Source of the DNA: Robertmurraya massiliosenegalensis JC6
Lineage (GTDB): Bacteria > Bacillota > Bacilli > Bacillales > Cytobacillaceae
NCBI RefSeq assembly: GCF_000311725.1
Contig: NZ_HE978516.1
Span: forward strand, 46,837 to 110,836
Reading direction: 5' to 3'
Length of the DNA: 64,000 nucleotides
In this document: positions 1 through 64,000 of the stretch, one piece after another
Position numbering within the stretch: position 1 is the stretch's first letter
How the letters are laid out: every line of letters begins with the position of its first letter
The notes under the pieces: generated by a model
What the model was told of the DNA's origin: nothing
Seen by the model: the letters and a program-made list of their open reading frames with translations, nothing else
Database searches by the model: none
Made by a program: the position numbers and the translations under genes

Positions 1-211
1 TTTGTTTTACAGCTTGGGCTGTCCGATTAACCCCTCTATTCGGACTTACTTATTTGTTTTACAGCTCGGGCTGTCCGAATAACCCCTCTATTCGGACTTA
101 CTTATTTCTTTTACAGCTCGGACTGTCCGAATAGCCCTCCTATTCGGACAGCCCCTTGACATTCGCGACTCAATCTGTCCGAATGCTCCTTACTCGATAA
201 TGAATCGGACT
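1..211. repeat. Tandem 52-bp hairpin repeats
   Basis: Three head-to-tail copies of a 52-bp unit lie at 1-52, 53-104 and 105-150 (the last partial). Each carries an inverted repeat, GTCCGAATA then a 7-base loop then TATTCGGAC; copy 1 has a stem mismatch. A degenerate fourth hairpin (GTCCGA...ATCGGAC) spans 177-210. The array lies downstream of the leftward malate synthase gene and may continue beyond the window edge. No coding sequence is seen in 1-284. It could help end transcription, but there is no clear T-tract, so the role is unknown. Confidence 0.85.
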
Positions 212-284
212 TTCCTATTAGACCATTCTTTTATCCTTCTATAAATCCACTATTATCGCTTTCTATAAACCTGCTTTACAATAT

Positions 285-2465
285 TTAGTTACCGACTGCA
301 ATCTTTGCTTTAAATTCAGCGCGGCGACGATGTAAAATTGGCTCGGTATATCCACTCGGCTGTTCGTATCCTTTGAAAACTAAGTCACAGGCTGCTTGGA
401 AAGCAACGGAATTGTCATAGTTTGCAGCCATTGGACGATAGTTCTCATCGCCTGCATTTTGTTCATCTACAACCTTCGCCATCCGCTTCAGCGTTTCTAA
501 AACTTGCGCTTCTGTCACGATTCCGTGATGTAGCCAGTTTGCCATATGCTGACTTGAGATTCGTAATGTGGCACGGTCCTCCATAAGGCCAATATTGTTA
601 ATATCCGGTACTTTAGAGCATCCAACTCCTTGCTCAACCCAACGGACAACATAACCAAGAATTCCTTGTGCATTATTATCGAGCTCTTGTTGAATTTCCT
701 CCGGCGTCCATGCTGGATTTTCAGCGACTGGAATTTGCAATATAGCATCTCGATAGTCAATCGAACCATCCTTCAATAGCTCATTTTGAACAGCAATAAC
801 ATCAATCTCATGATAATGAAGAGCATGCAAGGTTGCTGCTGTAGGAGACGGCACCCAGGCAGTATTTGCACCTGACTTAGGATGACCAATTTTTTGCTTA
901 ATCATCTCTGCCATTAAATCGGGGATCGCCCACATTCCTTTTCCAATTTGTGCATGTCCTTGGAAACCTACAGATAAACCAACATTTACGTTTGAGTCTT
1001 CATATCCTTTCAGCCAGGTCGTTGATTTCATATCGTTTTTACGAATCATTGCTCCTGCTTCCATTGAAGTGTGCATTTCATCTCCAGTCCGATCAAGGAA
1101 TCCTGTATTAATAAATACGATCCGTTCTTTAACCTTACTAATTGCATTCTTTAAGTTAAGAGACGTTCTTCTTTCTTCATCCATCACACCAATTTTTAAT
1201 GTATTGCGCTCAAGTCCGAGAAGTTCCTCTACTCGATTGAACAATTCATTCGCAAATGCGACTTCAGCAGAACCATGCATTTTTGGTTTAACGATATAAA
1301 TGGAGCCTTTTTTACTATTCTGGTACTTCCCATTTCCTAATAACGTATGCTTCCCTATTAAACTCGTAATAACAGTATCCATGATTCCTTCAGGGATCTC
1401 TTCCCCATTCGGTCTAAGAATCGCATTCGTTGTCATTAAGTGACCAACGTTTCTTGTAAACATCATTGAACGTCCATTTAATGTAACTTCTTCTCCAGTT
1501 GGAGATGTGTACAAGCGATCAGGATTCATCGAACGAGTAATCGTTTTACCGCCTTTTTGGAATGTGGCTGTTAAATCACCTCTCATTAAACCAAGCCAAT
1601 TGCGATAAACGTGAGTCTTATCCTCAGCGTCAACAGCTGCCACTGAATCTTCGCAATCCATAATGGTTGTTAAAGCAGACTCCATCAGAACATCTTTTAC
1701 TCCCGCTTTATCCGATTTTCCAATTGGAGATTGATGGTCAATTTGAATTTCAAAATGTAGTCGGTTATTTTTCAAAAGAATAGCAGATGGCTCCTCAGCA
1801 CTCCCTTGATAGCCTACTAGCTTTGACTGATCCACTAATCCAGTCGTATTTCCATTTTCTAACGTTACAGCCAGCTTCCCATCAACCACCTCATATTTCA
1901 CTGCATCCTGATGTGTGGCATCAATCAGTGCGGCTGCTTGATCGAGAAAGTTTCTCGCAAATTGAATGACCTTTTCTCCTCTTACCGGATTGTAGCCTCC
2001 ACCACGGTGAGCACCATTTTCTTCACTAATGACATCGGTGCCATAAAGAGCATCATATAAGCTTCCCCAACGAGCATTAGCAGCGTTTAGGGCATAGCGA
2101 GCATTATCAACAGGGACTACAAGCTGCGGACCAGGTTGGGATGCCACCTCATCATCAACATTAGTAGTTGTTACTTCGTACTCTTCTACTTCAGGCTCTA
2201 AATAGCCAATCTCTTCTAAAAAACTCTTATATTGTTCAAAATTAAATTCCTGGTGTTCTTTATGCCAAGTATGAATTTTCTCTTGAATCTGATCACGAAT
2301 AGCAAGTAATTCTTTATTTTTTGGAGCTAAATCTTCGATGAGAGTCTCTAAGCCTACCCAAAATTCTTCTTGCTCAACCTGACTCCCTGGTAACGCTTCC
2401 TTATTAATAAAATCAGCTAGCACTTTAGCAACCTGGAGATTGCCCATTTTCACGTATTCAGACAT
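285..2465 (-). CDS. glcB: Malate synthase G
   Basis: This enzyme condenses glyoxylate with acetyl-CoA to give malate in the cytoplasm. The protein is about 726 residues, the usual length of the monomeric G isoform and much longer than the A isoform. Family segments are visible, including [17 protein letters not shown], the [13 protein letters not shown] stretch, [12 protein letters not shown] and a C-terminal helical region around [13 protein letters not shown] chose the ATG at 2465 because a strong GGAGG lies about 9 bases upstream; a longer reading frame to 2516 lacks such a site. It is transcribed in the same direction as the glycolate oxidase genes just upstream, so it probably consumes the glyoxylate they make. 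Confidence 0.97.
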
Positions 2466-2636
2466 GTATAACTCCTCCTTATTTTTCTCGTTTGTTATTA
2501 CGCAACAGCGTTTCATTTATTATCTAAAAAAATAATATCATGTGAAAAAACATCTTTCAATAATTTTCTAAAAATTTTATCTTTTGTTTTTCTATGTAGT
2601 CACATGAATAAAACCGTAACTTCTCTTCATTTAATT

Positions 2637-2670
2637 GAACCTAACGATGCATTTATTCACCGTTAGGTTC
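2637..2670 (-). terminator. Hairpin between glcD and glcB
   Basis: A perfect 10-bp inverted repeat (GAACCTAACG / CGTTAGGTTC, 14-base loop) sits directly after the glcD stop. The following sequence on the minus strand has only a weak T-tract, so it may be a leaky terminator or a 3' stability hairpin, letting some transcription continue into glcB. Confidence 0.5.
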
Positions 2671-2676
2671 CGATCC

Positions 2677-4134
2677 TTAAGATGTCCTCAATGCTTCCTT
2701 CATTTCTTTTTTTATCTCTACACAGCGTCCAGGTGTAGGAAATAGCTTACCAGCATTCAACAAATTTTTAGGATTAAATACATCACGGATATCCGTTTGT
2801 GCCTGAATTTCTCTATCCGTAAACACAAAGCGCATTTCTTCTCTTTTTTCGATTCCCACACCATGTTCCCCCGTGATCGTTCCACCTACATCTGCACAAA
2901 CTTGAAGACATTCACTTCCTGCTTTTAATGCTCTCTCTGTTTCTCCAGGCTTTCTCGCATCAAAGAGGACGAGAGGATGTAAATTTCCATCGCCAGCATG
3001 AAAAATATTAGCAATTCTAAGTCCACTTTCCTCGCTGATTTTATTTATTCTAGCTAACACTTCTGGAAGCTTGCTGCGAGGGATCACTCCATCCTGTACA
3101 AGATAATCTGGAGAGATAGCTCCCATCGCCCCAAACCCTGTTTTTCGGTTTGCCCACCATCTCCCTCTTTCCTCTTCACTTTGTGCTACTTTCACCTCTC
3201 TTACATTACGATTGTTACACACAGCTAATATCTGATTAATCTGTTCATCAATTCCTGCTGATATTCCATCTACTTCAATCAATAGTACTGCTTCTATATC
3301 TTTCGGGTGACCAACAGGAAATGCCGCTGCCTCAACCCCTGCAATCGCCGTCTTATCCATCATTTCCAGTGCCGCTGGAACAATTCCCGAAGAAATAATA
3401 TCAGATACCGCTTGGCTCCCATCCTCCACCTTATCAAAATAAGCGAGGACTGTTTGCTTTGCCTCTGGGTTTTTAAGAATACGAACCGTGATTTTTGTGA
3501 CAATTCCTAACGTCCCTTCCGATCCTGTCAAAAGACCCAATAAATCATAGCCTGGCGCATCAGGAACCCCATTGCTGCTGATATCAATAATTTCTCCGTT
3601 TGGCATAACAACCTCTAAACCTAAAATATGATTCGTCGTCACTCCATATTTTAAACAATGGGCTCCACCTGCGTTCTCAGCTACATTTCCGCCAATCGTA
3701 CATGCATATTGGCTAGAAGGATCTGGTGCGTAATAGTAGCCTTTATGAGCAATCGAATTCGTCAATTTAAGATTAACGAAGCCTGGTTCGACAACGGCAC
3801 GGCGGTTCTCCAGATCGACGCTCAACAACCGCTTCATTTTAACTAAACTGATGATCACCTCTCCATTTAAAGGAATCGCCCCACCGCTTAAACCTGTGCC
3901 TGCACCACGAGCTAAAAAAGGCAGTTGATGGGTATCACAATATTTGACCACTTCAGCGACCTCTTCTGTATTATTGGGAAAGACGACTACCTTTGGGAGA
4001 TGCTTGTGAATCGTAAACCCATCACAATCGTAAGCGAGCAAATCAGACGGCTTATATAAAATTTCTTTTTCCCCCACTATTTTTGCTAGATTGATAATAT
4101 CCTTGTCAGTTGTTTGCAATCTCTTTTTCGCCAT
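2677..4134 (-). CDS. glcD: Glycolate oxidase subunit GlcD (FAD-linked)
   Basis: FAD-binding flavoprotein of the vanillyl-alcohol-oxidase fold that oxidises glycolate (2-hydroxy acids) to glyoxylate. The FAD-binding domain is at the N-terminus (ARGAGTGLSGGAIPL, then GGNVAENAGGAHCLKYGVT). The C-terminal FAD-linked oxidase domain has HAGDGNLHPL and GEHGVGIEKREEM, as in GlcD and D-lactate dehydrogenases. The ATG at 4134 follows AGAGGGGG and shares one base with the glcF stop, indicating translational coupling. About 485 residues, normal for the family. A D-lactate substrate cannot be excluded, but the GlcE/GlcF partners and adjacent malate synthase G favour glycolate. Confidence 0.92.
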   Translation of the reverse strand: MAKKRLQTTDKDIINLAKIVGEKEILYKPSDLLAYDCDGFTIHKHLPKVVVFPNNTEEVAEVVKYCDTHQLPFLARGAGTGLSGGAIPLNGEVIISLVKMKRLLSVDLENRRAVVEPGFVNLKLTNSIAHKGYYYAPDPSSQYACTIGGNVAENAGGAHCLKYGVTTNHILGLEVVMPNGEIIDISSNGVPDAPGYDLLGLLTGSEGTLGIVTKITVRILKNPEAKQTVLAYFDKVEDGSQAVSDIISSGIVPAALEMMDKTAIAGVEAAAFPVGHPKDIEAVLLIEVDGISAGIDEQINQILAVCNNRNVREVKVAQSEEERGRWWANRKTGFGAMGAISPDYLVQDGVIPRSKLPEVLARINKISEESGLRIANIFHAGDGNLHPLVLFDARKPGETERALKAGSECLQVCADVGGTITGEHGVGIEKREEMRFVFTDREIQAQTDIRDVFNPKNLLNAGKLFPTPGRCVEIKKEMKEALRTS

Positions 4135-5489
4135 TATTTCCCCCTCTCTTTCTCTTCTTTTTGATATGCCCAATCAAGTAGCTGAACGGTATGAACAATT
4201 TTTTGATTTCTTCCATACTTCTTTACACCAACAGCCATTTGTAGCATGCAACCAGGATTGCCCATGGATATCATTTCAACATCCTCAGGAACATTTCTCA
4301 TTTTGCTTTCAAGTACAGCTCCCGCCATCTCAGGATTGGTGATATTATAGACTCCTGCACTGCCACAGCACCGATCCGCATTCGGCATATGAACCATTTC
4401 TACTCCTGGAATATTGATTAATAAATCCCTCGGTTCCTCACGAACACCTTGACCATGGGCTAAGTGACACGCATCATGATAGGTAATACGCGTATTCAAT
4501 TCCACTTTCGGTTTTTCATACCCTGTATCATATAAATGTTTTGAAATATCCTCTACTTTTTTGGAGAATTCTTCTGCTTTTTCATGCCATTCAGGTTCTT
4601 CACGGAATAGTTCTGGGTACTCCTTTAACATACATCCACAACCTGCCGCATTCGTAATCACCTTCTTTGCATCCTTGAATGCTTCGATATTTTGCTTTGC
4701 TAACTTTCTCCCCGTCTCACGGTCTCCTGCATGTACATGAAGAGCTCCACAGCAAGTTTGATTTTTAGGAATGATCACATCGTTTCCATTTTTCGTTAAC
4801 ACATTGATGGTCGACTCATTGATATCACTAAACATCACATCCATAATGCATCCCGTTAACATGGCGACCTCACGCTTTGATTCCCCCTTTGCCTTAATTA
4901 TTTCTTGATCTTTAAACTTCTTTTGTACGGGTGTCCCGATTTCTGGCATAATCGCTTCCATTTCAACTAGATGCTTTGGCATGATATGAATCAAACCTGT
5001 TTTACGAACAACCTTTTGCAATCCGCTCTTTTGGTAAAATTTAAGCAGACTTCCTAAAGAGTGGAGACGATTTATGTGAGGGAATAATCCTTCCAATAGA
5101 AGTTTACTTGTCGTCCCCTTCCATCCTTTCAAAGGTATTGCTTGACGAACTTGACCGCGAGCTTCTTCAATTAAGCCCCCGACATCAACATCGGCTGGGC
5201 AAGCGGTTGTACAGGCACGACAATCTAAACAAACAAAAACGGGGTCGGAAAAGTCTTCATCAACGACTAATCTCCCTTCTGCTACGGATTTAATTAAATG
5301 AACTCGGCCTCTTGGCGAATGTTGTTCTTGACCAGTTTGTTCATAGGTTGGACAAGCCTCTAAACATAAACCACAATGGACACAATCTGCCCACTTATTC
5401 TCATCTGGTGGATCACTCCACAAATAATTACTTAATGAATTCGTTTGACATGTTGGCTCACTTTTCAGATCCGTTTCTTTTAAACTCAA
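4134..5489 (-). CDS. glcF: Glycolate oxidase iron-sulfur subunit GlcF
   Basis: Electron-transfer subunit of glycolate oxidase. Two ferredoxin-like 4Fe-4S motifs are near the N-terminus (CVHCGLCLEACPTY and CLDCRACTTACP). They are followed by two CCG-type cysteine-rich domains, with CCG triads visible in NQTCCGALHVHAGD and DRCCGSAGVYN. At 451 residues it has the normal length of the family. It lies between the GlcE-like subunit (2-base gap) and glcD (1-base overlap) in one leftward operon. It most likely passes electrons from the flavin subunits to the membrane quinone pool. Confidence 0.93.
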   Translation of the reverse strand: MSLKETDLKSEPTCQTNSLSNYLWSDPPDENKWADCVHCGLCLEACPTYEQTGQEQHSPRGRVHLIKSVAEGRLVVDEDFSDPVFVCLDCRACTTACPADVDVGGLIEEARGQVRQAIPLKGWKGTTSKLLLEGLFPHINRLHSLGSLLKFYQKSGLQKVVRKTGLIHIMPKHLVEMEAIMPEIGTPVQKKFKDQEIIKAKGESKREVAMLTGCIMDVMFSDINESTINVLTKNGNDVIIPKNQTCCGALHVHAGDRETGRKLAKQNIEAFKDAKKVITNAAGCGCMLKEYPELFREEPEWHEKAEEFSKKVEDISKHLYDTGYEKPKVELNTRITYHDACHLAHGQGVREEPRDLLINIPGVEMVHMPNADRCCGSAGVYNITNPEMAGAVLESKMRNVPEDVEMISMGNPGCMLQMAVGVKKYGRNQKIVHTVQLLDWAYQKEEKERGK

Positions 5490-5490
5490 T

Positions 5491-6849
5491 TTATATCCCC
5501 CCTACAAACCGTTTAGGATTTAGTATTTTTCTCGGATCTACCTTTTCTTTTATTCCTTCTAATAAGAAGAAGTAGGAAGGTTTTTCTCCCCAAACATTGA
5601 TTTTTTGACGAAGGTCTAGGGGCAAATGCTTGATGATAACGTAACCATTTTTTTCTGTAACAAACTTTCTTACATGAAAAATTGCTGCCTCCACATCCTC
5701 ACGGGCACCAGACAAATGAACTTGACACAATCCATGACCTAGTCCACCATGTCCTTCGATTTTCAGGTTATGAGCATCACTTAAAAGTTCACACTCGCTT
5801 ACAACATCAATCACATCTAAATTAACGACCCCGATTTTTAATATTGCTTCCGTTTCACTTATGTTTGTCATCTTAGGACCCATATTGTAGAACTGCTCCC
5901 AAAATTGAACGGCATTCTCTTGATCCAAAATGCGCATATCAGCACAAGCTGGTTTGATTTTTTCTACAAACTCTTCTTGATAATGTACCGACGTTTCTAT
6001 ATCTTCAAAGCTTATAGCAACGGTATAGCTTTTTCGTCCTGTCAGTTTTTCAGACATGGTAGGACTTACTAATTCAAGGGCGATTGGTTCCATCATCGAG
6101 TCTAGGAGTTCACTGACAAAGTCCTTGATCTCTTTGCCATGACCGTCCGGAAACGCTAATAATACAACGCTTTCATATTTTGAGACTGGGCGAAGCTTTA
6201 ACGTGACCTCTGTTAACACTCCAAGCGTTCCCATCGAACCAATAAATAACTTATTCATATCATAGCCTGCAACATTTTTAACGACCTTTCCGCCTGAGCG
6301 AATTACAGAACCATCAGGATAGGCGATTCGCAATCCAATCACAACATCCCGCGCAGAGCCATAGCCTAGTCGTTTGGGACCGCTGTCATTTGCAGCAATG
6401 ACACCTCCAATTGTGGCCTTATCGGGACAAAATGGATCTAAAGAAATTTTCTGATTATATTGCGCTAAATATTTTTGAAGTTCTTTAAAGGGAGTTCCCG
6501 CTTTGACGGTAACCGTCATATCTCCTACCGTATGATCAACTATCCCCTGATATTTTTCCAATGATAAAGCAATGTCCTCAGCTTTTGTTATTCCTCCAAA
6601 ACCACGCTTCGTACCTCCAGCAACAATGGAAATCTCTCTATTATTCTCGTTCGCATAGTTTAAAACTTTTATGATCTCCGCTTCTGAATGAGGCTTAATC
6701 TCTACCCTTCCTGAATTCCCTAAAAAATCATCAATTTTTTGATTTTCTATTATTCTTTCATGACTAATGACTGCTTGTAGGTCATTGAATAAATCTGATG
6801 TAATCAATTCATCCCTCTCCTTCTCAAATATTTTTAAGACGATTTCCAT
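5491..6849 (-). CDS. GlcE-like FAD-binding subunit of glycolate oxidase
   Basis: A second FAD-linked oxidase subunit, with FAD-binding segments IVAGGTKRGFGG, CPDKATIGGVIAANDSGPKR and GGKVVKNVAGYDMNKLFIG. The protein is about 440-452 residues, longer than the roughly 350-residue E. coli GlcE. It is probably the GlcE role in this three-subunit enzyme. The start is uncertain: an ATG at 6849 overlaps the regulator gene, whereas a TTG at 6807 has a better placed GGAGAGGG site. It lies second in the operon, between the GntR regulator and glcF. Confidence 0.85.
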   Translation of the reverse strand: MEIVLKIFEKERDELITSDLFNDLQAVISHERIIENQKIDDFLGNSGRVEIKPHSEAEIIKVLNYANENNREISIVAGGTKRGFGGITKAEDIALSLEKYQGIVDHTVGDMTVTVKAGTPFKELQKYLAQYNQKISLDPFCPDKATIGGVIAANDSGPKRLGYGSARDVVIGLRIAYPDGSVIRSGGKVVKNVAGYDMNKLFIGSMGTLGVLTEVTLKLRPVSKYESVVLLAFPDGHGKEIKDFVSELLDSMMEPIALELVSPTMSEKLTGRKSYTVAISFEDIETSVHYQEEFVEKIKPACADMRILDQENAVQFWEQFYNMGPKMTNISETEAILKIGVVNLDVIDVVSECELLSDAHNLKIEGHGGLGHGLCQVHLSGAREDVEAAIFHVRKFVTEKNGYVIIKHLPLDLRQKINVWGEKPSYFFLLEGIKEKVDPRKILNPKRFVGGI

Positions 6850-7526
6850 AAGCTTTTCTGCATAATACTTTCGACGTATTCTAAATGTTCAGTCATTTTA
6901 TTTTTTGCTTTAAGAGAGTCAGATTCTTTTATTGCTTCAAAAATATCCCTATGTTGCTGTGCAATTATTTCAAAAATGGAGTGGTTTTGTTCAATATAAC
7001 GGTGAAATTCAATCATGTGTTTTTTCGTAGTAGTTGATATGAATTGTAATAGTTGGAAGATAATTTGATTCTTAGATGCCTTCGCTATGGTCATATGGAA
7101 ATGGTAATCTTCCTCCCAACCGTAGGATGATTTCGTATGAAAACACCTCTCTAATTGGCTCATATCCTGTTCGGTCCAATTGAGAGCCGCCATTTCGGCT
7201 ATTCCTGGCTCAAGCAGTTTTCGAACTTGAAAAAGTTCACGTACATCATTTGATTCAGGATTGATTAATAAAGGATTGAATAATTTCTTAGTATCAAAAC
7301 GACGAATAAATGTTCCTTGACCTTGTTTGACATCTACAATGCCCTTTCCTTTTAACGTAATAATGGCATCTCGTATTGCAGAGCGACCGACACCGAACAT
7401 ATCACATAACTCCCTTACCGAAGGAAGCTTCTCTCCAGTTTCGATGGAACCGCTCTCAATCATTTCCTCGATTTGTTCTACAACAGATTCCGACACCTTT
7501 TTTATAGAAATTTTCTCAACATTCAT
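6834..7526 (-). CDS. FadR-family GntR regulator of the glycolate operon
   Basis: A 230-residue transcription factor. The N-terminal winged helix-turn-helix (about residues 5-75) includes LPSVRELCDMFGVGRSAIRD and KGIVDVKQGQGTFI. A C-terminal all-helical FCD ligand-binding domain follows (about 95-220). FadR-subfamily members such as GlcC and LutR respond to small carboxylates. As the first gene of the leftward glc operon, it probably senses glycolate or glyoxylate and regulates the operon and itself. The effector is inferred from context only. Confidence 0.88.
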   Translation of the reverse strand: MNVEKISIKKVSESVVEQIEEMIESGSIETGEKLPSVRELCDMFGVGRSAIRDAIITLKGKGIVDVKQGQGTFIRRFDTKKLFNPLLINPESNDVRELFQVRKLLEPGIAEMAALNWTEQDMSQLERCFHTKSSYGWEEDYHFHMTIAKASKNQIIFQLLQFISTTTKKHMIEFHRYIEQNHSIFEIIAQQHRDIFEAIKESDSLKAKNKMTEHLEYVESIMQKSLWKSS

Positions 7527-7870
7527 CTTCTATCCTCCCTTCCTTTATTATATTTTAAGAGATCACATATCAGATAAGTTTATCTGTTCCTATTAAATCA
7601 CGGTATTTACCAATAATCAATACTTTTTTGAATATATAAAAGAATCAAAAAATAGTGCCAAATTCTCATTTTCCTCATATAATATTAGTAACTAAGGAAA
7701 ATTTACTCACCTATCTGTTGTAGTACAAGCGTGTCGAAGTATTATTTTTTTGAGCGGAACCTATCATAGTGTTTTCTAAAATGAGTAAGCACAAATTTAT
7801 GATTTTAAAAATATTCATGTATAAAATTGACAATTACAACAAAAAATAAGAAAAAATTGAGGTGATAAAA
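7527..7870. promoter_or_regulatory. Divergent control region with palindrome at 7571-7586
   Basis: This 344-base AT-rich gap separates the leftward glc regulator from a rightward small gene. CAGATAAGTTTATCTG at 7571-7586 is a perfect palindrome (6-bp arms, 4-base centre) about 45 bases upstream of the regulator start, a plausible operator for the dimeric GntR protein. I do not see a clear consensus promoter. A GAGGTGAT ribosome-binding site for the rightward gene is at 7859-7866. Confidence 0.45.
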
Positions 7871-8080
7871 ATGGGGCTGCTTAATGCATTCAACGATTGG
7901 AAAAATACTCGTTACGAAAAACATGTCTCGAAAATGAAGGATGAAAACAAATGCCCGGAGTGTTATGGAAGAGGATTCTTAATCTATCCAGCGAATGAAT
8001 TTGTCTATTTAAGTAATCCATATGATTGTCCAGGTTGCAATGGAAGCGGCTTATATTCAGAATGGTCTAATCTCGTGTAG
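7871..8080 (+). CDS. Small CxxCxGxG-type zinc-ribbon-like protein
   Basis: A 69-residue protein that I do not recognise as a named gene. It has two half-sites, CPECYGRGF and CPGCNGSGLY, separated by about 20 residues. These resemble the CxxCxGxG repeats of the DnaJ zinc finger, so it probably binds one zinc ion. The N-terminal 28 residues are charged and probably helical. ATG 7871 is chosen because GAGGTGAT lies 4 bases upstream. An in-frame GTG at 7862 lies inside that site. The gene stands alone, between two leftward operons, and ends at a bidirectional terminator. Confidence 0.7.
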   Translation: MGLLNAFNDWKNTRYEKHVSKMKDENKCPECYGRGFLIYPANEFVYLSNPYDCPGCNGSGLYSEWSNLV

Positions 8081-8135
8081 ATATCTAGCACAATTCAACA
8101 TTTACCCATGAAAATGAACTTAGTAAACAAAAATT

Positions 8136-8163
8136 AACCTACTGATGTTTTAGTCAGTAGGTT
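8136..8163. terminator. Bidirectional terminator
   Basis: A perfect 10-bp stem, AACCTACTGA / TCAGTAGGTT, with an 8-base loop, followed by TATTTTT on the plus strand. It lies between the convergent ends of the small zinc-ribbon gene and the peptide transporter operon and can serve both. Confidence 0.85.
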
Positions 8164-8170
8164 ATTTTTA

Positions 8171-9091
8171 TCAACGTCTATTACTCTTCGGATCAAACGC
8201 ATCTCGAAGACCGTCTCCGATAAAGTTAATACAAAGGACTGTAGTTAAGATGAATAGTCCTGGTGGAATCCATGCTTCCGGACTATTTCGCAATATTCTT
8301 AAACTCTGAGCTTCAGAAATCATATTCCCCCAGCTCGGTGTTGGCTGCGGTATTCCAAATCCAATAAAGCTCAAGGCTGATTCAACAATAATATAAGACG
8401 CCATCATTAACGTGGCATTTACAACGATCGGACCAACCGCATTGGGAATAAAATGCTTAAAAATAATTCGTAAGTCACTAACCCCAATCGCTTTTGCCCC
8501 CAATATAAATTCTTGTTCTCGCAAGGTTAAAAATGTACCTCGTATGATCCTCGTTAAGGTCGGCCACGATGTTAACGCAATGACCGTTACAAAGATCGCA
8601 ATCGTTACTTTCTGGAGAATAGCTACTACTGTCAATACTAAGACAAGGAATGGTAGCATAAGCATTAAATCTGCTGCACGCATAATGATATTATCCACTT
8701 TTCCACCGTAGTAACCTGCAATGGAACCTAACACCACTCCAATAACAAGGGTAAATACCATTGCGCTGAACCCAACTATCAATGATACTCGACCACCGTA
8801 TAAAAGTCGTGCCAAGTTATCTCGTCCTGAACTGTCATTACCAAGAGGATGATCAGCACTTGGTGGACGCTCAATTAAAGTTAAGTTTGATTTCGTCGGG
8901 TCTTGATCTGTCAAAAGTGGTGCAAAGACTACGACCAAGATAATTAAAATAAGGACAAACACACTTACGACAGCCAGCTTATTTTTCATAAAACGCTTAA
9001 TTGCTATTCGAGTTGGACTATTTCCTTTTTCCACATTACTTAAATTGATACTAGGATCTGTATTGGTTGTTCCTTGTGGTTTCATTTCCAT
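8171..9091 (-). CDS. appC: Peptide ABC transporter permease (AppC/OppC type)
   Basis: Inner-membrane permease subunit of a peptide ABC importer, 306 residues. An N-terminal OppC-type segment with one membrane helix (about residues 37-60) is followed by a BPD_transp_1 domain with about five helices. The cytoplasmic EAA loop, which contacts the ATPase, is seen near GAKAIGVSDLRIIFKHFIPN. It is the last gene of a leftward cluster in the order D-F-A-B-C. B. subtilis app has this order, while opp is A-B-C-D-F, which is why I use the app name. Substrate specificity cannot be read from sequence. Confidence 0.85.
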   Translation of the reverse strand: MEMKPQGTTNTDPSINLSNVEKGNSPTRIAIKRFMKNKLAVVSVFVLILIILVVVFAPLLTDQDPTKSNLTLIERPPSADHPLGNDSSGRDNLARLLYGGRVSLIVGFSAMVFTLVIGVVLGSIAGYYGGKVDNIIMRAADLMLMLPFLVLVLTVVAILQKVTIAIFVTVIALTSWPTLTRIIRGTFLTLREQEFILGAKAIGVSDLRIIFKHFIPNAVGPIVVNATLMMASYIIVESALSFIGFGIPQPTPSWGNMISEAQSLRILRNSPEAWIPPGLFILTTVLCINFIGDGLRDAFDPKSNRR

Positions 9092-9101
9092 TCATTTCAC
9101 C

Positions 9102-10064
9102 TCAATCGTAGCGGATTCTTGGGTCAACAATACTATAGAAAATATCTGCTAGTAGATTTCCTACGAGAATGGTGACTCCTAGCATCAAGTTAATGGCCAT
9201 AATCACTGGGTAATCCCGATTTCCTATAGAAGAAAGAAACAATGTCCCTAATCCTGGGAACTGGAAAACACCTTCAGTAATGACGGCTCCTGCTAATAAT
9301 GCCCCAATTTCAAATCCAAGTAATGTAATAATAGGAATCAGTGCATTTCGAAGGGTATGCTTATAAAGTACAGACTGTTCAGTCATTCCCTTTGCTCTCG
9401 CCGTTCGAATGTAATCACTTCCAAGAACATCTAGTACCTCTGAACGCATATAACGCATATAGGAGGCTGTTCCTGCTAAACCAAGGGTAATACTTGGTAA
9501 GATAAGATGCTTCAATTTATCTTGAAATAATTCAAAGCCCTCAAGTCCCGGTTTCGATACAGTCCCATGTGATGGGAGCCAGCCAAGCTGTATAGAAAAC
9601 ACATAGATGGCGATTAATCCAAAGAAAAAGTTTGGTACAGCTAGTCCAAAAAAGCCAAATGCAGTAGCACCATAATCTAATAACGAATACGGCTTCCTTG
9701 CTGAATAAATTCCTATTGGAATCGATACGACAAGTGTGATGATTAATGTCATGATCCCCAAATTAACCGTATTCACTAGTCGTTCAGCTATTAAATCAGA
9801 TACTGCTCGTCCTTTATAAATGATCGATTGACCAAAATCCCCTTGAGCGGCACCTTTCACCCAGTTCCAATATTGAATATGAATGGGGTCATTTAAACCT
9901 AATGCTTCTCGTTGCTTTTCGTACACCTCAGGATCGATGTTCGGATCTAATCTTCCAGAGAAAGGATCACCCGGAGCAGCCTTCATAAGGGCAAACACGA
10001 AAATGGTTAAAACAATGAGCATTGGAATAAAAACCATGATTCGTCTGATGATATACTGATACAA
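9102..10064 (-). CDS. appB: Peptide ABC transporter permease (AppB/OppB type)
   Basis: Partner permease, about 320 residues and six predicted membrane helices, beginning YQYIIRRIMVFIPM and containing the KAAPGDPF loop typical of OppB/DppB. The EAA loop is near RTARAKGMTEQSVLYKHTLRN. I prefer a TTG start at 10064, because GGAGGGG lies 5 bases upstream; an ATG at 10082 has no ribosome-binding site. It lies 10 bases upstream of appC, with which it should form the membrane channel. Confidence 0.85.
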   Translation of the reverse strand: MYQYIIRRIMVFIPMLIVLTIFVFALMKAAPGDPFSGRLDPNIDPEVYEKQREALGLNDPIHIQYWNWVKGAAQGDFGQSIIYKGRAVSDLIAERLVNTVNLGIMTLIITLVVSIPIGIYSARKPYSLLDYGATAFGFFGLAVPNFFFGLIAIYVFSIQLGWLPSHGTVSKPGLEGFELFQDKLKHLILPSITLGLAGTASYMRYMRSEVLDVLGSDYIRTARAKGMTEQSVLYKHTLRNALIPIITLLGFEIGALLAGAVITEGVFQFPGLGTLFLSSIGNRDYPVIMAINLMLGVTILVGNLLADIFYSIVDPRIRYD

Positions 10065-10086
10065 TGTTTCCCCTCCATTCAATAGA

Positions 10087-10195
10087 AAAGCGCAAGCGTC
10101 TTGCGCTAAACAATTCTCGAAGTTAAAATATGGACTTAACTTTTTTTAACAAGAAAAGAGCGCGGCGCTACACCGAACGCTCTTCTCTATATTGA
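10087..10195 (-). promoter_or_regulatory. Two intercistronic hairpins between appA and appB
   Basis: Two stem-loops occupy the gap. AGCGCAAG/CTTGCGCT is at 10087-10106 and AAGAGCG/CGCTCTT is at about 10154-10190. Read leftward, the second comes first after the binding-protein gene. Such hairpins in binding-protein operons commonly stabilise the abundant binding-protein mRNA and reduce expression of the permease genes. Confidence 0.6.
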
Positions 10196-10207
10196 TGTAA
10201 AGATCTA

Positions 10208-11977
10208 TTACTCTGTTACATACCAAAGATGTGAATCACCTAAGAAGGAATAAGGTAATACTGTAAATCCTTCTAAGCGACTATTATGTGCCCATAATTT
10301 ATTTTGAGCATATAGGATGACAGCTGGTAAATCTTCACCAAACTTCACTTGCCAATCACTATATACTTGTTGACGATAATCTTGTTCAAATGCCTCTGGT
10401 GGTGTAATCGCATCTGTTAACAACGCATCAGCTTCTGGATTATCCCAACGAGGGTAGTTATAAGGTACATCCGATCTCCAGATTCCGCCTGGGTCTGGGT
10501 CACCAGACGCCAATGACCATCCAAGTAAGAATAGGTCCATACTATTAGGGTTAACATCAAGATCTTCAAAGTACACTGGAGCTTCCTTAGGTTGAGCTAA
10601 TTCTACTTGAATTCCTACTTCTCCTAAGAATTCAGCAATAATTGGCGCTGAACGCTCACGAACTTGGTTTCCTAGTGGATAATGAAGATTTAATACCCAC
10701 TCATTTCCATCTGGATCTTCACGCATACCATCACCATTAGCATCAACATAGCCCGCTTCGTCTAAAAGTGATTTTGCTTTATCAGGATCAAATTCATATT
10801 GTTCTGGGTTTGTATCATCATAAGCCCAGAATTGTGTAGCAATTGGTGAATTCTGTACAGAACCTCTACCGTAAAGTAAACCATCAATAATCGCTTGGCG
10901 ATCAATTGCGTATGCAATTGCTTGACGAACTTTTACTTCTTTTACTTTTGGATTTTCTTTCCATTGAGACTTATCCATAACAGGACCATGGTTAAACATG
11001 AAGCCCATGATTTGGTAACCAAAGTCTGGTTGTTCAATAATTTCAACATTTGGCATAGCATCTACTGTTTCGTAGTCAGCTGCTTGGAATCCATTTGGAT
11101 CAGCAACGAAATCAATTTCACCAGTTTCAAGTAATCCTAGGATTACCGCTTGGTCAACAACTTTCCATACGATACTATCTAAGTAAGGCTCACCTTGCCA
11201 GTAATCAGCAAATTTAGAAAGAACATATTGTTCACCTTGAATCATTTCCGTAAATTGGAATGGACCAGTACCAATAACTTTTCCAGCTTCACGAGATTCT
11301 GGAGCTGCAGGCATATCTGCAATCGGAATATCTGCGAAAATGTGCTCAGGAATAATCGGGAATGCAGCGTCACTTAATGCCATTACATGTGGTTGCTTAA
11401 ATTTAAATGTAACCGTGTGCTCATCAACTGCAACAACACCTTGGAATTCCTCAGTTTCACCAGTACTAAACTCATCGTAACTTAATAGATTTTCTGCAAT
11501 GTAAGTACGAATTCCGCCAGCTTCAATGTAGCCAGGGCTAGCAAGAAGCTTATAAGTGAAAACAACGTCATCAGCTGTAAACGGCTCACCATCATGCCAT
11601 TTTACACCTTCTTCTAATGTGAAGGTTAATTCTGATTGATCGTCATTAAATTCCCATGATTTAGCTAAGCCAGGAATAAATTCTAATTCTTCATTTTGTC
11701 CAACTAGGCCTTCGTATACGAAATCAATAACGTTTGCTTCGTATGCTTCTTCATAGAAAATTGGGTTGAACTGACCAGATGGAGGAGTATCCATTGCCCC
11801 AACAACTGTTCCACCCATTTGTGGACCTTCTGCTGCTGGTTCCTCTGTATCTGGCTCTTTTTCATCACCATCAGTTTCAGTACCTGCATTTTCATTGCTG
11901 CTAGAACAAGCAGCAATGATACCTAGCATGAGAACAAAGCTAAGTAGTAATAACCAACTTCTTTTCTTCAAATTCAT
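10208..11977 (-). CDS. appA: Peptide-binding lipoprotein (AppA/OppA type)
   Basis: Extracytoplasmic substrate-binding protein of solute-binding family 5, 589 residues. The signal peptide ends in a lipobox (IIAAC, lipid-modified Cys24), followed by an acidic Ser/Glu-rich linker to about residue 50. Family segments such as WHDGEPFTADDVVFTYK and KVRQAIAYAIDRQAIIDGLLYG are visible. It should sit on the outer face of the membrane and hand peptides to the AppB/AppC channel. The mature protein is strongly acidic, as is common in salt- or alkali-adapted Bacillaceae. Confidence 0.9.
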   Translation of the reverse strand: MNLKKRSWLLLLSFVLMLGIIAACSSSNENAGTETDGDEKEPDTEEPAAEGPQMGGTVVGAMDTPPSGQFNPIFYEEAYEANVIDFVYEGLVGQNEELEFIPGLAKSWEFNDDQSELTFTLEEGVKWHDGEPFTADDVVFTYKLLASPGYIEAGGIRTYIAENLLSYDEFSTGETEEFQGVVAVDEHTVTFKFKQPHVMALSDAAFPIIPEHIFADIPIADMPAAPESREAGKVIGTGPFQFTEMIQGEQYVLSKFADYWQGEPYLDSIVWKVVDQAVILGLLETGEIDFVADPNGFQAADYETVDAMPNVEIIEQPDFGYQIMGFMFNHGPVMDKSQWKENPKVKEVKVRQAIAYAIDRQAIIDGLLYGRGSVQNSPIATQFWAYDDTNPEQYEFDPDKAKSLLDEAGYVDANGDGMREDPDGNEWVLNLHYPLGNQVRERSAPIIAEFLGEVGIQVELAQPKEAPVYFEDLDVNPNSMDLFLLGWSLASGDPDPGGIWRSDVPYNYPRWDNPEADALLTDAITPPEAFEQDYRQQVYSDWQVKFGEDLPAVILYAQNKLWAHNSRLEGFTVLPYSFLGDSHLWYVTE

Positions 11978-12119
11978 TCACCCCTTTTAAATTTTAAAAG
12001 ACAAACTGACTTGCTCTAAATTCCTAAGGCACACCACCTCCTTATATGTAAGGTTCTTTTTGCAACAGAAAGATTTCAAGATGAACCGACTCTCATCTAT
12101 CAATCTCATAAACCCATTT

Positions 12120-13139
12120 TTAGTTTTGATTATCATATAAGTGGCAAGCTACATAATGTCCTTCACTTACATTTATAAGGTCAGGCCGATCAATTGCACA
12201 GCGTTCGTGAGCTTTCGGACATCTCGTTCTAAATGCACAACCAGATGGAGGATTTGACGGGCTTGGTAAATCCCCTTTTAAAATGATTTTCTCTCGTTTT
12301 GCAAGTACATCTGTTGATGGAACTGCTGATAATAAAGCTTCTGTATAAGGGTGTAACGGTGCTTCATAAAGATTTTTCTTTGGTGCGATTTCTGCAATTC
12401 TCCCTAAATACATAACAGCTACCCGATCACTAATATGCTTTACTACACTTAGATCATGGGCAATAAACAAGTAGGTTAAATTAAATTCATCTTGCAAATC
12501 TGCCATTAAATTTAAAACTTGAGCCTGAATGGATACATCAAGTGCAGATACAGGTTCATCACAAATGATAAATTTGGGATTTAACGCTAATGCTCTCGCA
12601 ATACTGATACGCTGTCTTTGTCCACCTGAAAATTCATGGGGATATTTCAAACGAGCATCAGGTCTTAGACCAACTTTACCAAGTAAATCTATTGCTTTTT
12701 CCTTACGTTCACTCTTACTTAAGGATGTTTGAACTAAAAGAGGTTCCTCTATCAATTCTTGAACATTCATTTTCGGATTGAGGGAAGCAAATGGATCTTG
12801 GAAAACAATTTGCATGTCCTTTCTGAATGGACGTAACTGGCGATTGTTTAAAGTTGTGATATCCTCATTTTCAAAGACAATCTGACCACCAGTAGGATCT
12901 AATAGTCTTAGAATGACACGACCTAAAGTTGATTTCCCTGAACCTGATTCACCTACAACTCCTAATGTTTCTCCTCTAATAATGTTCAGAGAAACATCAT
13001 CAACAGCCTTTACATGCCCGACTGTACGTTTTAGGACTCCTCCTTTAATCGGAAAGTATTTCTTAAGGTTTTTCGCCTCTAATATATAATCGTTTTCTTG
13101 CTCTGTCTTTTTTTGAAGTTCTTTTTCTATTACTGACAC
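12120..13139 (-). CDS. appF: Peptide ABC transporter ATPase (AppF/OppF type)
   Basis: Nucleotide-binding subunit, 339 residues, with Walker [10 protein letters not shown]-loop region [13 protein letters not shown], signature [15 protein letters not shown] and Walker [13 protein letters not shown]. The C-terminal oligopeptide-family extension has cysteines in [15 protein letters not shown]. The start is a GTG at 13139 after a G-rich site. It follows appD by 12 bases. The 142-base gap to appA downstream shows no clear promoter. Confidence 0.9.
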
Positions 13140-13151
13140 TAGTTAGCCCCC

Positions 13152-14123
13152 TTATTCATACAGATAGCAACGGACATTATGACCCGGCTCAACAGTTACT
13201 AGTTCAGGATTTGAAGCTCGACACTTATCCATTGCATGCGGACAGCGATCAGAGAATCTACAACCAATAGGAAATTCATGTGCTGCAGGAACCATTCCTT
13301 TAATCGCACCAAGCCTATCTGTCTCTTTTTCTAGGCTTGGCAAACTCTCAAGCAACCCGGTTGTATAAGGATGTTTTGGATTTAAGAAAAGGTTTTCCAC
13401 TGTCGTTTGCTCGACGATTTGTCCACCATACATAACCATTACTCGTTCTGCATATTCAGCAACAACACCTAAATCGTGAGTAATTAGAAGCACAGCCATA
13501 TTAAATTTCTTCTTCATCTCATCCATAATATCGAGGATTTGTGCCTGGATTGTTACATCTAAAGCCGTTGTTGGTTCATCAGCAATTAAAAGCTTAGGAT
13601 CGCATGAAATCGCAATGGCGATCATCGCCCTTTGCCTCATTCCACCAGAAAGTTGATGTGGATACTCCTTCATTGTTTCTTCCGCTCTTGGAAACCCTAC
13701 GAGCTTTAATAGTTCAATTGCTTTTCTTTCTGCTTCTGCTTTCGAAATCTTCTTATGTCTAATCAATGTTTCTTTAATTTGATTTCCAATCGTAAAAACG
13801 GGATTTAAAGCCGTCATCGGCTCTTGAAATATCATTCCGATTTCTCGGCCTCTGACTTGAGTCATTTGTTTATCCGAATAAGTAACAAGATCTTTTCCGT
13901 CAAAAAGGATTTTTCCTTCTTCTATCTTTCCTGGCTTTCCAATTAACTTCATAATTGAAAGAGAAGTAATACTTTTGCCACTCCCCGATTCTCCAACGAG
14001 GGCAACAGTCTCACCTGGGTTAACAGAAAACGTAACGCCATCGACCGCTTTCGCTACTTTCTTTCCTTCTAAATAAAAATAAGTCTTTAGTCCTTTAACA
14101 TCCAATAGAGTTTTTTGTGTCAT
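13152..14123 (-). CDS. appD: Peptide ABC transporter ATPase (AppD/OppD type)
   Basis: First gene of the transporter operon and the second ATPase of the heterodimeric motor. It has Walker [10 protein letters not shown]-loop [14 protein letters not shown], signature [14 protein letters not shown] and Walker [13 protein letters not shown]. The oligopeptide-type C-terminal segment includes [15 protein letters not shown], a site that binds a 4Fe-4S cluster in some homologues. ATG 14123 has GAGGTG 6 bases upstream; the upstream in-frame GTG at 14132 overlaps that site. About 323 residues. Confidence 0.9.
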
Positions 14124-14816
14124 TAATTGCACCTCAACTTAATATCTTCTCGGTTATTTAGGATTGGATTGTTTTTGAATAAATCTTCACTGTGTCTATT
14201 GGTGAGAATTAAGTCGAACACAATGATGGGGGTTTCTCATTACCTTCAGACTTTTGTACTAGATTTCCTTTATAGCAGGTAGTCAAAAAGAATAACTGGA
14301 TAATAATGATTAGCAAAAGTATACTATCAGGTTTAAATTTTTGCAATATAGGGAAAAATAAAAGTAATTGTAATTTTCTATTAAATTTCGAAACACGAAG
14401 GAATTTTTATTATTTCAATTTTCGAAATAGATAATTTCTATCTGTTTTATAAAATTTTATTAGTATAGTTAATTTTATTAAGAAATGTTAATTTTCTTAT
14501 AATTTAAATTTACATTTTATTATTTGGGATAATATCTAATTATTTATAGTCACTTCTAATTTGTTTAATCTTAATGATGATTTCAATATTTATACATTTT
14601 TTTAAATAAAGATACATATTATTTTACAATAAACTTTTTTTCAAAGATCCGATTTTCCTTGTCAGATTATCTTACAATTCATATATTTTCTACACATTTC
14701 GCTCCTATGATTATTATTGTATTTTTATTCGTTCCTGACATCCTTTGCATGAACATGAAACAATTGATTCATACTAAACAAAAGAACGAATTAGTTATTG
14801 AAAGGGTTGCTTACAG
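14124..14816. other. AT-rich divergent intergenic region
   Basis: About 690 bases between the leftward peptide transporter and rightward yteA. It is very AT-rich, especially 14330-14640. It must contain promoters for both directions, but I cannot pick one with confidence. A 60-codon open frame at 14659-14841 overlaps the yteA start, lacks a ribosome-binding site and looks spurious. Confidence 0.6.
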
Positions 14817-15587
14817 ATGCTATCAAAGGATCAGCTTTTAAAGTTTAAAACAAAATTGGAAGAGCAAAAGAAAGACTTAGAGAATAGATACGAAGCGAAT
14901 GACCACTTAAATTTAACTGCTGGACATGCTCATGAGTCAGTAGGAGAGCTATCTAGCTACGATAACCATCCAGGAGATGAAGGTACTGAATTATACGAAC
15001 GAGAGAAAGACATCGCCTTAAGTGAGCACTATCGAAATGAAATGAAAAACATTTCGAAGGCGTTGGATGCAATTGAAAATGGTACATATGGTCAATGCGA
15101 GGTTTGCGGAAAGGAAATTGCCTTACAACGACTCGAAGCATTGCCTACGACAACCTATTGTATCGAACATACTCCTGATCAAATTACTTCTCATGAGCGT
15201 CCGATTGAAGAAGGAGTATTAATGCCTCCTTTCGGTAAATTCGATATGGATGAGCAAGATGAAACGGTAGCGTTTGATGCTGAAGACGCATGGCAAGAAG
15301 TGGAGAGCTGGGGAACCTCAGAGACCCCGTCCGATTTTGTGAAAGTAGAAGATCATTATAACGATACGTATATTGAGTCTGAAGAAAACATCGGATATGT
15401 CGAAGATTATGAGAACTTTGTCGGAAATGATATAGAAGGGAAGAATGTCACGGTGTATCCGAACTCACAGCACGAGCGCTACGAGGAAGTTCTTGATGAA
15501 GAAGGAATTATGACCCCCTTTGGAGATTTACCAGCCTATGAACATGAGCCATATGTTGAGGATAGAGAAAAACGGGACAATGACTAA
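14817..15587 (+). CDS. yteA: YteA-family DksA/TraR zinc-finger protein
   Basis: A 256-residue protein of the Bacillus YteA type. A helical N-terminal coiled-coil region is followed by a DksA/TraR-like zinc finger at about residues 96-118 (CEVCGKEIALQRLEAL, then YCIEH). The second half of the finger is CxxH rather than CxxC, so the likely ligands are three cysteines and a histidine. The C-terminal half is acidic and repeats short segments resembling VLMPPFGKF (GIMTPFGDL near the end). The family is linked to sporulation in Bacillus, but its mechanism is not established. Confidence 0.8.
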   Translation: MLSKDQLLKFKTKLEEQKKDLENRYEANDHLNLTAGHAHESVGELSSYDNHPGDEGTELYEREKDIALSEHYRNEMKNISKALDAIENGTYGQCEVCGKEIALQRLEALPTTTYCIEHTPDQITSHERPIEEGVLMPPFGKFDMDEQDETVAFDAEDAWQEVESWGTSETPSDFVKVEDHYNDTYIESEENIGYVEDYENFVGNDIEGKNVTVYPNSQHERYEEVLDEEGIMTPFGDLPAYEHEPYVEDREKRDND

Positions 15588-15603
15588 TTGTCCCGTTTTT
15601 TTA
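15569..15603 (+). terminator. Terminator of yteA
   Basis: Stem AAAACGGGACAAT / ATTGTCCCGTTTT with a 5-base loop, followed by a T-run. It overlaps the last yteA codons and the stop. Confidence 0.92.
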
Positions 15604-15814
15604 TCTCTGTTTTGTTTAGAATATGGTTTTTACCCTTCACTGTTTTCACAATGAGTGTTGTTTTATTCGTAAATGTCCAAAAGCCGACATTTATACCTCC
15701 AACGTGGTTTTGAAGCACATATTATTTTTGCACGGCACTTTTTCGTTTACTTACTAGATTATTTTTATCTATGTTCCTGTTCAAAAACATTACGAAAAGA
15801 GCCTTACACTTAGA

Positions 15815-16066
15815 TCAATAAAGCAGTTCAAACACTTCATTCAATTGCTCCACTCTTTCGGAATCCTCTACTTCTCGGGCATGATCGATTTCATCTGGTA
15901 AAATTTTGTTAAGAAAGTCGATTTGTTCATTTGATAGCTTTCGCACAAACGACTCCTCAGTCGTAAAATCGTGCTCTCTAATAATAGAATAAATTTCCTG
16001 ACAAACATCTGAGCGATCCGTATAATTCGAGAGAACCTCTTTTAAATAACCTAGTGGCTGATTCAC
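15815..16066 (-). CDS. csgA: CsgA-like sporulation protein
   Basis: An 83-residue protein resembling the B. subtilis sigma-G-dependent protein CsgA: LGYLKEVLSNYTDRSDVCQ near the start, EESFVRKLSNEQIDFLNKIL in the middle, and the ending QLNEVFELLY. It is predicted to be helical and acidic. The start is a GTG with AAAGGA about 10 bases upstream. A sigma-G promoter is expected from the family, but I could not identify a convincing one. The identification rests on remembered similarity along the whole length. Confidence 0.75.
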   Translation of the reverse strand: MNQPLGYLKEVLSNYTDRSDVCQEIYSIIREHDFTTEESFVRKLSNEQIDFLNKILPDEIDHAREVEDSERVEQLNEVFELLY

Positions 16067-16349
16067 AACACTTCATTCCTTTCTATATCGGTATTTTCAC
16101 ATTGATAGTGGTTTTTATCAAAACCCTAAAACTAACTTTTACCTACACTGCTATACAGGAAGTTTGCAACGGCACTTTTCGCTCGTCCTTTAAGAGAAGC
16201 TGTCGGCAGTAAATAGCCTTACTAATCTTCAAAAGCTACATGTTTTTTTAAAAAGAAAATAATGTTTGCAAAAAAAGCCTTCTATATAAACTTTCTCTGT
16301 TAGAATGCTCCTTCTTTGTAAAAATCATGTTTTTTTATTACTTATTTGA
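16067..16349. other. Intergenic region upstream of csgA and yceI
   Basis: About 280 bases between the divergent csgA and YceI-family genes. A segment near 16163-16182 (TTTGCAACGGCACTTTTCGC) closely resembles one at about 15727-15746 on the other side of csgA. I see no gene here. Confidence 0.5.
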
Positions 16350-16378
16350 TTGACAATCTGGTATTTGGATTATATAAT
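16350..16378 (+). promoter_or_regulatory. Consensus sigma-A promoter of the YceI gene
   Basis: TTGACA at 16350-16355 and TATAAT at 16373-16378 are separated by exactly 17 bases, a perfect match to the vegetative consensus. Transcription should start near 16385, giving a leader of about 70 bases. Strong constitutive expression is expected. Confidence 0.9.
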
Positions 16379-16456
16379 TCATCTTAAGTTAAAACATCTT
16401 GAATTTGAGATAATTAAATTTGAGACAAATATAGAGGAAAAGGGAGAGATTTACCA

Positions 16457-16990
16457 ATGACAAAAACTAAATGGGCTTTAGACACTGCACACAGCAGCGT
16501 TGACTTTTCAGTAAAACATATGATGTTCGCAAACGTAAAGGGTTCTTTCAATGAATTCGATGCAACAATCGAAGCTGATCCAACTGATTTAACGACTGCA
16601 ACGATTGAATTTACAATTGATACTGCTAGCGTTGATACACGTAACAATGATCGTGATGCACATCTTCGTTCTGCAGACTTTTTTGATGTAGAAAACTTCC
16701 CAAAAATGACGTTCAAAGCTACTTCTATCGCAAAGATAGATGAAGGTGAATATGACGTCACTGGTGATTTAACCATTAAAGATACAACTAAGCCGCAAAC
16801 ATTCACTGTTACTTACGGGGGAACTGGTAAAGATCCTTGGGGCAATGAAAAAGTTGGGTTTGGAGTAGAAGGTAGCATCAACCGTAGTGAATTTGGTCTT
16901 ACTTGGAATGCCGCTTTAGAAACTGGTGGAGTTCTAGTTGGAGATAAGATCAAGATTTCATTAGATCTTCAAGCAGCTAAAGCTGAATAA
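16457..16990 (+). CDS. YceI-family lipid-binding-like protein
   Basis: A 177-residue protein of the YceI family, an extended beta-barrel of the lipocalin type that binds isoprenoid-like ligands in some members. Family signatures are WALDTAHSSVDFSVKHMM at the start, DAHLRSADFFDVENFPKMTF in the middle and GSINRSEFGLTWNAALETGG near the end. There is no signal peptide, so it is probably cytoplasmic, unlike Gram-negative periplasmic members. The ribosome-binding site AGGGAGAG lies upstream. It is a single-gene unit with a perfect promoter and a strong terminator. Confidence 0.9.
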   Translation: MTKTKWALDTAHSSVDFSVKHMMFANVKGSFNEFDATIEADPTDLTTATIEFTIDTASVDTRNNDRDAHLRSADFFDVENFPKMTFKATSIAKIDEGEYDVTGDLTIKDTTKPQTFTVTYGGTGKDPWGNEKVGFGVEGSINRSEFGLTWNAALETGGVLVGDKIKISLDLQAAKAE

Positions 16991-17002
16991 TATAACATCA
17001 CT

Positions 17003-17041
17003 AAAACTGCAGGTCCGATTTGTGACCTGCAGTTTTTATTT
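17003..17041 (+). terminator. Terminator of the YceI gene
   Basis: A 13-bp perfect stem, AAAACTGCAGGTC / GACCTGCAGTTTT, followed by TATTTTT. Confidence 0.93.
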
Positions 17042-17133
17042 TTGACAGAGCTATCGAAAGGAGCCTTGTTTATCGCTAAAAAAAAGTGGTCACAATGATG
17101 AAGAAGTCATAAAAAGAATGAGGTAATATAACG

Positions 17134-18129
17134 ATGCCCCACCATTTTTTTTCGCATTTTATTCGAATGCCTTTCTTTCTTCGGCTATTTTTCATCGCCA
17201 TGTTATTACTTTTTTTCTTTGGCTTATTTGCCTATTTAATCGAACCTGAAACCTTCACAACACTTTTTGATGGAATTTGGTGGGCGATCATTACTGCTTC
17301 AACAGTTGGGTATGGGGATTTTGTTCCAAAAACCATTTTAGGAAAATTGATTGGCATTTTCTTAATTTTGTTAGGTGTTGGATTTGTTTCGTCTTATTTT
17401 GTTACGTTGGCCTCTTCTGCTGTAAAACGGCAAAATGACTATATTGAGGGGAAAATAATGTTTAAAGGGAAAGAGCATACGATTATTATCGGCTGGAACG
17501 AAAGATCAAAAGCCATCATTGAAAAATTTTCACAAGAAGAAAATTACGGATTAATTGTTTTGGTCGATCAAACATTAGAAAGCAACCCTTTTTCTGACTA
17601 TCACATCCATTTTATTAAAGGAAGGGCGACTACCGACCAAGTTCTTATTAAAGCAAATATTTATCATGCAAAAAAAGTACTTATTACAGCCGATCAAAAT
17701 AAAGATGAGCTTCAAGCCGATATGGACACGATCCTAACTTTATTAGCGATTAAAGGCCTAAATTCAACGGTTTACACGGTAGCCGAAATTTTGACAACAG
17801 AACAATCTTCAAACGCATTGCGTGCAGGTGCCGATGAATTAATCCAAACAAACCAAATTACAAGCTCTGTCATGACTAATTGTCTCCATTCTACAGAAAA
17901 GGTCGATGCCCTTATGATCTTGCTCGAACAATTTAATGGTAGTCGTTTTGTCTTCCAATCTTCCACTGATTATATCGGGAAAAATTTCATCGACACGAGT
18001 AAACAATTGCTTGAAGAGGGAGCCCTTTTATTTGGCATTAAAAGAGGGAGAGATACCATCATCAATCCCTCCCATCCCTTCGTTCTAAAAGAACACGATA
18101 TTTTATTAGTGATCTCTGCTTCTTCTTAA
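17134..18129 (+). CDS. yugO: YugO-like potassium channel with TrkA/RCK domain
   Basis: A two-transmembrane potassium channel with a cytoplasmic regulatory domain, 331 residues. The first helix is at about residues 14-37. The pore loop carries the selectivity filter TVGYGD (57-62), followed by the second helix at about 69-93. Residues from about 105 form a TrkA-N/RCK domain, starting EHTIIIGWNERSKAI. In B. subtilis YugO mediates potassium release and electrical signalling in biofilms, which suits the exopolysaccharide locus nearby. The gene converges on yugN with only 6 bases between stops. Confidence 0.92.
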   Translation: MPHHFFSHFIRMPFFLRLFFIAMLLLFFFGLFAYLIEPETFTTLFDGIWWAIITASTVGYGDFVPKTILGKLIGIFLILLGVGFVSSYFVTLASSAVKRQNDYIEGKIMFKGKEHTIIIGWNERSKAIIEKFSQEENYGLIVLVDQTLESNPFSDYHIHFIKGRATTDQVLIKANIYHAKKVLITADQNKDELQADMDTILTLLAIKGLNSTVYTVAEILTTEQSSNALRAGADELIQTNQITSSVMTNCLHSTEKVDALMILLEQFNGSRFVFQSSTDYIGKNFIDTSKQLLEEGALLFGIKRGRDTIINPSHPFVLKEHDILLVISASS

Positions 18130-18135
18130 TTGATT

Positions 18136-18534
18136 TTAGAGGATGCTTTCAAGCTCTGACACAAGTACTCGTCCTGTATTGACGAACGACTCAGGGATAG
18201 GAGCATCCTTATTCTCAGGTGATTGAAACTGATCGAAAGAGGCGGAAAAATTACCTACATCAGCGTCTTCATCTACCCCTCCCTCATATTCATGAGAAAG
18301 TAAAAAAGGTGTTCCTAATTTAACTGTACAAACGGAAGAATCTAATTGTCCTTCAACAACTTGAAATGGTAGCCGTAAAAATTGATAGCCTTCTTGATCA
18401 TCCATCTTATAATCAAAATAACCATGATCGTAATCCCAATTCCCTCCTATCGTATAGCCAATCGGTTTAAGAAGTTGTTCCAGATCGTTTAGCTGATATT
18501 CTCCTCCTTCTATACTTGAAGGTATTTCAATCAT
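18136..18534 (-). CDS. yugN: YugN-like protein
   Basis: A 132-residue acidic protein of the YugN-like family, recognised by length, position next to yugO and pgi, and the segment LLKPIGYTIGGNWDYDHGYFDYKMD. It has no membrane segment and no known catalytic motif; function is unknown. The only ribosome-binding site, AAGGGGGA, lies inside a terminator-like hairpin immediately upstream of the ATG. This suggests that pgi read-through and translation are both controlled there. Confidence 0.8.
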   Translation of the reverse strand: MIEIPSSIEGGEYQLNDLEQLLKPIGYTIGGNWDYDHGYFDYKMDDQEGYQFLRLPFQVVEGQLDSSVCTVKLGTPFLLSHEYEGGVDEDADVGNFSASFDQFQSPENKDAPIPESFVNTGRVLVSELESIL

Positions 18535-18583
18535 AAAAAAATCCCCCTTCGAAACTTTTTCTTAGTTTCTCCAAGGGGGATTT
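18535..18583 (-). terminator. Terminator hairpin that contains the yugN ribosome-binding site
   Basis: On the minus strand an outer 11-bp stem (AAATCCCCCTT / AAGGGGGATTT) encloses an inner stem (GAAACT / AGTTTC). It is followed by a run of seven T, counting the stem end, and then directly by the yugN ATG. The AAGGGGGA arm is the only plausible Shine-Dalgarno sequence for yugN. The structure can end transcription from pgi and also block yugN translation. Confidence 0.85.
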
Positions 18584-18608
18584 CCTTTAATTTGTTAAAT
18601 TTAGCTAA

Positions 18609-18747
18609 TTGAGTTGATTTCACAATGTAAGAAGGTAAATTAAAAAACGAATATTTCGTACACACCATGAAATTCCAATATTGATATTGTCTAGCGTTAC
18701 ATTCGTTCATTTTTTAACTTGAGAATCATGAATATGAAATGGATTCA
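18609..18747. repeat. Dispersed palindromic element, copy A
   Basis: An imperfect palindrome of about 140 bases between pgi and yugN. One arm runs TTTCACAATGTAAGAAGG to TTAAAAAACGAAT. The other arm is roughly its complement (ATTCGTTCATTTTTTAA, ending near GAAATGGATTC). A related element lies at 61048-61172. The two share TTCACAATGTA.GAAGG and TAAAAAACGAA.ATTT in one arm and TTCGTT.TTTTTAACT in the other. Confidence 0.75.
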
Positions 18748-18748
18748 A

Positions 18749-20095
18749 TTATAGTCTTTTTTCAAGCTCGGCCTTCTTTTCTTCAAATCCTGGCTTTCCT
18801 AGTAAAGCAAACATATTTACTTTATAGGCTTCAACTCCAGGCTGGTCAAATGGATTCACTCCGAGTAAATATCCACTCATCGCACAAGCTTTTTCAAAGA
18901 AGTATGCAAGATAACCGAATGAATATTCATCAAGCTTTGGAATCGTTACAGTTAGGTTTGGAACTCCTCCGTCTGTGTGAGCAAGCAATGTACCTTCGAA
19001 TGCCTTGTTATTGACAAAGTCAACGGTTTTACCAGCAAGATAATTTAAACCGTCTAAGTCACTGTCAGCTTCTTCAATTGAAAGTTCGTGACGCGGCTCT
19101 TCCACACGGATAATTGTTTCAAACAGATCCCGTCTGCCTTCTTGAACATATTGACCTAATGAATGTAAGTCAGTTGAAAAATTAGCTGAAGATGGGAAAA
19201 TTCCTTTTTGGTCTTTTCCTTCACTTTCTCCAAACAACTGCTTCCACCATTCAGAAAAATATTGCAATGATGGCTCATAATTGATTAACATTTCAATTGT
19301 CTTCCCCTTATTATAAAGGAGATTACGTACTGCAGCATATTGATAGGCTTGGTTACTTTCGAGCTCAGATGAACTGTATTCTTCGCGAGCATCTGCTGCC
19401 CCTTTCATCATCGCATCAATGTCAGCACCACTAACGGCAATTGGAAGCAACCCAACCGCTGTTAATACAGAGTAACGACCGCCCACATCATCTGGAATGA
19501 CGAATGCTTCATAACCTTCTTCTGTCGCAAGTGTTTTCAATGCACCACGTGCTTTATCTGTTGTCGCATAAATGCGTTTTCTTGCTTCCTCAACTCCATA
19601 CTTTTCCTCGAGCAGTTTACGGAAAATACGAAAAGCAATCGCAGGCTCTGTTGTCGTCCCTGATTTAGAAATGACATTGATCGAAAAGTCTTTTCCTTCT
19701 AATAAATCCATTACATCTCTCATATAAGTAGAGCTGATGTTATTCCCGACAAAGATAATTTGCGGCGTCTTGCGCTTGCCTTTTTCTAGAGCGTTATAAA
19801 AGCTATGTTGAAGCATATCGATCGCTGCTCTAGCCCCTAAGTAGGAACCACCAATTCCGATAACAAGTAACACATCAGAATCCCTTTTTATTTTTTCGGC
19901 TGATTTTTTAATACGAGAGAATTCCTCTTTATCATAATCAACAGGAAGGTCGATCCAGCCTAAGAAATCACTTCCAGCTCCTGTTTTTTCATGCAAGGAA
20001 TGGTGAGCGACCTTCACTAAATCCCGTAAATATGTAATTTCATGTTCTCCAAAAAAGCTCAGTGCCTTGGAATAATCAAAATAAACGTGTGCCAT
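18749..20095 (-). CDS. pgi: Glucose-6-phosphate isomerase
   Basis: Interconverts glucose 6-phosphate and fructose 6-phosphate in glycolysis and gluconeogenesis. The 448-residue length is typical of Bacillus Pgi. Visible motifs are [30 protein letters not shown] (phosphate-binding SGTT) and [17 protein letters not shown]; the C-terminal part holds [20 protein letters not shown]. It also supplies hexose phosphates that feed sugar nucleotides for the exopolysaccharide locus downstream in the window. It lies next to yugN and yugJ as in B. subtilis. Confidence 0.97.
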
Positions 20096-20177
20096 AGTTG
20101 TCCTCCATCTATATTGTATTCATATATACTTTAACGAAAGCTTGTGCGGTTATCAAGAAAGGACCTAAAAAATTTGC

Positions 20178-20205
20178 AGAGATGTGCCATGAATAACACA
20201 TCTCT
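20178..20205 (-). terminator. Terminator of yugJ
   Basis: Stem AGAGATGTG / CACATCTCT, 10-base loop; on the minus strand the stem is followed by GCAAATTTTTT. Confidence 0.8.
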
Positions 20206-20226
20206 TCCTTATTATATAGACAACTT

Positions 20227-21390
20227 TTACAATGAAGCGCGGTAAATGGCTAAAACATCTTCTTTATTCAGCTTTTTGAAGCGGCCAAATTCTCCATTTA
20301 TCATGGCTTTATCTGCCATTACTTCTAATTGGCTATCGTCAATATCATAGTCAGCTAATCGTGCCGGAGCTCCTATGCTATTCCAGAATTCACGAAGCTT
20401 TTCAATACCTTCTAAGCCTACCTCTTCAGCTGATTTTCCTTCTGGATCAATACCAAATACGCGAACAGCTAGCTGCTTAAAGCGTTCTGGTTTCACATGT
20501 AAATTATGCTTCATCCAGTTAGGGAATAAAATCGCTAATCCTCCACCATGCGGGATATCATAAACCGCTGACACAGCATGCTCAATATTATGAGTTGCCC
20601 AATCTCCTTGATACCCCATCGAAAGCATTCCGTTCAATGCCATTGTTCCATTGTATAAAATCGTTGCACGTAAATCATAGTTTTCAAGGTCTTCAAGTAG
20701 TTTTGGTGCGGTTTCCATCACCGTGATTAATAAGGATTCACACATTCTATCCTGTAACAACGTATTTTCTTGTAGGTGAAAATAGTGCTCAAATACATGG
20801 GACATCATATCAACAATGCCATAAATCGTTTGATTCTTTGGCACCGTATACGTATGGACCGGATCTAGAATAGAAAATGTCGGGAACGTAACCGGGCTGC
20901 CCCAGCCATATTTCTCTTTTGTTTCCCAATTGGTAATAACAGAGCCTGAGTTCATTTCAGAACCAGTAGCTGCAAGGGTTAATACGGTTCCAAATGGCAG
21001 AGCTTGACTGGCAAACGCCTTTTTCGTCACTAAATCCCATGCATCACCATCGTATTTAGCTCCAGCAGCAATTGCCTTGGTACAATCAATCACACTACCT
21101 CCACCAACAGCTAAAATGAAATCGATCCCTTCAGATTTACAAATGTCTACTCCTTTTCGAACCGTAGAGATACGTGGATTCGGTTCAACTCCTGAAAGCT
21201 CAAAAATAGCTACATTTACTTCTTTCAAAAGGCTAATTACTTGATCATAGAGCCCGCTTTTTTTTATGCTTCCTCCCCCATAGACTAGCAATACCTTATT
21301 TCCATACTTCGGAACTTCTTCCTTTAACTGTTGCAGCTGACCTTTGCCAAAAATAAGTTTTGTCGGATTCCAATATGTAAAGTTTTGCAT
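20227..21390 (-). CDS. yugJ: Iron-containing alcohol dehydrogenase (YugJ/YugK, butanol-dehydrogenase type)
   Basis: NAD(P)H-dependent, group III alcohol dehydrogenase of 387 residues, the usual length for YugJ/YugK and clostridial BdhA. The nucleotide-binding segment is [18 protein letters not shown]. The metal-binding histidines lie in [10 protein letters not shown] and the [21 protein letters not shown] region. It reduces aldehydes to alcohols. The ATG has AAGGAGA upstream. B. subtilis has two paralogues here; this window has only one, so the exact orthologue is not certain. Confidence 0.9.
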
Positions 21391-21478
21391 GTTTCACGTC
21401 TCCTTTCTTATTCACTAATATTATCTTCCAATTTAAGGGGTAATGCAAAATTTATGATTAAGAAGAAAAAGAACTGCA

Positions 21479-21511
21479 AAAAATCCTTGCATATTAAATA
21501 CAAGGATTTTT
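21479..21511 (-). terminator. Terminator of rocD
   Basis: Stem AAAAATCCTTG / CAAGGATTTTT with an 11-base loop and a T-rich end on both strands, between the rocD stop and the yugJ start. Confidence 0.85.
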
Positions 21512-21551
21512 CGTTCTTATTTTATGAAGTTTGTAATTCGCTACGTAAAAC

Positions 21552-22751
21552 TTAACTCAATACTTTTTTAATCCGCTCAATCGCCCAGTCTAAATCTTCC
21601 TCACTAATAACTAATGGCGGAGCAAAACGAATGACTGTATCATGCGTTTCCTTACATAATAGACCTTCTTCCTTTAATTTCTCACAATATGGTCGCGCCT
21701 CTTCATGTAATTCGACGCCAATAAATAGGCCTCGACCTCGAATTTCTTTTATGATCGGATTATCGATTTCTGTTAACTTGTTTTTAAAATATTCCCCCAG
21801 CTTTAAGGATCTTTCAGCAAGATTTTCATTCACAAGAACATGAAGAGAAGCGATTGAGACGGCGCATGCCATTGGATTTCCCCCGAATGTTGAGCCGTGT
21901 GAACCAGGATTGAATACACCGAGAATATTTTTATCGGCGACAACACAAGAGATTGGAAAAACGCCTCCCCCTAGTGCTTTCCCTAGAATATACATATCTG
22001 GATGAACATCTTCCCAATCACAGGCAAACATTTTTCCTGAACGGGCAAGGCCTGCTTGAATTTCATCGGCAATAAAGAGGACGTCGTTTTCTTTACAAAG
22101 ATCATACGCCTTCTTTAAGAATCCTTCTGGTGGAATAACAATCCCTGCTTCTCCTTGAATAGGTTCAATTAAGAAAGCTGCCGTGTTTTTTGTTATCGCA
22201 TTTTTCAAAGCCTCTATATCTCCGTAAGGAATGAGTTTAATTCCAGGGAGCATGGGGCCGAACCCACGTTTATATTCATCCTCAGACGATAATGAAACAG
22301 CCGTCATTGTCCTACCATGAAAATTGCCAATGCAAGCAATGATTTCTGCTTTATTTTCAGCAACTCCTTTGACATCATATGCCCATCTTCGTGCTGCTTT
22401 AACAGCTGTTTCAACCGCCTCTGCACCTGTGTTCATCGGTAAGGCCATTTCCTTCTTCGTTAATTGGCAAACTAATTCATACCAAGGCCCAAGTTGATCG
22501 TTATGAAAAGCACGGGAAGTAAGGGTTACTTTATCTGCCTGCTCTTTCAAGGCTTGAATAATTTCAGGATGACGATGTCCTTGATTAACGGCCGAATAAG
22601 CGCTAAGCATATCCATATATTTATTGCCTTCTGGATCCTCTACCCATACTCCTTCCGCCTTTGAAATTACGATTGGGAGAGGATGATAATTATTAGCACC
22701 GTATTTATCTGTTTTTTCAATGATAGATTGGGAATGATTTACGATTGTCAT
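21552..22751 (-). CDS. rocD: Ornithine aminotransferase
   Basis: PLP-dependent class III aminotransferase that converts ornithine and 2-oxoglutarate to glutamate semialdehyde and glutamate in arginine catabolism. At 399 residues it matches the family. Visible are the substrate region [17 protein letters not shown], the PLP-binding [12 protein letters not shown] and the Schiff-base lysine in [13 protein letters not shown]. The ATG follows AAAAGGAGTG. A sigma-54 promoter lies upstream and the activator gene rocR diverges from it. The other roc genes are not in the window. Confidence 0.95.
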
Positions 22752-22798
22752 GATTGAACACTCCTTTTAAATGATGATTTCAAATTCTATCTTAGTGT

Positions 22799-22816
22799 AA
22801 TGCAAGTTTTATGCCA
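22799..22816 (-). promoter_or_regulatory. Sigma-54 (-24/-12) promoter of rocD
   Basis: On the minus strand the sequence reads TGGCATAAAACTTGCA, with GG and GC 12 bases apart as sigma-54 requires. It lies about 50 bases upstream of the rocD start. Dependence on the RocR activator encoded next door follows. Confidence 0.9.
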
Positions 22817-22850
22817 TTATAACTTTCCTTATATAGCAAGGCTTTTATTT

Positions 22851-22905
22851 TTTTGCACGCAAAATATTTTTGCCCTATAAATTATATTTTGCAAAATTTC
22901 TTTGC
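22851..22905. promoter_or_regulatory. Candidate RocR upstream activating sites
   Basis: Three related TTTTGCA-type repeats lie in the divergent region: the perfect palindrome TTTTGCACGCAAAA at 22851-22864, TTTTGCAAAA at 22887-22896, and GCAAATTT...TTTGC arms at 22891-22905. Their position behind the sigma-54 promoter and next to rocR suggests RocR binding. The assignment is by position and symmetry, not by a checked consensus. Confidence 0.5.
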
Positions 22906-22945
22906 AGCAGATAAAATGAAGAAAAAGGATGGAAGAGGAAGAAGC

Positions 22946-24319
22946 ATGAATGAAAAGGAAGTAATATATGAAAAAGTTCTCCATTCAATCGATGTAGGCG
23001 TCCATGTGGTAGATTCCACAGGCAAAACGATTATTTACAATAAAAAAATGAGTGAAATTGAAGGGATGAAGATCGAGGATGTATTAGAAAAACGACTTCA
23101 GGAAGTGTTCTCTTTTCACCACAATAGCGAAAGTACTTTATTGAAAGTGTTACAAAATAGAGAAGGCATAACAAATGTTCGGCAGTCTTACTTTAATAAT
23201 AAAGGGCAAGAAATTACAACGATTAATAATTCCTATCCATTACTGAAAGATGGTTTACTCATCGGTGCCATGGAGATTGCACGAGATGTGACGAAAATTG
23301 AAAAAATCCTTCAAGATCATATCTATAAGAACGAAGCAAAAGTGAGCTTTGCAAGCTTAATTGGCGACGATAAAGGTTTTTTAGATGTCATTGAATCAAG
23401 CAAAAGAGCAACAAGGACAAACTCCACGATCTTAATTATAGGGGAAACCGGCACAGGTAAGGAGCTCTTTGCTCAAAGTATCCACCATAATAGCCGTCGT
23501 GCTTCAAGACCTTTTATCACGCAAAACTGTGCAGCTATTCCAGAAACTCTCTTGGAAGGAATATTATTTGGCACGAAGAAAGGTGCCTTTACAGGGGCTG
23601 TAGAGCGGCCAGGATTGTTTGAACAGGCAGAAGGAGGTACCTTACTATTAGATGAAATCAATTCCCTTGAACTCTCTTTACAAGCAAAGCTTTTAAGGGT
23701 GATTCAAGAAAAAAAAATCAGACGGATTGGTGATACAAAAGATCGACCTGTTGATGTACGAATTATCGCAACCATTAACGAGGATCCGATTGACGCTATT
23801 ACGAATGGAAGGATGCGAAAGGATTTATTTTATCGCCTAAGCGTCGTTTCATTATTTATTCCCCCACTTAGAGATAGAAAAAGTGATATACCGGAGCTTG
23901 TCTCTTTTTTCATCAATAAATATAATCAATTATTTGGGATGGATATCGAACGGATTGATCCATTATTAATGGAATACTTTCTTGAATACGACTGGCCTGG
24001 CAATGTTCGCGAACTAGAACATCTGATTGAAGGGGCGATGAACCTTGTTCATGAAGAAAGGGTCATTACGGTCTCCCATTTACCAAATCATATCCGTAAC
24101 AAACCTCCATTTAGTCAAAAGGGCATAGCAGATTTAGGAAATATCGAAGAACACAAAACACTTGAGCAATTCTTAAAAGAAGCTGAAATCTCTTTTTTAA
24201 AAAGAGCGTTGAGGCAACACGATGGAAATATTTCAAAAACAGCGAAGACATTAGGAATGAGCCGACAAAACCTGCAGTATCGGTTACGGAAAATAAAAAG
24301 AGGGAATCTCAAAAGTTAA
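22946..24319 (+). CDS. rocR: Sigma-54-dependent activator RocR
   Basis: Transcriptional activator of arginine and ornithine catabolism. It has an N-terminal PAS sensor domain (about residues 5-110), a central AAA+ domain (Walker A GETGTGKELF, sigma-54 contact loop GAFTGA, Walker B LLLDEINS), and a C-terminal Fis-type helix-turn-helix (ISKTAKTLGMSRQNLQYRL). I chose the ATG at 22946, preceded by GGAAGAGGA; an open frame to 22853 lacks a site and lies over the control region. About 457 residues, the usual size. It diverges from its target rocD. Confidence 0.93.
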   Translation: MNEKEVIYEKVLHSIDVGVHVVDSTGKTIIYNKKMSEIEGMKIEDVLEKRLQEVFSFHHNSESTLLKVLQNREGITNVRQSYFNNKGQEITTINNSYPLLKDGLLIGAMEIARDVTKIEKILQDHIYKNEAKVSFASLIGDDKGFLDVIESSKRATRTNSTILIIGETGTGKELFAQSIHHNSRRASRPFITQNCAAIPETLLEGILFGTKKGAFTGAVERPGLFEQAEGGTLLLDEINSLELSLQAKLLRVIQEKKIRRIGDTKDRPVDVRIIATINEDPIDAITNGRMRKDLFYRLSVVSLFIPPLRDRKSDIPELVSFFINKYNQLFGMDIERIDPLLMEYFLEYDWPGNVRELEHLIEGAMNLVHEERVITVSHLPNHIRNKPPFSQKGIADLGNIEEHKTLEQFLKEAEISFLKRALRQHDGNISKTAKTLGMSRQNLQYRLRKIKRGNLKS

Positions 24320-24337
24320 GCTTTGGAGATTCCCTCT
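24299..24337. terminator. Bidirectional terminator of rocR and yugI
   Basis: Perfect 12-bp stem AGAGGGAATCTC / GAGATTCCCTCT with T-rich ends on both strands; it overlaps the rocR stop. Confidence 0.93.
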
Positions 24338-24348
24338 TTACAATCATA

Positions 24349-24741
24349 TTAGCGTTGAGATTGTTCAATCCACTCTTGAAGCTTATCTTTAAGTGTATTG
24401 AAGCCTTGTGGTGCTTCTTCTTGTTTGAAAGCTGCTGCAGCTTGGCGACGACGCGGTGCTGCTTTTTTCGCCTTTGGTGCTTCCGGTTGAGCTGGAGCTT
24501 CTTGAGTAGCACGGATAGATAAACCAATCTTTCCTGCTGCTTCATCAATCGAAAGAACCTTTACAGTTACTTCATCTCCCACTTTTAAATGCTCGTTAAT
24601 ATCTTTAACGAAACCGTGAGTAACTTCAGATATATGAACAAGTCCTTGAGTATTCTCATCAATTGCAACAAAAGCTCCATAAGGCTGGATTCCTGTTACC
24701 TTTCCTGTAACTACACTTCCTACTTCGATCTTTTCACTCAT
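24349..24741 (-). CDS. yugI: S1-domain general stress protein 13
   Basis: An RNA-binding protein of 130 residues. A single S1 domain occupies about residues 5-75 (VGSVVTGKVTGIQPYGAFVA, then GLVHISEVTHGFV and VKVLSID). A basic, alanine/proline-rich linker (PKAKKAAPRRRQAAAA) and a short C-terminal tail follow. B. subtilis YugI (GSP13) is ribosome-associated and stress-induced. A 45-base nested palindrome lies 45 bases upstream of the start, in the likely 5' untranslated region. Confidence 0.9.
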   Translation of the reverse strand: MSEKIEVGSVVTGKVTGIQPYGAFVAIDENTQGLVHISEVTHGFVKDINEHLKVGDEVTVKVLSIDEAAGKIGLSIRATQEAPAQPEAPKAKKAAPRRRQAAAAFKQEEAPQGFNTLKDKLQEWIEQSQR

Positions 24742-24785
24742 GTAAACACTCCTAAGTTATGATATATTTTTATACTTTACCCTAC

Positions 24786-24830
24786 TCTATAGGCGATAAC
24801 CCTATAATTTTAGGGAAATTGCCTTAGAGT
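24786..24830 (-). promoter_or_regulatory. Nested palindrome in the yugI leader
   Basis: CTCTA, GGC and CCCTA arms on one side pair in order with TAGGG, GCC and TAGAG on the other, forming a 45-base interrupted palindrome with an AATTTT-type centre. It lacks a T-run on the yugI strand, so it is not an obvious terminator. Farther upstream (24857-24890) there is an 8-bp inverted repeat GGACAAAC/GTTTGTCC. No gene is seen in 24742-25035. Confidence 0.55.
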
Positions 24831-25035
24831 ACAACTAACCTTAGTAATCATAAACGGGACAAACTTTCCGTCCACATATTTTGTTTGTCCTTCTTATATA
24901 AATATCGATTAACTTCCTAAGATCAGTATCACTTTATACGCAATATAAAATTATATCACAAGTTAGAGTTTTTTTCAAAAAGAGAAGAAGGGAATCAAGC
25001 TTTACAACGTCATTTTCTTCAAGATATTTCAAGTT

Positions 25036-26307
25036 TTAATCGGAATTAGTCAAGAAAAAATATACTGGTTCATGACCAATTTCAATTATCCGCTTTTCTT
25101 TATCGTAAGGATTCAATCTCTTTCCAAGCATTGAAAATACTTGTCCCTCATCCTTTTTTAGCGGAAACTTTATTTCATGGTTTGAATCAACTGACCACAT
25201 GATATACAGTTCTTGCTCCTCGTCATTTATAAATTTTATTACATAATCATCCAAGTGATCAGTCTCGATTCTTTCCAATAATTGATAATTAGATGTCAAG
25301 TATGAAAATGTATTGATCGCCTCATAAGCTAATTTAGCATATGTGGTATCATGATGGCGGATTCCAAAATGATGCTCACCATTATGTTCATCTGTCCCAT
25401 CATTTTCCCAGCCATATATAACACTAATTGGGATGTCTTCCAACATATTCATGAGGATCATTCGAATAAGATAAGCAGCTTGTTGCTCTTCGGTTAAGTT
25501 CAATCCATACCAACCATTTCCTGTCGAGTACCCCCATTCTCCAGAAATGATCGGAATTGATTTCGATGAATACTTCTTTAATAATTCTTTTAAGTTTTTA
25601 TATTCGTAAGAGACCGTTTCAGGTGACCAAGAACGATATGGATGGACCGATAATGCATCGATATAGTCAAGAGCTCCTTCTTGAAATAATTGCTCTAACC
25701 ATGTTAATGATTCATCTGATAATCCAGCTAAAGCTGGGGCGACTACATATCCACTCCGATCATTTTCTTTTATGGTCGTAGATGTTTGTTTTAATAAATC
25801 ATAGTACTTTTTCGGAGACCATGATTGAATATTAGGTTCATTCCACACTTCCCAAATAATCCCCTTATTTTTATAACGCTCAGTTGCTTCTTTAACATAT
25901 TGATTAAATGCTTGCAGCCCCTCTTCAGTTTCAATCAGCGTCCCATCTTCTTCATACAGAAGATTGCTATAGTCCAGCACATAATAAGGCCTTATTCCTT
26001 TGCTAAGAAGCTCATATGTTAATTCATCGTATCCATTCGATTCAAATTCATACTCACCTTTCTCTTTTTCAATGGAAGACCAAAATAAGTCTGTTCTTAC
26101 AAGATCAAAATCCGCATCAGAAATCCTATCTATATCAACTTGCTTACCCGTAAAATGAATATTTATCCCGAGACCAGCCGGCGTCTCGACAGATCCAAAT
26201 TTCTGCATAAAATAGAGTGCTAGGCAGAGGAAAAGCAACACAATTACTATAAGGGATCGCCATTTTTTTATTGCCACACTAAATTTCTTGATTCCTTCTT
26301 TTTTCAC
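25036..26307 (-). CDS. Membrane-anchored clan-A glycoside hydrolase of the exopolysaccharide locus
   Basis: A 423-residue protein with an N-terminal membrane anchor (about residues 18-35) and an outside TIM-barrel glycosidase domain resembling families 5/39. The acid/base glutamate is probably E157 in WEVWNEPN and the nucleophile E257 in IISGEWGYS; ALSVHPYRSW is another family segment. As the last gene of the locus, it probably cuts or trims the exopolysaccharide, comparable in role to PslG of the Pseudomonas Psl system. Substrate is unknown. Confidence 0.8.
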   Translation of the reverse strand: MKKEGIKKFSVAIKKWRSLIVIVLLFLCLALYFMQKFGSVETPAGLGINIHFTGKQVDIDRISDADFDLVRTDLFWSSIEKEKGEYEFESNGYDELTYELLSKGIRPYYVLDYSNLLYEEDGTLIETEEGLQAFNQYVKEATERYKNKGIIWEVWNEPNIQSWSPKKYYDLLKQTSTTIKENDRSGYVVAPALAGLSDESLTWLEQLFQEGALDYIDALSVHPYRSWSPETVSYEYKNLKELLKKYSSKSIPIISGEWGYSTGNGWYGLNLTEEQQAAYLIRMILMNMLEDIPISVIYGWENDGTDEHNGEHHFGIRHHDTTYAKLAYEAINTFSYLTSNYQLLERIETDHLDDYVIKFINDEEQELYIMWSVDSNHEIKFPLKKDEGQVFSMLGKRLNPYDKEKRIIEIGHEPVYFFLTNSD

Positions 26308-26351
26308 CTTAAGCCTCCCCTTATTCGCTATGCTCCTGCCATCTTTCTTTT

Positions 26352-26858
26352 CTATACCACTCCAATGCTTTTACAAAAATCAAAAAGGTTTTCTCCTTGA
26401 AATAAATAACCTTTCATTCCAATTGCTTTCGCAGCTAGCAGATCTGTAGACTTATCACCAATTAAAAAACTCTCCTGCAAATTAATTCTTCCGTTTGAAA
26501 GAGCCTTTTCAATTAACCCAGGTTTCGGCTTACGGCATTCACAATCACATGTATAAGCACTCGATCCTAAGAAAGGATGATGTGGACAATAATAGAAACC
26601 ATCTACTTTTTCACCAATGATTTGCTGGAGCTCATCATTCATCCACATATGAAGTTTCCTGACATCTTCTTCCGAATAAAAACCTCTCGCTACTCCTGAT
26701 TGATTTGTAATGACATAGAGCAAATAACCTTTCCTCTTGAACGAGCGAATACTCTCAATCGCTCCTGCCTTCCAGACAAAATCTTGAGCTCTGTATACAT
26801 AACCAAAATCTTCATTTAAGACGCCATCTCTATCAAAAAACACCGCCGGATATCGCAA
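26352..26858 (-). CDS. gmhB: D-glycero-D-manno-heptose 1,7-bisphosphate 7-phosphatase
   Basis: HAD-superfamily phosphatase of 168 residues. The nucleophile and acid aspartates are in FFDRDGVLNED (D9, D11). The GmhB zinc loop is seen in YYCPHHP and CDCECRKPKPG, and the magnesium aspartates in LIGDKSTDLLAA. It removes the 7-phosphate of heptose bisphosphate so that HldE can add the nucleotide. The related histidinol phosphatase is an alternative by family, but gmhA and hldE nearby settle the role. It overlaps the glycosyltransferase gene upstream by 26 bases. Confidence 0.92.
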   Translation of the reverse strand: MRYPAVFFDRDGVLNEDFGYVYRAQDFVWKAGAIESIRSFKRKGYLLYVITNQSGVARGFYSEEDVRKLHMWMNDELQQIIGEKVDGFYYCPHHPFLGSSAYTCDCECRKPKPGLIEKALSNGRINLQESFLIGDKSTDLLAAKAIGMKGYLFQGENLFDFCKSIGVV

Positions 26859-27990
26859 AAGATTCTCCTTTTTCTACATGATAAACAACATCTTCTACTC
26901 GAATAGTTGAGATACATCCATCTTGAATTGAACAATGATGCTCTTCAAATCCCAGGCTCAACAGCTTATCACACTGAACCCTTGGCGTAAGAACGACAGC
27001 CTTATTTGATACTGGTCCCCATCTTTTCGGTGATGTAGGTCCATGCAGTGCAATGATGCTAGTGTCTATCGCAGCTGCAAGATGCATAATACCAGTGTTA
27101 ACTGTGATCATAAGAATGCTCTCGCTGATCACAGCAGCCGTCTCTTCTAAGGAAAGTCTCCCTGCTACCGATAGGCAGTCATGTTCTTGAAGTGGACGAA
27201 GTCTTTGCACCACTGCCTCCGCCCGTTCAATATCTTCTTTTCCACCAGTTAAGATAATATTGTAACCTCTGGACATGAGCTGTTGGGCTAATTCTTCCCA
27301 TAACCGCATCGGCCATTCCTTCTTCTCTTTATGAGATCCTGATGCAAACATGTGGAAAACAATATACTGACTATTAGGCTGCAACAAGTCCTTAACGACT
27401 TTCTTGCTCTCTTCCTTTATTTTAAAAACAGGATGTTCATGATAAAGTCGACAAGGAATGATTTTTAGGAGACTTCTATAGTTCTCTAATTCATGTAGCT
27501 CATCAGAATGTTCAACAAAACGATCATAGATATAATGCCTAAACATCTTCGTTCGTTTAAAACCTATTTTTATTTCTGCTTTTATGACAAATGATAATAA
27601 TGCATTAAACCTTGCCCACGGGCCGAAATCCAATAACCAGTCTGCTTTAGGCAACTTTCGCAACATGAATAAACTTTGTGAAATTTTGCCCATATCTACA
27701 TCAATGATGTTGTCAACATCTGGATTATTCTTTGCTGCAAGTAAATTTCCCTTTGAACAAATGAGCGAGATGTTGGCGTGTGGATATTCCCGTCTTAACT
27801 CTTTGATCACCGAAGAAAGCAAGATTGTATCACCTATAGCAGCAATCATCACGATCACAATTCTTTCAGGATTCTCCATCCTGCTCCTATTTCTTTTTCT
27901 TAAGAGCCCTAATAAAAAAATCAACGGAATTCCTACGTATTTATCCAGTAATTTTAATTTCGAACTTCCCCGTTCTCCCAAACATGACAC
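26833..27990 (-). CDS. Family 9 (heptosyltransferase-like) glycosyltransferase
   Basis: A 385-residue GT-B enzyme of the ADP-heptose transferase family. The N-terminal part has IVIVMIAAIGDTILLSSVI. The C-terminal nucleotide-binding part has VAGRLSLEETAAVI and TVNTGIMHLAAAIDTSIIALHGPTSP, the typical GT9 signature. It probably transfers heptose from ADP-heptose to a lipid-linked or surface acceptor. The start is uncertain: a GTG at 27990 with a weak AAAGAAG site is the only reasonable choice. It lies between hldE and gmhB. Confidence 0.88.
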   Translation of the reverse strand: MSCLGERGSSKLKLLDKYVGIPLIFLLGLLRKRNRSRMENPERIVIVMIAAIGDTILLSSVIKELRREYPHANISLICSKGNLLAAKNNPDVDNIIDVDMGKISQSLFMLRKLPKADWLLDFGPWARFNALLSFVIKAEIKIGFKRTKMFRHYIYDRFVEHSDELHELENYRSLLKIIPCRLYHEHPVFKIKEESKKVVKDLLQPNSQYIVFHMFASGSHKEKKEWPMRLWEELAQQLMSRGYNIILTGGKEDIERAEAVVQRLRPLQEHDCLSVAGRLSLEETAAVISESILMITVNTGIMHLAAAIDTSIIALHGPTSPKRWGPVSNKAVVLTPRVQCDKLLSLGFEEHHCSIQDGCISTIRVEDVVYHVEKGESFAISGGVF

Positions 27991-28022
27991 CTTCTTTATA
28001 TGAAAAATTGGCAGTCGAAAGA

Positions 28023-29483
28023 TTAATTTGTGATTCTCTCAATTAAACTCGTCGTGGAATACCCGTCAACAAAGGATAAAATTTTTACTTTTTTAGCATA
28101 TTCTTTTCCCACAACTTCCTCTGCCCGATAATCTCCACCCTTTACAAGGACATCCGGCCTTATTTCTGAAATCAGACGAAGTGGAGTATCTTCATCAAAA
28201 ATGATCACTGCATCAACAAATTCAAAAAAAGACAGCATCTTCGCTCGATCCTGTTCATGATTAACTGGCCTATTTATCCCTTTTAAACGCTTAACAGATT
28301 GATCACTATTCAAGCCGATGATTAATTTATCTCCTAGCTCTTTCGCATTTTTAAGGTATGTTGCATGGCCAATATGAAGAAGATCAAAACAGCCATTTGT
28401 AAAGATAATTCGTTCTCCATTGTTGCGCCAACCATCTAGCAATGCTTGAAAATTGTTTGCGGAAAAAATTTTATTTATTTTTCTTCTATCGTTTAAAAAT
28501 TCCAGCTTCGAGATTAACTCCACATCCTTAACTGCGTAGGTCCCCAACTTTCCAACCACGATTCCAGCAGCGATATTAGAAATTTTCACCGCATCTTGAA
28601 CAGGAATTCCCATTCCCATCATCGCTCCGAGCGTGGAAACAACTGTATCTCCTGCACCTGATACATCAAAAACCTCCTTCGCTAAAGTCGGAAAATCATT
28701 GATTTGATTTTCTCCAACTAAACTCATTCCCTGTTCTGAACGCGTAATTAACAAATAATCAAGGTCGTACTTTCTCCTAAGTTCTTTCCCATAGTTATGA
28801 ATAGCTTGATTGCTATTAGGAATATCCTTTCCTCGTAAATCACTTAATTCTTTTAAATTTGGGGTGACAATGGTTGCACCCCTATATTTATCCCAATTGT
28901 CCCCTTTTGGGTCAATAATTACAGGAATTTCCTTTCTCTTTGCTGTAAATAAGACTGATTGACATAGTTCAAACTGACAAAAACCTTTGCCATAATCAGA
29001 AATAATAATTGCGTCGTACTTTTCGATGCTTAGTAGGTGCACGAACCACTCTTCAAACTTATGTACCCCAGCATCCGACAGTTCCACATTCTCTTCCTGA
29101 TCCATTCTCAATACTTGTTGATTCCCACTGATAATTCTTGTTTTGATTGTGGTAGAGCGATCGTCCGTCTGGATTCCCGATACATCAATCCCCTTGAAAC
29201 TTAGCATTTCTACTAAATCATCTCTTCCTTTATCTCTCCCGACTACCCCTGCAAGAGATACTTTGCAACCTAAATGAACAAGATTATTGGCGACATTCGC
29301 TGCGCCTCCTAAAGTTTGTGTCGCCTCTTTCAGGTTAACCACCGGAACAGGTGCCTCAGGTGAAATACGCTTCATTTCACCAAAATAATATTGGTCAAGC
29401 ATGACATCTCCAATGACAAGTACACGACAACTTTTTATTTTGCTTTGAAAACGTTGAATAATCTCGTTAATATTCCAGTTCAT
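28023..29483 (-). CDS. hldE: Bifunctional heptose-7-phosphate kinase / heptose-1-phosphate adenylyltransferase
   Basis: A fusion of two activities of ADP-heptose synthesis, about 486 residues. The N-terminal PfkB/ribokinase-like kinase domain starts VLVIGDVMLDQYYFGEM and ends with the anion-hole motif VSGAGDTVVSTLG. The C-terminal nucleotidyltransferase domain has TNGCFDLLHIGHATYL with the HxGH motif. I prefer the ATG at 29483, with GAGGA 8 bases upstream; several upstream in-frame starts overlap gmhA further. The Gram-negative enzyme makes the beta anomer of the ADP-heptose. Confidence 0.94.
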   Translation of the reverse strand: MNWNINEIIQRFQSKIKSCRVLVIGDVMLDQYYFGEMKRISPEAPVPVVNLKEATQTLGGAANVANNLVHLGCKVSLAGVVGRDKGRDDLVEMLSFKGIDVSGIQTDDRSTTIKTRIISGNQQVLRMDQEENVELSDAGVHKFEEWFVHLLSIEKYDAIIISDYGKGFCQFELCQSVLFTAKRKEIPVIIDPKGDNWDKYRGATIVTPNLKELSDLRGKDIPNSNQAIHNYGKELRRKYDLDYLLITRSEQGMSLVGENQINDFPTLAKEVFDVSGAGDTVVSTLGAMMGMGIPVQDAVKISNIAAGIVVGKLGTYAVKDVELISKLEFLNDRRKINKIFSANNFQALLDGWRNNGERIIFTNGCFDLLHIGHATYLKNAKELGDKLIIGLNSDQSVKRLKGINRPVNHEQDRAKMLSFFEFVDAVIIFDEDTPLRLISEIRPDVLVKGGDYRAEEVVGKEYAKKVKILSFVDGYSTTSLIERITN

Positions 29484-30057
29484 ATTCATTTTCCTCATCA
29501 ATCATTTCACAAATAATGTGTCCGATTAAAATATGAGCCTCTTGAATTCTTGCCGTATTGCTTGATGGGATCACGATACAACGATGACATATGTCCTTCA
29601 TTATCCCACCATCTTTCCCTGTTAACCCAATGGTAAGCGCTCCTTTATCATTTGCCCGCTTTATCGCCCTAATGATGTTGTCACTGTTACCAGATGTCGT
29701 AATTCCGATCACAATATCGTGAGGTTTCACAAGCGCTTCTATCTGTCTACTAAAAATTTCTTCGTAACCATAATCATTCCCTACAGCGGTTAAGATCGAG
29801 GTATCCGTCGTCAGCGCAATAGCCGGTAAGCCTTTTCTTTCTTTGACAAATCTGCCAACAAGTTCCGCCGCCAAATGCTGACTATCCGCTGCACTCCCGC
29901 CATTCCCCATGAAAAATATCGTATTTTTATGTTCAATCGCATCCTTACATAAATAGCTTATCCGCTCGATTTCCTCCCTTAAATTCTCTTCGATTTTTGC
30001 CATTACTTCTAAATGCTCCTGTAAAGCAGAATTGAATATCGTTTTGATAGAATTCAT
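29467..30057 (-). CDS. gmhA: Sedoheptulose-7-phosphate isomerase
   Basis: SIS-domain isomerase of 196 residues, converting sedoheptulose 7-phosphate to D-glycero-D-manno-heptose 7-phosphate, the first step of heptose synthesis. Visible are FMGNGGSAADSQHLAAELVGRF, the TSGNSDNIIRAIKRAND phosphate loop and a C-terminal EAHILIGHIICEMID with catalytic and metal-binding His/Glu positions. A GGGGAG site precedes the ATG. It follows a strong hairpin terminator after the flippase gene and overlaps hldE at its end. Confidence 0.95.
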   Translation of the reverse strand: MNSIKTIFNSALQEHLEVMAKIEENLREEIERISYLCKDAIEHKNTIFFMGNGGSAADSQHLAAELVGRFVKERKGLPAIALTTDTSILTAVGNDYGYEEIFSRQIEALVKPHDIVIGITTSGNSDNIIRAIKRANDKGALTIGLTGKDGGIMKDICHRCIVIPSSNTARIQEAHILIGHIICEMIDEENEYELEY

Positions 30058-30081
30058 AGATTCAACTCCCCAATCCTTATA

Positions 30082-30109
30082 AAAAAAAGAGACAGATGTC
30101 TCTTTTTTT
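30082..30109 (-). terminator. Strong hairpin inside the exopolysaccharide locus
   Basis: A 13-bp stem of AAAAAAAGAGACA / TGTCTCTTTTTTT with a 2-base centre spans the stop codon of the flippase gene. Only 24 bases separate it from gmhA, so there is no room for a separate promoter after it. The heptose genes must be reached by read-through, antitermination, or a promoter inside the flippase gene. Confidence 0.88.
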
Positions 30110-31577
30110 ACAGGGTACTTTTTTTATAGACTCGTTTTTTCATCAAGGCAAAATAACGCTTCCTCAACTCATTTAAAAGCAAACCATCATTTTTATAGTA
30201 TTCAATCATCATCACCATCGCTACATAAGTGATAGCTCCTATACTTATTTGCATAAGGGTCGTACCCACTCCTACGCCGCCATACACTCCAATCGCTCTT
30301 ACAACGATATACATGACAATGCCCGCAATAAAATAATCACTTGACTTCATAAAAATAGGCTTAAATGTAAATTCCTTTTTGATTGCAATAAATTGAACGG
30401 TGAGCACGAAAAACTCTGCTGCTAACGTAGAAATCGCCGCACCAATTGCACCATAATTTTTAATTAGAAATAGATTCAATACTAAATTGATGACTGCTCC
30501 AATATAAACGGATATATTATAAATTTTCATTCTACCTAGGGGCAATAAATATTGCGTTCCAAAGACTCCACTCCAAGCCATAAATAAAATGGTTGGACTA
30601 ATGATAAGTAAAATATCGATCGTTTGCTCAAACTCTTTCCCTAAATACCATGGGATAAATTCCGAAGAAATTCCGGCGAGCCCAAACATAATAGGGACGG
30701 CAATCATCGTCGAGAAATCAAGTGATTTATGAATATACCCTTTCACTTCCGCTATTTTTCCCGAGCTAAAGATATAGGCGATTTTCGGGAGCATAATCGT
30801 CCCTAAAGATGTGACAAAGGTTAGGCACACTTTCAACAATTTATCTGCATAATCAAAAAGTCCGACCTCAGCTTTCGTCGAAAAGACCCCGAGCATCGTC
30901 TTATTTAAGACAAAATAAATTTGGATGGCGATTAACGGAATGAAATAGACAAGTGTTGGTTTTAAATGACTAAGAATATCCGATAAAGCAATGGGTACAT
31001 ACGTAATATAATCTTTAATTCCTACCCAAAGGACAATTTGTCCTAGTAATGTTGAACCCGTCATAATCAGAGTATAGAGCGCTAAATCATCAGGATTCTT
31101 AACAAGAATAAAGAGCAAAATAATGCTGATTACTCTTACTACCGTGTTCCTTAACACAATGCTCTTAAATTTCTCAAGGCCTGTAAAAAACCATGTACAA
31201 TCCACTAAACAAGACAATAACGCTAGTGTTTGAAGATACATAATTAACTTACTTTCGTTTACTCCAAATAGAACAAATAAAACATAAGCAACGATCGCAA
31301 GCAGTGACATGGTGATTTGCAAAGAAAAAATACTAATGAATGTTTTACTTAATTTTTGCTTATCATCTCTAACTGTAGCGATCGTCTTACTTCCATAAAC
31401 TCCAATTCCTAATGTTCCCATTAAAATGAAATATTGGACAATTGAGCCTGAATAGGCAAACACCCCTACTCCGTTTGCTCCCAACACCCTCGATACATAT
31501 GGAACGGTCATTAGAGGAAATAAAACCATTATGATTTGATACATTAATTCGAATAAGTAATTTTTTCTTAGACTCAA
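30108..31577 (-). CDS. wzx: Wzx-type polysaccharide flippase
   Basis: A 489-residue membrane protein of the MOP/oligosaccharide flippase family, with about 12-14 predicted helices. The N-terminus (SLRKNYLFELMYQIIMVLFPLMTVPYVSR, here given in part) and MGTLGIGVYGSK match Wzx/RfbX proteins. It should move lipid-linked repeat units across the membrane for polymerisation by the EpsG-like protein. The presence of Wzx plus a polymerase and a Wzz-like protein indicates a Wzy-dependent assembly route. Confidence 0.9.
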   Translation of the reverse strand: MSLRKNYLFELMYQIIMVLFPLMTVPYVSRVLGANGVGVFAYSGSIVQYFILMGTLGIGVYGSKTIATVRDDKQKLSKTFISIFSLQITMSLLAIVAYVLFVLFGVNESKLIMYLQTLALLSCLVDCTWFFTGLEKFKSIVLRNTVVRVISIILLFILVKNPDDLALYTLIMTGSTLLGQIVLWVGIKDYITYVPIALSDILSHLKPTLVYFIPLIAIQIYFVLNKTMLGVFSTKAEVGLFDYADKLLKVCLTFVTSLGTIMLPKIAYIFSSGKIAEVKGYIHKSLDFSTMIAVPIMFGLAGISSEFIPWYLGKEFEQTIDILLIISPTILFMAWSGVFGTQYLLPLGRMKIYNISVYIGAVINLVLNLFLIKNYGAIGAAISTLAAEFFVLTVQFIAIKKEFTFKPIFMKSSDYFIAGIVMYIVVRAIGVYGGVGVGTTLMQISIGAITYVAMVMMIEYYKNDGLLLNELRKRYFALMKKRVYKKSTL

Positions 31578-31638
31578 AGTTTAATCACCTAATTTTTTTT
31601 TGCATTAAGGTTTACACTTGTTTTTGCGCACGTTCCTT

Positions 31639-32646
31639 TCACCGTAACATCATTCGATGATCGATCCTTTTCCAAATATATTCTGCCATCATCGATAACA
31701 ACGGATGAATTTTAAAGAGATTGTATTTGATTTTTCGATTCGTACTGAGTCCCACTTTGCCCCTACTTTCGAAAAATTGAATAAATTGCTTTCTTAAATT
31801 TTTATATACTTGCCGTTCTTCTGGACAGGAGCTCTTAATCAAATAGTAATCTACAAACAATAGATTTAAATAATGCTCATATGCCTTTTCATACAGATCT
31901 TCATACCCTTTTTCTTTAAAGTATTGGATTCTTTCCTGTAAAGCTTCTAATCTATCAAGTCTTTTTAAATTGAATTTCTGTCCCGTAATACTCGTATTCC
32001 TTTGGAGATAATAGTACATAGGGATAGATGTATATACCACTTTACTAGCATTATCCAATAAATGATGCATGATAAAGTCATCCTCATGAATTTTGCCCAC
32101 TTTAAACCTTACCCCATCAAATAACTCTTTCTTATACAATTTGTTCCAAACTCCTAAAGTAATATATTGAAGCTCTGTGTACAAATGATGTAACGTCTGA
32201 TGATTATTAAAAACAGAGATAGACTCCTTACCTGCATCGATTTCATCAAAAGACTGTTTCGTTGTCCCTTCATTTTCTTGAACGACAGAATAGCCACAAA
32301 TTGATATATCAGCACGATGCTCTTTTAAATTTTTATGCAATCGCTCATACATTCTTGGATGAATATAATCATCAGGGTCAACAAAGCAAATATAATCCCC
32401 ATTAGCTAATTCGATTCCTGCATTTCTAGCAGCTGATAAGCCGCCATTTTCCTGATGTTTGACGATTACTCTTTGATCTTGACAAGCGTATTGTTCACAT
32501 ATTTCGGCGCAGTTATCTGGCGAGCCGTCGTTGACTAAGATAACTTCTATTTTTCGATACGTCTGTTGTAAAATGGAATCTAAACATTTAGGAAGATACT
32601 CCTGAACCATATAGATTGGTACAATGACAGATATTAATTCTTCCAA
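31639..32646 (-). CDS. Family 2 glycosyltransferase
   Basis: A 335-residue GT-A enzyme. The catalytic domain starts ISVIVPIYMVQEYLPKCLDS, with VNDGSPDN and the metal-binding DPDDYIHP. The C-terminal half is helical and basic, without clear membrane helices. It is a close paralogue of the gene at 36183-37253 (both share a WNKLYK, HEDxF and YLQRxxS pattern). It probably adds one sugar to the repeat unit at the inner face of the membrane; donor and acceptor are unknown. Confidence 0.88.
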   Translation of the reverse strand: MEELISVIVPIYMVQEYLPKCLDSILQQTYRKIEVILVNDGSPDNCAEICEQYACQDQRVIVKHQENGGLSAARNAGIELANGDYICFVDPDDYIHPRMYERLHKNLKEHRADISICGYSVVQENEGTTKQSFDEIDAGKESISVFNNHQTLHHLYTELQYITLGVWNKLYKKELFDGVRFKVGKIHEDDFIMHHLLDNASKVVYTSIPMYYYLQRNTSITGQKFNLKRLDRLEALQERIQYFKEKGYEDLYEKAYEHYLNLLFVDYYLIKSSCPEERQVYKNLRKQFIQFFESRGKVGLSTNRKIKYNLFKIHPLLSMMAEYIWKRIDHRMMLR

Positions 32647-32693
32647 AATTGAGCACCACTTTTCTTCTTATTTAGCACAGGCAATTTTCCATT

Positions 32694-33710
32694 CTAATAA
32701 ACTAGAGCCGCTTTATTGAAAAGCCATCCATCATGTTGAACATACCAATTAATGGTTTCCATTATTCCTTTTTCAAATTGATAAATAGGTTTCCAACCAA
32801 GCTCCTTCGTTATCTTCGAATGGTCAATTGCATATCTCCGATCATGACCTAAACGATCCTCTGTGAAATGAATGAGACTTTCCTTTTTACCAAGAAGCTT
32901 AAGAAGCAGTTTAACCACTTCGATATTCTCCATTTCACTATTTCCACCAATATTATAAATTTCCCCTGCTTTTCCTTTATGCAATACTGCATCTATCGCT
33001 CGACAATGATCGTATACATGTAGCCAATCACGAATCTGCTTCCCATCACCGTAAACTGGCAATTTCTTGTCTTGAAGTGCTTGACTGATCATTAAAGGAA
33101 TTAATTTCTCAGGAAACTGGAAAGGACCATAATTATTGGAACATCTTGTTATATTTATCGGTAAACCATAGGTCTCATAATAAGCTCTAACGATCATATC
33201 TGCAGCTGCTTTTGACGCTGAATACGGACTATTTGGAGCGAGATTTGTCTCTTCAGTAAAAAATCCCTCTTTTTCCAATGTGCCATATACTTCATCTGTT
33301 GAAATTTGAATAAATTTCACGCCAGTTTTATATTGAATATTATTTTTTGTTGATAATTCCGTTTGCCAATTCTCTTTCGCCACTTCTAGTAAAATATTGG
33401 TGCCCAATACATTGGTCTGTAGAAAAATTTCAGGATGAGCAATACTACGATCAACATGCGTTTCAGCTGCAAAATGAATGACAATATCAATCGAGAATTG
33501 CCTAAATATCTGATTAAGCAAGGAGCGATCACCAATATCTCCTTTTATAAACTGATAATTCTTTTTATCCGGTAACCGCGTAAGATTAGTCAAATGGCCT
33601 GCATACGTCAATGCATCAAGATTAACAAGTGTATAATCGTACTTAGAAGCCATATATCTGATGAAATTCGAACCGATAAAACCGGCTCCGCCCGTAACAA
33701 GAATATTCAT
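32694..33710 (-). CDS. rmlB: dTDP-glucose 4,6-dehydratase
   Basis: Short-chain dehydrogenase-type enzyme that converts dTDP-glucose to dTDP-4-keto-6-deoxyglucose. About 338 residues. The NAD-binding motif GGAGFIGSNF is at the N-terminus; STDEVYG holds the Asp-Glu acid/base pair and YSASKAAAD the YxxxK pair. The ATG at 33710 follows AAGGGAAG; the frame extends to 33728 but without a site. It lies 7 bases after rmlA. There is no rmlC or rmlD, so the product goes to the FdtA/FdtB branch rather than to rhamnose. Confidence 0.95.
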   Translation of the reverse strand: MNILVTGGAGFIGSNFIRYMASKYDYTLVNLDALTYAGHLTNLTRLPDKKNYQFIKGDIGDRSLLNQIFRQFSIDIVIHFAAETHVDRSIAHPEIFLQTNVLGTNILLEVAKENWQTELSTKNNIQYKTGVKFIQISTDEVYGTLEKEGFFTEETNLAPNSPYSASKAAADMIVRAYYETYGLPINITRCSNNYGPFQFPEKLIPLMISQALQDKKLPVYGDGKQIRDWLHVYDHCRAIDAVLHKGKAGEIYNIGGNSEMENIEVVKLLLKLLGKKESLIHFTEDRLGHDRRYAIDHSKITKELGWKPIYQFEKGIMETINWYVQHDGWLFNKAALVY

Positions 33711-33717
33711 TCTTCCC

Positions 33718-34629
33718 TTACCCTCCATTCATTGAGGAATAGGCTAAAGAATACTCCTCAACCGTGCTATCAGCTAGTTCCATTAAATATTTTCCGTAAT
33801 CTGTTTTCATAAGTGGGTAAGCTAATTCCATTAATTCCTGCTTCGAAATATATCCTTTTCTATAAGCAATTTCTTCTATACAGGCGATATACATTCCCTG
33901 CCTTTTTTGGATGACCTCAACAAAATTTGAAGCATTAAGAAGGGATTCATTTGTCCCCGTATCCAACCAGGCTAATCCTCTCCCTAGCACCTCTACTTTC
34001 AGTTTTCCCCTTTGTAAATATTCATTTAGAATAGAGGTTATCTCTACTTCTCCCCTTGAAGATGGCTGAACCTTTTTCGCTATTTCAATCACCTTGTTAT
34101 CAAAGAAGTATAACCCTGGAATCGCAAATTTAGATTTTGGCCTTTTTGGTTTTTCTTCAATCGAAATTGCTTCCCCATTGTCCCCTATCTCGACCACTCC
34201 ATATGCGCTCGGATCGTTCACATAACAGCCAAAAATAATACCCCCTATTTTCAAGGAGGTAGCATTTTCAATGAAATCAATAAAATTTGTTCCGTAAAAG
34301 ATGTTATCACCCAAAATTAAGGCGACGGAGGAATCTCCTATAAATTCTTCTCCGATTATAAAAGCTTCTGCTAAACCATTCGGTTTTTCTTGAATCGCAT
34401 ATTCAATCATTAACCCTAAATGGCGACCATCGCCAAATAATTCTTTAAACCCACCTATATCGCGCGGCGTAGAAATTAAGAGGATTTCTTTAATTCCAGC
34501 AAGCATTAAAATAGATAATGGATAGTAGATCATCGGTTTATCATATATAGGCAAAATTTGTTTTGAAACAGCTTTTGTTAACGGATATAGTCTTGTGCCA
34601 GAGCCTCCAGCTAAAATGATTCCCTTCAT
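33718..34629 (-). CDS. rmlA: Glucose-1-phosphate thymidylyltransferase
   Basis: Makes dTDP-glucose from dTTP and glucose 1-phosphate. The 303-residue protein has the nucleotide-binding loop [17 protein letters not shown] and other RmlA segments ([30 protein letters not shown]). It is the first step of the dTDP-sugar branch and is adjacent to rmlB. The glucose 1-phosphate is shared with the GtaB reaction encoded in the same locus. Confidence 0.96.
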
Positions 34630-34651
34630 ACTTTGCCTCCTTTCTTTTTGT

Positions 34652-35746
34652 TCAGCCTTTGTATTGATTTGCCGTAGTCACAACATGTTCAATCTGTTCT
34701 CTAGTCATAACTGGATACAGCGGCAAACTGACAACTTGCTCTGCTAGCAATTCAGTTAGCGGTAACCTTAAATCATTTAACTCTACATATGCTTCTTGTT
34801 TATGAGGAGCAATTGGATAATGAACGAGCGTACTGACCCCATTGGCATTCATATAGGCCTGAAAATCTTGGCGCTTCTCCACTCTTATTACAAACAAATG
34901 CCATACATGACTTTCTTCGTCATCAGGAAAATTCGGTAGGACCAAATTGGGATTTTGTATATGTTTACAATAATAACGTGCTATTTCTCTTCGCTTGGCA
35001 TTATCTTCATCTAAATATGGTAATTTCAATCTTAATAAACCAGCTTGTATCTCATCTAAACGGCTATTGACCCCTTTCTCACGATTCAAATATTTAATTT
35101 GCGAGCCATAGTTTCTTAACGCTTTAATTCTGGAAGCAAGTCCTGTATCATCTGTTGTGATCGCTCCACCATCTCCGAAAGCTCCAAGATTTTTCCCAGG
35201 ATAAAAACTAAATGCAGCGGCATCACCAAGACTTCCAACCCTTCTTCCACTGAGTTTGGCTCCATGTGCTTGCGCTGCATCTTCAATTATTTTCAATTGA
35301 TATTTTTGTGCTAATAACCAAAGCTGCTCCATTTCAACTCCACGTCCATATAAATGGACTAATAATATTGCCTTTGTACTTGATGTAATCGAGCCTTCAA
35401 TTAATTCCACATCGAGATTATAGGTATCTTCATTTGGTTCTATTATAATCGGCTTTGCACCAGTGGCCGTAATCGCTAAAATCGTTGCAATATAAGTATT
35501 TCCTGGAACAATTACTTCGTCGCCCTCTGTTATGTTATATCCCCTTAAAATTAACGTTAAAGCGTCTAATCCATTTCCAACACCAATGCAATGCTTAGTT
35601 CCACAATAACGAGCGAATTCTGACTCAAACATATTCACTTCATTGCCTAGAATATATTGACCATCATTTAAGAAGTGTGTAAAAAAATCTAGAGCTTCCG
35701 TTACATACCTATCATTTAAAGACTTTAAATCAAGAAAGTTAATCAT
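34652..35746 (-). CDS. fdtB: dTDP-3-keto-6-deoxyhexose aminotransferase (FdtB/QdtB type)
   Basis: PLP-dependent DegT/DnrJ/EryC1 sugar aminotransferase, 364 residues. The Schiff-base lysine is in [17 protein letters not shown], and EDAAQAHGA is the cofactor-binding Asp segment; the N-terminal part has [16 protein letters not shown]. Directly preceded by an FdtA-like ketoisomerase gene (8-base overlap), it most likely installs the 3-amino group of dTDP-3-amino-3,6-dideoxyhexose. Galacto or gluco form (Fuc3N or Qui3N) cannot be told apart here. Confidence 0.88.
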
Positions 35747-36155
35747 GGATTATCTCCTTATCTCGAACTAGATTGATGAAATCATCATAGCTTCTTACAT
35801 AGTCTTCAGCTTTATAATAAGCATCGGCTAACACCAACAAAACACAGTCCTTAGAGAAGTCCTTCATTTCTCGCCAAATAAAACGTTCAATCAGTAATCC
35901 TTGGTTTGGACTACTTAAATGGAACTCCCTTTTATCCAGCCCGTCATCTAACATAATCGTACAGGACCCGCTTACACAGATAAGCACTTGCTTCAACTCT
36001 TTATGAGCATGGCCTCCTCTAGTTAAATTTTGTTTATTGCCAAAAATATAATAAACCCGTTTGATCGCAAATGGGATATGAATATTTTCCTCAATGGATA
36101 CTAAACAACCTCTATCATCTGAATATTCAGAGAAATTAACCACTGCTTTTTCCAC
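35739..36155 (-). CDS. fdtA: dTDP-4-keto-6-deoxyglucose 3,4-ketoisomerase (FdtA/QdtA type)
   Basis: A 138-residue cupin of the WxcM-like family that shifts the keto group from C4 to C3 of the dTDP-6-deoxyhexose. Family segments are [21 protein letters not shown], in part, with the active-site histidines, and [17 protein letters not shown]. FdtA and QdtA differ in the stereochemistry at C4. I cannot decide between them from the sequence alone. Translational overlap with the aminotransferase gene supports a joint pathway. Confidence 0.87.
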
Positions 36156-36182
36156 CCTAGATTTCCCCCTTTCTCCTTAAAT

Positions 36183-37253
36183 CTATAACATTAAAAATAT
36201 ATTTAGCTCACTAAAAAGAACTGGACTTATCAGCATCGTGTTCGTACTTTTATTTCCAACACCGCTCTTCTGTGTTTTCATCATTTGCCATGTATTCATA
36301 CATACCTTATACAAAAGAGGATTATACTTGAAAAGACTATATTTAATCTTCACATTCATCGGTAAATCGTGTAAATGCTCACTTAATCTTCTATATTTTT
36401 CTTGTAACCCATGTAATATCCATACTTCCTTCGGGAAAAATTTCCGCACTAGAAAATAGTGTTTCGGCAGCATATTTAAATAATCATCGAGCGTTTGATT
36501 ATATAATCGTTGAAATCCTCGCTCTTGAAAAAATAGCATCCTTTCTTCTAAAGCCTCTAAAAAATCCAATCTCGTTAAATTGAATTTCTTTCCCATAAAG
36601 CTGGACTTTCTTTGCAAATAAAAGTATAACGGTAAATTGGAATACACAACTTTAGATGCCCGATCTAAAATTCGATGGACAATAAATTCATCTTCATGCC
36701 ATTTGCCCGTTTTAAATCGTAAGCTATTAAATATTTCTCTTTTGTACAACTTATTCCACACGACAATATTTTCAACATGTAAATCTCCATATAATGTTTC
36801 AAGTATCTCCTGTTCTTCATAAATCTCTATATGCTCATTTTCGATTTTTTTCGCTGCAAAGGGTTCGTTTATTTCTTCCTCTTCATATACGTATTGAAAA
36901 CTACTAACTGAAATATCTGCCTCATAATGGTGTAAGTTTTTATACAAGATTTCATATAATTGATGATCGACATAATCATCACAATCGACAAAAGCAATAT
37001 AGTTTCCTTCTGCCATATCTAGTCCTTTGTTCATTGCAGCTGAAGGACCTCTGTTCTCCTGATAGAAGATTCTTATCCTTTGATCTTTCTCGGCATATTT
37101 TTGACAAATATGCAAACTATCATCTAAAGATCCATCATCAATTAGTATTAATTCAAAGTGGGGATAGCTTTGATTCAGAATGGATTCAATACACTTCGGT
37201 AAGTACTTCTCGCTATTGTAAACGGGTACGATTACTGAAATTAAATCTCCCAT
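36183..37253 (-). CDS. Family 2 glycosyltransferase
   Basis: A 356-residue GT-A enzyme. The catalytic domain starts ISVIVPVYNSEKYLPKCIES, then IDDGSLDDS and the metal-binding VDCDDYVDH. It is a close paralogue of the enzyme at 31639-32646, including the C-terminal pattern around WNKLYK, HEDEF and LQRKSSFMGKKFNLTRLDF. The tail after about residue 325 differs from that paralogue. Cytoplasmic face of the membrane; sugar specificity unknown. Confidence 0.87.
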   Translation of the reverse strand: MGDLISVIVPVYNSEKYLPKCIESILNQSYPHFELILIDDGSLDDSLHICQKYAEKDQRIRIFYQENRGPSAAMNKGLDMAEGNYIAFVDCDDYVDHQLYEILYKNLHHYEADISVSSFQYVYEEEEINEPFAAKKIENEHIEIYEEQEILETLYGDLHVENIVVWNKLYKREIFNSLRFKTGKWHEDEFIVHRILDRASKVVYSNLPLYFYLQRKSSFMGKKFNLTRLDFLEALEERMLFFQERGFQRLYNQTLDDYLNMLPKHYFLVRKFFPKEVWILHGLQEKYRRLSEHLHDLPMNVKIKYSLFKYNPLLYKVCMNTWQMMKTQKSGVGNKSTNTMLISPVLFSELNIFLML

Positions 37254-37281
37254 TGCGTGTTTACCTCCTCGGTCTTTTTGT

Positions 37282-38307
37282 TTATGTCCTTTGTTGAATA
37301 TTGATATTTCGAAAGATATGAATCAATAAAGGCAATAATTTGATTTTGTATAAAAACAGCTTAATAGAAAGGCGCATGTCTCGATATGGATGAAAATAAT
37401 AGATTTTTTTTAACGAAATAGGTTTTAAAAGAGATTCAAAAACATGTATTAAATCTTTAGAGTTTTTAATGACATGAACGGATGAACTGTATTGTGATAA
37501 AAGTTTTTTCGAACAGTAATAGTCATACTCGTCTTCAAATGATTCATACAGCTGCTCTTGAATCAAAATTTCTTTCACTCTTTTAATCGCAATGGTAAAG
37601 TGTTCGATATTCCGAATGCTTTTCGTATGTGTAATCGAGTCTTGATGTTGAACATAATGATAGAGTATTTGATTCAAATATAGACATGTATTTATTTTCG
37701 TGAGGATCGAAAAGATCATCGGAATATCCTCATAAGCCATATTTGGATACGTAATTTGATTTTCAATAAGAATACTTCTCTTAATTAATTTATTAAAGGA
37801 AAAGCCTTCTACTAACTCATGATCATGACATAAAAACAGCCTTACAATTTCTTCTCTTGTCATGATTTTTTGATCATATTCCGAATGGTCTTTATTTTCG
37901 ATGACCCTTCCTGTCACATCCACTCTGTTCCAATTGCAAATAACGATGTCGACTTCATTCTGAATCGCTCCGTTGTACATCTGCTCCACCATATTCGGTT
38001 CAATAAAATCATCCGAATCAACGAAGGCTAAATAATCACCTGTAGCATGCTCTATCGCTCGATTTCTCGCTATTGCCTGACCACGATTCTCTTGATTTAG
38101 GAGAATCATATGGTCGAATTCTTCTTCCAATTTTGTTAATATTTCAAAGCTGCGGTCTGTTGAGCCATCATTCACGACAATAATTTCAATATCCTCCACC
38201 GTTTGATTTAGGACGCTTTCCATACATTGAGTTATAAATTTCTCACTATTAAAAACCGGAATAATGATGCTCACCTTTACTCGTTTCACTGGTGTTCCAC
38301 CTACCAT
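37282..38307 (-). CDS. Family 2 glycosyltransferase
   Basis: About 335-341 residues. The GT-A domain has VSIIIPVFNSEKFITQCMES, VVNDGSTDRS and the metal site VDSDDFIEP. The C-terminal half is a helical region of the type found in capsular and exopolysaccharide glycosyltransferases. Start choice is open: an ATG at 38307, or a GTG at 38289 with TAGGTGG 7 bases upstream, which I find better. It lies between the GT4 gene and another GT2. Confidence 0.87.
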   Translation of the reverse strand: MVGGTPVKRVKVSIIIPVFNSEKFITQCMESVLNQTVEDIEIIVVNDGSTDRSFEILTKLEEEFDHMILLNQENRGQAIARNRAIEHATGDYLAFVDSDDFIEPNMVEQMYNGAIQNEVDIVICNWNRVDVTGRVIENKDHSEYDQKIMTREEIVRLFLCHDHELVEGFSFNKLIKRSILIENQITYPNMAYEDIPMIFSILTKINTCLYLNQILYHYVQHQDSITHTKSIRNIEHFTIAIKRVKEILIQEQLYESFEDEYDYYCSKKLLSQYSSSVHVIKNSKDLIHVFESLLKPISLKKIYYFHPYRDMRLSIKLFLYKIKLLPLLIHIFRNINIQQRT

Positions 38308-38330
38308 CTTTGAAATTGGCTAAGACCGGA

Positions 38331-39443
38331 TCATGCTTCTCCCAATTCCTTAAATAGTTTTTCAAATTCTGGGATCACGGCCTCAAAAGAAAATTCATTT
38401 GCCCTTTTTTTCCTCTCATGTTCATGATGTAATCTGTTTTCATTATTTAATGTTTCAACTATGTTCAAGGCGAGGGATTGATGATCCCTTACTGGTGACA
38501 AAAGCCCATATTTTCCATCAGCGAGGATTTCCGCTGGTCCACTTGGACAATCTGTTGATACGACAGGGATTCCAACGGCTAATGCTTCCGCCACCACCAC
38601 TGAAAACCCTTCATAAATGGAACTAAGTGCAAACACATCAGCTGTACGTATATAAGCGTAAGGATTATGAACAAATCCTTTTAACTCGACACTGTCCTCC
38701 ACCCCTAATTCTTGAATCAAGCTCTCTAAACATCGTCTTTGGGGACCTTCTCCCAATATGACTAACTTCGTTTTCACATGATGTTCTAATAAATATTTAT
38801 GAGCCTTAATAAGATCATCAAACCCCTTCATCTCAGTCAACCTACCTATCCCCAAAATGACAGGTTCTGATGTAGATAGATTCGTCACTTTCTCATCCAT
38901 CATTCGCTCAATATCCTTAATTCTTACAGGATTATAAATTCGTTTAACAGGGACATTTACTTGTGGAAACATCATCTCGAACGATCTTTTCACACCATTT
39001 GAAACCGCAATAATAGTAGTTAGTTTTCTATACAGCCTATTAATCAAGAACCGATGCACGGTTTCATTCGTTTTCGGATATTTTCGAACATCGATATGCA
39101 CCCAGCCAATCGCTGGCTTGTTCGTTATAATAGAGGCAATTGCCGCCAAATAGGTTGGCGTCATTTCGAGAGAACCGACGATTCCATCTACTCGTTTAGC
39201 AGCCTTTAAAACCATTCGAATGACTTTAAAAGGATGAAAATAACTCTTCTCTTTTCCTGTTAATACCTTTATTACTTCAATATCTCTCGGTACCGCTTCG
39301 GTTAATTCTCCAAAATAATGGATGATCAAAATGGATGGCTCAAATCGCTCTTTATCCAAATGGCGAATGACATCCAACGTCACCCTCTCAGCCCCTCCAC
39401 CTTGGAGACTCTGCATAATAAATAAGATTTTTTTCTTTTCCAA
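38331..39443 (-). CDS. Family 4 glycosyltransferase
   Basis: A 370-residue GT-B retaining glycosyltransferase. The N-terminal domain begins ILFIMQSLQGGGAERVTLDV. The C-terminal donor-binding domain has GIGRLTEMKGFDDLIKAH, LGEGPQRRCLE and the E(x7)E motif in SSIYEGFSVVVAEALAVGIP. Similar enzymes transfer GalNAc- or galactose-type sugars in capsule loci, but specificity cannot be read here. It directly follows the frameshifted GT2 gene. Confidence 0.88.
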   Translation of the reverse strand: MEKKKILFIMQSLQGGGAERVTLDVIRHLDKERFEPSILIIHYFGELTEAVPRDIEVIKVLTGKEKSYFHPFKVIRMVLKAAKRVDGIVGSLEMTPTYLAAIASIITNKPAIGWVHIDVRKYPKTNETVHRFLINRLYRKLTTIIAVSNGVKRSFEMMFPQVNVPVKRIYNPVRIKDIERMMDEKVTNLSTSEPVILGIGRLTEMKGFDDLIKAHKYLLEHHVKTKLVILGEGPQRRCLESLIQELGVEDSVELKGFVHNPYAYIRTADVFALSSIYEGFSVVVAEALAVGIPVVSTDCPSGPAEILADGKYGLLSPVRDHQSLALNIVETLNNENRLHHEHERKKRANEFSFEAVIPEFEKLFKELGEA

Positions 39444-39460
39444 TGGTTGGCGACACCTCT

Positions 39461-40464
39461 TTATCTCTTTCGATAATTTCTAGCCATTAAAAAAACAACT
39501 GTATAGACAGTTGCAACAAAGCTATCCCCCAATCGATCCATTCTCTTTACATAGTTATTACCGAATCGATTCTTGAAATAATCGCTGTTCTTTTTTAAAT
39601 GCGGATTATTTTTCCAATCATAAAAATATTTGTACAAAAGTTCCCTCGTTCCTTTCATTTTTTTATAAAAACCAATAAAGTTAAATTGATAATATTTTAG
39701 TTGACGATACATATTGGGCCACATGAGAATCTTTATATATTGATAACATAGGCCATCAGCGTTTTTTTTGAAAACGCATGATTTCCAACATAAAAATGAT
39801 GCGTATCTTCCAACATTTCATATATATCATTAATTTTAGGTGAAATCGTCGTTAGCAAGCTTCCTGCTCGGTTTTTCCGATACTTATAAAGTGGTTTATT
39901 AATATAAACATAGTCTTTTACATAATAAAGCAACTTATAAATGGTTCCAACGTCTTCATAAAGTTTTCCCTTTGGAAATTTGATCTGTTGAAAAAAAGTT
40001 GCTCGATAAACTTTGTTCCACGCACTTGGTTGCACAGTCCAAATTTCGTCAGCGAGTTCTATTCCCTTCACAACATTCTTATAGCCATCATCACCCACAT
40101 CCATCCAATCAAAGATAACTAAGTCTGGGTCAGATTTTAAGGCTGCCATCACTTCTGAAAAATAGCTGATATCAACATAATCATCACTATCAAGAAAAGT
40201 CACATGTTGATAGTGAATAAATTGAAGACCATAATTTCTTGCATCTGACAAACCCCCATTTTCTTTATAGACATACTCTATCTGTTCGTATTTTTGGGCA
40301 TACTTTCTAGCTATCTCTCCAGACTGATCAGTTGAACCATCGTCAACAAGAATAAGCTGGATGTTGCCCCGATCTCCCATACTATCAAGAACAGAACGTA
40401 AACAATGAGCAAGATAGGTTTCAACATTATAAATTGGAATTACAACACTTAATCCATCCATCAA
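39461..40464 (-). pseudogene. Family 2 glycosyltransferase interrupted by a frameshift
   Basis: Two consecutive reading frames together make one normal GT2 of about 334 residues. The first (40464 to 39733, 243 residues) holds the catalytic domain with VVIPIYNVETYLAHCLRS, VDDGSTDQS and LDSDDYVD, and ends abruptly at LMAYVINI. The second frame (from about 39750 to 39461) continues with YIKILMWPNMYRQLKYY and ends in RNYRKR. A single missing base near 39745, in AATATATA, explains the break. The N-terminal domain may still be made; the C-terminal part has no good start. A sequencing error is possible. Confidence 0.8.
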
Positions 40465-40477
40465 AATCTTCTCCCCA

Positions 40478-41593
40478 CTAAATTAAAAACGAATAGGGCA
40501 CAATCCCGTGCACGTTTATTAGCAATCTGAGCACATAATACAAGATCCAAAAAGCAATGATCAGAAAAACGAATAGCTGATCCAGCAGTTTCTTTTTATT
40601 TAATAAGTGATGAATTAAATAGGCATAGAAATAAATATTGAAGCAAGAAAAATAAATTTGCAATCGATCTATGGCCTCTATTCCAGCAAGTGCATATAAC
40701 CATAAATTAATAATGACTGCATTCATGCTAAATATATAAAGTTTGTAATTTATGTTTAAATGCTCATTGAATTTGGGTATATAAAGGGCGATGCTAACAA
40801 TAATCATTTGGATCATGACTGGGATTAATTGAATGAACCCTTTTTCCTTATTTACACCAAAAAAAACGTATCCGCTCGCATATTTCTCTCCATACGATCC
40901 AGCAATAGAGATCAGTAATTCACCAATACTATTCTTAACCGATGGTAAAAAATAGAGCACAATCGTGACGAAAAATAGGGGAATCACCAGCTTTGGGCTC
41001 CACTGTTTTCTAGGAATTACGATTAACACAAACATGAAGATCGCACTATCATGAAAGAGCATAGCTATCAGGATGACAAAGATATATTTGAGCCGATCGA
41101 GCCTCTTTTCAGAGCTAACTAGATGAGCGAAACAGAATATAATCGAAACTGCGACTAATTGACGGACTTGATTAAAGCTATTGAAATAAATATGCATGAT
41201 AATAAATAGGAAAATACTAATTAAATAGTTCGGTGTATTCTTTTTAACAGCATAAAAAATGAACAGTAAAAATAGAGAATAAATAATGGTAGAGAACACA
41301 TAAAAACTATTATATTTATCTGCTAGATGATAAATATAACTAATCCCAGGCTCAAGTAATCCAATATATGTTTTATGCATGAAAAAACTGATATACATAG
41401 GATAGTCTACGCCAACTTCAGCACCTTTAAATGCAGCTAAAAAGAGTAGTATCATATACCAGATCAATAAAACACCATTATTTTTGAACAAAAACCCTTC
41501 ATTTCTATCTCCGATTGCATCATTTATGATCGTAATTCTCGAAAGGAATAAACAGTACAACATCGCTATTGTAAGAATAAAATATATCAGCAT
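40478..41593 (-). CDS. EpsG/Wzy-like polysaccharide polymerase
   Basis: A 371-residue multi-helix membrane protein with about ten predicted helices. It resembles the EpsG family (FLAAFKGAEVGVDYPMYISF near the N-terminus, FNSFNQVRQLVAVSIIFCFA in the middle). EpsG proteins are thought to polymerise lipid-linked repeat units. The locus encodes a Wzx flippase and Wzz-like protein but no other polymerase candidate, which supports this role. The start codon is followed by a typical hydrophobic N-terminus. Confidence 0.85.
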   Translation of the reverse strand: MLIYFILTIAMLYCLFLSRITIINDAIGDRNEGFLFKNNGVLLIWYMILLFLAAFKGAEVGVDYPMYISFFMHKTYIGLLEPGISYIYHLADKYNSFYVFSTIIYSLFLLFIFYAVKKNTPNYLISIFLFIIMHIYFNSFNQVRQLVAVSIIFCFAHLVSSEKRLDRLKYIFVILIAMLFHDSAIFMFVLIVIPRKQWSPKLVIPLFFVTIVLYFLPSVKNSIGELLISIAGSYGEKYASGYVFFGVNKEKGFIQLIPVMIQMIIVSIALYIPKFNEHLNINYKLYIFSMNAVIINLWLYALAGIEAIDRLQIYFSCFNIYFYAYLIHHLLNKKKLLDQLFVFLIIAFWILYYVLRLLINVHGIVPYSFLI

Positions 41594-41629
41594 GCGCTTC
41601 TCCTATACGTCGTAACATTCCTTTTCTAT

Positions 41630-42334
41630 TTAATAGGCTCCCTTTCGACTAACAACCTGAAAAATAGTAAAAAATAGTATTTTTATATCTAATAACAATG
41701 ACTTGTTGAAAACATAGTAAAGTTCAATATTCACACGCTCTGGATAACCGATAGCGCTCCTTCCGTTAGATTGCCAATATCCTGTAATCCCCGGTTTTAC
41801 AGACAAAAAAGCATCCACCTTATCTTTATATTCCTTCAATTCAGCATCTACTACAGGTCTCGGGCCCACAAGACTCATTTCGCCTTTTAACACATTCATA
41901 AATTGGGGAAATTCATCCAGACTTGTTTTTCTAATAAATCTCCCGAATTTCGTTACTCTTGGATCTTGCTCCTGCTCTAATTTGTAATTATTTTTAACAT
42001 ATTTTTGATACAGAACTTTGTTTTCTTTCAATTTTTCGTCCGCCCCTATAATCATTGAACGAAATTTGTATACCTCAAATTTCTTTCCGTATTTTCCAAC
42101 TCGCTCTTGCTTATAAAACATCGGTCCCTTGTTCTCCCCCCTTTGATACACTGGATAGAAAAAGATGACCAAAAATAAAAGCACTAATATTCCTATTAGC
42201 GCTCCCACAATATCAATGATTCTTTTGGTAAAATGAAATAGTTTGTCATCGTCTTTAATCGCTGTAACGTCAATTATATAGTTCCTTCCAGCTATTTCTT
42301 CCTTAGCAAGCTCACGATTTATTTGCGACTCCAA
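41630..42334 (-). CDS. Initiating sugar-phosphate transferase (polyprenyl-phosphate glycosylphosphotransferase)
   Basis: A 234-residue monotopic membrane enzyme that attaches the first sugar-1-phosphate to undecaprenyl phosphate. The membrane segment is at about residues 38-64 (IVGALIGILVLLFLVIFF). The catalytic domain follows: KQERVGKYGKKFEVYKFRSM, TSLDEFPQFMNVLKGEMSLVGPRP and KPGITGYWQSNGRSAIGY. It belongs to the bacterial sugar transferase family (EpsL, CpsE and WbaP C-terminal domains). The first sugar is unknown; GtaB just upstream makes UDP-glucose. Confidence 0.92.
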   Translation of the reverse strand: MESQINRELAKEEIAGRNYIIDVTAIKDDDKLFHFTKRIIDIVGALIGILVLLFLVIFFYPVYQRGENKGPMFYKQERVGKYGKKFEVYKFRSMIIGADEKLKENKVLYQKYVKNNYKLEQEQDPRVTKFGRFIRKTSLDEFPQFMNVLKGEMSLVGPRPVVDAELKEYKDKVDAFLSVKPGITGYWQSNGRSAIGYPERVNIELYYVFNKSLLLDIKILFFTIFQVVSRKGAY

Positions 42335-43225
42335 TCAATTTACCCCCTTTTGAGACTTTTCCAAAGCAACTTTGTCTACTATATATTCTAAAATTTCGTC
42401 TTTTAATTCTTCTCTTTGCAGTGCAAATTCTAGCATCGTTAAGATAAATCCTATTTTTTCTCCAACATCATATCGTTTTCCTTCAAATTCATAAGCAAAT
42501 ACACGTTGAATTTCATTAAGCTTTTGAATCGCATCAGTCAACTGGATTTCTCCGCCAGCTCCAATTTCTTGTTTTTCTAGAAATAAAAATATCTCTGGGG
42601 TCAGAATATATCGACCGATAATCGCTAAATTGGATGGTGCTGTTCCAACGGAAGGTTTTTCAACAAAATGACGTACGGCATAACGATTTCCTAATTGCTT
42701 ACTTGGTTCAATAATGCCATAACGATGTGTCTCATGCTCTGGTACAGTTTGAACCCCAATAACAGAAGAAAGCGTTTTTTCATACTCGTTCATTAATTGT
42801 TTTAAACATGGGATTTCAGCCTGTACGATGTCATCTCCTAATAACACTGCAAATGGCTCATTGCCAATAAACTTACGTGCACACCATATGGCATGCCCTA
42901 GCCCTTTTGGTTCCTTTTGCCTAATATAGTGAATGTCTACTTTCGATGGGGCTTGAACCTGTTCTAATAATTCATATTTATTTTTTTCCATTAAATTATT
43001 TTCAAGTTCAAATGCATTATCAAAATGATCTTCTATTGCTCGTTTTCCTTTTCCTGTAACAATAATAATATCCTCAATTCCAGAGGCAATGGCCTCTTCG
43101 ACAATATATTGAATCGTTGGCTTATCAACAATTGGAAGCATTTCTTTCGGCATTGCCTTTGTTACGGGCAAAAATCGCGTTCCAAGTCCAGCAGCTGGAA
43201 TAATCGCTTTTCTAATCTTTTTCAT
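42335..43225 (-). CDS. gtaB: UTP-glucose-1-phosphate uridylyltransferase
   Basis: Makes UDP-glucose, about 296 residues. The N-terminal motif is [31 protein letters not shown] (in part), followed by [28 protein letters not shown] and [24 protein letters not shown] 43225 is preceded by GAGGGAG; an open frame to 43270 adds a non-conserved N-terminus and overlaps the region after the kinase gene. Bacillaceae usually also have gtaB elsewhere, so this may be a locus-dedicated copy. Confidence 0.95.
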
Positions 43226-43272
43226 ATCTCCCTCAACCCTCTTCTTAATTTCTTTTCCTAGTAGCGTCACCT

Positions 43273-43974
43273 TTAATTAATACGTTTCACTAACTTTGGT
43301 TTTTTTCTCTGTATTCGGTTAATTACGACTCCTAGAAACCTTGAACGTGCTTTTTCTAATAATTCTTTTGCTTCTAAAGCCGTGCTTTTTTGAGTCTTTC
43401 GGCTAGTAATCACTAGAACCACTCCATCACATTTATTCGCTAAAATTTGAGCATCTGTCACGGATAATGCTGGAGGAGTATCGAAAACAATATAATGATA
43501 GTCCGCATAAATTTCTTTCATGATGACTTCCATTGCATCTGAATTTAATAACTCTGATGGATTCAATGGAATCGGTCCACTGGTCAACACATCCAGATTA
43601 GGAATATAAGATTTTGTGATCGCTTCATCTAAATAAAGCGTTTTTTTAAGCACGCTTGTAAGTCCCCTATTATTTATCATATTAAAGGCCAAATGAAGAG
43701 AAGGGGTTCTTAAATTTGAATCAACGAGTAATACTTTTTTTCCCTGTTGTGCCAGCACAATGGCAAGATTTGCAGCGGTTGTCGATTTCCCATCACCTTT
43801 TTCAGGAGATGTTACGACAATTGATTTAATTTCTTTATCATTAACAGCAGAGTATAAAATATTTGTTCGAATTAGACGAAAATGCTCTGAAACAGATATT
43901 CTCGGATAATTATATGCAACCAGTTCGATTTGATTTTTATTTCTTTTCTTACGACCCAAACGACTCAACCCCAA
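43273..43974 (-). CDS. BY-kinase-like ATPase of the exopolysaccharide locus (EpsB/YwqD/CapB type)
   Basis: A 233-residue cytoplasmic ATPase of the bacterial tyrosine kinase family. Walker A is [16 protein letters not shown], Walker A' [14 protein letters not shown] and Walker [15 protein letters not shown]. It pairs with the Wzz-like membrane protein encoded upstream (26-base overlap) to control polymer length and export. Unusually, the C-terminus ([18 protein letters not shown]) has no tyrosine cluster, the normal autophosphorylation site of these kinases. Confidence 0.9.
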
Positions 43975-44680
43975 TTTCTTCTATCTTGATTCTTTCTTTT
44001 GCTTTTAGTTTCGAGATTTCTTCAATCGATCCAAGTACAGGTAATTCTAAAAACATATGAACATCATGACTATCTTTAATCGTGTTATCTAAATATTCCA
44101 TAAATAACACCCAAGCAATGCCTAGTAGTAAGCTAATCACGACTCCAATTCCAATAATCAACAATGGTTTAGGCTTAACAGGAACTTGATTATTACTACG
44201 TTCCGCTTTCGCTAAAACACTTACGTTATCTACATTCATAATCCCTTTTATTTCCTGCTGAAATGTATGAGTAATAGAATTGGCTATGGCAATGGCCGTA
44301 TCGGGATTACTATGTTCAATAATTAATGAAAAGACTTGAGAATTATCTTGACTGACAACCGAAATATTTTGATTAAGTTCCTCTATAGTCGTTGAAAGAT
44401 TTAAATTATCAATTACTTTTTCTAATATTGCGGGGCTTTTAATGATGACACTATACGTATTAATTAGACTGATATTGCTTTGTTGCTGACCAATGTCGAG
44501 ATTGTTTTCCGAATTTTTCTGATTGACCAATATTTGAGTTGATGCTTGATAGACCGGTGTTAAAACGAAATATGAAACAGCTCCACTAACAACTGCTGCA
44601 AGGATTATAATGGTAAGCAGAAACTTCCAGCGATAAATTAATATCCTTAAGATATCCTTAATACTAAGTGATTCTTCCAT
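43949..44680 (-). CDS. Wzz-like polysaccharide co-polymerase / kinase modulator (EpsA/YwqC/CapA type)
   Basis: About 243 residues with two membrane helices flanking an outside domain: one at about residues 20-40 (FLLTIIILAAVVSGAVSYFV) and one at about 175-196 (LLIIGIGVVISLLLGIAWVLF). The proline-rich segment NNQVPVKPKPL just before the second helix is a family mark. The C-terminal cytoplasmic tail should bind and activate the BY-kinase. I chose the ATG at 44680, preceded by GGAGGT; the frame extends to 44734 without a site. Confidence 0.9.
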   Translation of the reverse strand: MEESLSIKDILRILIYRWKFLLTIIILAAVVSGAVSYFVLTPVYQASTQILVNQKNSENNLDIGQQQSNISLINTYSVIIKSPAILEKVIDNLNLSTTIEELNQNISVVSQDNSQVFSLIIEHSNPDTAIAIANSITHTFQQEIKGIMNVDNVSVLAKAERSNNQVPVKPKPLLIIGIGVVISLLLGIAWVLFMEYLDNTIKDSHDVHMFLELPVLGSIEEISKLKAKERIKIEEIGVESFGS

Positions 44681-44760
44681 ATAAACCTCCACTACGAACG
44701 CGCTATAATATTGACACTCTTCGACAACAAGCATTGTCTTTTAAAAAGTACGATACATAT

Positions 44761-45102
44761 TTAATTGGATTGTTGATTTCTCCATTTAATAAATTCAAGC
44801 AATGTTTTATATTCACGGAGTTGTTCCTTGCCTATTCCTAATTCCTTTAATTCTTTAAGGATCTCTACCCATTCGTTATCAACATTTAAATATCTATCCA
44901 AATCTGATCCGGTTCTCAGTAAAGTAATTAAATCAACATCTAAGACGCTAGCAATTTTTTGGATAACTTCAAGTGAGGGATTTTTGTTAATGTTGCGCTC
45001 AATATTACTTAAATAAGACTTTGAAATATTGGATAGCTCGGATAATTGAGTGAGTGTATAACCTCTTTGCTTCCTAATTACTGCAATATTTTTTCCGATC
45101 AT
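44761..45102 (-). CDS. SinR/SlrR-like XRE-family regulator
   Basis: A 113-residue protein. An XRE helix-turn-helix is at residues 1-66 (MIGKNIAVIRKQRGYTLTQL, then SNISKSYLSNIERN and VLDVDLITLL). A C-terminal SinR-type multimerisation helix pair is at about 75-110 (EWVEILKELKELGIGKEQL, then EFIKWRNQQ). This arrangement is that of B. subtilis SinR and SlrR, which repress matrix genes. ATG 45102 is the natural start by comparison with SinR; an open frame to 45153 adds an unrelated extension. It is the first gene of the exopolysaccharide locus; no sinI gene is seen next to it. Confidence 0.88.
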   Translation of the reverse strand: MIGKNIAVIRKQRGYTLTQLSELSNISKSYLSNIERNINKNPSLEVIQKIASVLDVDLITLLRTGSDLDRYLNVDNEWVEILKELKELGIGKEQLREYKTLLEFIKWRNQQSN

Positions 45103-45950
45103 TGAAAGGTAACCCCTTTTTAATGCCGAACTAGATACTAGTAACATCATCAATATGAATCAAATTCAATGTAAGACTTCATGAACTTCATCTAGCTTTG
45201 TCGACTTAAATTGAAAACCTATCTTTTCATAAAACTACTATTTCGATATTGACCCTTTTTATCTGTCAACACCTCCTGTATGAAAAATAAATGTTAAGAT
45301 ACTTTTAGCAAAATTGGCTATTGCCATTTAAAATCCTTAACTATAACGTCTTTTGTTCAACATATTCTCCTATCAATGCCGATATGAATTTGTGGGGATT
45401 TCTTACTAATGACAAACTCGCTCCGAATGTCATTAGGTGTCATAATTTCCACTTTATTCAAAACTTTACAGTTAAAAATTTTAATGATTAAATGGGCATC
45501 TAACCCCCCCTCACATCACACTTTCGACGACTAGCATCTAAGGTTTTCCACGCAACCCACAGTATGACCGAGTGCCTTCATTGATATTGGCAAGAAGACA
45601 TCGCCAAAAAAAGTTAAATTCTTTATTAAGAACAAAAAGTGAATATGAAAGTTACATATTTATTTTAGTCTCTATAAAAACGTATTTTGTTGGTTCTTTA
45701 TAACGAATATGTTCCATATAAAGAACTATAGCATCTTTATAGGAAAGATAACAAGTACTTTTTTGCAACTTTAAGTATTCTTTAAGTTAACTTTAACTTC
45801 TTTCATTTCGATGACGATGACTGATTAAAAATTCGTTAAAATTCAAAAAATCACATTATATCCATGAAATTCGTTTTTTTAAACTACCTTTTTTCGACAA
45901 TTCATAGTAACATGTAAAAATATCAATCGATTGAAGGAGATTTTTTTATC
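45103..45950. promoter_or_regulatory. 848-base control region of the exopolysaccharide locus, with GTTCTT-type boxes
   Basis: No gene is seen here. An inverted pair GTTCTTTAT (45693-45701) and ATAAAGAAC (45718-45726) has 16 bases between, and a further AAGAAC lies at 45628-45633 within TTCTTTATTAAGAA. The known SinR box of B. subtilis is GTTCTYT, so these are candidate operators. If the promoter is near them, the leftward transcript has a leader of over 500 bases (45103-45620). That leader contains several short GC-richer segments, such as 45500-45610, and could hold a structured RNA. The rightward NSS transporter promoter must also lie here. Confidence 0.55.
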
Positions 45951-47294
45951 ATGCACAAACAAGATCAATGGACATCAAAGCTTGGATTTATTTTAGCTGC
46001 CGCTGGATCCGCAATTGGACTCGGGGCAATTTGGAAATTCCCTTATGTAGCAGGAACCAATGGGGGAGCTGTCTTTTTCCTTATTTTCATCGCTTTTACC
46101 GTATTAATTGGAGCTCCTATCCTGATTGCAGAGTTCGTCATCGGTCGGAATGCACAAAAAGATGCAGTTAGTGCCTATCGAATGCTCGCTCCTCGTTCTC
46201 CATGGCAACTACTTGGCTATTTAGGGGTCGTCGCTTCAATTATTTTATTATCCTTTTATAGTGTTGTCGGTGGATGGATCTTATCGTATTTATGGAGAAG
46301 TATAACGGGGGCTTTTTCCGGACTAGCTCCAACTGAATATGTCAACCTCTTTAACCATACAATCGGAAATACGACAGAGGTCATCCTTGCCCAAATTATC
46401 TTTCTTTTAATAACGATTTGGGTCGTTCAAGGTGGGATTCAAAAAGGAATTGAAAAGGCGAATAAATATATGATGCCTGCATTATTTATTCTTTTCATTA
46501 TTCTTGCCATCCGTTCCATGACTTTAGATGGAGCGTTAGAAGGGGTCTCTTTTTTATTAAAGCCTGATTTCAGCAGTGTTACGGGGGAAACCTTTCTTCT
46601 AGCCTTAGGTCAATCCTTCTTTGCTTTAAGTGTAGGGATATCGGTAATGGTCACCTATGCCTCCTATTTAGCAAAGTCAGAGAATATTATGAAGTCTGCC
46701 TTTTCTGTTGTCGGTTTAAATATTTTCATTTCTCTATTAGCAGGCCTTGTGATTTTTCCAGCGGTATTTGCTCTAGGATTCGAACCTGGAGAAGGGCCAG
46801 GACTTGTTTTTGTCGTTCTTCCAGCTGTCTTTAATGAAATTGCCTTTGGTGGATTCTTTTTAACGATTTTCCTCATTTTACTGTTGTTTGCAACACTAAC
46901 ATCAGCCTTTTCCATTTTAGAAATTGTTGTCGCTGCGAGCGTTAAACAAGATGCTGGAAAAAGAAAGAAAGCAACTTGGCTGGCTGGGGTTCTCATCTTT
47001 ATTGTCGGTGTACCAAGTGCCCTGTCTTTCGGAAGTTTAGCTGAGATTAGTATTTTTAATAAAAATATTTTCGATTTTGCCGATTTTCTGGTCAGTAATA
47101 TTAGCTTACCGCTCGGCGCATTGTTTATCTCCTTATTTATCGGCTATCGTTTACCTAGACAAGCCGTTAAAGAAGAACTCAAGCTTGGAACAAATGGTTT
47201 AGGTGTCCTCTTTGATATTTGGTACTTTGCCATTCGTTATATTGCCCCGGTTGGGATTATCTTTGTCTTTTTAAATTCGATAGGGATCTTCTAA
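45951..47294 (+). CDS. Sodium-dependent transporter of the NSS family
   Basis: A 447-residue membrane protein with about 11 helices, of the neurotransmitter:sodium symporter (SLC6/LeuT-like) family. The first helix carries LGFILAAAGSAIGLGAIWKFPYV, in part, with the unwound substrate and sodium site region. FPYVAGTNGGAVFFLIFI continues the signature. It probably imports an amino acid with Na+. The ribosome-binding site GAAGGAGA precedes the ATG. B. subtilis has YocR and YhdH of this type. Substrate unknown. Confidence 0.9.
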   Translation: MHKQDQWTSKLGFILAAAGSAIGLGAIWKFPYVAGTNGGAVFFLIFIAFTVLIGAPILIAEFVIGRNAQKDAVSAYRMLAPRSPWQLLGYLGVVASIILLSFYSVVGGWILSYLWRSITGAFSGLAPTEYVNLFNHTIGNTTEVILAQIIFLLITIWVVQGGIQKGIEKANKYMMPALFILFIILAIRSMTLDGALEGVSFLLKPDFSSVTGETFLLALGQSFFALSVGISVMVTYASYLAKSENIMKSAFSVVGLNIFISLLAGLVIFPAVFALGFEPGEGPGLVFVVLPAVFNEIAFGGFFLTIFLILLLFATLTSAFSILEIVVAASVKQDAGKRKKATWLAGVLIFIVGVPSALSFGSLAEISIFNKNIFDFADFLVSNISLPLGALFISLFIGYRLPRQAVKEELKLGTNGLGVLFDIWYFAIRYIAPVGIIFVFLNSIGIF

Positions 47295-47298
47295 ATTC

Positions 47299-47331
47299 TT
47301 TCAAGCTACCAGTTTTTCTGGTAGCTTGAAA
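47299..47331 (+). terminator. Hairpin after the NSS transporter gene
   Basis: Perfect 13-bp stem TTCAAGCTACCAG / CTGGTAGCTTGAA with a 5-base T loop. The downstream sequence is A-rich rather than T-rich on the plus strand, so termination efficiency is unclear. Confidence 0.7.
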
Positions 47332-47426
47332 TGTAAAAAAATATTCAAGAACGCTACCGTTGGTACAACCATTGACGTGTTACACTATAAGTAGATAAAA
47401 GTGTCATGGGAAAGGATGGTGAGAAT

Positions 47427-47660
47427 ATGGCTTCCATCGGCGATAACATCAAGCTTTACCGGGAAAGGGCCAATATGTCCCAAGAAGAGCTCGCAGTTAA
47501 AATACGTGTTGGTACGACTAGAATTGAAAAATATGAATCTGGACAGCACATCCCTACAAAAGAAACACTTCTAAAAATCTCCACTGTGCTGGATGTACCA
47601 GCAACAGAACTTCTACAAAGCTATAACCAAATCAACGAAACCATGTTTGAGCAAATGTAA
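47427..47660 (+). CDS. Small XRE-family regulator
   Basis: A 77-residue protein that is almost entirely one helix-turn-helix domain: IGDNIKLYRERANMSQEELA, VGTTRIEKYESGQHIPTKET and a short C-terminal tail ending ETMFEQM. ATG 47427 is chosen because GGATGGTGAG lies just upstream; the frame reads back to 47406. A possible promoter is TTGACG near 47375 with GATAAA about 16 bases later. The target is unknown. A hairpin terminator follows. Confidence 0.8.
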   Translation: MASIGDNIKLYRERANMSQEELAVKIRVGTTRIEKYESGQHIPTKETLLKISTVLDVPATELLQSYNQINETMFEQM

Positions 47661-47704
47661 AAACGAAAGCGTTTGCTTTTATAGCGAGGATCCCTCGCTT
47701 TTTA
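47661..47704 (+). terminator. Terminator of the small XRE gene
   Basis: Two hairpins in series: AAACG/CGTTT right after the stop, then AGCGAGG/CCTCGCT followed by TTTTTATT. Confidence 0.85.
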
Positions 47705-47820
47705 TTATGTAAGGCTCTTTTTATACGCAAACATTGTTTAGTCATAGATAGGAGAATAAAGCCCTGTTATTACAATGGAAGCTTCGGTTTGTCTCGTTCG
47801 ATCCAACCAGCTCTTGCCCT

Positions 47821-48005
47821 TAAGCGGAATTTTTCCTGTTATCGCTTCGATTGGCTCCCATATAGGGAAAATAACGGAAGATTTTCCGCTTATGGAGAGC
47901 AAAATCGTTTATTTTGGCATTTTTTGAGGGAATAGCAGGAATTTCTCCTGTTATTTCGGCTCTTTTTCATGATGCTTGCTTATTAAGCGGAATTTTTCCT
48001 GTTAT
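47821..48005. repeat. Repeated 22-base element, two direct copies and one inverted
   Basis: TAAGCGGAATTTTTCCTGTTAT occurs identically at 47821-47842 and 47984-48005. A diverged inverted copy is at 47871-47892. A partial copy (AGGAATTTCTCCTGTTATTT) is near 47937-47956. Each unit has a short internal palindrome, GGAAtttTTCC. The whole 47705-48075 stretch has no gene that I can see. Confidence 0.75.
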
Positions 48006-48075
48006 TTTTTCATACCGATCCTGTTTGTACTAACATTAAGTCGAGGGAATTTGTATATTCCTGGACAAAAATAAA

Positions 48076-48102
48076 GAGATGCTAACTTGCGCTTAGCATC
48101 TC
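48076..48102 (-). terminator. Terminator of alaR-alaT
   Basis: Perfect 10-bp stem GAGATGCTAA / TTAGCATCTC; on the minus strand followed by TTTATTTTT. Confidence 0.9.
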
Positions 48103-48111
48103 AAATAAATT

Positions 48112-49281
48112 TTACGATTGTCTTATGATAAAACTCTTCATTCTCTTAATCGACTCCTGCAATTGCTCCATTGAAGATGCATAAGAGCAGCGAATATGAC
48201 CTTCACCACTTTCACCAAATACATTTCCTGGTACGACTGCGACTTTTTCTTCAATTAACAACCTCTCTGCAAACTGTTCTGAAGTTAATCCTGTCCGTTT
48301 TATAGATGGAAACGCATAGAATGCTCCACCTGGAACATGACATTCAAGACCGATTTCATTTAATGATTGCACAAAATAATTCCTTCTCCGACGATAGCTT
48401 TTCCTCATCTCATTGACATCCTCATGTCCATTCCGCAACGCTTCAACCGCTGCGAATTGGGCCATCGTTGGTGCGCACATCATTGCGTATTGATGAATTT
48501 TCAGCATTGCTTCCGTCAATTCCTTTGGGGCACAGACAAAACCTAAGCGCCAACCCGTCATCGCAAATCCCTTGGAAAAACCAGAAATCAAAATCGTTCG
48601 CTCTCTCATCTCTTCAATGGCCGCAAAACTAACAAATTTCTCGTCATAGGAAAGTTCTGCGTAGATTTCGTCTGAGATAATAACCAAATCATGCTTCTTG
48701 ACTACCTCAGCAATCGCTTCGAAATCTTGTTGACCTAGCATCGTACCAGTTGGATTATTCGGTGAGCAAAGAATGATAGCCTTCGTTCGCTCGGTAATAA
48801 CTTGCTCCAACTCAGCTGGTGTAACTTTAAAATCATTTTCCTTTTTCGTTTGAACCGTAATTCCTTTTCCACCTGCTAAATTAACAAGAGGCACATAAGA
48901 CACAAAGCTGGGCTCAATCACAATTACCTCGTCACCTGGATCAATAATCGCTCTTAAAGCAATATCTAATGCCTGACTGGCTCCTACAGTTACAATAATT
49001 TCTCTACTTGGAGAATACGTTAACTCAAAACCTTTCTCCATGTACAAAGCAATCTCTTCCCTTAATTCCATCAGACCTGCATTGGCGGTATAGGACGTAT
49101 AGCCTTGTTCAAGAGACAAAATTGCCGCTTCTCTCACTGACCATGAAGTAACAAAATCTGGTTCCCCTACCCCAAGGGAAATAACCCCTTCCATCCCAGC
49201 CGCAAGATCAAAAAAACGACGAATTCCAGAAGGTTTCAACTCTTCCACAGCTCTTGATAAATAAGTTTTTGTTTGACTCAT
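48112..49281 (-). CDS. alaT: Class I aminotransferase AlaT (alanine aminotransferase)
   Basis: PLP-dependent aminotransferase of 389 residues. The active-site lysine is in ISGFSKGFAMTGWRLGF; CSPNNPTGTML and IISDEIYAELSYD are the cofactor-binding segments, and the family arginine is in HIRCSYA. In B. subtilis AlaT (YugH), encoded with the Lrp-type regulator AlaR, catalyses alanine synthesis from pyruvate. The ATG at 49281 overlaps the regulator's stop in TGATG, so the two are translationally coupled. Confidence 0.9.
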   Translation of the reverse strand: MSQTKTYLSRAVEELKPSGIRRFFDLAAGMEGVISLGVGEPDFVTSWSVREAAILSLEQGYTSYTANAGLMELREEIALYMEKGFELTYSPSREIIVTVGASQALDIALRAIIDPGDEVIVIEPSFVSYVPLVNLAGGKGITVQTKKENDFKVTPAELEQVITERTKAIILCSPNNPTGTMLGQQDFEAIAEVVKKHDLVIISDEIYAELSYDEKFVSFAAIEEMRERTILISGFSKGFAMTGWRLGFVCAPKELTEAMLKIHQYAMMCAPTMAQFAAVEALRNGHEDVNEMRKSYRRRRNYFVQSLNEIGLECHVPGGAFYAFPSIKRTGLTSEQFAERLLIEEKVAVVPGNVFGESGEGHIRCSYASSMEQLQESIKRMKSFIIRQS

Positions 49282-49781
49282 CAAGGGGACACCACAATTC
49301 GTTTGTCATCGTCACCTTGTTCAAAAATCGTCCCATCATGCTTATATTTCTTCAAAATAAAATGAGTAGTAGTAGAAATAACAGAATCTAATGTAGACAA
49401 CTTCTGTGACACGAAATTCGCCACTTCATTCATGGACTTCCCTTCCACAATAACCGATAAATCATATGCACCAGACATTAAATAAAGGGCCTTAACCTCT
49501 TTAAAACGATAAATTCTTTCAGCAATCTCATCAAAGCCCACCCCACGTTTCGGTGTCACCTTAACATCGATCATCGCAGTAACCCCTTCATGACCAGAAA
49601 TTTTTGACCAATCAACAATCGAAGAATACTGAACAATGACATTATTCTCCTCTAATTTCTTGATTAATTCCTCCGTCTCCTTTACACTAATATTTACCAT
49701 TTTGGCAATATCATCAACCACAGTCCGTGCATCCTTTTCAAGAATCTCAACAATCTCCAACTCTTTATCCGTTAACTTCAT
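49281..49781 (-). CDS. alaR: Lrp/AsnC-family regulator AlaR
   Basis: A 166-residue Lrp-like regulator. The N-terminal helix-turn-helix (residues 1-60) includes LTDKELEIVEILEKDARTVV and VNISVKETEELIKKLEENNV, in part. A C-terminal ligand-binding (RAM) domain of about residues 70-150 has the VEGKSMNEVANFVSQKLSTLD segment, in part. It precedes alaT in one operon. It probably senses alanine. Compact direct and inverted TTTTGACTCA motifs in the upstream region might be sites for it, but this is only a guess. Confidence 0.88.
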   Translation of the reverse strand: MKLTDKELEIVEILEKDARTVVDDIAKMVNISVKETEELIKKLEENNVIVQYSSIVDWSKISGHEGVTAMIDVKVTPKRGVGFDEIAERIYRFKEVKALYLMSGAYDLSVIVEGKSMNEVANFVSQKLSTLDSVISTTTHFILKKYKHDGTIFEQGDDDKRIVVSP

Positions 49782-49904
49782 CCAAGACCCACCTTCAATA
49801 TCAAATACAAACTATGGCAACCGTATTCAAAATAAAAATAAAAAAATCAAATACACCTGTCATAAAATAACTAAATTATAGCAAAATATCCATAACTTGA
49901 TCAA

Positions 49905-50111
49905 TTTTGACTCAACCCAAAAAGCGTCAATTTCACTCAAAAAACCAAACCTACGGACTCGCACACCCTAAGATTTTTGACTCATTTTAGCCCCAACAGC
50001 ATGAAACGCAGGAGAAAGCTCGCTTTCTCAATGCGTTTCATGCTGTTGGGGCAACCTTTCAGCCTAAAGCGAAAAAGGCGTGTGAAACCGAGTTTTCACA
50101 CGAAATGAGTC
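49905..50111. repeat. Composite hairpin element between alaR and yugF
   Basis: A perfect 21-bp inverted repeat has arms at 49990-50010 and 50032-50052 (GCCCCAACAGCATGAAACGC in part). Its loop carries a second, 8-bp palindrome GAGAAAGC/GCTTTCTC. It is enclosed by GACTCATTT (49979-49987) and AAATGAGTC (50103-50111). A further hairpin GTGTGAAA/TTTCACAC lies at about 50080-50101. TTTTGACTCA occurs directly repeated at 49905 and 49975. No T-run follows, so it is not an ordinary terminator. No gene is seen in 49782-50145. Confidence 0.85.
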
Positions 50112-50145
50112 ACACACGAAATAAACAAACGGAGGAGAAATTTCC

Positions 50146-50973
50146 ATGGAAACCCCTCATTACAAAGGTCATCAACAAATTAGTGGAAATGACCTCTACT
50201 ATGAATACTATAAAAATGAAAAATCTCCATTAACACTCGTTTTAATACATGGTTTTTTGTCATCAACTTTTAGTTTCCGCCGACTGATCCCGTTATTAAA
50301 AGAAGAATATAATATCATTTCAGTTGACCTCCCGCCTTTTGGCAATAGCGGAAAATCAACAGAATATATATATTCCTATGAGAATATGGCAAATTCGATC
50401 ATTGAACTCACGAAAAAGCTTGGATTAGAACAATTCATAGTTGTTGGACATTCAATGGGTGGACAAATATCTTTGAACATGGCCCACTTACGACCAGACC
50501 TCGTTCAGAAAGTCGTATTACTTTGTAGTTCAGGTTATTTAGAACGCTCAAAACAATCTTTAATCCTAGCGAGCTATCTCCCATTCTTTCATTTAATCGT
50601 CAAAAGACATTTAGCTCGTTCTGGTGTATTGAAAAACCTGCAAAACGTCGTCTACAATCAATCTTTAATTGATGAAGAGATGTTTCACGGATATATGAGA
50701 CCTTTCTTAGAGGATGATATTTTTAAAGGGCTTACCCGATTGATTCGTCATCGTGAAGGAGATTTACCAGCACAAGTGCTTCAACAAATCGAAAGCCCTT
50801 GTTTATTAATATGGGGCGCACATGATAAAGTCGTTCCTTTACAAATCGGCAAACGACTACACAAAGATTTGAAACAGTCAAAACTAATCGTTTTCGAAGA
50901 AACCGGTCACTTAGTTCCAGAGGAAAGACCAGAAGATGTTTTTTTACATATCAAAGAATTTATTTCAAACTAA
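50146..50973 (+). CDS. yugF: Alpha/beta hydrolase YugF
   Basis: A 275-residue alpha/beta hydrolase. The oxyanion region is LIHGFLSSTFSFRRL. The nucleophile is Ser103 in VVGHSMGGQ, the acid is Asp in WGAHDKVVPL (about residue 228) and the histidine is in EETGHLVPEERP (about 256). There is no signal peptide. The substrate is unknown; the family includes esterases and C-C hydrolases. GGAGGAG precedes the ATG. Its position near alaR-alaT and yugE matches B. subtilis. Confidence 0.88.
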   Translation: METPHYKGHQQISGNDLYYEYYKNEKSPLTLVLIHGFLSSTFSFRRLIPLLKEEYNIISVDLPPFGNSGKSTEYIYSYENMANSIIELTKKLGLEQFIVVGHSMGGQISLNMAHLRPDLVQKVVLLCSSGYLERSKQSLILASYLPFFHLIVKRHLARSGVLKNLQNVVYNQSLIDEEMFHGYMRPFLEDDIFKGLTRLIRHREGDLPAQVLQQIESPCLLIWGAHDKVVPLQIGKRLHKDLKQSKLIVFEETGHLVPEERPEDVFLHIKEFISN

Positions 50974-50997
50974 AAACAGCTACTCGGAGCTGTTTTT
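50972..50997. terminator. Bidirectional terminator of yugF and yugE
   Basis: Stem AAAAACAGCT / AGCTGTTTTT with a 6-base loop, between the converging ends of the two genes. Confidence 0.92.
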
Positions 50998-51255
50998 AAA
51001 TCGAGCAACTTCCCTCATTTTTAATTGCGAGAAGTTCTCGAGCGATTTGCTGACATTTTTCTAACGGAATGAGTTCTTCAAAGGAAAATTCATAAATCTC
51101 TTGAATTTTCCCAGCCAACTTCCCTTCTTCTACCAAGTAATGAACGGCGGCAATCGAATCGGCAATCTCCGGATCATATGCCTCTTCACCCAGGCTGAAG
51201 GGATCCCATTTTTTAATGTCTGTACGAGCTTTACGTTTGTCTCCATTATTTCCAT
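50996..51255 (-). pseudogene. yugE: YugE-like DUF1871 protein gene with a frameshift
   Basis: Reading leftward, an ATG at 51255 preceded by AGGTGAT opens a frame for MEIMETNVKLVQTLK. It then runs out of frame at a run of six A (51209-51214). The -1 frame continues as WDPFSLGEEAYDPEIADSIA and ends in ELLAIKNEGSCSI at 50996. Together they form a normal 86-residue YugE/DUF1871 protein. The run with its neighbours reads A AAA AAT in the zero frame, a possible -1 slippage heptamer. A decayed gene, a one-base sequencing error or programmed shifting are all possible. Function unknown. Confidence 0.7.
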
Positions 51256-51440
51256 ATATATCACCTAACTAATGATTTTTTCATAACTCAACTTTCTCCT
51301 ACCAAAATAAGCAGATAATGAGGAGAGAAGAATTTATTCATTGTCATTGTTAATTCCCCATTTCCTTCAAGAGTCCATTTTTTGAGTTGACCTGTCAACA
51401 TTATCTATTATAAGATAAAATTGTCAAAAAGTTTATAAAA

Positions 51441-51600
51441 GTAATTAGGTGCCCTTCGGGGAGAATAGGGAATGAAGTGAAAAACTTCAGCGGTCCCACC
51501 ACTGTAATGGGTAGTTTCATAGAGAAAGCCACTGGACTTTTGTTTGGGAAGGCCTATGAAATGATGAACCACAGCCAGGAGACCTGCCTATTTACTTTAA
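51441..51600 (+). ncRNA. Cobalamin riboswitch
   Basis: Conserved pieces of the B12 riboswitch appear in order: TTAGGTGCCC, GGGAATGAAGTG, the GGTCCCACCACTGTAA segment, AGAAAGCCACTG, GGGAAGGC, and the B12 box AGCCAGGAGACCTGCC near 51573-51589. It precedes cobT and is followed by a strong terminator, so cobalamin should shut cobT off by early termination. The sequence between 51256 and 51440 shows no gene. Confidence 0.95.
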
Positions 51601-51615
51601 AGTTATAGATGATGG

Positions 51616-51670
51616 AAAAGTCTGTAGTTTATTTGCTATTGCAAGTAAACTATGGGCTTTTTATTTTTTT
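51616..51670 (+). terminator. Riboswitch-controlled terminator before cobT
   Basis: A long stem of about 20 pairs (AAAGTCTGTAGTTTATTTGC with GCAAGTAAACTATGGGCTTT, with G-U pairs; 4-base loop) is followed by TTATTTTTTT. The cobT ribosome-binding site AAGGAGGAG lies right after. Confidence 0.92.
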
Positions 51671-51687
51671 AAGGAGGAGAGAAAAAG

Positions 51688-52737
51688 ATGAATTTATTAG
51701 AGAAAACGCTTCTACAAATTGAGGGATTGAATCAAGAAATGATGGAGAAGGCAAGACAAAGGGTGGACAATCTTATTAAGCCGCCAAACAGTCTTGGCAA
51801 ACTAGAGGATTTAGCTGTACAACTCGCAGGGATAACCGGCACGCTATATCCAGGCCTCACTCAAAAAACCATTGTCGTGATGGCGGCTGACCATGGTGTT
51901 TATGAAGAAGATATTTCTAGTAATCCTCAAGAGGTTACCTTTGCACAAACCATGCACATTCAAAAAGGAGTAACAGGGGTTGGTGCCTTAGGAAAATCGT
52001 CTGCTGCAAAGATCGTTACTGTAAATATTGGAGTAAAAGGGGACATTCCAAGCGATGCCCAAGTGACGAACAGGAAAATTAAAAATGGGACAGATAATAT
52101 GGCCAAGGGCCCTGCGATGACAAGAGAAGAAGCTATTCAATCGTTAGAAGTAGGGATCGAGATGGCAAATGAGGAAATAAGAAAAGGAGCGCAAATACTC
52201 GGGACAGGAGAAATGGGAATCGGGAACACCACTCCAAGTACAGCTATTTTGTCTGTTCTAGGAAATATTGATCCGAAAGAAATTACTGGGAAAGGAGCAG
52301 GAGTAGGGAGTAGAGGAATCGAACATAAGATTAACGTGATTAAGAAAGCAATTGCAATCAATGAACCAAATAAGGATGATGCGATCGATGTACTAGCGAA
52401 GGTGGGCGGTCTAGAAATTGGCGGCATGGCTGGGGTGATGTTAGGTGCAGCCGCAAATCGAGTTCCTGTTGTGGTCGATGGATATATTTCTACTGTAGCT
52501 GCCTTACTTGCTATTTCGATTGAACCTAAAGCAAAAGAGTATATAATCACATCGCATGCTAGTGCTGAGCCTGGTGGAAAGAAGGCTAGTGAGATGCTAG
52601 GAATTGAACCGGTGCTCTATATGAATATGTGTCTTGGCGAAGGATCAGGTGCCGCTATAGTATTTCCGATTGTAGATGCAGCTTGTCATATGATGAAGCA
52701 AATGGCTACATTTGCAGAAGTCGGTCTTGAAATATGA
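51688..52737 (+). CDS. cobT: Nicotinate-nucleotide-dimethylbenzimidazole phosphoribosyltransferase
   Basis: Activates the lower-ligand base of cobalamin to alpha-ribazole phosphate, 349 residues. Family segments are RVDNLIKPPNSLGKLEDLA, MAADHGVYEEDIS, GTGEMGIGNTTPSTAILS and the catalytic glutamate in CLGEGSGAA. It is controlled by the cobalamin riboswitch upstream. It stands alone: no cobU, cobS or cobC is adjacent, so the rest of nucleotide-loop assembly must be elsewhere. AAGGAGGAGAG precedes the ATG. Confidence 0.95.
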   Translation: MNLLEKTLLQIEGLNQEMMEKARQRVDNLIKPPNSLGKLEDLAVQLAGITGTLYPGLTQKTIVVMAADHGVYEEDISSNPQEVTFAQTMHIQKGVTGVGALGKSSAAKIVTVNIGVKGDIPSDAQVTNRKIKNGTDNMAKGPAMTREEAIQSLEVGIEMANEEIRKGAQILGTGEMGIGNTTPSTAILSVLGNIDPKEITGKGAGVGSRGIEHKINVIKKAIAINEPNKDDAIDVLAKVGGLEIGGMAGVMLGAAANRVPVVVDGYISTVAALLAISIEPKAKEYIITSHASAEPGGKKASEMLGIEPVLYMNMCLGEGSGAAIVFPIVDAACHMMKQMATFAEVGLEI

Positions 52738-52868
52738 GTTGACACGTTACATTTCTCGAGATGCGAAAGTTTTAGTAAATCATCTAAACAATCACTTTAG
52801 TTTATATTTTTCGCAATATATTCTATCATAAGTAATAAGAACTTTAATTTATGAAATGGGGTGCAACA

Positions 52869-54038
52869 ATGGGAATATATGATTTTCATAAAAAAATTGA
52901 TCGCCAACATACAGCTTCTGTAAAATGGGGATTAAATCACGCAATTTTCGGGACCAATGATGTGTTACCAATGTGGGTAGCTGATATGGATTTTCAACCA
53001 CCTCAAGAGGTCACAAATGCTCTAAAAAACAGGTTAGACCATGGAATTTATGGATATACATACGTTCCCGACCATGTATCTCAAGCTGTACAGTCTTGGG
53101 TAAATAAACGGCACAACTGGGAGATCCACCCGTCTTGGCTTCTCTATAGCCCCGGTGTTGTTCCTTCCATCGGCATTGCGATTCAAGCCTTGACAGCACC
53201 TGGCGATAAGGTCATGCTTCAATCACCTGTCTATACTCCTTTTTTCAATATGATTGAAAAGAATGAACGTGTCGTCGTCAATTCACCTCTAATATTGAAA
53301 GATAATCGCTATGAAATTGATTTTGAAGATTTTGAGGAGAAGCTAAAGGAAGGGGTAAAGCTCTTTATCTTGTGCAATCCTCATAATCCAAGTGGTCGCG
53401 CATGGAACGCTACCGAGCTTACGAAGATGGCAGAGCTTTGTATCCAATACAATTGCTATATATTGTCCGATGAGATTCATTCAGACCTTATGTATAAGCC
53501 GAATAAACACGTTCCCATTGCTTCATTAGATGAGAAATTTACAGATCATGTAATCACTTGCATTGCGCCGAGTAAAACGTTTAATCTAGCGGGTCTTCAA
53601 GCCTCTGCGGTTATAATTGCAAACAAAGAGCTACGTGATCTCTTTCAAAATATACAAAACAAGCTTGGGTTTTTCAGTTTAAATACGTTTGGGATTATCG
53701 GTATGGAAGCTGCTTATACACATGGAGAAGTATGGCTTGAGGAACTTTTAATGTATTTGAGGGAAAATGTAGAAATTGCGACAAACTTTATTGAAAAGGA
53801 ACTGCCGACACTTTCTGTCATGGAACCGGACGGCACCTATTTACTATGGCTGGACTGTCGCAAACTTGGTTTATCTGATGAAGAACTCAAAGAACAACTC
53901 ATCAAAAAAGGAAAGCTTGCTCTTGAGCCAGGACCAAAATACGGTCCAGGGGGAGAAGGTTTCGTACGCATGAACATTGGATGTACCCGTGAAACCTTAA
54001 TGGATGGATTAGAACGTTTAAAAAAAGCATTCACCTGA
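52869..54038 (+). CDS. patB: MalY/PatB-type cystathionine beta-lyase
   Basis: PLP-dependent C-S lyase or aminotransferase of about 389 residues. Visible are LPMWVADMDFQPPQEV at the N-terminus, LCNPHNPSGRAW, LSDEIHSDLMY and the PLP lysine in APSKTFNLAGLQAS. It should cleave cystathionine to homocysteine, pyruvate and ammonia, as B. subtilis PatB does. ATG 52869 has GGGGTG 5 bases upstream; an ATG at 52851 has no such site. It lies next to the kap genes, as in B. subtilis. Confidence 0.9.
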   Translation: MGIYDFHKKIDRQHTASVKWGLNHAIFGTNDVLPMWVADMDFQPPQEVTNALKNRLDHGIYGYTYVPDHVSQAVQSWVNKRHNWEIHPSWLLYSPGVVPSIGIAIQALTAPGDKVMLQSPVYTPFFNMIEKNERVVVNSPLILKDNRYEIDFEDFEEKLKEGVKLFILCNPHNPSGRAWNATELTKMAELCIQYNCYILSDEIHSDLMYKPNKHVPIASLDEKFTDHVITCIAPSKTFNLAGLQASAVIIANKELRDLFQNIQNKLGFFSLNTFGIIGMEAAYTHGEVWLEELLMYLRENVEIATNFIEKELPTLSVMEPDGTYLLWLDCRKLGLSDEELKEQLIKKGKLALEPGPKYGPGGEGFVRMNIGCTRETLMDGLERLKKAFT

Positions 54039-54042
54039 TCTA

Positions 54043-54075
54043 AAAAACAGGAGTCCTCTATGGCTCCTGTTTCAT
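54043..54075. terminator. Terminator of patB, shared with the small membrane protein gene
   Basis: Stem AAACAGGAG / CTCCTGTTT with a 10-base loop, between convergent genes; T-rich on the minus strand read-out as well. Confidence 0.8.
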
Positions 54076-54281
54076 TCTTTCTTTTCCTCTTGTGCATACT
54101 GAAGCATTTTTTCTTCAAGCGCTTTTGTTTTTTCTTCATCTTGCTTCGATTTTTTCATAATAAACTTCATCGTTAAAACCGCTCCGATGACAAAAATAAC
54201 AGATGTGATCGCCGCTGGGATGTACTCTGTTTTATCCTCAGGGAAGTATAAAAAGAGCGATAAAATCGTCCAGTGAAGCAT
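54072..54281 (-). CDS. Small membrane protein with charged tail
   Basis: A 69-residue protein that I cannot name. It has a hydrophobic N-terminus (residues 1-13), a membrane helix at about 21-43 (IPAAITSVIFVIGAVLTMKFI) and a strongly charged, probably coiled-coil tail (KKSKQDEEKTKALEEKMLQY, in part). The ATG has a weak GAGAGGAAG site upstream. It stands between patB and the PPIase gene, with a shared terminator at its end. Confidence 0.65.
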   Translation of the reverse strand: MLHWTILSLFLYFPEDKTEYIPAAITSVIFVIGAVLTMKFIMKKSKQDEEKTKALEEKMLQYAQEEKKE

Positions 54282-54383
54282 AAAAATCTTCCTCTCTGTT
54301 TTTCATTTCCAACTATTCCTGCCATTAAACTATTATATCAGCCTAACAGCCACCTCTCCATCAATTCAACTTAACAAAAAACG

Positions 54384-55088
54384 CTATTCTAAAACGGTTA
54401 TTTTATTTATTAGCACAGCTTCAACTGGTTTCTCATTTCCATCCACTTCGACTGCTGCAATTTGATCAACAACATCCATTCCTTCAACTACTTGGCCAAA
54501 AACGGTATGTACCTTATCGAGCCAAGGTGTCCCCCCATTCGCTTTGTATGCTTCAATGATTTCTTGCGGATAATTGTTTTTTTCCATATCTTTTACTTGA
54601 CTATCATCTATTACTTTTCGTTGGACAATGAAAAACTGACTTGAATTCGTGTTTTTCGCTCCAAAATTAGCCATTGATAAGGCTCCACGCAAGTTATATA
54701 GTTCATCCGAGAATTCATCTTCAAAAAAATCGCCATAAATACTTTCTCCACCAGCACCCGTTCCCACTGGATCGCCGCCTTGGATCATAAAATCATTGAT
54801 TACACGGTGAAAAGCAACACCCTCATAATAGCCATTTTCACTATGAGTAATGAAATTCTCCACTGCTTTAGGAGCTTGTTCTGGGAATAATTTAATCTTA
54901 ATATTCCCCATTGACGTTTCCATCTCAACAAGGCGTTCACCATTCAGAACTTCTGTTGTCAACTGTGGGAAGGTTAAATCTTCACTTTTTTGCTTTCCAG
55001 TTTCTTGTCCACTTTTCAATAAATAAAAATAAGTACTAAATAAGATAACTGCTACGACTGCAATGATCATATAATGTTGTTTTTTCAA
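54384..55088 (-). CDS. Secreted or membrane-anchored cyclophilin-type peptidyl-prolyl isomerase
   Basis: About 234 residues. One N-terminal hydrophobic segment (about residues 6-25) is followed by a cyclophilin domain: [35 protein letters not shown] with the catalytic arginine, and [15 protein letters not shown]. There is no lipobox cysteine, so it is an anchored or secreted foldase, unlike the cytoplasmic PpiB. Start: TTG 55088 has GGAGGG 6 bases upstream and gives a normal signal-peptide start (MKKQHY); ATG codons at 55103 and 55094 are less well placed. Confidence 0.85.
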
Positions 55089-55210
55089 ACCCATTCCCTC
55101 CATCCATTCATACTATCTTTTTACATTCTACCTCAAACGTTGTAGCTTTTACTTATTTGCGTCATAATTATGATAGATCATTTTTAGAAGAATTGGAAAG
55201 GAGCATGGAA

Positions 55211-55591
55211 ATGAGCGAATTAAAAATAGGCGATTCTGTGACAGCTTTTTATAAGACAGGCAAATATATTGGAGAAATCACCGACATCCGTGGGGAAAAT
55301 TATTTAGTGAGAGTATTGGCCGTAGCGAAGCATCCGATGCAAGGAGATATCCATTCCGGGAAGGAAGTCGATGTACCTTTATTTCATGAAAGGCGTGCAC
55401 TTGCTTACAGGGAACAGGCAAATATGCCGAAAAAAATGGTTAAACCATATGAGGGAGAAATTCCTGAATACTTGCCCTCTTTACAAGCTGCATTAGCAAA
55501 GATGAAGCAAGAATTACAAGCAGAAGATTCTGTGTGGGCACAAAAAAGCTTGAAAAATATTGAAATCCTTGAAAAAGATTATTTTAAATAA
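55211..55591 (+). CDS. kapB: KapB, kinase-B-associated lipoprotein-pathway protein
   Basis: A 126-residue protein matching B. subtilis KapB: AFYKTGKYIGEITDIRGENY, VLAVAKHPMQGDIHSGKEVD and LAYREQANMPKKMVKPYEGE. In B. subtilis KapB is needed for the sporulation kinase KinB to signal and is encoded with it. Here no kinB is adjacent. ATG 55211 is chosen because AAAGGAG lies 8 bases upstream; earlier in-frame ATG codons are too close or too far. The role without KinB is unclear. Confidence 0.88.
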   Translation: MSELKIGDSVTAFYKTGKYIGEITDIRGENYLVRVLAVAKHPMQGDIHSGKEVDVPLFHERRALAYREQANMPKKMVKPYEGEIPEYLPSLQAALAKMKQELQAEDSVWAQKSLKNIEILEKDYFK

Positions 55592-55608
55592 GATGACAAG
55601 ATCATAAT

Positions 55609-55637
55609 AAGCCAAATCATTCATATAGATTTGGCTT
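55609..55637. terminator. Bidirectional terminator of kapB and kapD
   Basis: Perfect 10-bp stem AAGCCAAATC / GATTTGGCTT with a 9-base loop between the convergent genes. Confidence 0.85.
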
Positions 55638-55638
55638 G

Positions 55639-56259
55639 TTATGCTAAATTATTAAAGAGCTTTGAAAAATCTACTCTATCCCCAATTGTCGTTGGTTCAT
55701 GTTGCTTTAAGTATTTTTTATCCTTCTCCACTAATTTAAAGATATGATAAGTCGTCATGGCATCATCTAGCGCTCTATGATGTTTTCCAACGCCTTCTTT
55801 TCCGTATTCCTGAACCGCTTTCCATAATCCTGTTTGATTTTGATCCCCGAAGAAACGTTTATATTCCATCGATAAATCAATTTCTTGTCCTTTGATCGGA
55901 AATGGATAGCTCCCTTTTTGACAATTATTGCGTAACACCTTCATATCCATGTTGCCCCAGGTAACAACTGTGCTCTTTTTACAATCAGATGTAATATCTT
56001 GGAACTTCTTGATGAGTTCTGCGAACGGGATACCTGAGTTCACCTGCTCTTGAGAAATCTTCAAAAATGATTTACAGCGTTGTGATAACACAGGAAAACG
56101 CTCTGGCAATACATAGGATGAGTATTGCTCAAATATTTGATTGTTTCGAACAGCAACAATTCCTACTTCAATAATCTCAGGAAAAAACCCTTTGTATCTT
56201 GGACTTCTTTCAGGCATTGTAAATTCAAAGTCAATAAATAAATATTGATGCTCCTCCAC
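55639..56259 (-). CDS. kapD: KapD, DnaQ-type exonuclease
   Basis: A 206-residue DEDDh 3'-5' exonuclease domain protein. Exo I is FIDFEFTMPE, Exo II WGNMDMKVLRNNC and Exo III GKHHRALDDA. B. subtilis KapD inhibits the KinB route to sporulation. The protein is slightly shorter than typical multi-domain exonucleases and consists of the single domain. It converges on kapB, as in B. subtilis. Confidence 0.88.
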   Translation of the reverse strand: MEEHQYLFIDFEFTMPERSPRYKGFFPEIIEVGIVAVRNNQIFEQYSSYVLPERFPVLSQRCKSFLKISQEQVNSGIPFAELIKKFQDITSDCKKSTVVTWGNMDMKVLRNNCQKGSYPFPIKGQEIDLSMEYKRFFGDQNQTGLWKAVQEYGKEGVGKHHRALDDAMTTYHIFKLVEKDKKYLKQHEPTTIGDRVDFSKLFNNLA

Positions 56260-56387
56260 TTCCTTTTCCCCCCTTTCCCAAACTATTATCTTTTTATTAT
56301 ATCATTTTTCAAACGCAGTTTTTTAACTTTTCTGTAAAAAGAAGACACTTTTCTAAAACTTTTCCTTTCTTACGATTCTTTCTTAGA

Positions 56388-56416
56388 TTGTGAATTGGCG
56401 ATAGATCACATATAAT
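56388..56416 (+). promoter_or_regulatory. Sigma-A promoter of pbpD
   Basis: TTGTGA at 56388-56393 and TATAAT at 56411-56416, 17 bases apart, about 70 bases upstream of the pbpD start. Confidence 0.8.
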
Positions 56417-56483
56417 GATGTAGGTTCTAGAATTTGGAACTTTACGTTATAACTAAAAGCTTTGGAAAAGGAATGGGTCTGTC

Positions 56484-58349
56484 ATGGGGCGTATGCTCAC
56501 CGGCTATTTATTTATTATTTTATTCTTGCCTATTTTTATTATGTTTGTCATGCTCACTTCCACTGAAATGGGACAAATTCAGAGCTTCCATAGCTTTTTA
56601 GATGAGCGAATACATGTCGAACAAAAGAATCTCAATCAATCTAGTTTTATTCATGATAAACATGGACAGATCATCTCAGATATCTATAAACCGCTAAACC
56701 GAATCTATATAGACTTTGATAGCATTCCAGATTTCACGAAAAATTTATTCGTGCTTTCAGAGGATCAGCATTTCTATGAGCATCCTGGATTTGATTTAAC
56801 AGCAATAGGAAGAGCTCTAGCTGTCAATATCCAAGCAAATGGGATTGAAGAAGGCGCTAGTACCATTACACAGCAGTTGGCCCGTAACTTATATTTAAAT
56901 TATGAGCAGTCCTACAATCGGAAACTTAGTGAAGTACTGTACGCCTATCAGCTTGAACGAACTTTTTCTAAGAAAGAGATATTAGAACTTTATATAAATA
57001 CAATCTACTTTCAAAATGGAGCTTATGGAATTGAGGCAGCTGCCAACACTTATTTTCAAAAGAAAGCTACGGAATTAACTCCTGCTGAACAAGCCTTTTT
57101 AGCAGCTATTCCGAACAATCCCTCACTCTACAACCCGATAAAACATTTTGAGCGAACGAAAGCTCGTCAAGAGAGATTAATAGATTTGATGAAAAAAGAG
57201 TCGATCATCACCAATGAGGAAGCGGTCGCCATGAAAGCGGAAGCGATCGACATTGATTTGCGAGGCAGAACTGACTTATACCCTGATTATGTCACGTATG
57301 TAGAAACTGAATTAAAAGAAATGATTTCACAAGCTGAAGGCTTTCACGATCAAATTGAGCATGCAAATCCTTCACAACAAGAAGAACTGACAAACAAGTT
57401 AAATCGCCGAGTTCAAGAAGTGTTGGCTTCAGGTGTCATTATTGAAACCGCATTAGATCCTACTATACAAAAAAGCGCCGTTCATGCAGTTAAGAAATAT
57501 CTTCCTTATCAAGATATTGAGGGTTCTGTAACAGTCATTGATCATCAGACACATGAGATCATTGCTCTTATCGGTGGAAAGAATTATCAAAAATACGATT
57601 TTAATCGCGCTTATCAAGGTTACCGTCAGCCTGGATCAGCGATTAAGCCATTACTTGTTTACGGACCTTATATCAATCAGACAAATGCTTCGCTTGAGGA
57701 AAAAATAAGTGCTGATCATTTCTGTGTAAATGAGTATTGTCCACAAAACTATGGTGGTGGGACATATGGAATGGTGACGCTTGAACAAGCGATCACTCGC
57801 TCTTACAATACACCAGCTGTACGCATTTTAAATAAAACGGGACTTGACTATGCCTTTAATGACTTAAATAAATTTCAATTTAAAAGGGTGACCGAAGAGG
57901 ATCAGCGCTTGCCATCAGCGATTGGTGGGTTCTCTTACGGGATGACCTCACTAGAGATGACAAACGCATTTACTATTTTTGGAAATGAAGGATTTTTTCA
58001 ACCTGCCCGAGCCATTCGTAAGGTTACAGACTTGAATGGAAATCTCCTTTATCAATGGGATGACAATGCTGTTCACGTGTGGAATCCCTCCACTATTTCG
58101 AAAATGAGAACTGCTTTAAATAAGGTGGTTACGTCTGGAACAGGGAAAAAAGCTTATTTTCAAAGTTCGTATATTGGAGGTAAAACAGGGACTACGAATG
58201 ATTATCATGATTTTTGGTTTATTGGACTAACCGATTCGATTACAGCAGGTGTCTGGATCGGAAAGGATACTCCCGCCAATATTAAATATGTGGAAGCAGT
58301 GGCACCACATCAGCGCATTTGGAAAGAGATTGTCTCAGGAATACAATAG
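56484..58349 (+). CDS. pbpD: Class A penicillin-binding protein (PBP4)
   Basis: Bifunctional peptidoglycan synthase of 621 residues, close in length to B. subtilis PBP4. The N-terminal membrane anchor is at about residues 4-26. The glycosyltransferase domain (GT51) has the catalytic Glu93 in SEDQHFYEHPGFD and GASTITQQLARNLYL. The transpeptidase domain has Ser385 in PGSAIKP, SYN at 440-442 and KTGT at 567-570. It polymerises and cross-links cell wall glycan outside the membrane. The ATG at 56484 has AAAGGAA nearby. Confidence 0.93.
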   Translation: MGRMLTGYLFIILFLPIFIMFVMLTSTEMGQIQSFHSFLDERIHVEQKNLNQSSFIHDKHGQIISDIYKPLNRIYIDFDSIPDFTKNLFVLSEDQHFYEHPGFDLTAIGRALAVNIQANGIEEGASTITQQLARNLYLNYEQSYNRKLSEVLYAYQLERTFSKKEILELYINTIYFQNGAYGIEAAANTYFQKKATELTPAEQAFLAAIPNNPSLYNPIKHFERTKARQERLIDLMKKESIITNEEAVAMKAEAIDIDLRGRTDLYPDYVTYVETELKEMISQAEGFHDQIEHANPSQQEELTNKLNRRVQEVLASGVIIETALDPTIQKSAVHAVKKYLPYQDIEGSVTVIDHQTHEIIALIGGKNYQKYDFNRAYQGYRQPGSAIKPLLVYGPYINQTNASLEEKISADHFCVNEYCPQNYGGGTYGMVTLEQAITRSYNTPAVRILNKTGLDYAFNDLNKFQFKRVTEEDQRLPSAIGGFSYGMTSLEMTNAFTIFGNEGFFQPARAIRKVTDLNGNLLYQWDDNAVHVWNPSTISKMRTALNKVVTSGTGKKAYFQSSYIGGKTGTTNDYHDFWFIGLTDSITAGVWIGKDTPANIKYVEAVAPHQRIWKEIVSGIQ

Positions 58350-58356
58350 GAGCGAC

Positions 58357-58400
58357 AAAAAGAGGCTGGACCAAGATCAATTGGTACAACCTCTTTTTTT
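58357..58400. terminator. Bidirectional terminator of pbpD and the radical SAM gene
   Basis: Stem AAAAAGAGG...CCTCTTTTTTT with inner CCAA/TTGG pairs, between convergent genes. Confidence 0.88.
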
Positions 58401-58402
58401 GA

Positions 58403-59578
58403 TTATGCTTCTACTTTCTTCTTTTGATCTCGCATTGCCAAAGGTGTGTACACGCAATATGGTTCACTTTCTAAATAGTCACCCGTTACTGCATACGTTC
58501 TAGAACGTGACCCTCCACATACAAAGCGATACTCACAAACTCCGCATTTCCCTTTATATAAATCAGGATTACGAAGCTCTTTCAGAACTGGAGATTCACG
58601 GTAAATTTCCTTTAGTGGTTTCTCCCTAACATTCCCAACTTTAATCGGAAGGAGACCACTTGGAAGTACGTCACCAATATGGGAAATAAAGATGAACCCA
58701 TTTCCATCATTAACCCCTTTAGGTGCACGTTTTAATCCATCAATCATGGAAGCGTGATCGGTTGTTATCGTATCTTCATAGCGGATATTTGCTCCATCAA
58801 TTTTATGCTCTCTTGCCTTTTGTTGAAGGACCACTCTTCGATAATGTTGAGCAGCCGTTGTTTTAATATCAAAAGGTGCTGTTTTACTTAATTCATAAAG
58901 CCATCTAAATACCTTCTCATGCTCAGCTGGGGTAATACAGGCATCCTCCTGCCCTCTTCCCGTAGGAACAAGAAGGAAAATATACCACATAACGGCTTTA
59001 AGTTCTTTCACTACGTCCACCATTTGTTCAAGATGATCATAATTATAGCGAGAAATAACGGTATTGATTTGCAACGGCATATTGAGTTCATTTAAATATT
59101 TTATTTTCTCTATTGTCAGGTCAAAAGATCCTGGAGTTCCTCTAAAATGGTCATGGATTTCAGGAGTTGGACCATCTAAGCTGAATCCCCATCTTGAAAG
59201 GCCAACATTTTTCGCTCTCTCCATTTTTTCCTTAGTGACATTTGCTGTAGCACTCGGAGTCATAGAGACGCGCATTCCCTTATTCACTGCATATTCCGCT
59301 AGATCAAAAAGGTCCTCTCGCATCATACAATCTCCACCCGTAAATACGAGCATCGGATTATTCATTTCATAAATCTGATCAATCAGCTTGATTCCTTCTT
59401 CATGGGAAAGCTCATTTGGATGCGGCTTCGTTTGTGCATCAGCACGACAATGTACACATTTTAACTGACAAGCTCTTGTAACCTCCCAGATCGCAATAAA
59501 CGGATTTTCATTATAATCTATCGATTTCCCCATATGCGGGTGTTGTCCCATTCCATGTGGATGTCCTTTTCCATGCAT
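58403..59578 (-). CDS. Radical SAM/SPASM enzyme with histidine-rich N-terminus
   Basis: A 391-residue enzyme. After a His/Gly-rich tail (MHGKGHPHGMGQHPHMGK; His at 2, 6, 8, 13, 15) comes the radical SAM domain. The Cx3Cx2C iron-sulfur site is CQLKCVHC (C37, C41, C44), with FTGGDCMMREDL downstream. The C-terminal SPASM region binds extra clusters (CGVCEYRFVCGGS, then a last Cys in SEPYC). It resembles AhbD/NirJ-type haem enzymes and peptide-modifying SPASM proteins. No peptide precursor or haem gene is adjacent, so the reaction is unknown. AGGTGAT precedes the ATG. Confidence 0.88.
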   Translation of the reverse strand: MHGKGHPHGMGQHPHMGKSIDYNENPFIAIWEVTRACQLKCVHCRADAQTKPHPNELSHEEGIKLIDQIYEMNNPMLVFTGGDCMMREDLFDLAEYAVNKGMRVSMTPSATANVTKEKMERAKNVGLSRWGFSLDGPTPEIHDHFRGTPGSFDLTIEKIKYLNELNMPLQINTVISRYNYDHLEQMVDVVKELKAVMWYIFLLVPTGRGQEDACITPAEHEKVFRWLYELSKTAPFDIKTTAAQHYRRVVLQQKAREHKIDGANIRYEDTITTDHASMIDGLKRAPKGVNDGNGFIFISHIGDVLPSGLLPIKVGNVREKPLKEIYRESPVLKELRNPDLYKGKCGVCEYRFVCGGSRSRTYAVTGDYLESEPYCVYTPLAMRDQKKKVEA

Positions 59579-59680
59579 ACTATCACCTGATTTCCTTATG
59601 TTTTTTATACTTTTTATTTAATTATAACGATTATAAATAGGTGCATCAGTTACTTTTGTCACACCTTTTTGAAGGTACAA

Positions 59681-59718
59681 AAAAAAGAATGCCCACTTCC
59701 GATGAGCATCCTTCGTTC
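59681..59718 (-). terminator. Terminator of yufK
   Basis: Stem GATGCTCA / TGGGCATT-type pairs (with G-U) around a 7-base loop, then a run of eight T on the minus strand, right after the yufK stop. Confidence 0.8.
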
Positions 59719-60276
59719 TTAAATTGGCAAGCTTGCCATTATGCTGTTGTATACTTTCAAAGCAATATATATGACCCCACTCAAAATGGAGGACCAAACA
59801 ACTACTTGAAAGAATATTACTCCGACCGTACCTATGAAGGACATCGAGGAACTGATTTTATAGACAAAATAAATAAAGTAGGCAATCGTTGTACCTGCAA
59901 AAATGATTCCAATGCCGAGGAAGCTATACAAACTTAAAAGTGATAGGGCTCCGCCTATAAAATAGATAGTAGAACCCGCCCGTATTTGTTTTAAACTGTC
60001 ACCGTCTGATTCTTTTGAGAAAAAAAGGAGGGAAAGCTCATTAATCGTATTTGCGATTAACTTAAGGGCTGCAAACACCATAAAAAATAGTACAAGAAGT
60101 AAAACAAGCAGGGCTAATTGAATCCCACCATCTGAAAAAAATTCCTTCATCCCCTCATATATTCCTGCTTTTTTTAATAAGTCGATTACGGTCAATTCGA
60201 CTCGAATAGCGATAGCTAAACTAAATAAAAGAATTGCTAATAGTGGAAAATAGCTAGTAAAATATGTATTTTTCAT
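59719..60276 (-). CDS. yufK: YufK membrane protein
   Basis: About 185 residues with five predicted membrane helices. It matches B. subtilis YufK at the start (MKNTYFTSYFPLLAILLFS), in FFMVFAALKLIANTINELSLLFFSK (in part) and in the ending NSIMASLPI. Function is unknown. ATG 60276 follows GGAG by 8 bases; an open frame to 60348 adds an unrelated extension. It lies near pbpD and mrp, as in B. subtilis. Confidence 0.85.
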   Translation of the reverse strand: MKNTYFTSYFPLLAILLFSLAIAIRVELTVIDLLKKAGIYEGMKEFFSDGGIQLALLVLLLVLFFMVFAALKLIANTINELSLLFFSKESDGDSLKQIRAGSTIYFIGGALSLLSLYSFLGIGIIFAGTTIAYFIYFVYKISSSMSFIGTVGVIFFQVVVWSSILSGVIYIALKVYNSIMASLPI

Positions 60277-60438
60277 TATATTTCTCCAAAAGTGCCTGAT
60301 AGAATGAACTGCTTCTATAGTATAGTTCGATTCATGCCATTTCTTCAACTAAAGAATTGCGTTTTAAAGTCACTATTATGATTTCGGTCATCTTAACATG
60401 TACAATAGAGAAATGAGTGAAATAATGGGAGGCAAGCC

Positions 60439-60720
60439 ATGAAAAACGAAAATTGTGACATGATCCAAACAAATATTGTTAAGGAAAAGAAACTAGAAGT
60501 GATTGATGGGTATACAATTAAGTATCACGCTAATGGAAAAACGATTTGGTCGAAGGGAAAAATGATTGGAGATCAGCCAGAGGGCTATTGGGAATGGTAT
60601 CGTGCCGATGGAACTATAAAACGCTCAGGGTATTTTGAGATGGGAGAACCCGTAGGTGAATGGATCACTTACGATAACAAAGGTCAAAAATATAAAACGA
60701 CCAACCGTGATAAAAAATAA
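60439..60720 (+). CDS. MORN-variant repeat protein (YwqK-like)
   Basis: A 93-residue protein with at least two repeats of the MORN-like YwqK type: IKYHANGKTIWSKGKMIGDQPEGYWEWY, in part, then GTIKRSGYFEMGEPVGEWITY, in part. Such repeats form a small beta-sheet structure and occur in toxin/antitoxin immunity-like and other proteins. No toxin gene is adjacent. GGAGGC precedes the ATG. Function unknown. Confidence 0.75.
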   Translation: MKNENCDMIQTNIVKEKKLEVIDGYTIKYHANGKTIWSKGKMIGDQPEGYWEWYRADGTIKRSGYFEMGEPVGEWITYDNKGQKYKTTNRDKK

Positions 60721-60731
60721 GGATTAAAACT

Positions 60732-60762
60732 AAAGCTCAGAGATTTATGAACTCTGAGCTTT
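60732..60762 (+). terminator. Terminator of the MORN-like gene
   Basis: Perfect 11-bp stem AAAGCTCAGAG / CTCTGAGCTTT; shared with the end of the converging small gene. Confidence 0.88.
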
Positions 60763-60775
60763 CTCGTTTCAATTT

Positions 60776-60994
60776 TCATAACTCTTCAATACGAACATAT
60801 TCTCGTGCTTTGAATACTTCATATTTCCTCGGCATACTGAATGGATTGGAAATCGGCATAATTTCCACTACTTCATCATCCCCATCTGCCAATTCTGGAT
60901 CATAAAATTCTCTTGAATTTTGATGATCCCATAACCATGCTAATGAAAATAAGAGGATAAAAATTGAAATGGATGCGATTATTTTCCTTTTCAT
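60776..60994 (-). CDS. Small secreted or anchored protein of unknown function
   Basis: A 72-residue protein not recognised. A positively charged start (MKRK) and hydrophobic segment at about residues 5-22 form a signal or membrane anchor. The rest is acidic (EFYDPELADGDDEVVEI) and ends RKYEVFKAREYVRIEEL. ATG 60994 has GGGGGTG 5 bases upstream; the frame extends to 61036 without a site. Confidence 0.65.
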   Translation of the reverse strand: MKRKIIASISIFILLFSLAWLWDHQNSREFYDPELADGDDEVVEIMPISNPFSMPRKYEVFKAREYVRIEEL

Positions 60995-61047
60995 AGCACA
61001 CCCCCATCTACTAAGTAGTGTGCGAAAAAAAAACATTTTTTATACAT

Positions 61048-61172
61048 GAGAGTCGAATTCACAATGTACGAAGGAAAAGTAAAAAACGAACATTTTTAGC
61101 GGTTTTCATTCACGAATTCACTTTGTTCGTTTTTTAACTAGATGAGCACCATTCTGAAATTGATTCATGAAT
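61048..61172. repeat. Dispersed palindromic element, copy B
   Basis: Second copy of the element at 18609-18747. The arms GTAAAAAACGAACA and TGTTCGTTTTTTAAC are near-perfect complements, and the outer parts (GAATTCACAATG and CATTCTGAAATTG) match less well. It lies upstream of the small leftward gene. Confidence 0.75.
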
Positions 61173-61565
61173 ATATTTTGTGCACTATTTTCTCGTTGAA
61201 GAGAAGCATTTTTCCCATAAAAACATTTGAAAATGAAAAAAATTTTATATCAAATTTACGCATTTCTTCCTATTTATAATAAAAAGCATAATCCTTTAGC
61301 CACAAGCTATTGAGACATGCACCGCTACATGTTTTCATGTATAATTTTATTTGTGCATTAAAAAGCAAACGAAATCATTTTGTTTTTTCAGTGGCACTGT
61401 ATCCAAAATGAAACGATACACTTCTTTTATGTTGAAGTAAAAATAGAGTAGAATTTTGCAGACATAAATGGGGAAACATGGATAGAGTATTACCTTATTT
61501 TCCAAATTTAAAACAGATTATTTTAACATTATCATGTGGATACGATTTATTGAGGGGGGTTTGTT
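61173..61565. other. Upstream region of the mrp operon
   Basis: About 390 AT-rich bases without a gene that I can see. It should contain the mrp promoter. A strong GAGGGGGG ribosome-binding site ends the region at 61552-61559. I cannot choose a promoter with confidence. Confidence 0.5.
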
Positions 61566-63974
61566 TTGTCATTATTGCATTTAGCCATTATTGCTCCATT
61601 AATTCTTGCTATATTGGTTCCTTTTTTCTATAAAAGCTTCCGCCAGATACATACTGGATGGTTTGTTCTACCAATTCCAATTCTTTTATTTGCTTACTTC
61701 TTTTCCTTCATATCACTCACGAGAGAAAAAGAAGTTGTGATGAAAACCTTGGATTGGATCCCATCACTTGGGATCAACTTCACAGCCAAGGTCGATGGGC
61801 TTGGACTATTATTTGCCTTGCTTATAACAGGGATTGGCGCACTTGTTGTCCTCTACTCTATTTATTATTTATCAAAAGAAAAAGAAAAGCTGCATAACTT
61901 CTATGTCTATTTATTGCTTTTTATGGGCGCAATGCTCGGAGTCGTTTTATCTGACAATTTAATTGTCATGTATGCATTTTGGGAGTTAACAAGTTTTTCA
62001 TCCTTTTTATTAATCGGGTATTGGTATCATCGGGAAAAATCCCGTTATGGTGCACAAAAATCAATGCTCATAACAGTTTTCGGTGGTCTTTCTATGCTCG
62101 GAGGTATTATTTTGTTATACCTCATGACAGGTAGCTTTAGTATTACAGAAATCATTACACAATCAAACGTGATTTTAGCGCACCCATTGTTTATTCCTGC
62201 GTTAATTTGTGTATTGTTAGGGGCTTTTACGAAATCTGCACAATTCCCATTCCATATTTGGCTACCAGATGCCATGGAAGCTCCGACTCCGGTAAGTGCT
62301 TACTTACACTCCGCAACGATGGTAAAAGCAGGAATTTATTTAGTTGCAAGATTAACACCTGTATTTGCTGTTGACGGGTTGTGGTTATGGCTAGTAGCTG
62401 GGTTTGGGATATTCACATTATTCTGGGGTTCCTTCTCAGCTGTTAAACAAACGGATTTAAAAAGTATTCTTGCTTTTTCAACCGTCAGTCAATTGGGATT
62501 AATCATGTCCCTTCTTGGAGTAGGTGCAGCCTCCCTTCATTACGATGGATTGGACGATAATATTTATATTGTTGCTACAACGGCTGCTATTTTCCATTTA
62601 ATTAACCACGCAACCTTTAAAGGAAGCTTGTTTATGGTTGTCGGAATAGTTGACCACGAAACAGGGACAAGAGATATTCGCAAACTTGGTGGATTAATTA
62701 ACTTTATGCCAATCACCTTTACACTTGCAATGATCGGAGCATTTTCCATGGCCGGATTACCACCATTTAACGGATTCTTAAGTAAAGAAATGTTCTTTAC
62801 AGGAATGCTTCGTGTGCTGGAAATGGATTTCTTTAGTTTTGATACATTTGCCATCCTTTTCCCAGTCCTTGCTTGGATAGCAAGTGTGTTCACATTCATT
62901 TATAGTATGATTCTTGTTTTCAAAACGTTTACAGGAAAATATCAACCAGAGAAATTGGACAAGAAGCCACATGAAGCACCATTAGGAATGCTCATTTCAC
63001 CGATTATTCTTGTTTCATTAGTGATCATCATTTTCTTTTTTCCAAATTCCCTGTTATCAGAAAATCTTATTGCACCAGCGCTTGTTTCCATTCTTCCAAG
63101 TTTAGTAACAGAGGGAACCGAGTTTATCGTTCATATTTATCAATGGCATGGTTTTAATCCTGAACTATTTATGACGTTGGGAGTAATAGCGGTTGGAATT
63201 CTTCTCTACTTAACGCTTCCAAAATGGAGAAGAATATATGACCTATTCCCTAAGAAATTGACATTAAATCGTTTTTACGATGGCGCTGTCGAAAGAGCAC
63301 AAACAGGCTCCTATAAATTCACAAAATCATATATGAATGGATCTATCCGTTCTTACTTAGTCTATATTTTCACATTCTTCATTGTCATTTTGGCAACATC
63401 TCTGTTTTACAAAAATGCCTTTAAAGTCGATACGAACAAGCTTGCTGCCATTGGCATTTACGAAGTATTGCTTGCCCTACTTATTGTTATTGCGGCAGCC
63501 AGCATTTTATTTGCTAAAACAAGATTGTCACAAATTATTTTACTAGGAGCTGTCGGTTACACGGTTTCGCTCTTTTACGTCCTATTTAGAGCACCAGATC
63601 TTGCCTTAACACAATTAGTCATCGAAACCGTATCAGTTGCCTTATTTTTAGTATGCTTCTACCACTTACCAAAACTGCGTCGGGAAGAAACGCGTATTCG
63701 CTTTAAACTGACCAATGCTGTCGTATCCGTCGGAGTTGGCGTTGTGGTTACGTTGATCGCTTTATCCGCACATAGTAATAAATTTTTCCCTTCGATTTCT
63801 CAATACTATATTGAAAATACGTACGAGAAAGCTGCTGGGAAAAACATGGTCAACGTTATTCTCGTTGACTTCCGTGGATTTGATACTTTATTTGAAATTG
63901 CTGTTCTTGCGATAGCAGCGTTAGGAATTTTTGGCATGATTAAACTTCGACTTGCAAGGAGGGAAGAGGAATGA
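61566..63974 (+). CDS. mrpA: Mrp Na+/H+ antiporter subunit A
   Basis: Large membrane subunit of the multi-subunit Na+/H+ antiporter (CPA3), 802 residues and about 20 or more helices. The N-terminal two thirds is a NuoL-like channel domain (GINFTAKVDGLGLLFALLI, FWELTSFSSFLLIGYWY, LGAFTKSAQFPFHIWLPDAM, LHSATMVKAGIYL with the conserved lysine). The C-terminal part is MbhD/E-like (FYVLFRAPDLALTQLVIETVS). It gives sodium resistance and pH homeostasis and supports spore formation in B. subtilis. The start is TTG with GAGGGGGG upstream. Confidence 0.96.
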   Translation: MSLLHLAIIAPLILAILVPFFYKSFRQIHTGWFVLPIPILLFAYFFSFISLTREKEVVMKTLDWIPSLGINFTAKVDGLGLLFALLITGIGALVVLYSIYYLSKEKEKLHNFYVYLLLFMGAMLGVVLSDNLIVMYAFWELTSFSSFLLIGYWYHREKSRYGAQKSMLITVFGGLSMLGGIILLYLMTGSFSITEIITQSNVILAHPLFIPALICVLLGAFTKSAQFPFHIWLPDAMEAPTPVSAYLHSATMVKAGIYLVARLTPVFAVDGLWLWLVAGFGIFTLFWGSFSAVKQTDLKSILAFSTVSQLGLIMSLLGVGAASLHYDGLDDNIYIVATTAAIFHLINHATFKGSLFMVVGIVDHETGTRDIRKLGGLINFMPITFTLAMIGAFSMAGLPPFNGFLSKEMFFTGMLRVLEMDFFSFDTFAILFPVLAWIASVFTFIYSMILVFKTFTGKYQPEKLDKKPHEAPLGMLISPIILVSLVIIIFFFPNSLLSENLIAPALVSILPSLVTEGTEFIVHIYQWHGFNPELFMTLGVIAVGILLYLTLPKWRRIYDLFPKKLTLNRFYDGAVERAQTGSYKFTKSYMNGSIRSYLVYIFTFFIVILATSLFYKNAFKVDTNKLAAIGIYEVLLALLIVIAAASILFAKTRLSQIILLGAVGYTVSLFYVLFRAPDLALTQLVIETVSVALFLVCFYHLPKLRREETRIRFKLTNAVVSVGVGVVVTLIALSAHSNKFFPSISQYYIENTYEKAAGKNMVNVILVDFRGFDTLFEIAVLAIAALGIFGMIKLRLARREEE

Positions 63975-64000
63975 GAACCCATAATAATGTTATTCTCGAA
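63971..64000 (+). CDS. mrpB: Mrp antiporter subunit B, first codons only
   Basis: An ATG at 63971 overlaps the mrpA stop (ATGA) and opens a frame reading MRTHNNVILE up to the window edge, matching the start of MrpB (short polar lead, then NVIL). GGAAGAGG precedes it. The rest of the operon lies beyond the window. Confidence 0.85.
   Translation, partial: MRTHNNVILE

Follow-up and report, generated by a model that had tools for sequence, protein, structure and literature searches.

A putative ADP-heptose gene cassette in an eps-type polysaccharide locus of the Gram-positive bacterium Robertmurraya massiliosenegalensis JC6

Introduction

What use might a Gram-positive bacterium have for the enzymes of ADP-heptose synthesis, which in Gram-negative bacteria (GmhA, HldE, GmhB and HldD, with the transferases WaaC and WaaF) serve lipopolysaccharide (LPS)? 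The question is raised by four genes of Robertmurraya massiliosenegalensis JC6, gmhA–hldE–GT9–gmhB, which lie side by side on the minus strand at the 3' end of a 21-gene eps-type locus, in a 64,000-nucleotide stretch of contig NZ_HE978516.1 (positions 46,837 to 110,836), here called the window. From the sequence, we consider it likely that these genes form a heptosylation cassette, which would make ADP-D,D-heptose, leave it unepimerised and pass it through the GT9 enzyme into a polysaccharide. Heptose pathways are already known from publications on some Gram-positives; new here are the co-occurrence of HldE and GT9, the recurring gene order, an asparagine in GT9, an HldE lacking the STTR5 arginine and CMP-Kdo-synthetase-like neighbours in related genomes.

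The cassette and its locus

The cassette encodes GmhA (sedoheptulose-7-phosphate isomerase, 196 aa; 29467..30057), HldE (fused heptose-7-phosphate kinase/heptose-1-phosphate adenylyltransferase, 492 aa as called; 28023..29501), a GT9 glycosyltransferase (putative heptosyltransferase, 385 aa; 26833..27990) and GmhB (heptose-1,7-bisphosphate 7-phosphatase, 168 aa; 26352..26858), and all four open reading frames of the original prediction were confirmed at these positions on the minus strand. They had been described as adjacent and overlapping, which holds for GmhA/HldE (35 nt as called) and GT9/GmhB (26 nt), while GT9 and HldE are 32 nt apart; the true HldE start is probably an ATG slightly downstream, inside the called frame, so the first overlap may be shorter than 35 nt. 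The GC content of the cassette is 0.387, compared with 0.396 for the other long open reading frames of the window and 0.357 for the whole eps locus. Together with the recurrence of this four-gene arrangement in four other genomes, with proteins 54-73% identical, these values show that the cassette is not the product of chance or contamination.

The remainder of the locus, also on the minus strand, continues upstream with a Wzx-type flippase (30108..31577; PF01943, 97.4 bits), a GT2 glycosyltransferase (31639..32646; PF00535, 137.3 bits) and the dTDP-glucose 4,6-dehydratase RmlB (32694..33728; TIGR01181, 496.8 bits, cut-off 365.1). Next come a nucleotidyltransferase (33718..34629; PF00483, 237.1 bits), which we take to be RmlA-like from its position and from general knowledge, an aminotransferase of FdtB/QdtB type (34652..35746; PF01041, 362.1 bits), named FdtB by position, and an FdtA/QdtA-type dTDP-sugar 3,4-ketoisomerase (35739..36155; PF05523, 169.2 bits; PDB 2pa7, 150.5 bits). 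This ketoisomerase has Arg after Trp where 2pa7 has His. Beyond it lie two further GT2 enzymes (36183..37253 and 37282..38307; PF00535, 136.4 and 136.3 bits), a GT4 enzyme (38331..39443; PF00534, 135.7 bits), another GT2 (39733..40464; PF00535, 112.3 bits), an EpsG/Wzy-like polymerase (40478..41593; PF14897, 131.8 bits), a polyprenyl glycosylphosphotransferase (41630..42334; PF02397, 207.3 bits), GalU (42335..43270; TIGR01099, 395.3 bits, cut-off 326.8), a tyrosine autokinase (43273..43974; TIGR01007, 200.1 bits, cut-off 108.05), a Wzz chain-length determinant (43949..44734; PF02706, 73.9 bits) and a SinR/SlrR-like regulator (44761..45153; HTH_3, 58.7 bits; SlrR model NF046032, 76.4, below its cut-off of 250). 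The glycosylphosphotransferase, Wzz with its kinase, polymerase, flippase and glycosyltransferases thus occur together, as in a Wzx/Wzy-type exopolysaccharide locus. On the other side of the cassette, a PslG/GH39-like glycoside hydrolase with a hydrophobic N-terminus (25036..26307, minus strand; Pfam Cellulase 51.3 bits, PDB 5jvk 86.3 bits, PslG 44.2 bits) likely acts on the polysaccharide; its counterpart also adjoins gmhB in a genome of the same genus, G182, at 61% identity.

Enzymes for the nucleotide sugar

GmhA scores below the cut-offs of TIGR00441 (199.6 bits, cut-off 209.45) and NF010546 (208.2 bits, cut-off 276), matches the phosphoheptose isomerase of PDB 1tk9 with 193 bits, and has H61, E65, Q172 and H180 (E. 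coli numbers), presumably the active-site residues, conserved in all five aligned cassette copies. HldE exceeds the cut-offs for its kinase (TIGR02198, 359.5 versus 345) and nucleotidyltransferase domains (TIGR02199, 189.2 versus 181.5), falls slightly under that of the full-length equivalog NF008454 (517.1, cut-off 521), and matches PDB 4e84 and 5x9q with 242.9 and 105 bits. Its GAGD and HxGH motifs are intact in 5/5 cassette copies. D264, H353, G355 and H356 (E. coli numbers) are kept in all five aligned copies, the variable positions among those inspected being E. coli 351, 354, 465, 466 and 467, and with the domain scores this supports an ADP/beta-type heptose route, as originally proposed. 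Two commentaries describe Arg at position 5 of (F/L)XXGXSTT (STTR5) as the mark of a CDP/UDP-promiscuous HENase (PMC11461863, PMC11573728), and one commentary among them holds that this Arg is not strictly required. The cassette HldE proteins read FVDGYSTT at this stretch, with Tyr in place of the Arg in 5/5 copies, and CDP/UDP-heptose promiscuity is accordingly not predicted.

GmhB passes TIGR00213 (154.2 versus 149.6), stays under NF006506 (155.3 versus 178) and the alpha-type model NF050049 (125.9, cut-off 250), and matches PDB 3l8e with 122.4 bits. The HAD and Cys/His residues D11, D13, C92, H94, C107, C109, R110, K111 and D136 (E. coli numbers) are present in 5/5 aligned copies, and by TIGR00213 and these residues, though not by NF006506, the protein is classed as beta type. 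From these features we infer the activities of the enzymes: the HldE kinase domain would yield the beta-1,7-bisphosphate, from which GmhB would remove the 7-phosphate.

Absence of a recognisable epimerase

The window had been noted to contain no HldD, and a search of the whole genome extends this, with no match over the cut-off. Four proteins match the HldD model below that threshold; the best candidate (C10, 129.6 bits) is GalE (TIGR01179, 432.6 versus 262.3). The SDR genes that follow gmhB in three other genomes (G059, G052 and G365) likewise all pass the GalE and not the HldD cut-off. Across six genomes, the five with the cassette plus G259 (left out of the cassette count because its divergent kinase, at 207.8 bits, is below cut-off), neither HldD nor LpxC was found over cut-off. 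Elsewhere in the phylum, six of eight other genomes with HldE do have a protein passing the same HldD model, as does G1274, which belongs to the same class; LpxC was present in 4/4 distant HldE carriers tested. Since no HldD was found, the donor would stay unepimerised, although an epimerase from a different family may be present. Nor is the lack of HldD peculiar to this case: G749 and G773 carry both LpxC and HldE, again with no HldD over cut-off. The Gram-positive setting supposed at the outset is consistent with the gene content and with LpxC not being found.

A GDP-heptose route, for which hddA and hddC had been proposed as search targets, was rejected: the best HddC match in the genome reaches 49.9 against a cut-off of 300, and the only two GHMP kinases found in the search for HddA are IspE and ThrB.

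The GT9 glycosyltransferase

Family membership is clear (PF01075, 141.2 versus a gathering score of 22), but the protein falls short of the cut-off in each of the six LPS heptosyltransferase equivalog models listed, the scores and cut-offs being 110.1/185.3 for type I, 103/134.6 for II and 104.2/170.2 for III. The protein matches heptosyltransferase II (PDB 1psw) with 74.1 bits, is 20-24% identical to E. coli WaaC/F/Q/U, and carries an N-terminal extension and a VNTG motif. WaaC residues D13 and K192 are kept in 6/6 cassette GT9s, while at the position of WaaC Asp261 all six have Asn, compared with 0/17 other GT9s; E. coli WaaC, WaaF, WaaQ and WaaU all have Asp there. Low identity, the missed cut-offs and this Asn mean that donor or acceptor may differ from those of the LPS enzymes. 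A link between the Asn and the use of an unepimerised donor is a lead only: a Rhizobium GT9 from a cluster containing hldD has Asp, which fits, whereas both GT9s of G1085 have Asp although inspection of 19 kb of its 19.5-kb contig revealed no HldD, which does not. A literature search on WaaC Asp261/Lys192 returned nothing relevant. In the reading we favour, GT9 would add D-glycero-D-manno-heptose to a polyprenyl-linked repeat unit, to be flipped by Wzx and polymerised by the EpsG/Wzy-like protein; as our best inference, the heptose would then form part of a matrix polysaccharide.

Alternative explanations

Could GT9 instead take another donor, or could the heptose be altered before transfer, to an L-glycero or deoxy form, by an unrecognised enzyme? 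The Asn, the distance from WaaC/F/Q/U and the other SDR enzymes of the genome favour this. We think it unlikely, however, given that WaaC D13 and K192 are retained, that the GT9 gene sits between hldE and gmhB, that the locus in the window showed no recognisable further gene for modifying heptose, and that among 193 family genomes GT9 (E 1e-12) and HldE (over cut-off) mark the same four, own genome counted, with one GT9 each, although these four are not independent events.

It is also rather improbable that ADP-D,D-heptose is made for a different surface glycan, such as an S-layer glycoprotein, teichoic-type polymer or glycolipid. Beta-D-glycero-D-manno-heptose is named among the S-layer glycan sugars of Gram-positives in one source (PMC2943079), and the locus carries FdtA/FdtB-type amino-sugar genes, a type that also serves S-layer glycans; against this, Wzz, the tyrosine kinase, the glycosylphosphotransferase, the EpsG polymerase, Wzx and the SinR/SlrR-like regulator make up the outfit for a matrix or capsule polysaccharide, and the scan of the locus genes revealed neither an S-layer gene nor an oligosaccharyltransferase. 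A third view, in which the cassette arrived recently and is decaying or silent, would suit its patchy spread (HldE over cut-off in 4/193 family and 2/397 order genomes, own genome counted in each), and yet seems very improbable with four open frames, main active-site residues intact, GC near that of other window genes, and the cassette kept at the same yugI flank in G182.

Comparison with known systems

With the LPS pathway the cassette shares the first three enzymes and their conserved active-site residues, the predicted ADP/beta chemistry and a GT9 transferase; it differs in its eps-type locus, in a genome where neither HldD nor LpxC was found, and in the GT9 features described above. The S-layer glycan route known from Aneurinibacillus proceeds through GDP-heptose with HddA and HddC, encoded in the slg cluster. 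Common to both is an expected Gram-positive surface glycan with D-glycero-D-manno-heptose, alongside FdtA/FdtB-type genes as in related S-layer glycans, whereas here HldE is of ADP/beta type and the locus eps-type. ADP-heptose-type enzymes are described as widespread in bacteria in two commentaries that name septacidin (PMC11461863, PMC11573728), one commentary placing septacidin in Streptomyces (PMC11461863); there too ADP-heptose is made in a Gram-positive, serving a nucleoside antibiotic rather than a polysaccharide.

If the favoured reading is true, LPS-free Gram-positives make an ALPK1-active nucleotide sugar as a biofilm-matrix building block, host sensing of such bacteria by the ALPK1 route becomes testable, a rare sugar is added to Gram-positive matrix chemistry, and the GT9 subfamily may supply enzymes using unepimerised ADP-D,D-heptose. 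The release of ADP-heptose or heptose phosphates, as originally proposed, and their sensing by ALPK1 are speculation.

Distribution and possible mobility

The order gmhA–hldE–GT9–gmhB recurs in eps-type clusters of the four related genomes, where a CMP-Kdo-synthetase-like gene and an aldolase lie beside the cassette. In a tree of HldE kinases the nearest group, weakly supported (96/57), is that of G795-type clusters from the same phylum, a group that differs in having HldD beside HldE in 11/11, the order GT9–hldE(kinase)–hldD–gmhB in the G795 type, and LpxC in both members tested; on such support, the cassette may have come from LPS-bearing members of that phylum. A scan of genome contigs for relatives returned one, an Arcobacteraceae MAG. 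Plasmid origin within Bacilli was rejected, as none of the Bacilli among 60 plasmid records matching HldE covers more than 63% of the query.

A broader proposal, which we hold tentatively and think doubtful, is that a portable, epimerase-free gmhA–hldE–GT9–gmhB cassette has moved between diderms and monoderms and heptosylates matrix polysaccharides, its GT9s forming a subfamily recognisable by an N-terminal ERG(N/S) sequence and by Asn for WaaC Asp261. Given the CMP-Kdo-synthetase-like gene and aldolase, the matrices of the four relatives would then hold both LPS inner-core hallmark sugars, or close analogues, and the cells an ALPK1 ligand without LPS. A match on plasmid NZ_CP126146.1 of the alphaproteobacterium Sagittula sp. 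MA-2, a gmhA–hldE–GT9–HAD block in the same order downstream of a sugar transferase, suggests that the cassette may be a mobile unit that diversifies EPS in diderms and monoderms alike. Its GT9 is 34.5% identical and has the VNTG motif, and its reading frame also encodes ERGN ahead of the annotated start; the block differs in its diderm host and in the polysaccharide pyruvyltransferase that comes next.

Identity of the heptose genes

The original observation of GmhA, HldE, GmhB and a GT9 enzyme lying together in an exopolysaccharide locus holds, the identity of each being supported by family models (NCBIfam, Pfam) and solved structures. All four genes are on the minus strand. HldE (28023-29501) passes the NCBIfam cut-offs for both of its domains, which match structures 4e84 and 5x9q, with a full-length score just under threshold (517.1 vs 521). 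GmhA (29467-30057) has an NCBIfam match below the strictest cut-off (199.6 vs 209.45) and accords with 1tk9, and GmhB (26352-26858) passes TIGR00213, falls under NF006506 (155.3 vs 178) and accords with 3l8e. The GT9 enzyme (26833-27990) passes PF01075, lies under all LPS heptosyltransferase cut-offs and resembles 1psw.

Aligned to E. coli K-12 as reference, all five copies, from the window and four relatives, keep the main active-site residues, namely GmhA H61, E65, Q172 and H180; GmhB D11, D13, C92, H94, C107, C109, R110, K111 and D136; and HldE D264, H353, G355 and H356. GmhA F97 is variable; for HldE, where altered catalytic residues had been named as a possible objection, the four positions listed are intact and positions 351, 354, 465, 466 and 467 vary.

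The nucleotidyltransferase motif of the window's HldE reads FVDGYSTT, and the Arg described in two commentaries as a mark of CDP/UDP promiscuity (PMC11461863, PMC11573728) is absent from all five copies, although the former adds that this Arg is not strictly required. Relevance to ALPK1 would follow from ADP-heptose chemistry, as outlined in the same commentaries; release and sensing are speculation.

The surrounding exopolysaccharide locus

The cassette lies close to the end of a 21-gene run on the minus strand, which extends from 45153 down to 25036. The run opens with a SinR/SlrR-like regulator, Wzz, a tyrosine kinase, GalU, a polyprenyl glycosylphosphotransferase (PGT) and an EpsG/Wzy-like polymerase, continues with GT2, GT4, GT2, GT2, an FdtA-type isomerase, an FdtB-type aminotransferase, RmlA, RmlB, GT2 and Wzx, and ends with GmhA, HldE, GT9, GmhB and a PslG/GH39-like hydrolase; judged by its gene content, the run is equipped as a locus for a matrix or capsule polysaccharide. 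The closing hydrolase (25036-26307) resembles matrix glycosidases that trim their own polysaccharide. In the FdtA-type isomerase (35739-36155), Arg occupies the position of the His that follows Trp in FdtA (2pa7), which we presume to indicate the QdtA type, and the predicted sugar is therefore 3-amino-3,6-dideoxyglucose, Qui3N rather than Fuc3N; a matching N-acetyltransferase was not recognised within the locus.

Heptose pathways of some Gram-positives are already published (PMC10269868), and heptose is a known constituent of S-layer glycans (PMC2943079). Among the matches listed, consisting of titles and abstract openings with few subscription journals covered, no paper dealt with ADP-heptose genes in an exopolysaccharide locus of Bacilli.

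Epimerase, GDP route and LpxC

The absence of HldD, originally remarked for the window, extends to the whole JC6 genome, where a profile search found none over cut-off and the best match was GalE. The GDP-type route was likewise searched for and neither enzyme found: HddC reached 49.9 bits against a cut-off of 300, and the search for GHMP kinases gave two proteins, IspE and ThrB, neither of them HddA. Neither HldD over cut-off nor any LpxC was found in six genomes, the five cassette carriers and G259, whose divergent kinase falls below cut-off. The HldD model works in this phylum, since it is passed by 6/8 other HldE carriers and by one protein of G1274, from the same class. LpxC was present in all four distant HldE carriers tested, two of which (G749 and G773) have HldE with no HldD over cut-off, so that lack of the epimerase is not peculiar to cassette genomes. 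Such LPS-type cells may also use unepimerised heptose. For D-glycero-D-manno-heptose replacing the L-glycero form, Coxiella LPS is a precedent (PMC5843353).

The five cassette GT9s and that of Sagittula (6/6) have Asn at the position of Asp261 in WaaC, an E. coli LPS heptosyltransferase, against Asp in all 17 other aligned GT9s, and keep WaaC D13 and K192. This Asn may be linked to the absence of the epimerase, but the link is unproven, because both GT9s of G1085, in whose examined stretch no HldD was recognised, have Asp.

Distribution and relatives within the class

Counting the JC6 genome in each of these overlapping samples, the HldE kinase is over cut-off in 4/193 family, 2/397 order, 1/398 class and 14/398 phylum genomes; at E 1e-60, order, class and phylum give 3/397, 3/398 and 41/398. 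GT9 (PF01075, E 1e-12) occurs, in single copy, in exactly the same four family genomes, for which the chance is 1.8e-8, the four not being independent because the cassette is common by descent or transfer.

The gene order of the cassette recurs in four relatives (G182, of the same genus, G059, G052 and G365), and their cassette proteins are 54-73% identical to those of the window. Listed contamination is 10 percent for G052 and 5 percent for G059, whose cassettes sit within eps clusters of the same make. GT and Rml genes are common to these clusters and that of the window, as are GalU, PGT and EpsG where the stretch reaches in G059, G052 and G365; the G182 stretch stops short, and its downstream flank has the same PslG-like gene and yugI as the window.

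In all four relatives the stretch upstream of gmhA holds a CMP-Kdo-synthetase-like gene, which scores 232-250 bits against NF009905 (cut-off 255); nothing exceeds 62 bits in the JC6 genome. The best PDB match is 1gq9, and the G182 copy passes NF003952. In G182 (L033:7496-12351) this gene is followed by a 541-aa HMGL-type aldolase (PDB 3dxi, 93 bits), a HAD phosphatase, a PIG-L deacetylase and a GNAT protein, these four absent from the window's locus; ORFs of similar size and order, few of them scanned, occupy that place in the other three relatives (L034, L037, L041). Together these genes may specify synthesis of a CMP-activated ulosonic acid in which the aldolase step is unusual. An MptE-like (PF01973) protein precedes the CMP-Kdo-synthetase-like gene in G182 and G059.

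G1274 and G1085, of the same class, have different heptose gene sets, in which kinase and nucleotidyltransferase are separate proteins and GT9 and sugar genes lie nearby. That of G1274 includes HldD and is a heptose cluster of its own; at L125:7533-12405, gmhA, gmhB, hldD, the two separate enzymes and GT9 lie near CDP-dideoxysugar genes (RfbH, CDP-glucose dehydratase).

Occurrence beyond the class

On a plasmid of Sagittula sp. MA-2 (NZ_CP126146.1) the four genes recur in unchanged order; a sugar transferase lies upstream of them, separated by a single small gene. The frame of its GT9 remains open beyond the annotated start, and this upstream part contains an ERGN stretch resembling the one in the cassette GT9s, which reads ERGS in the window. 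On a Rhizobium plasmid, hldD, a pyruvyltransferase gene, hldE, GT9 and HAD lie in close proximity; the HldE ORF between the pyruvyltransferase gene and GT9 (L117:9276-11993) is unusually long, at 905 aa, and possibly carries an extra domain.

A tree of HldE kinases (49 rows, several long-branched) places the five cassette copies in a single clade (100/100) that joins 11 phylum rows weakly (96/57); in all 11 an HldD-like ORF adjoins HldE, and LpxC was found in both genomes of this group that were tested. The GT9 tree (21 rows) groups the cassette copies with Sagittula and Rhizobium (87/86) on an unstarred branch. Adjacent HldE- and HldD-like ORFs also occur in MT838225.1 (L120:2183-4632), a faecal clone of 5.5 kb that is labelled as phage and flagged as unverified.
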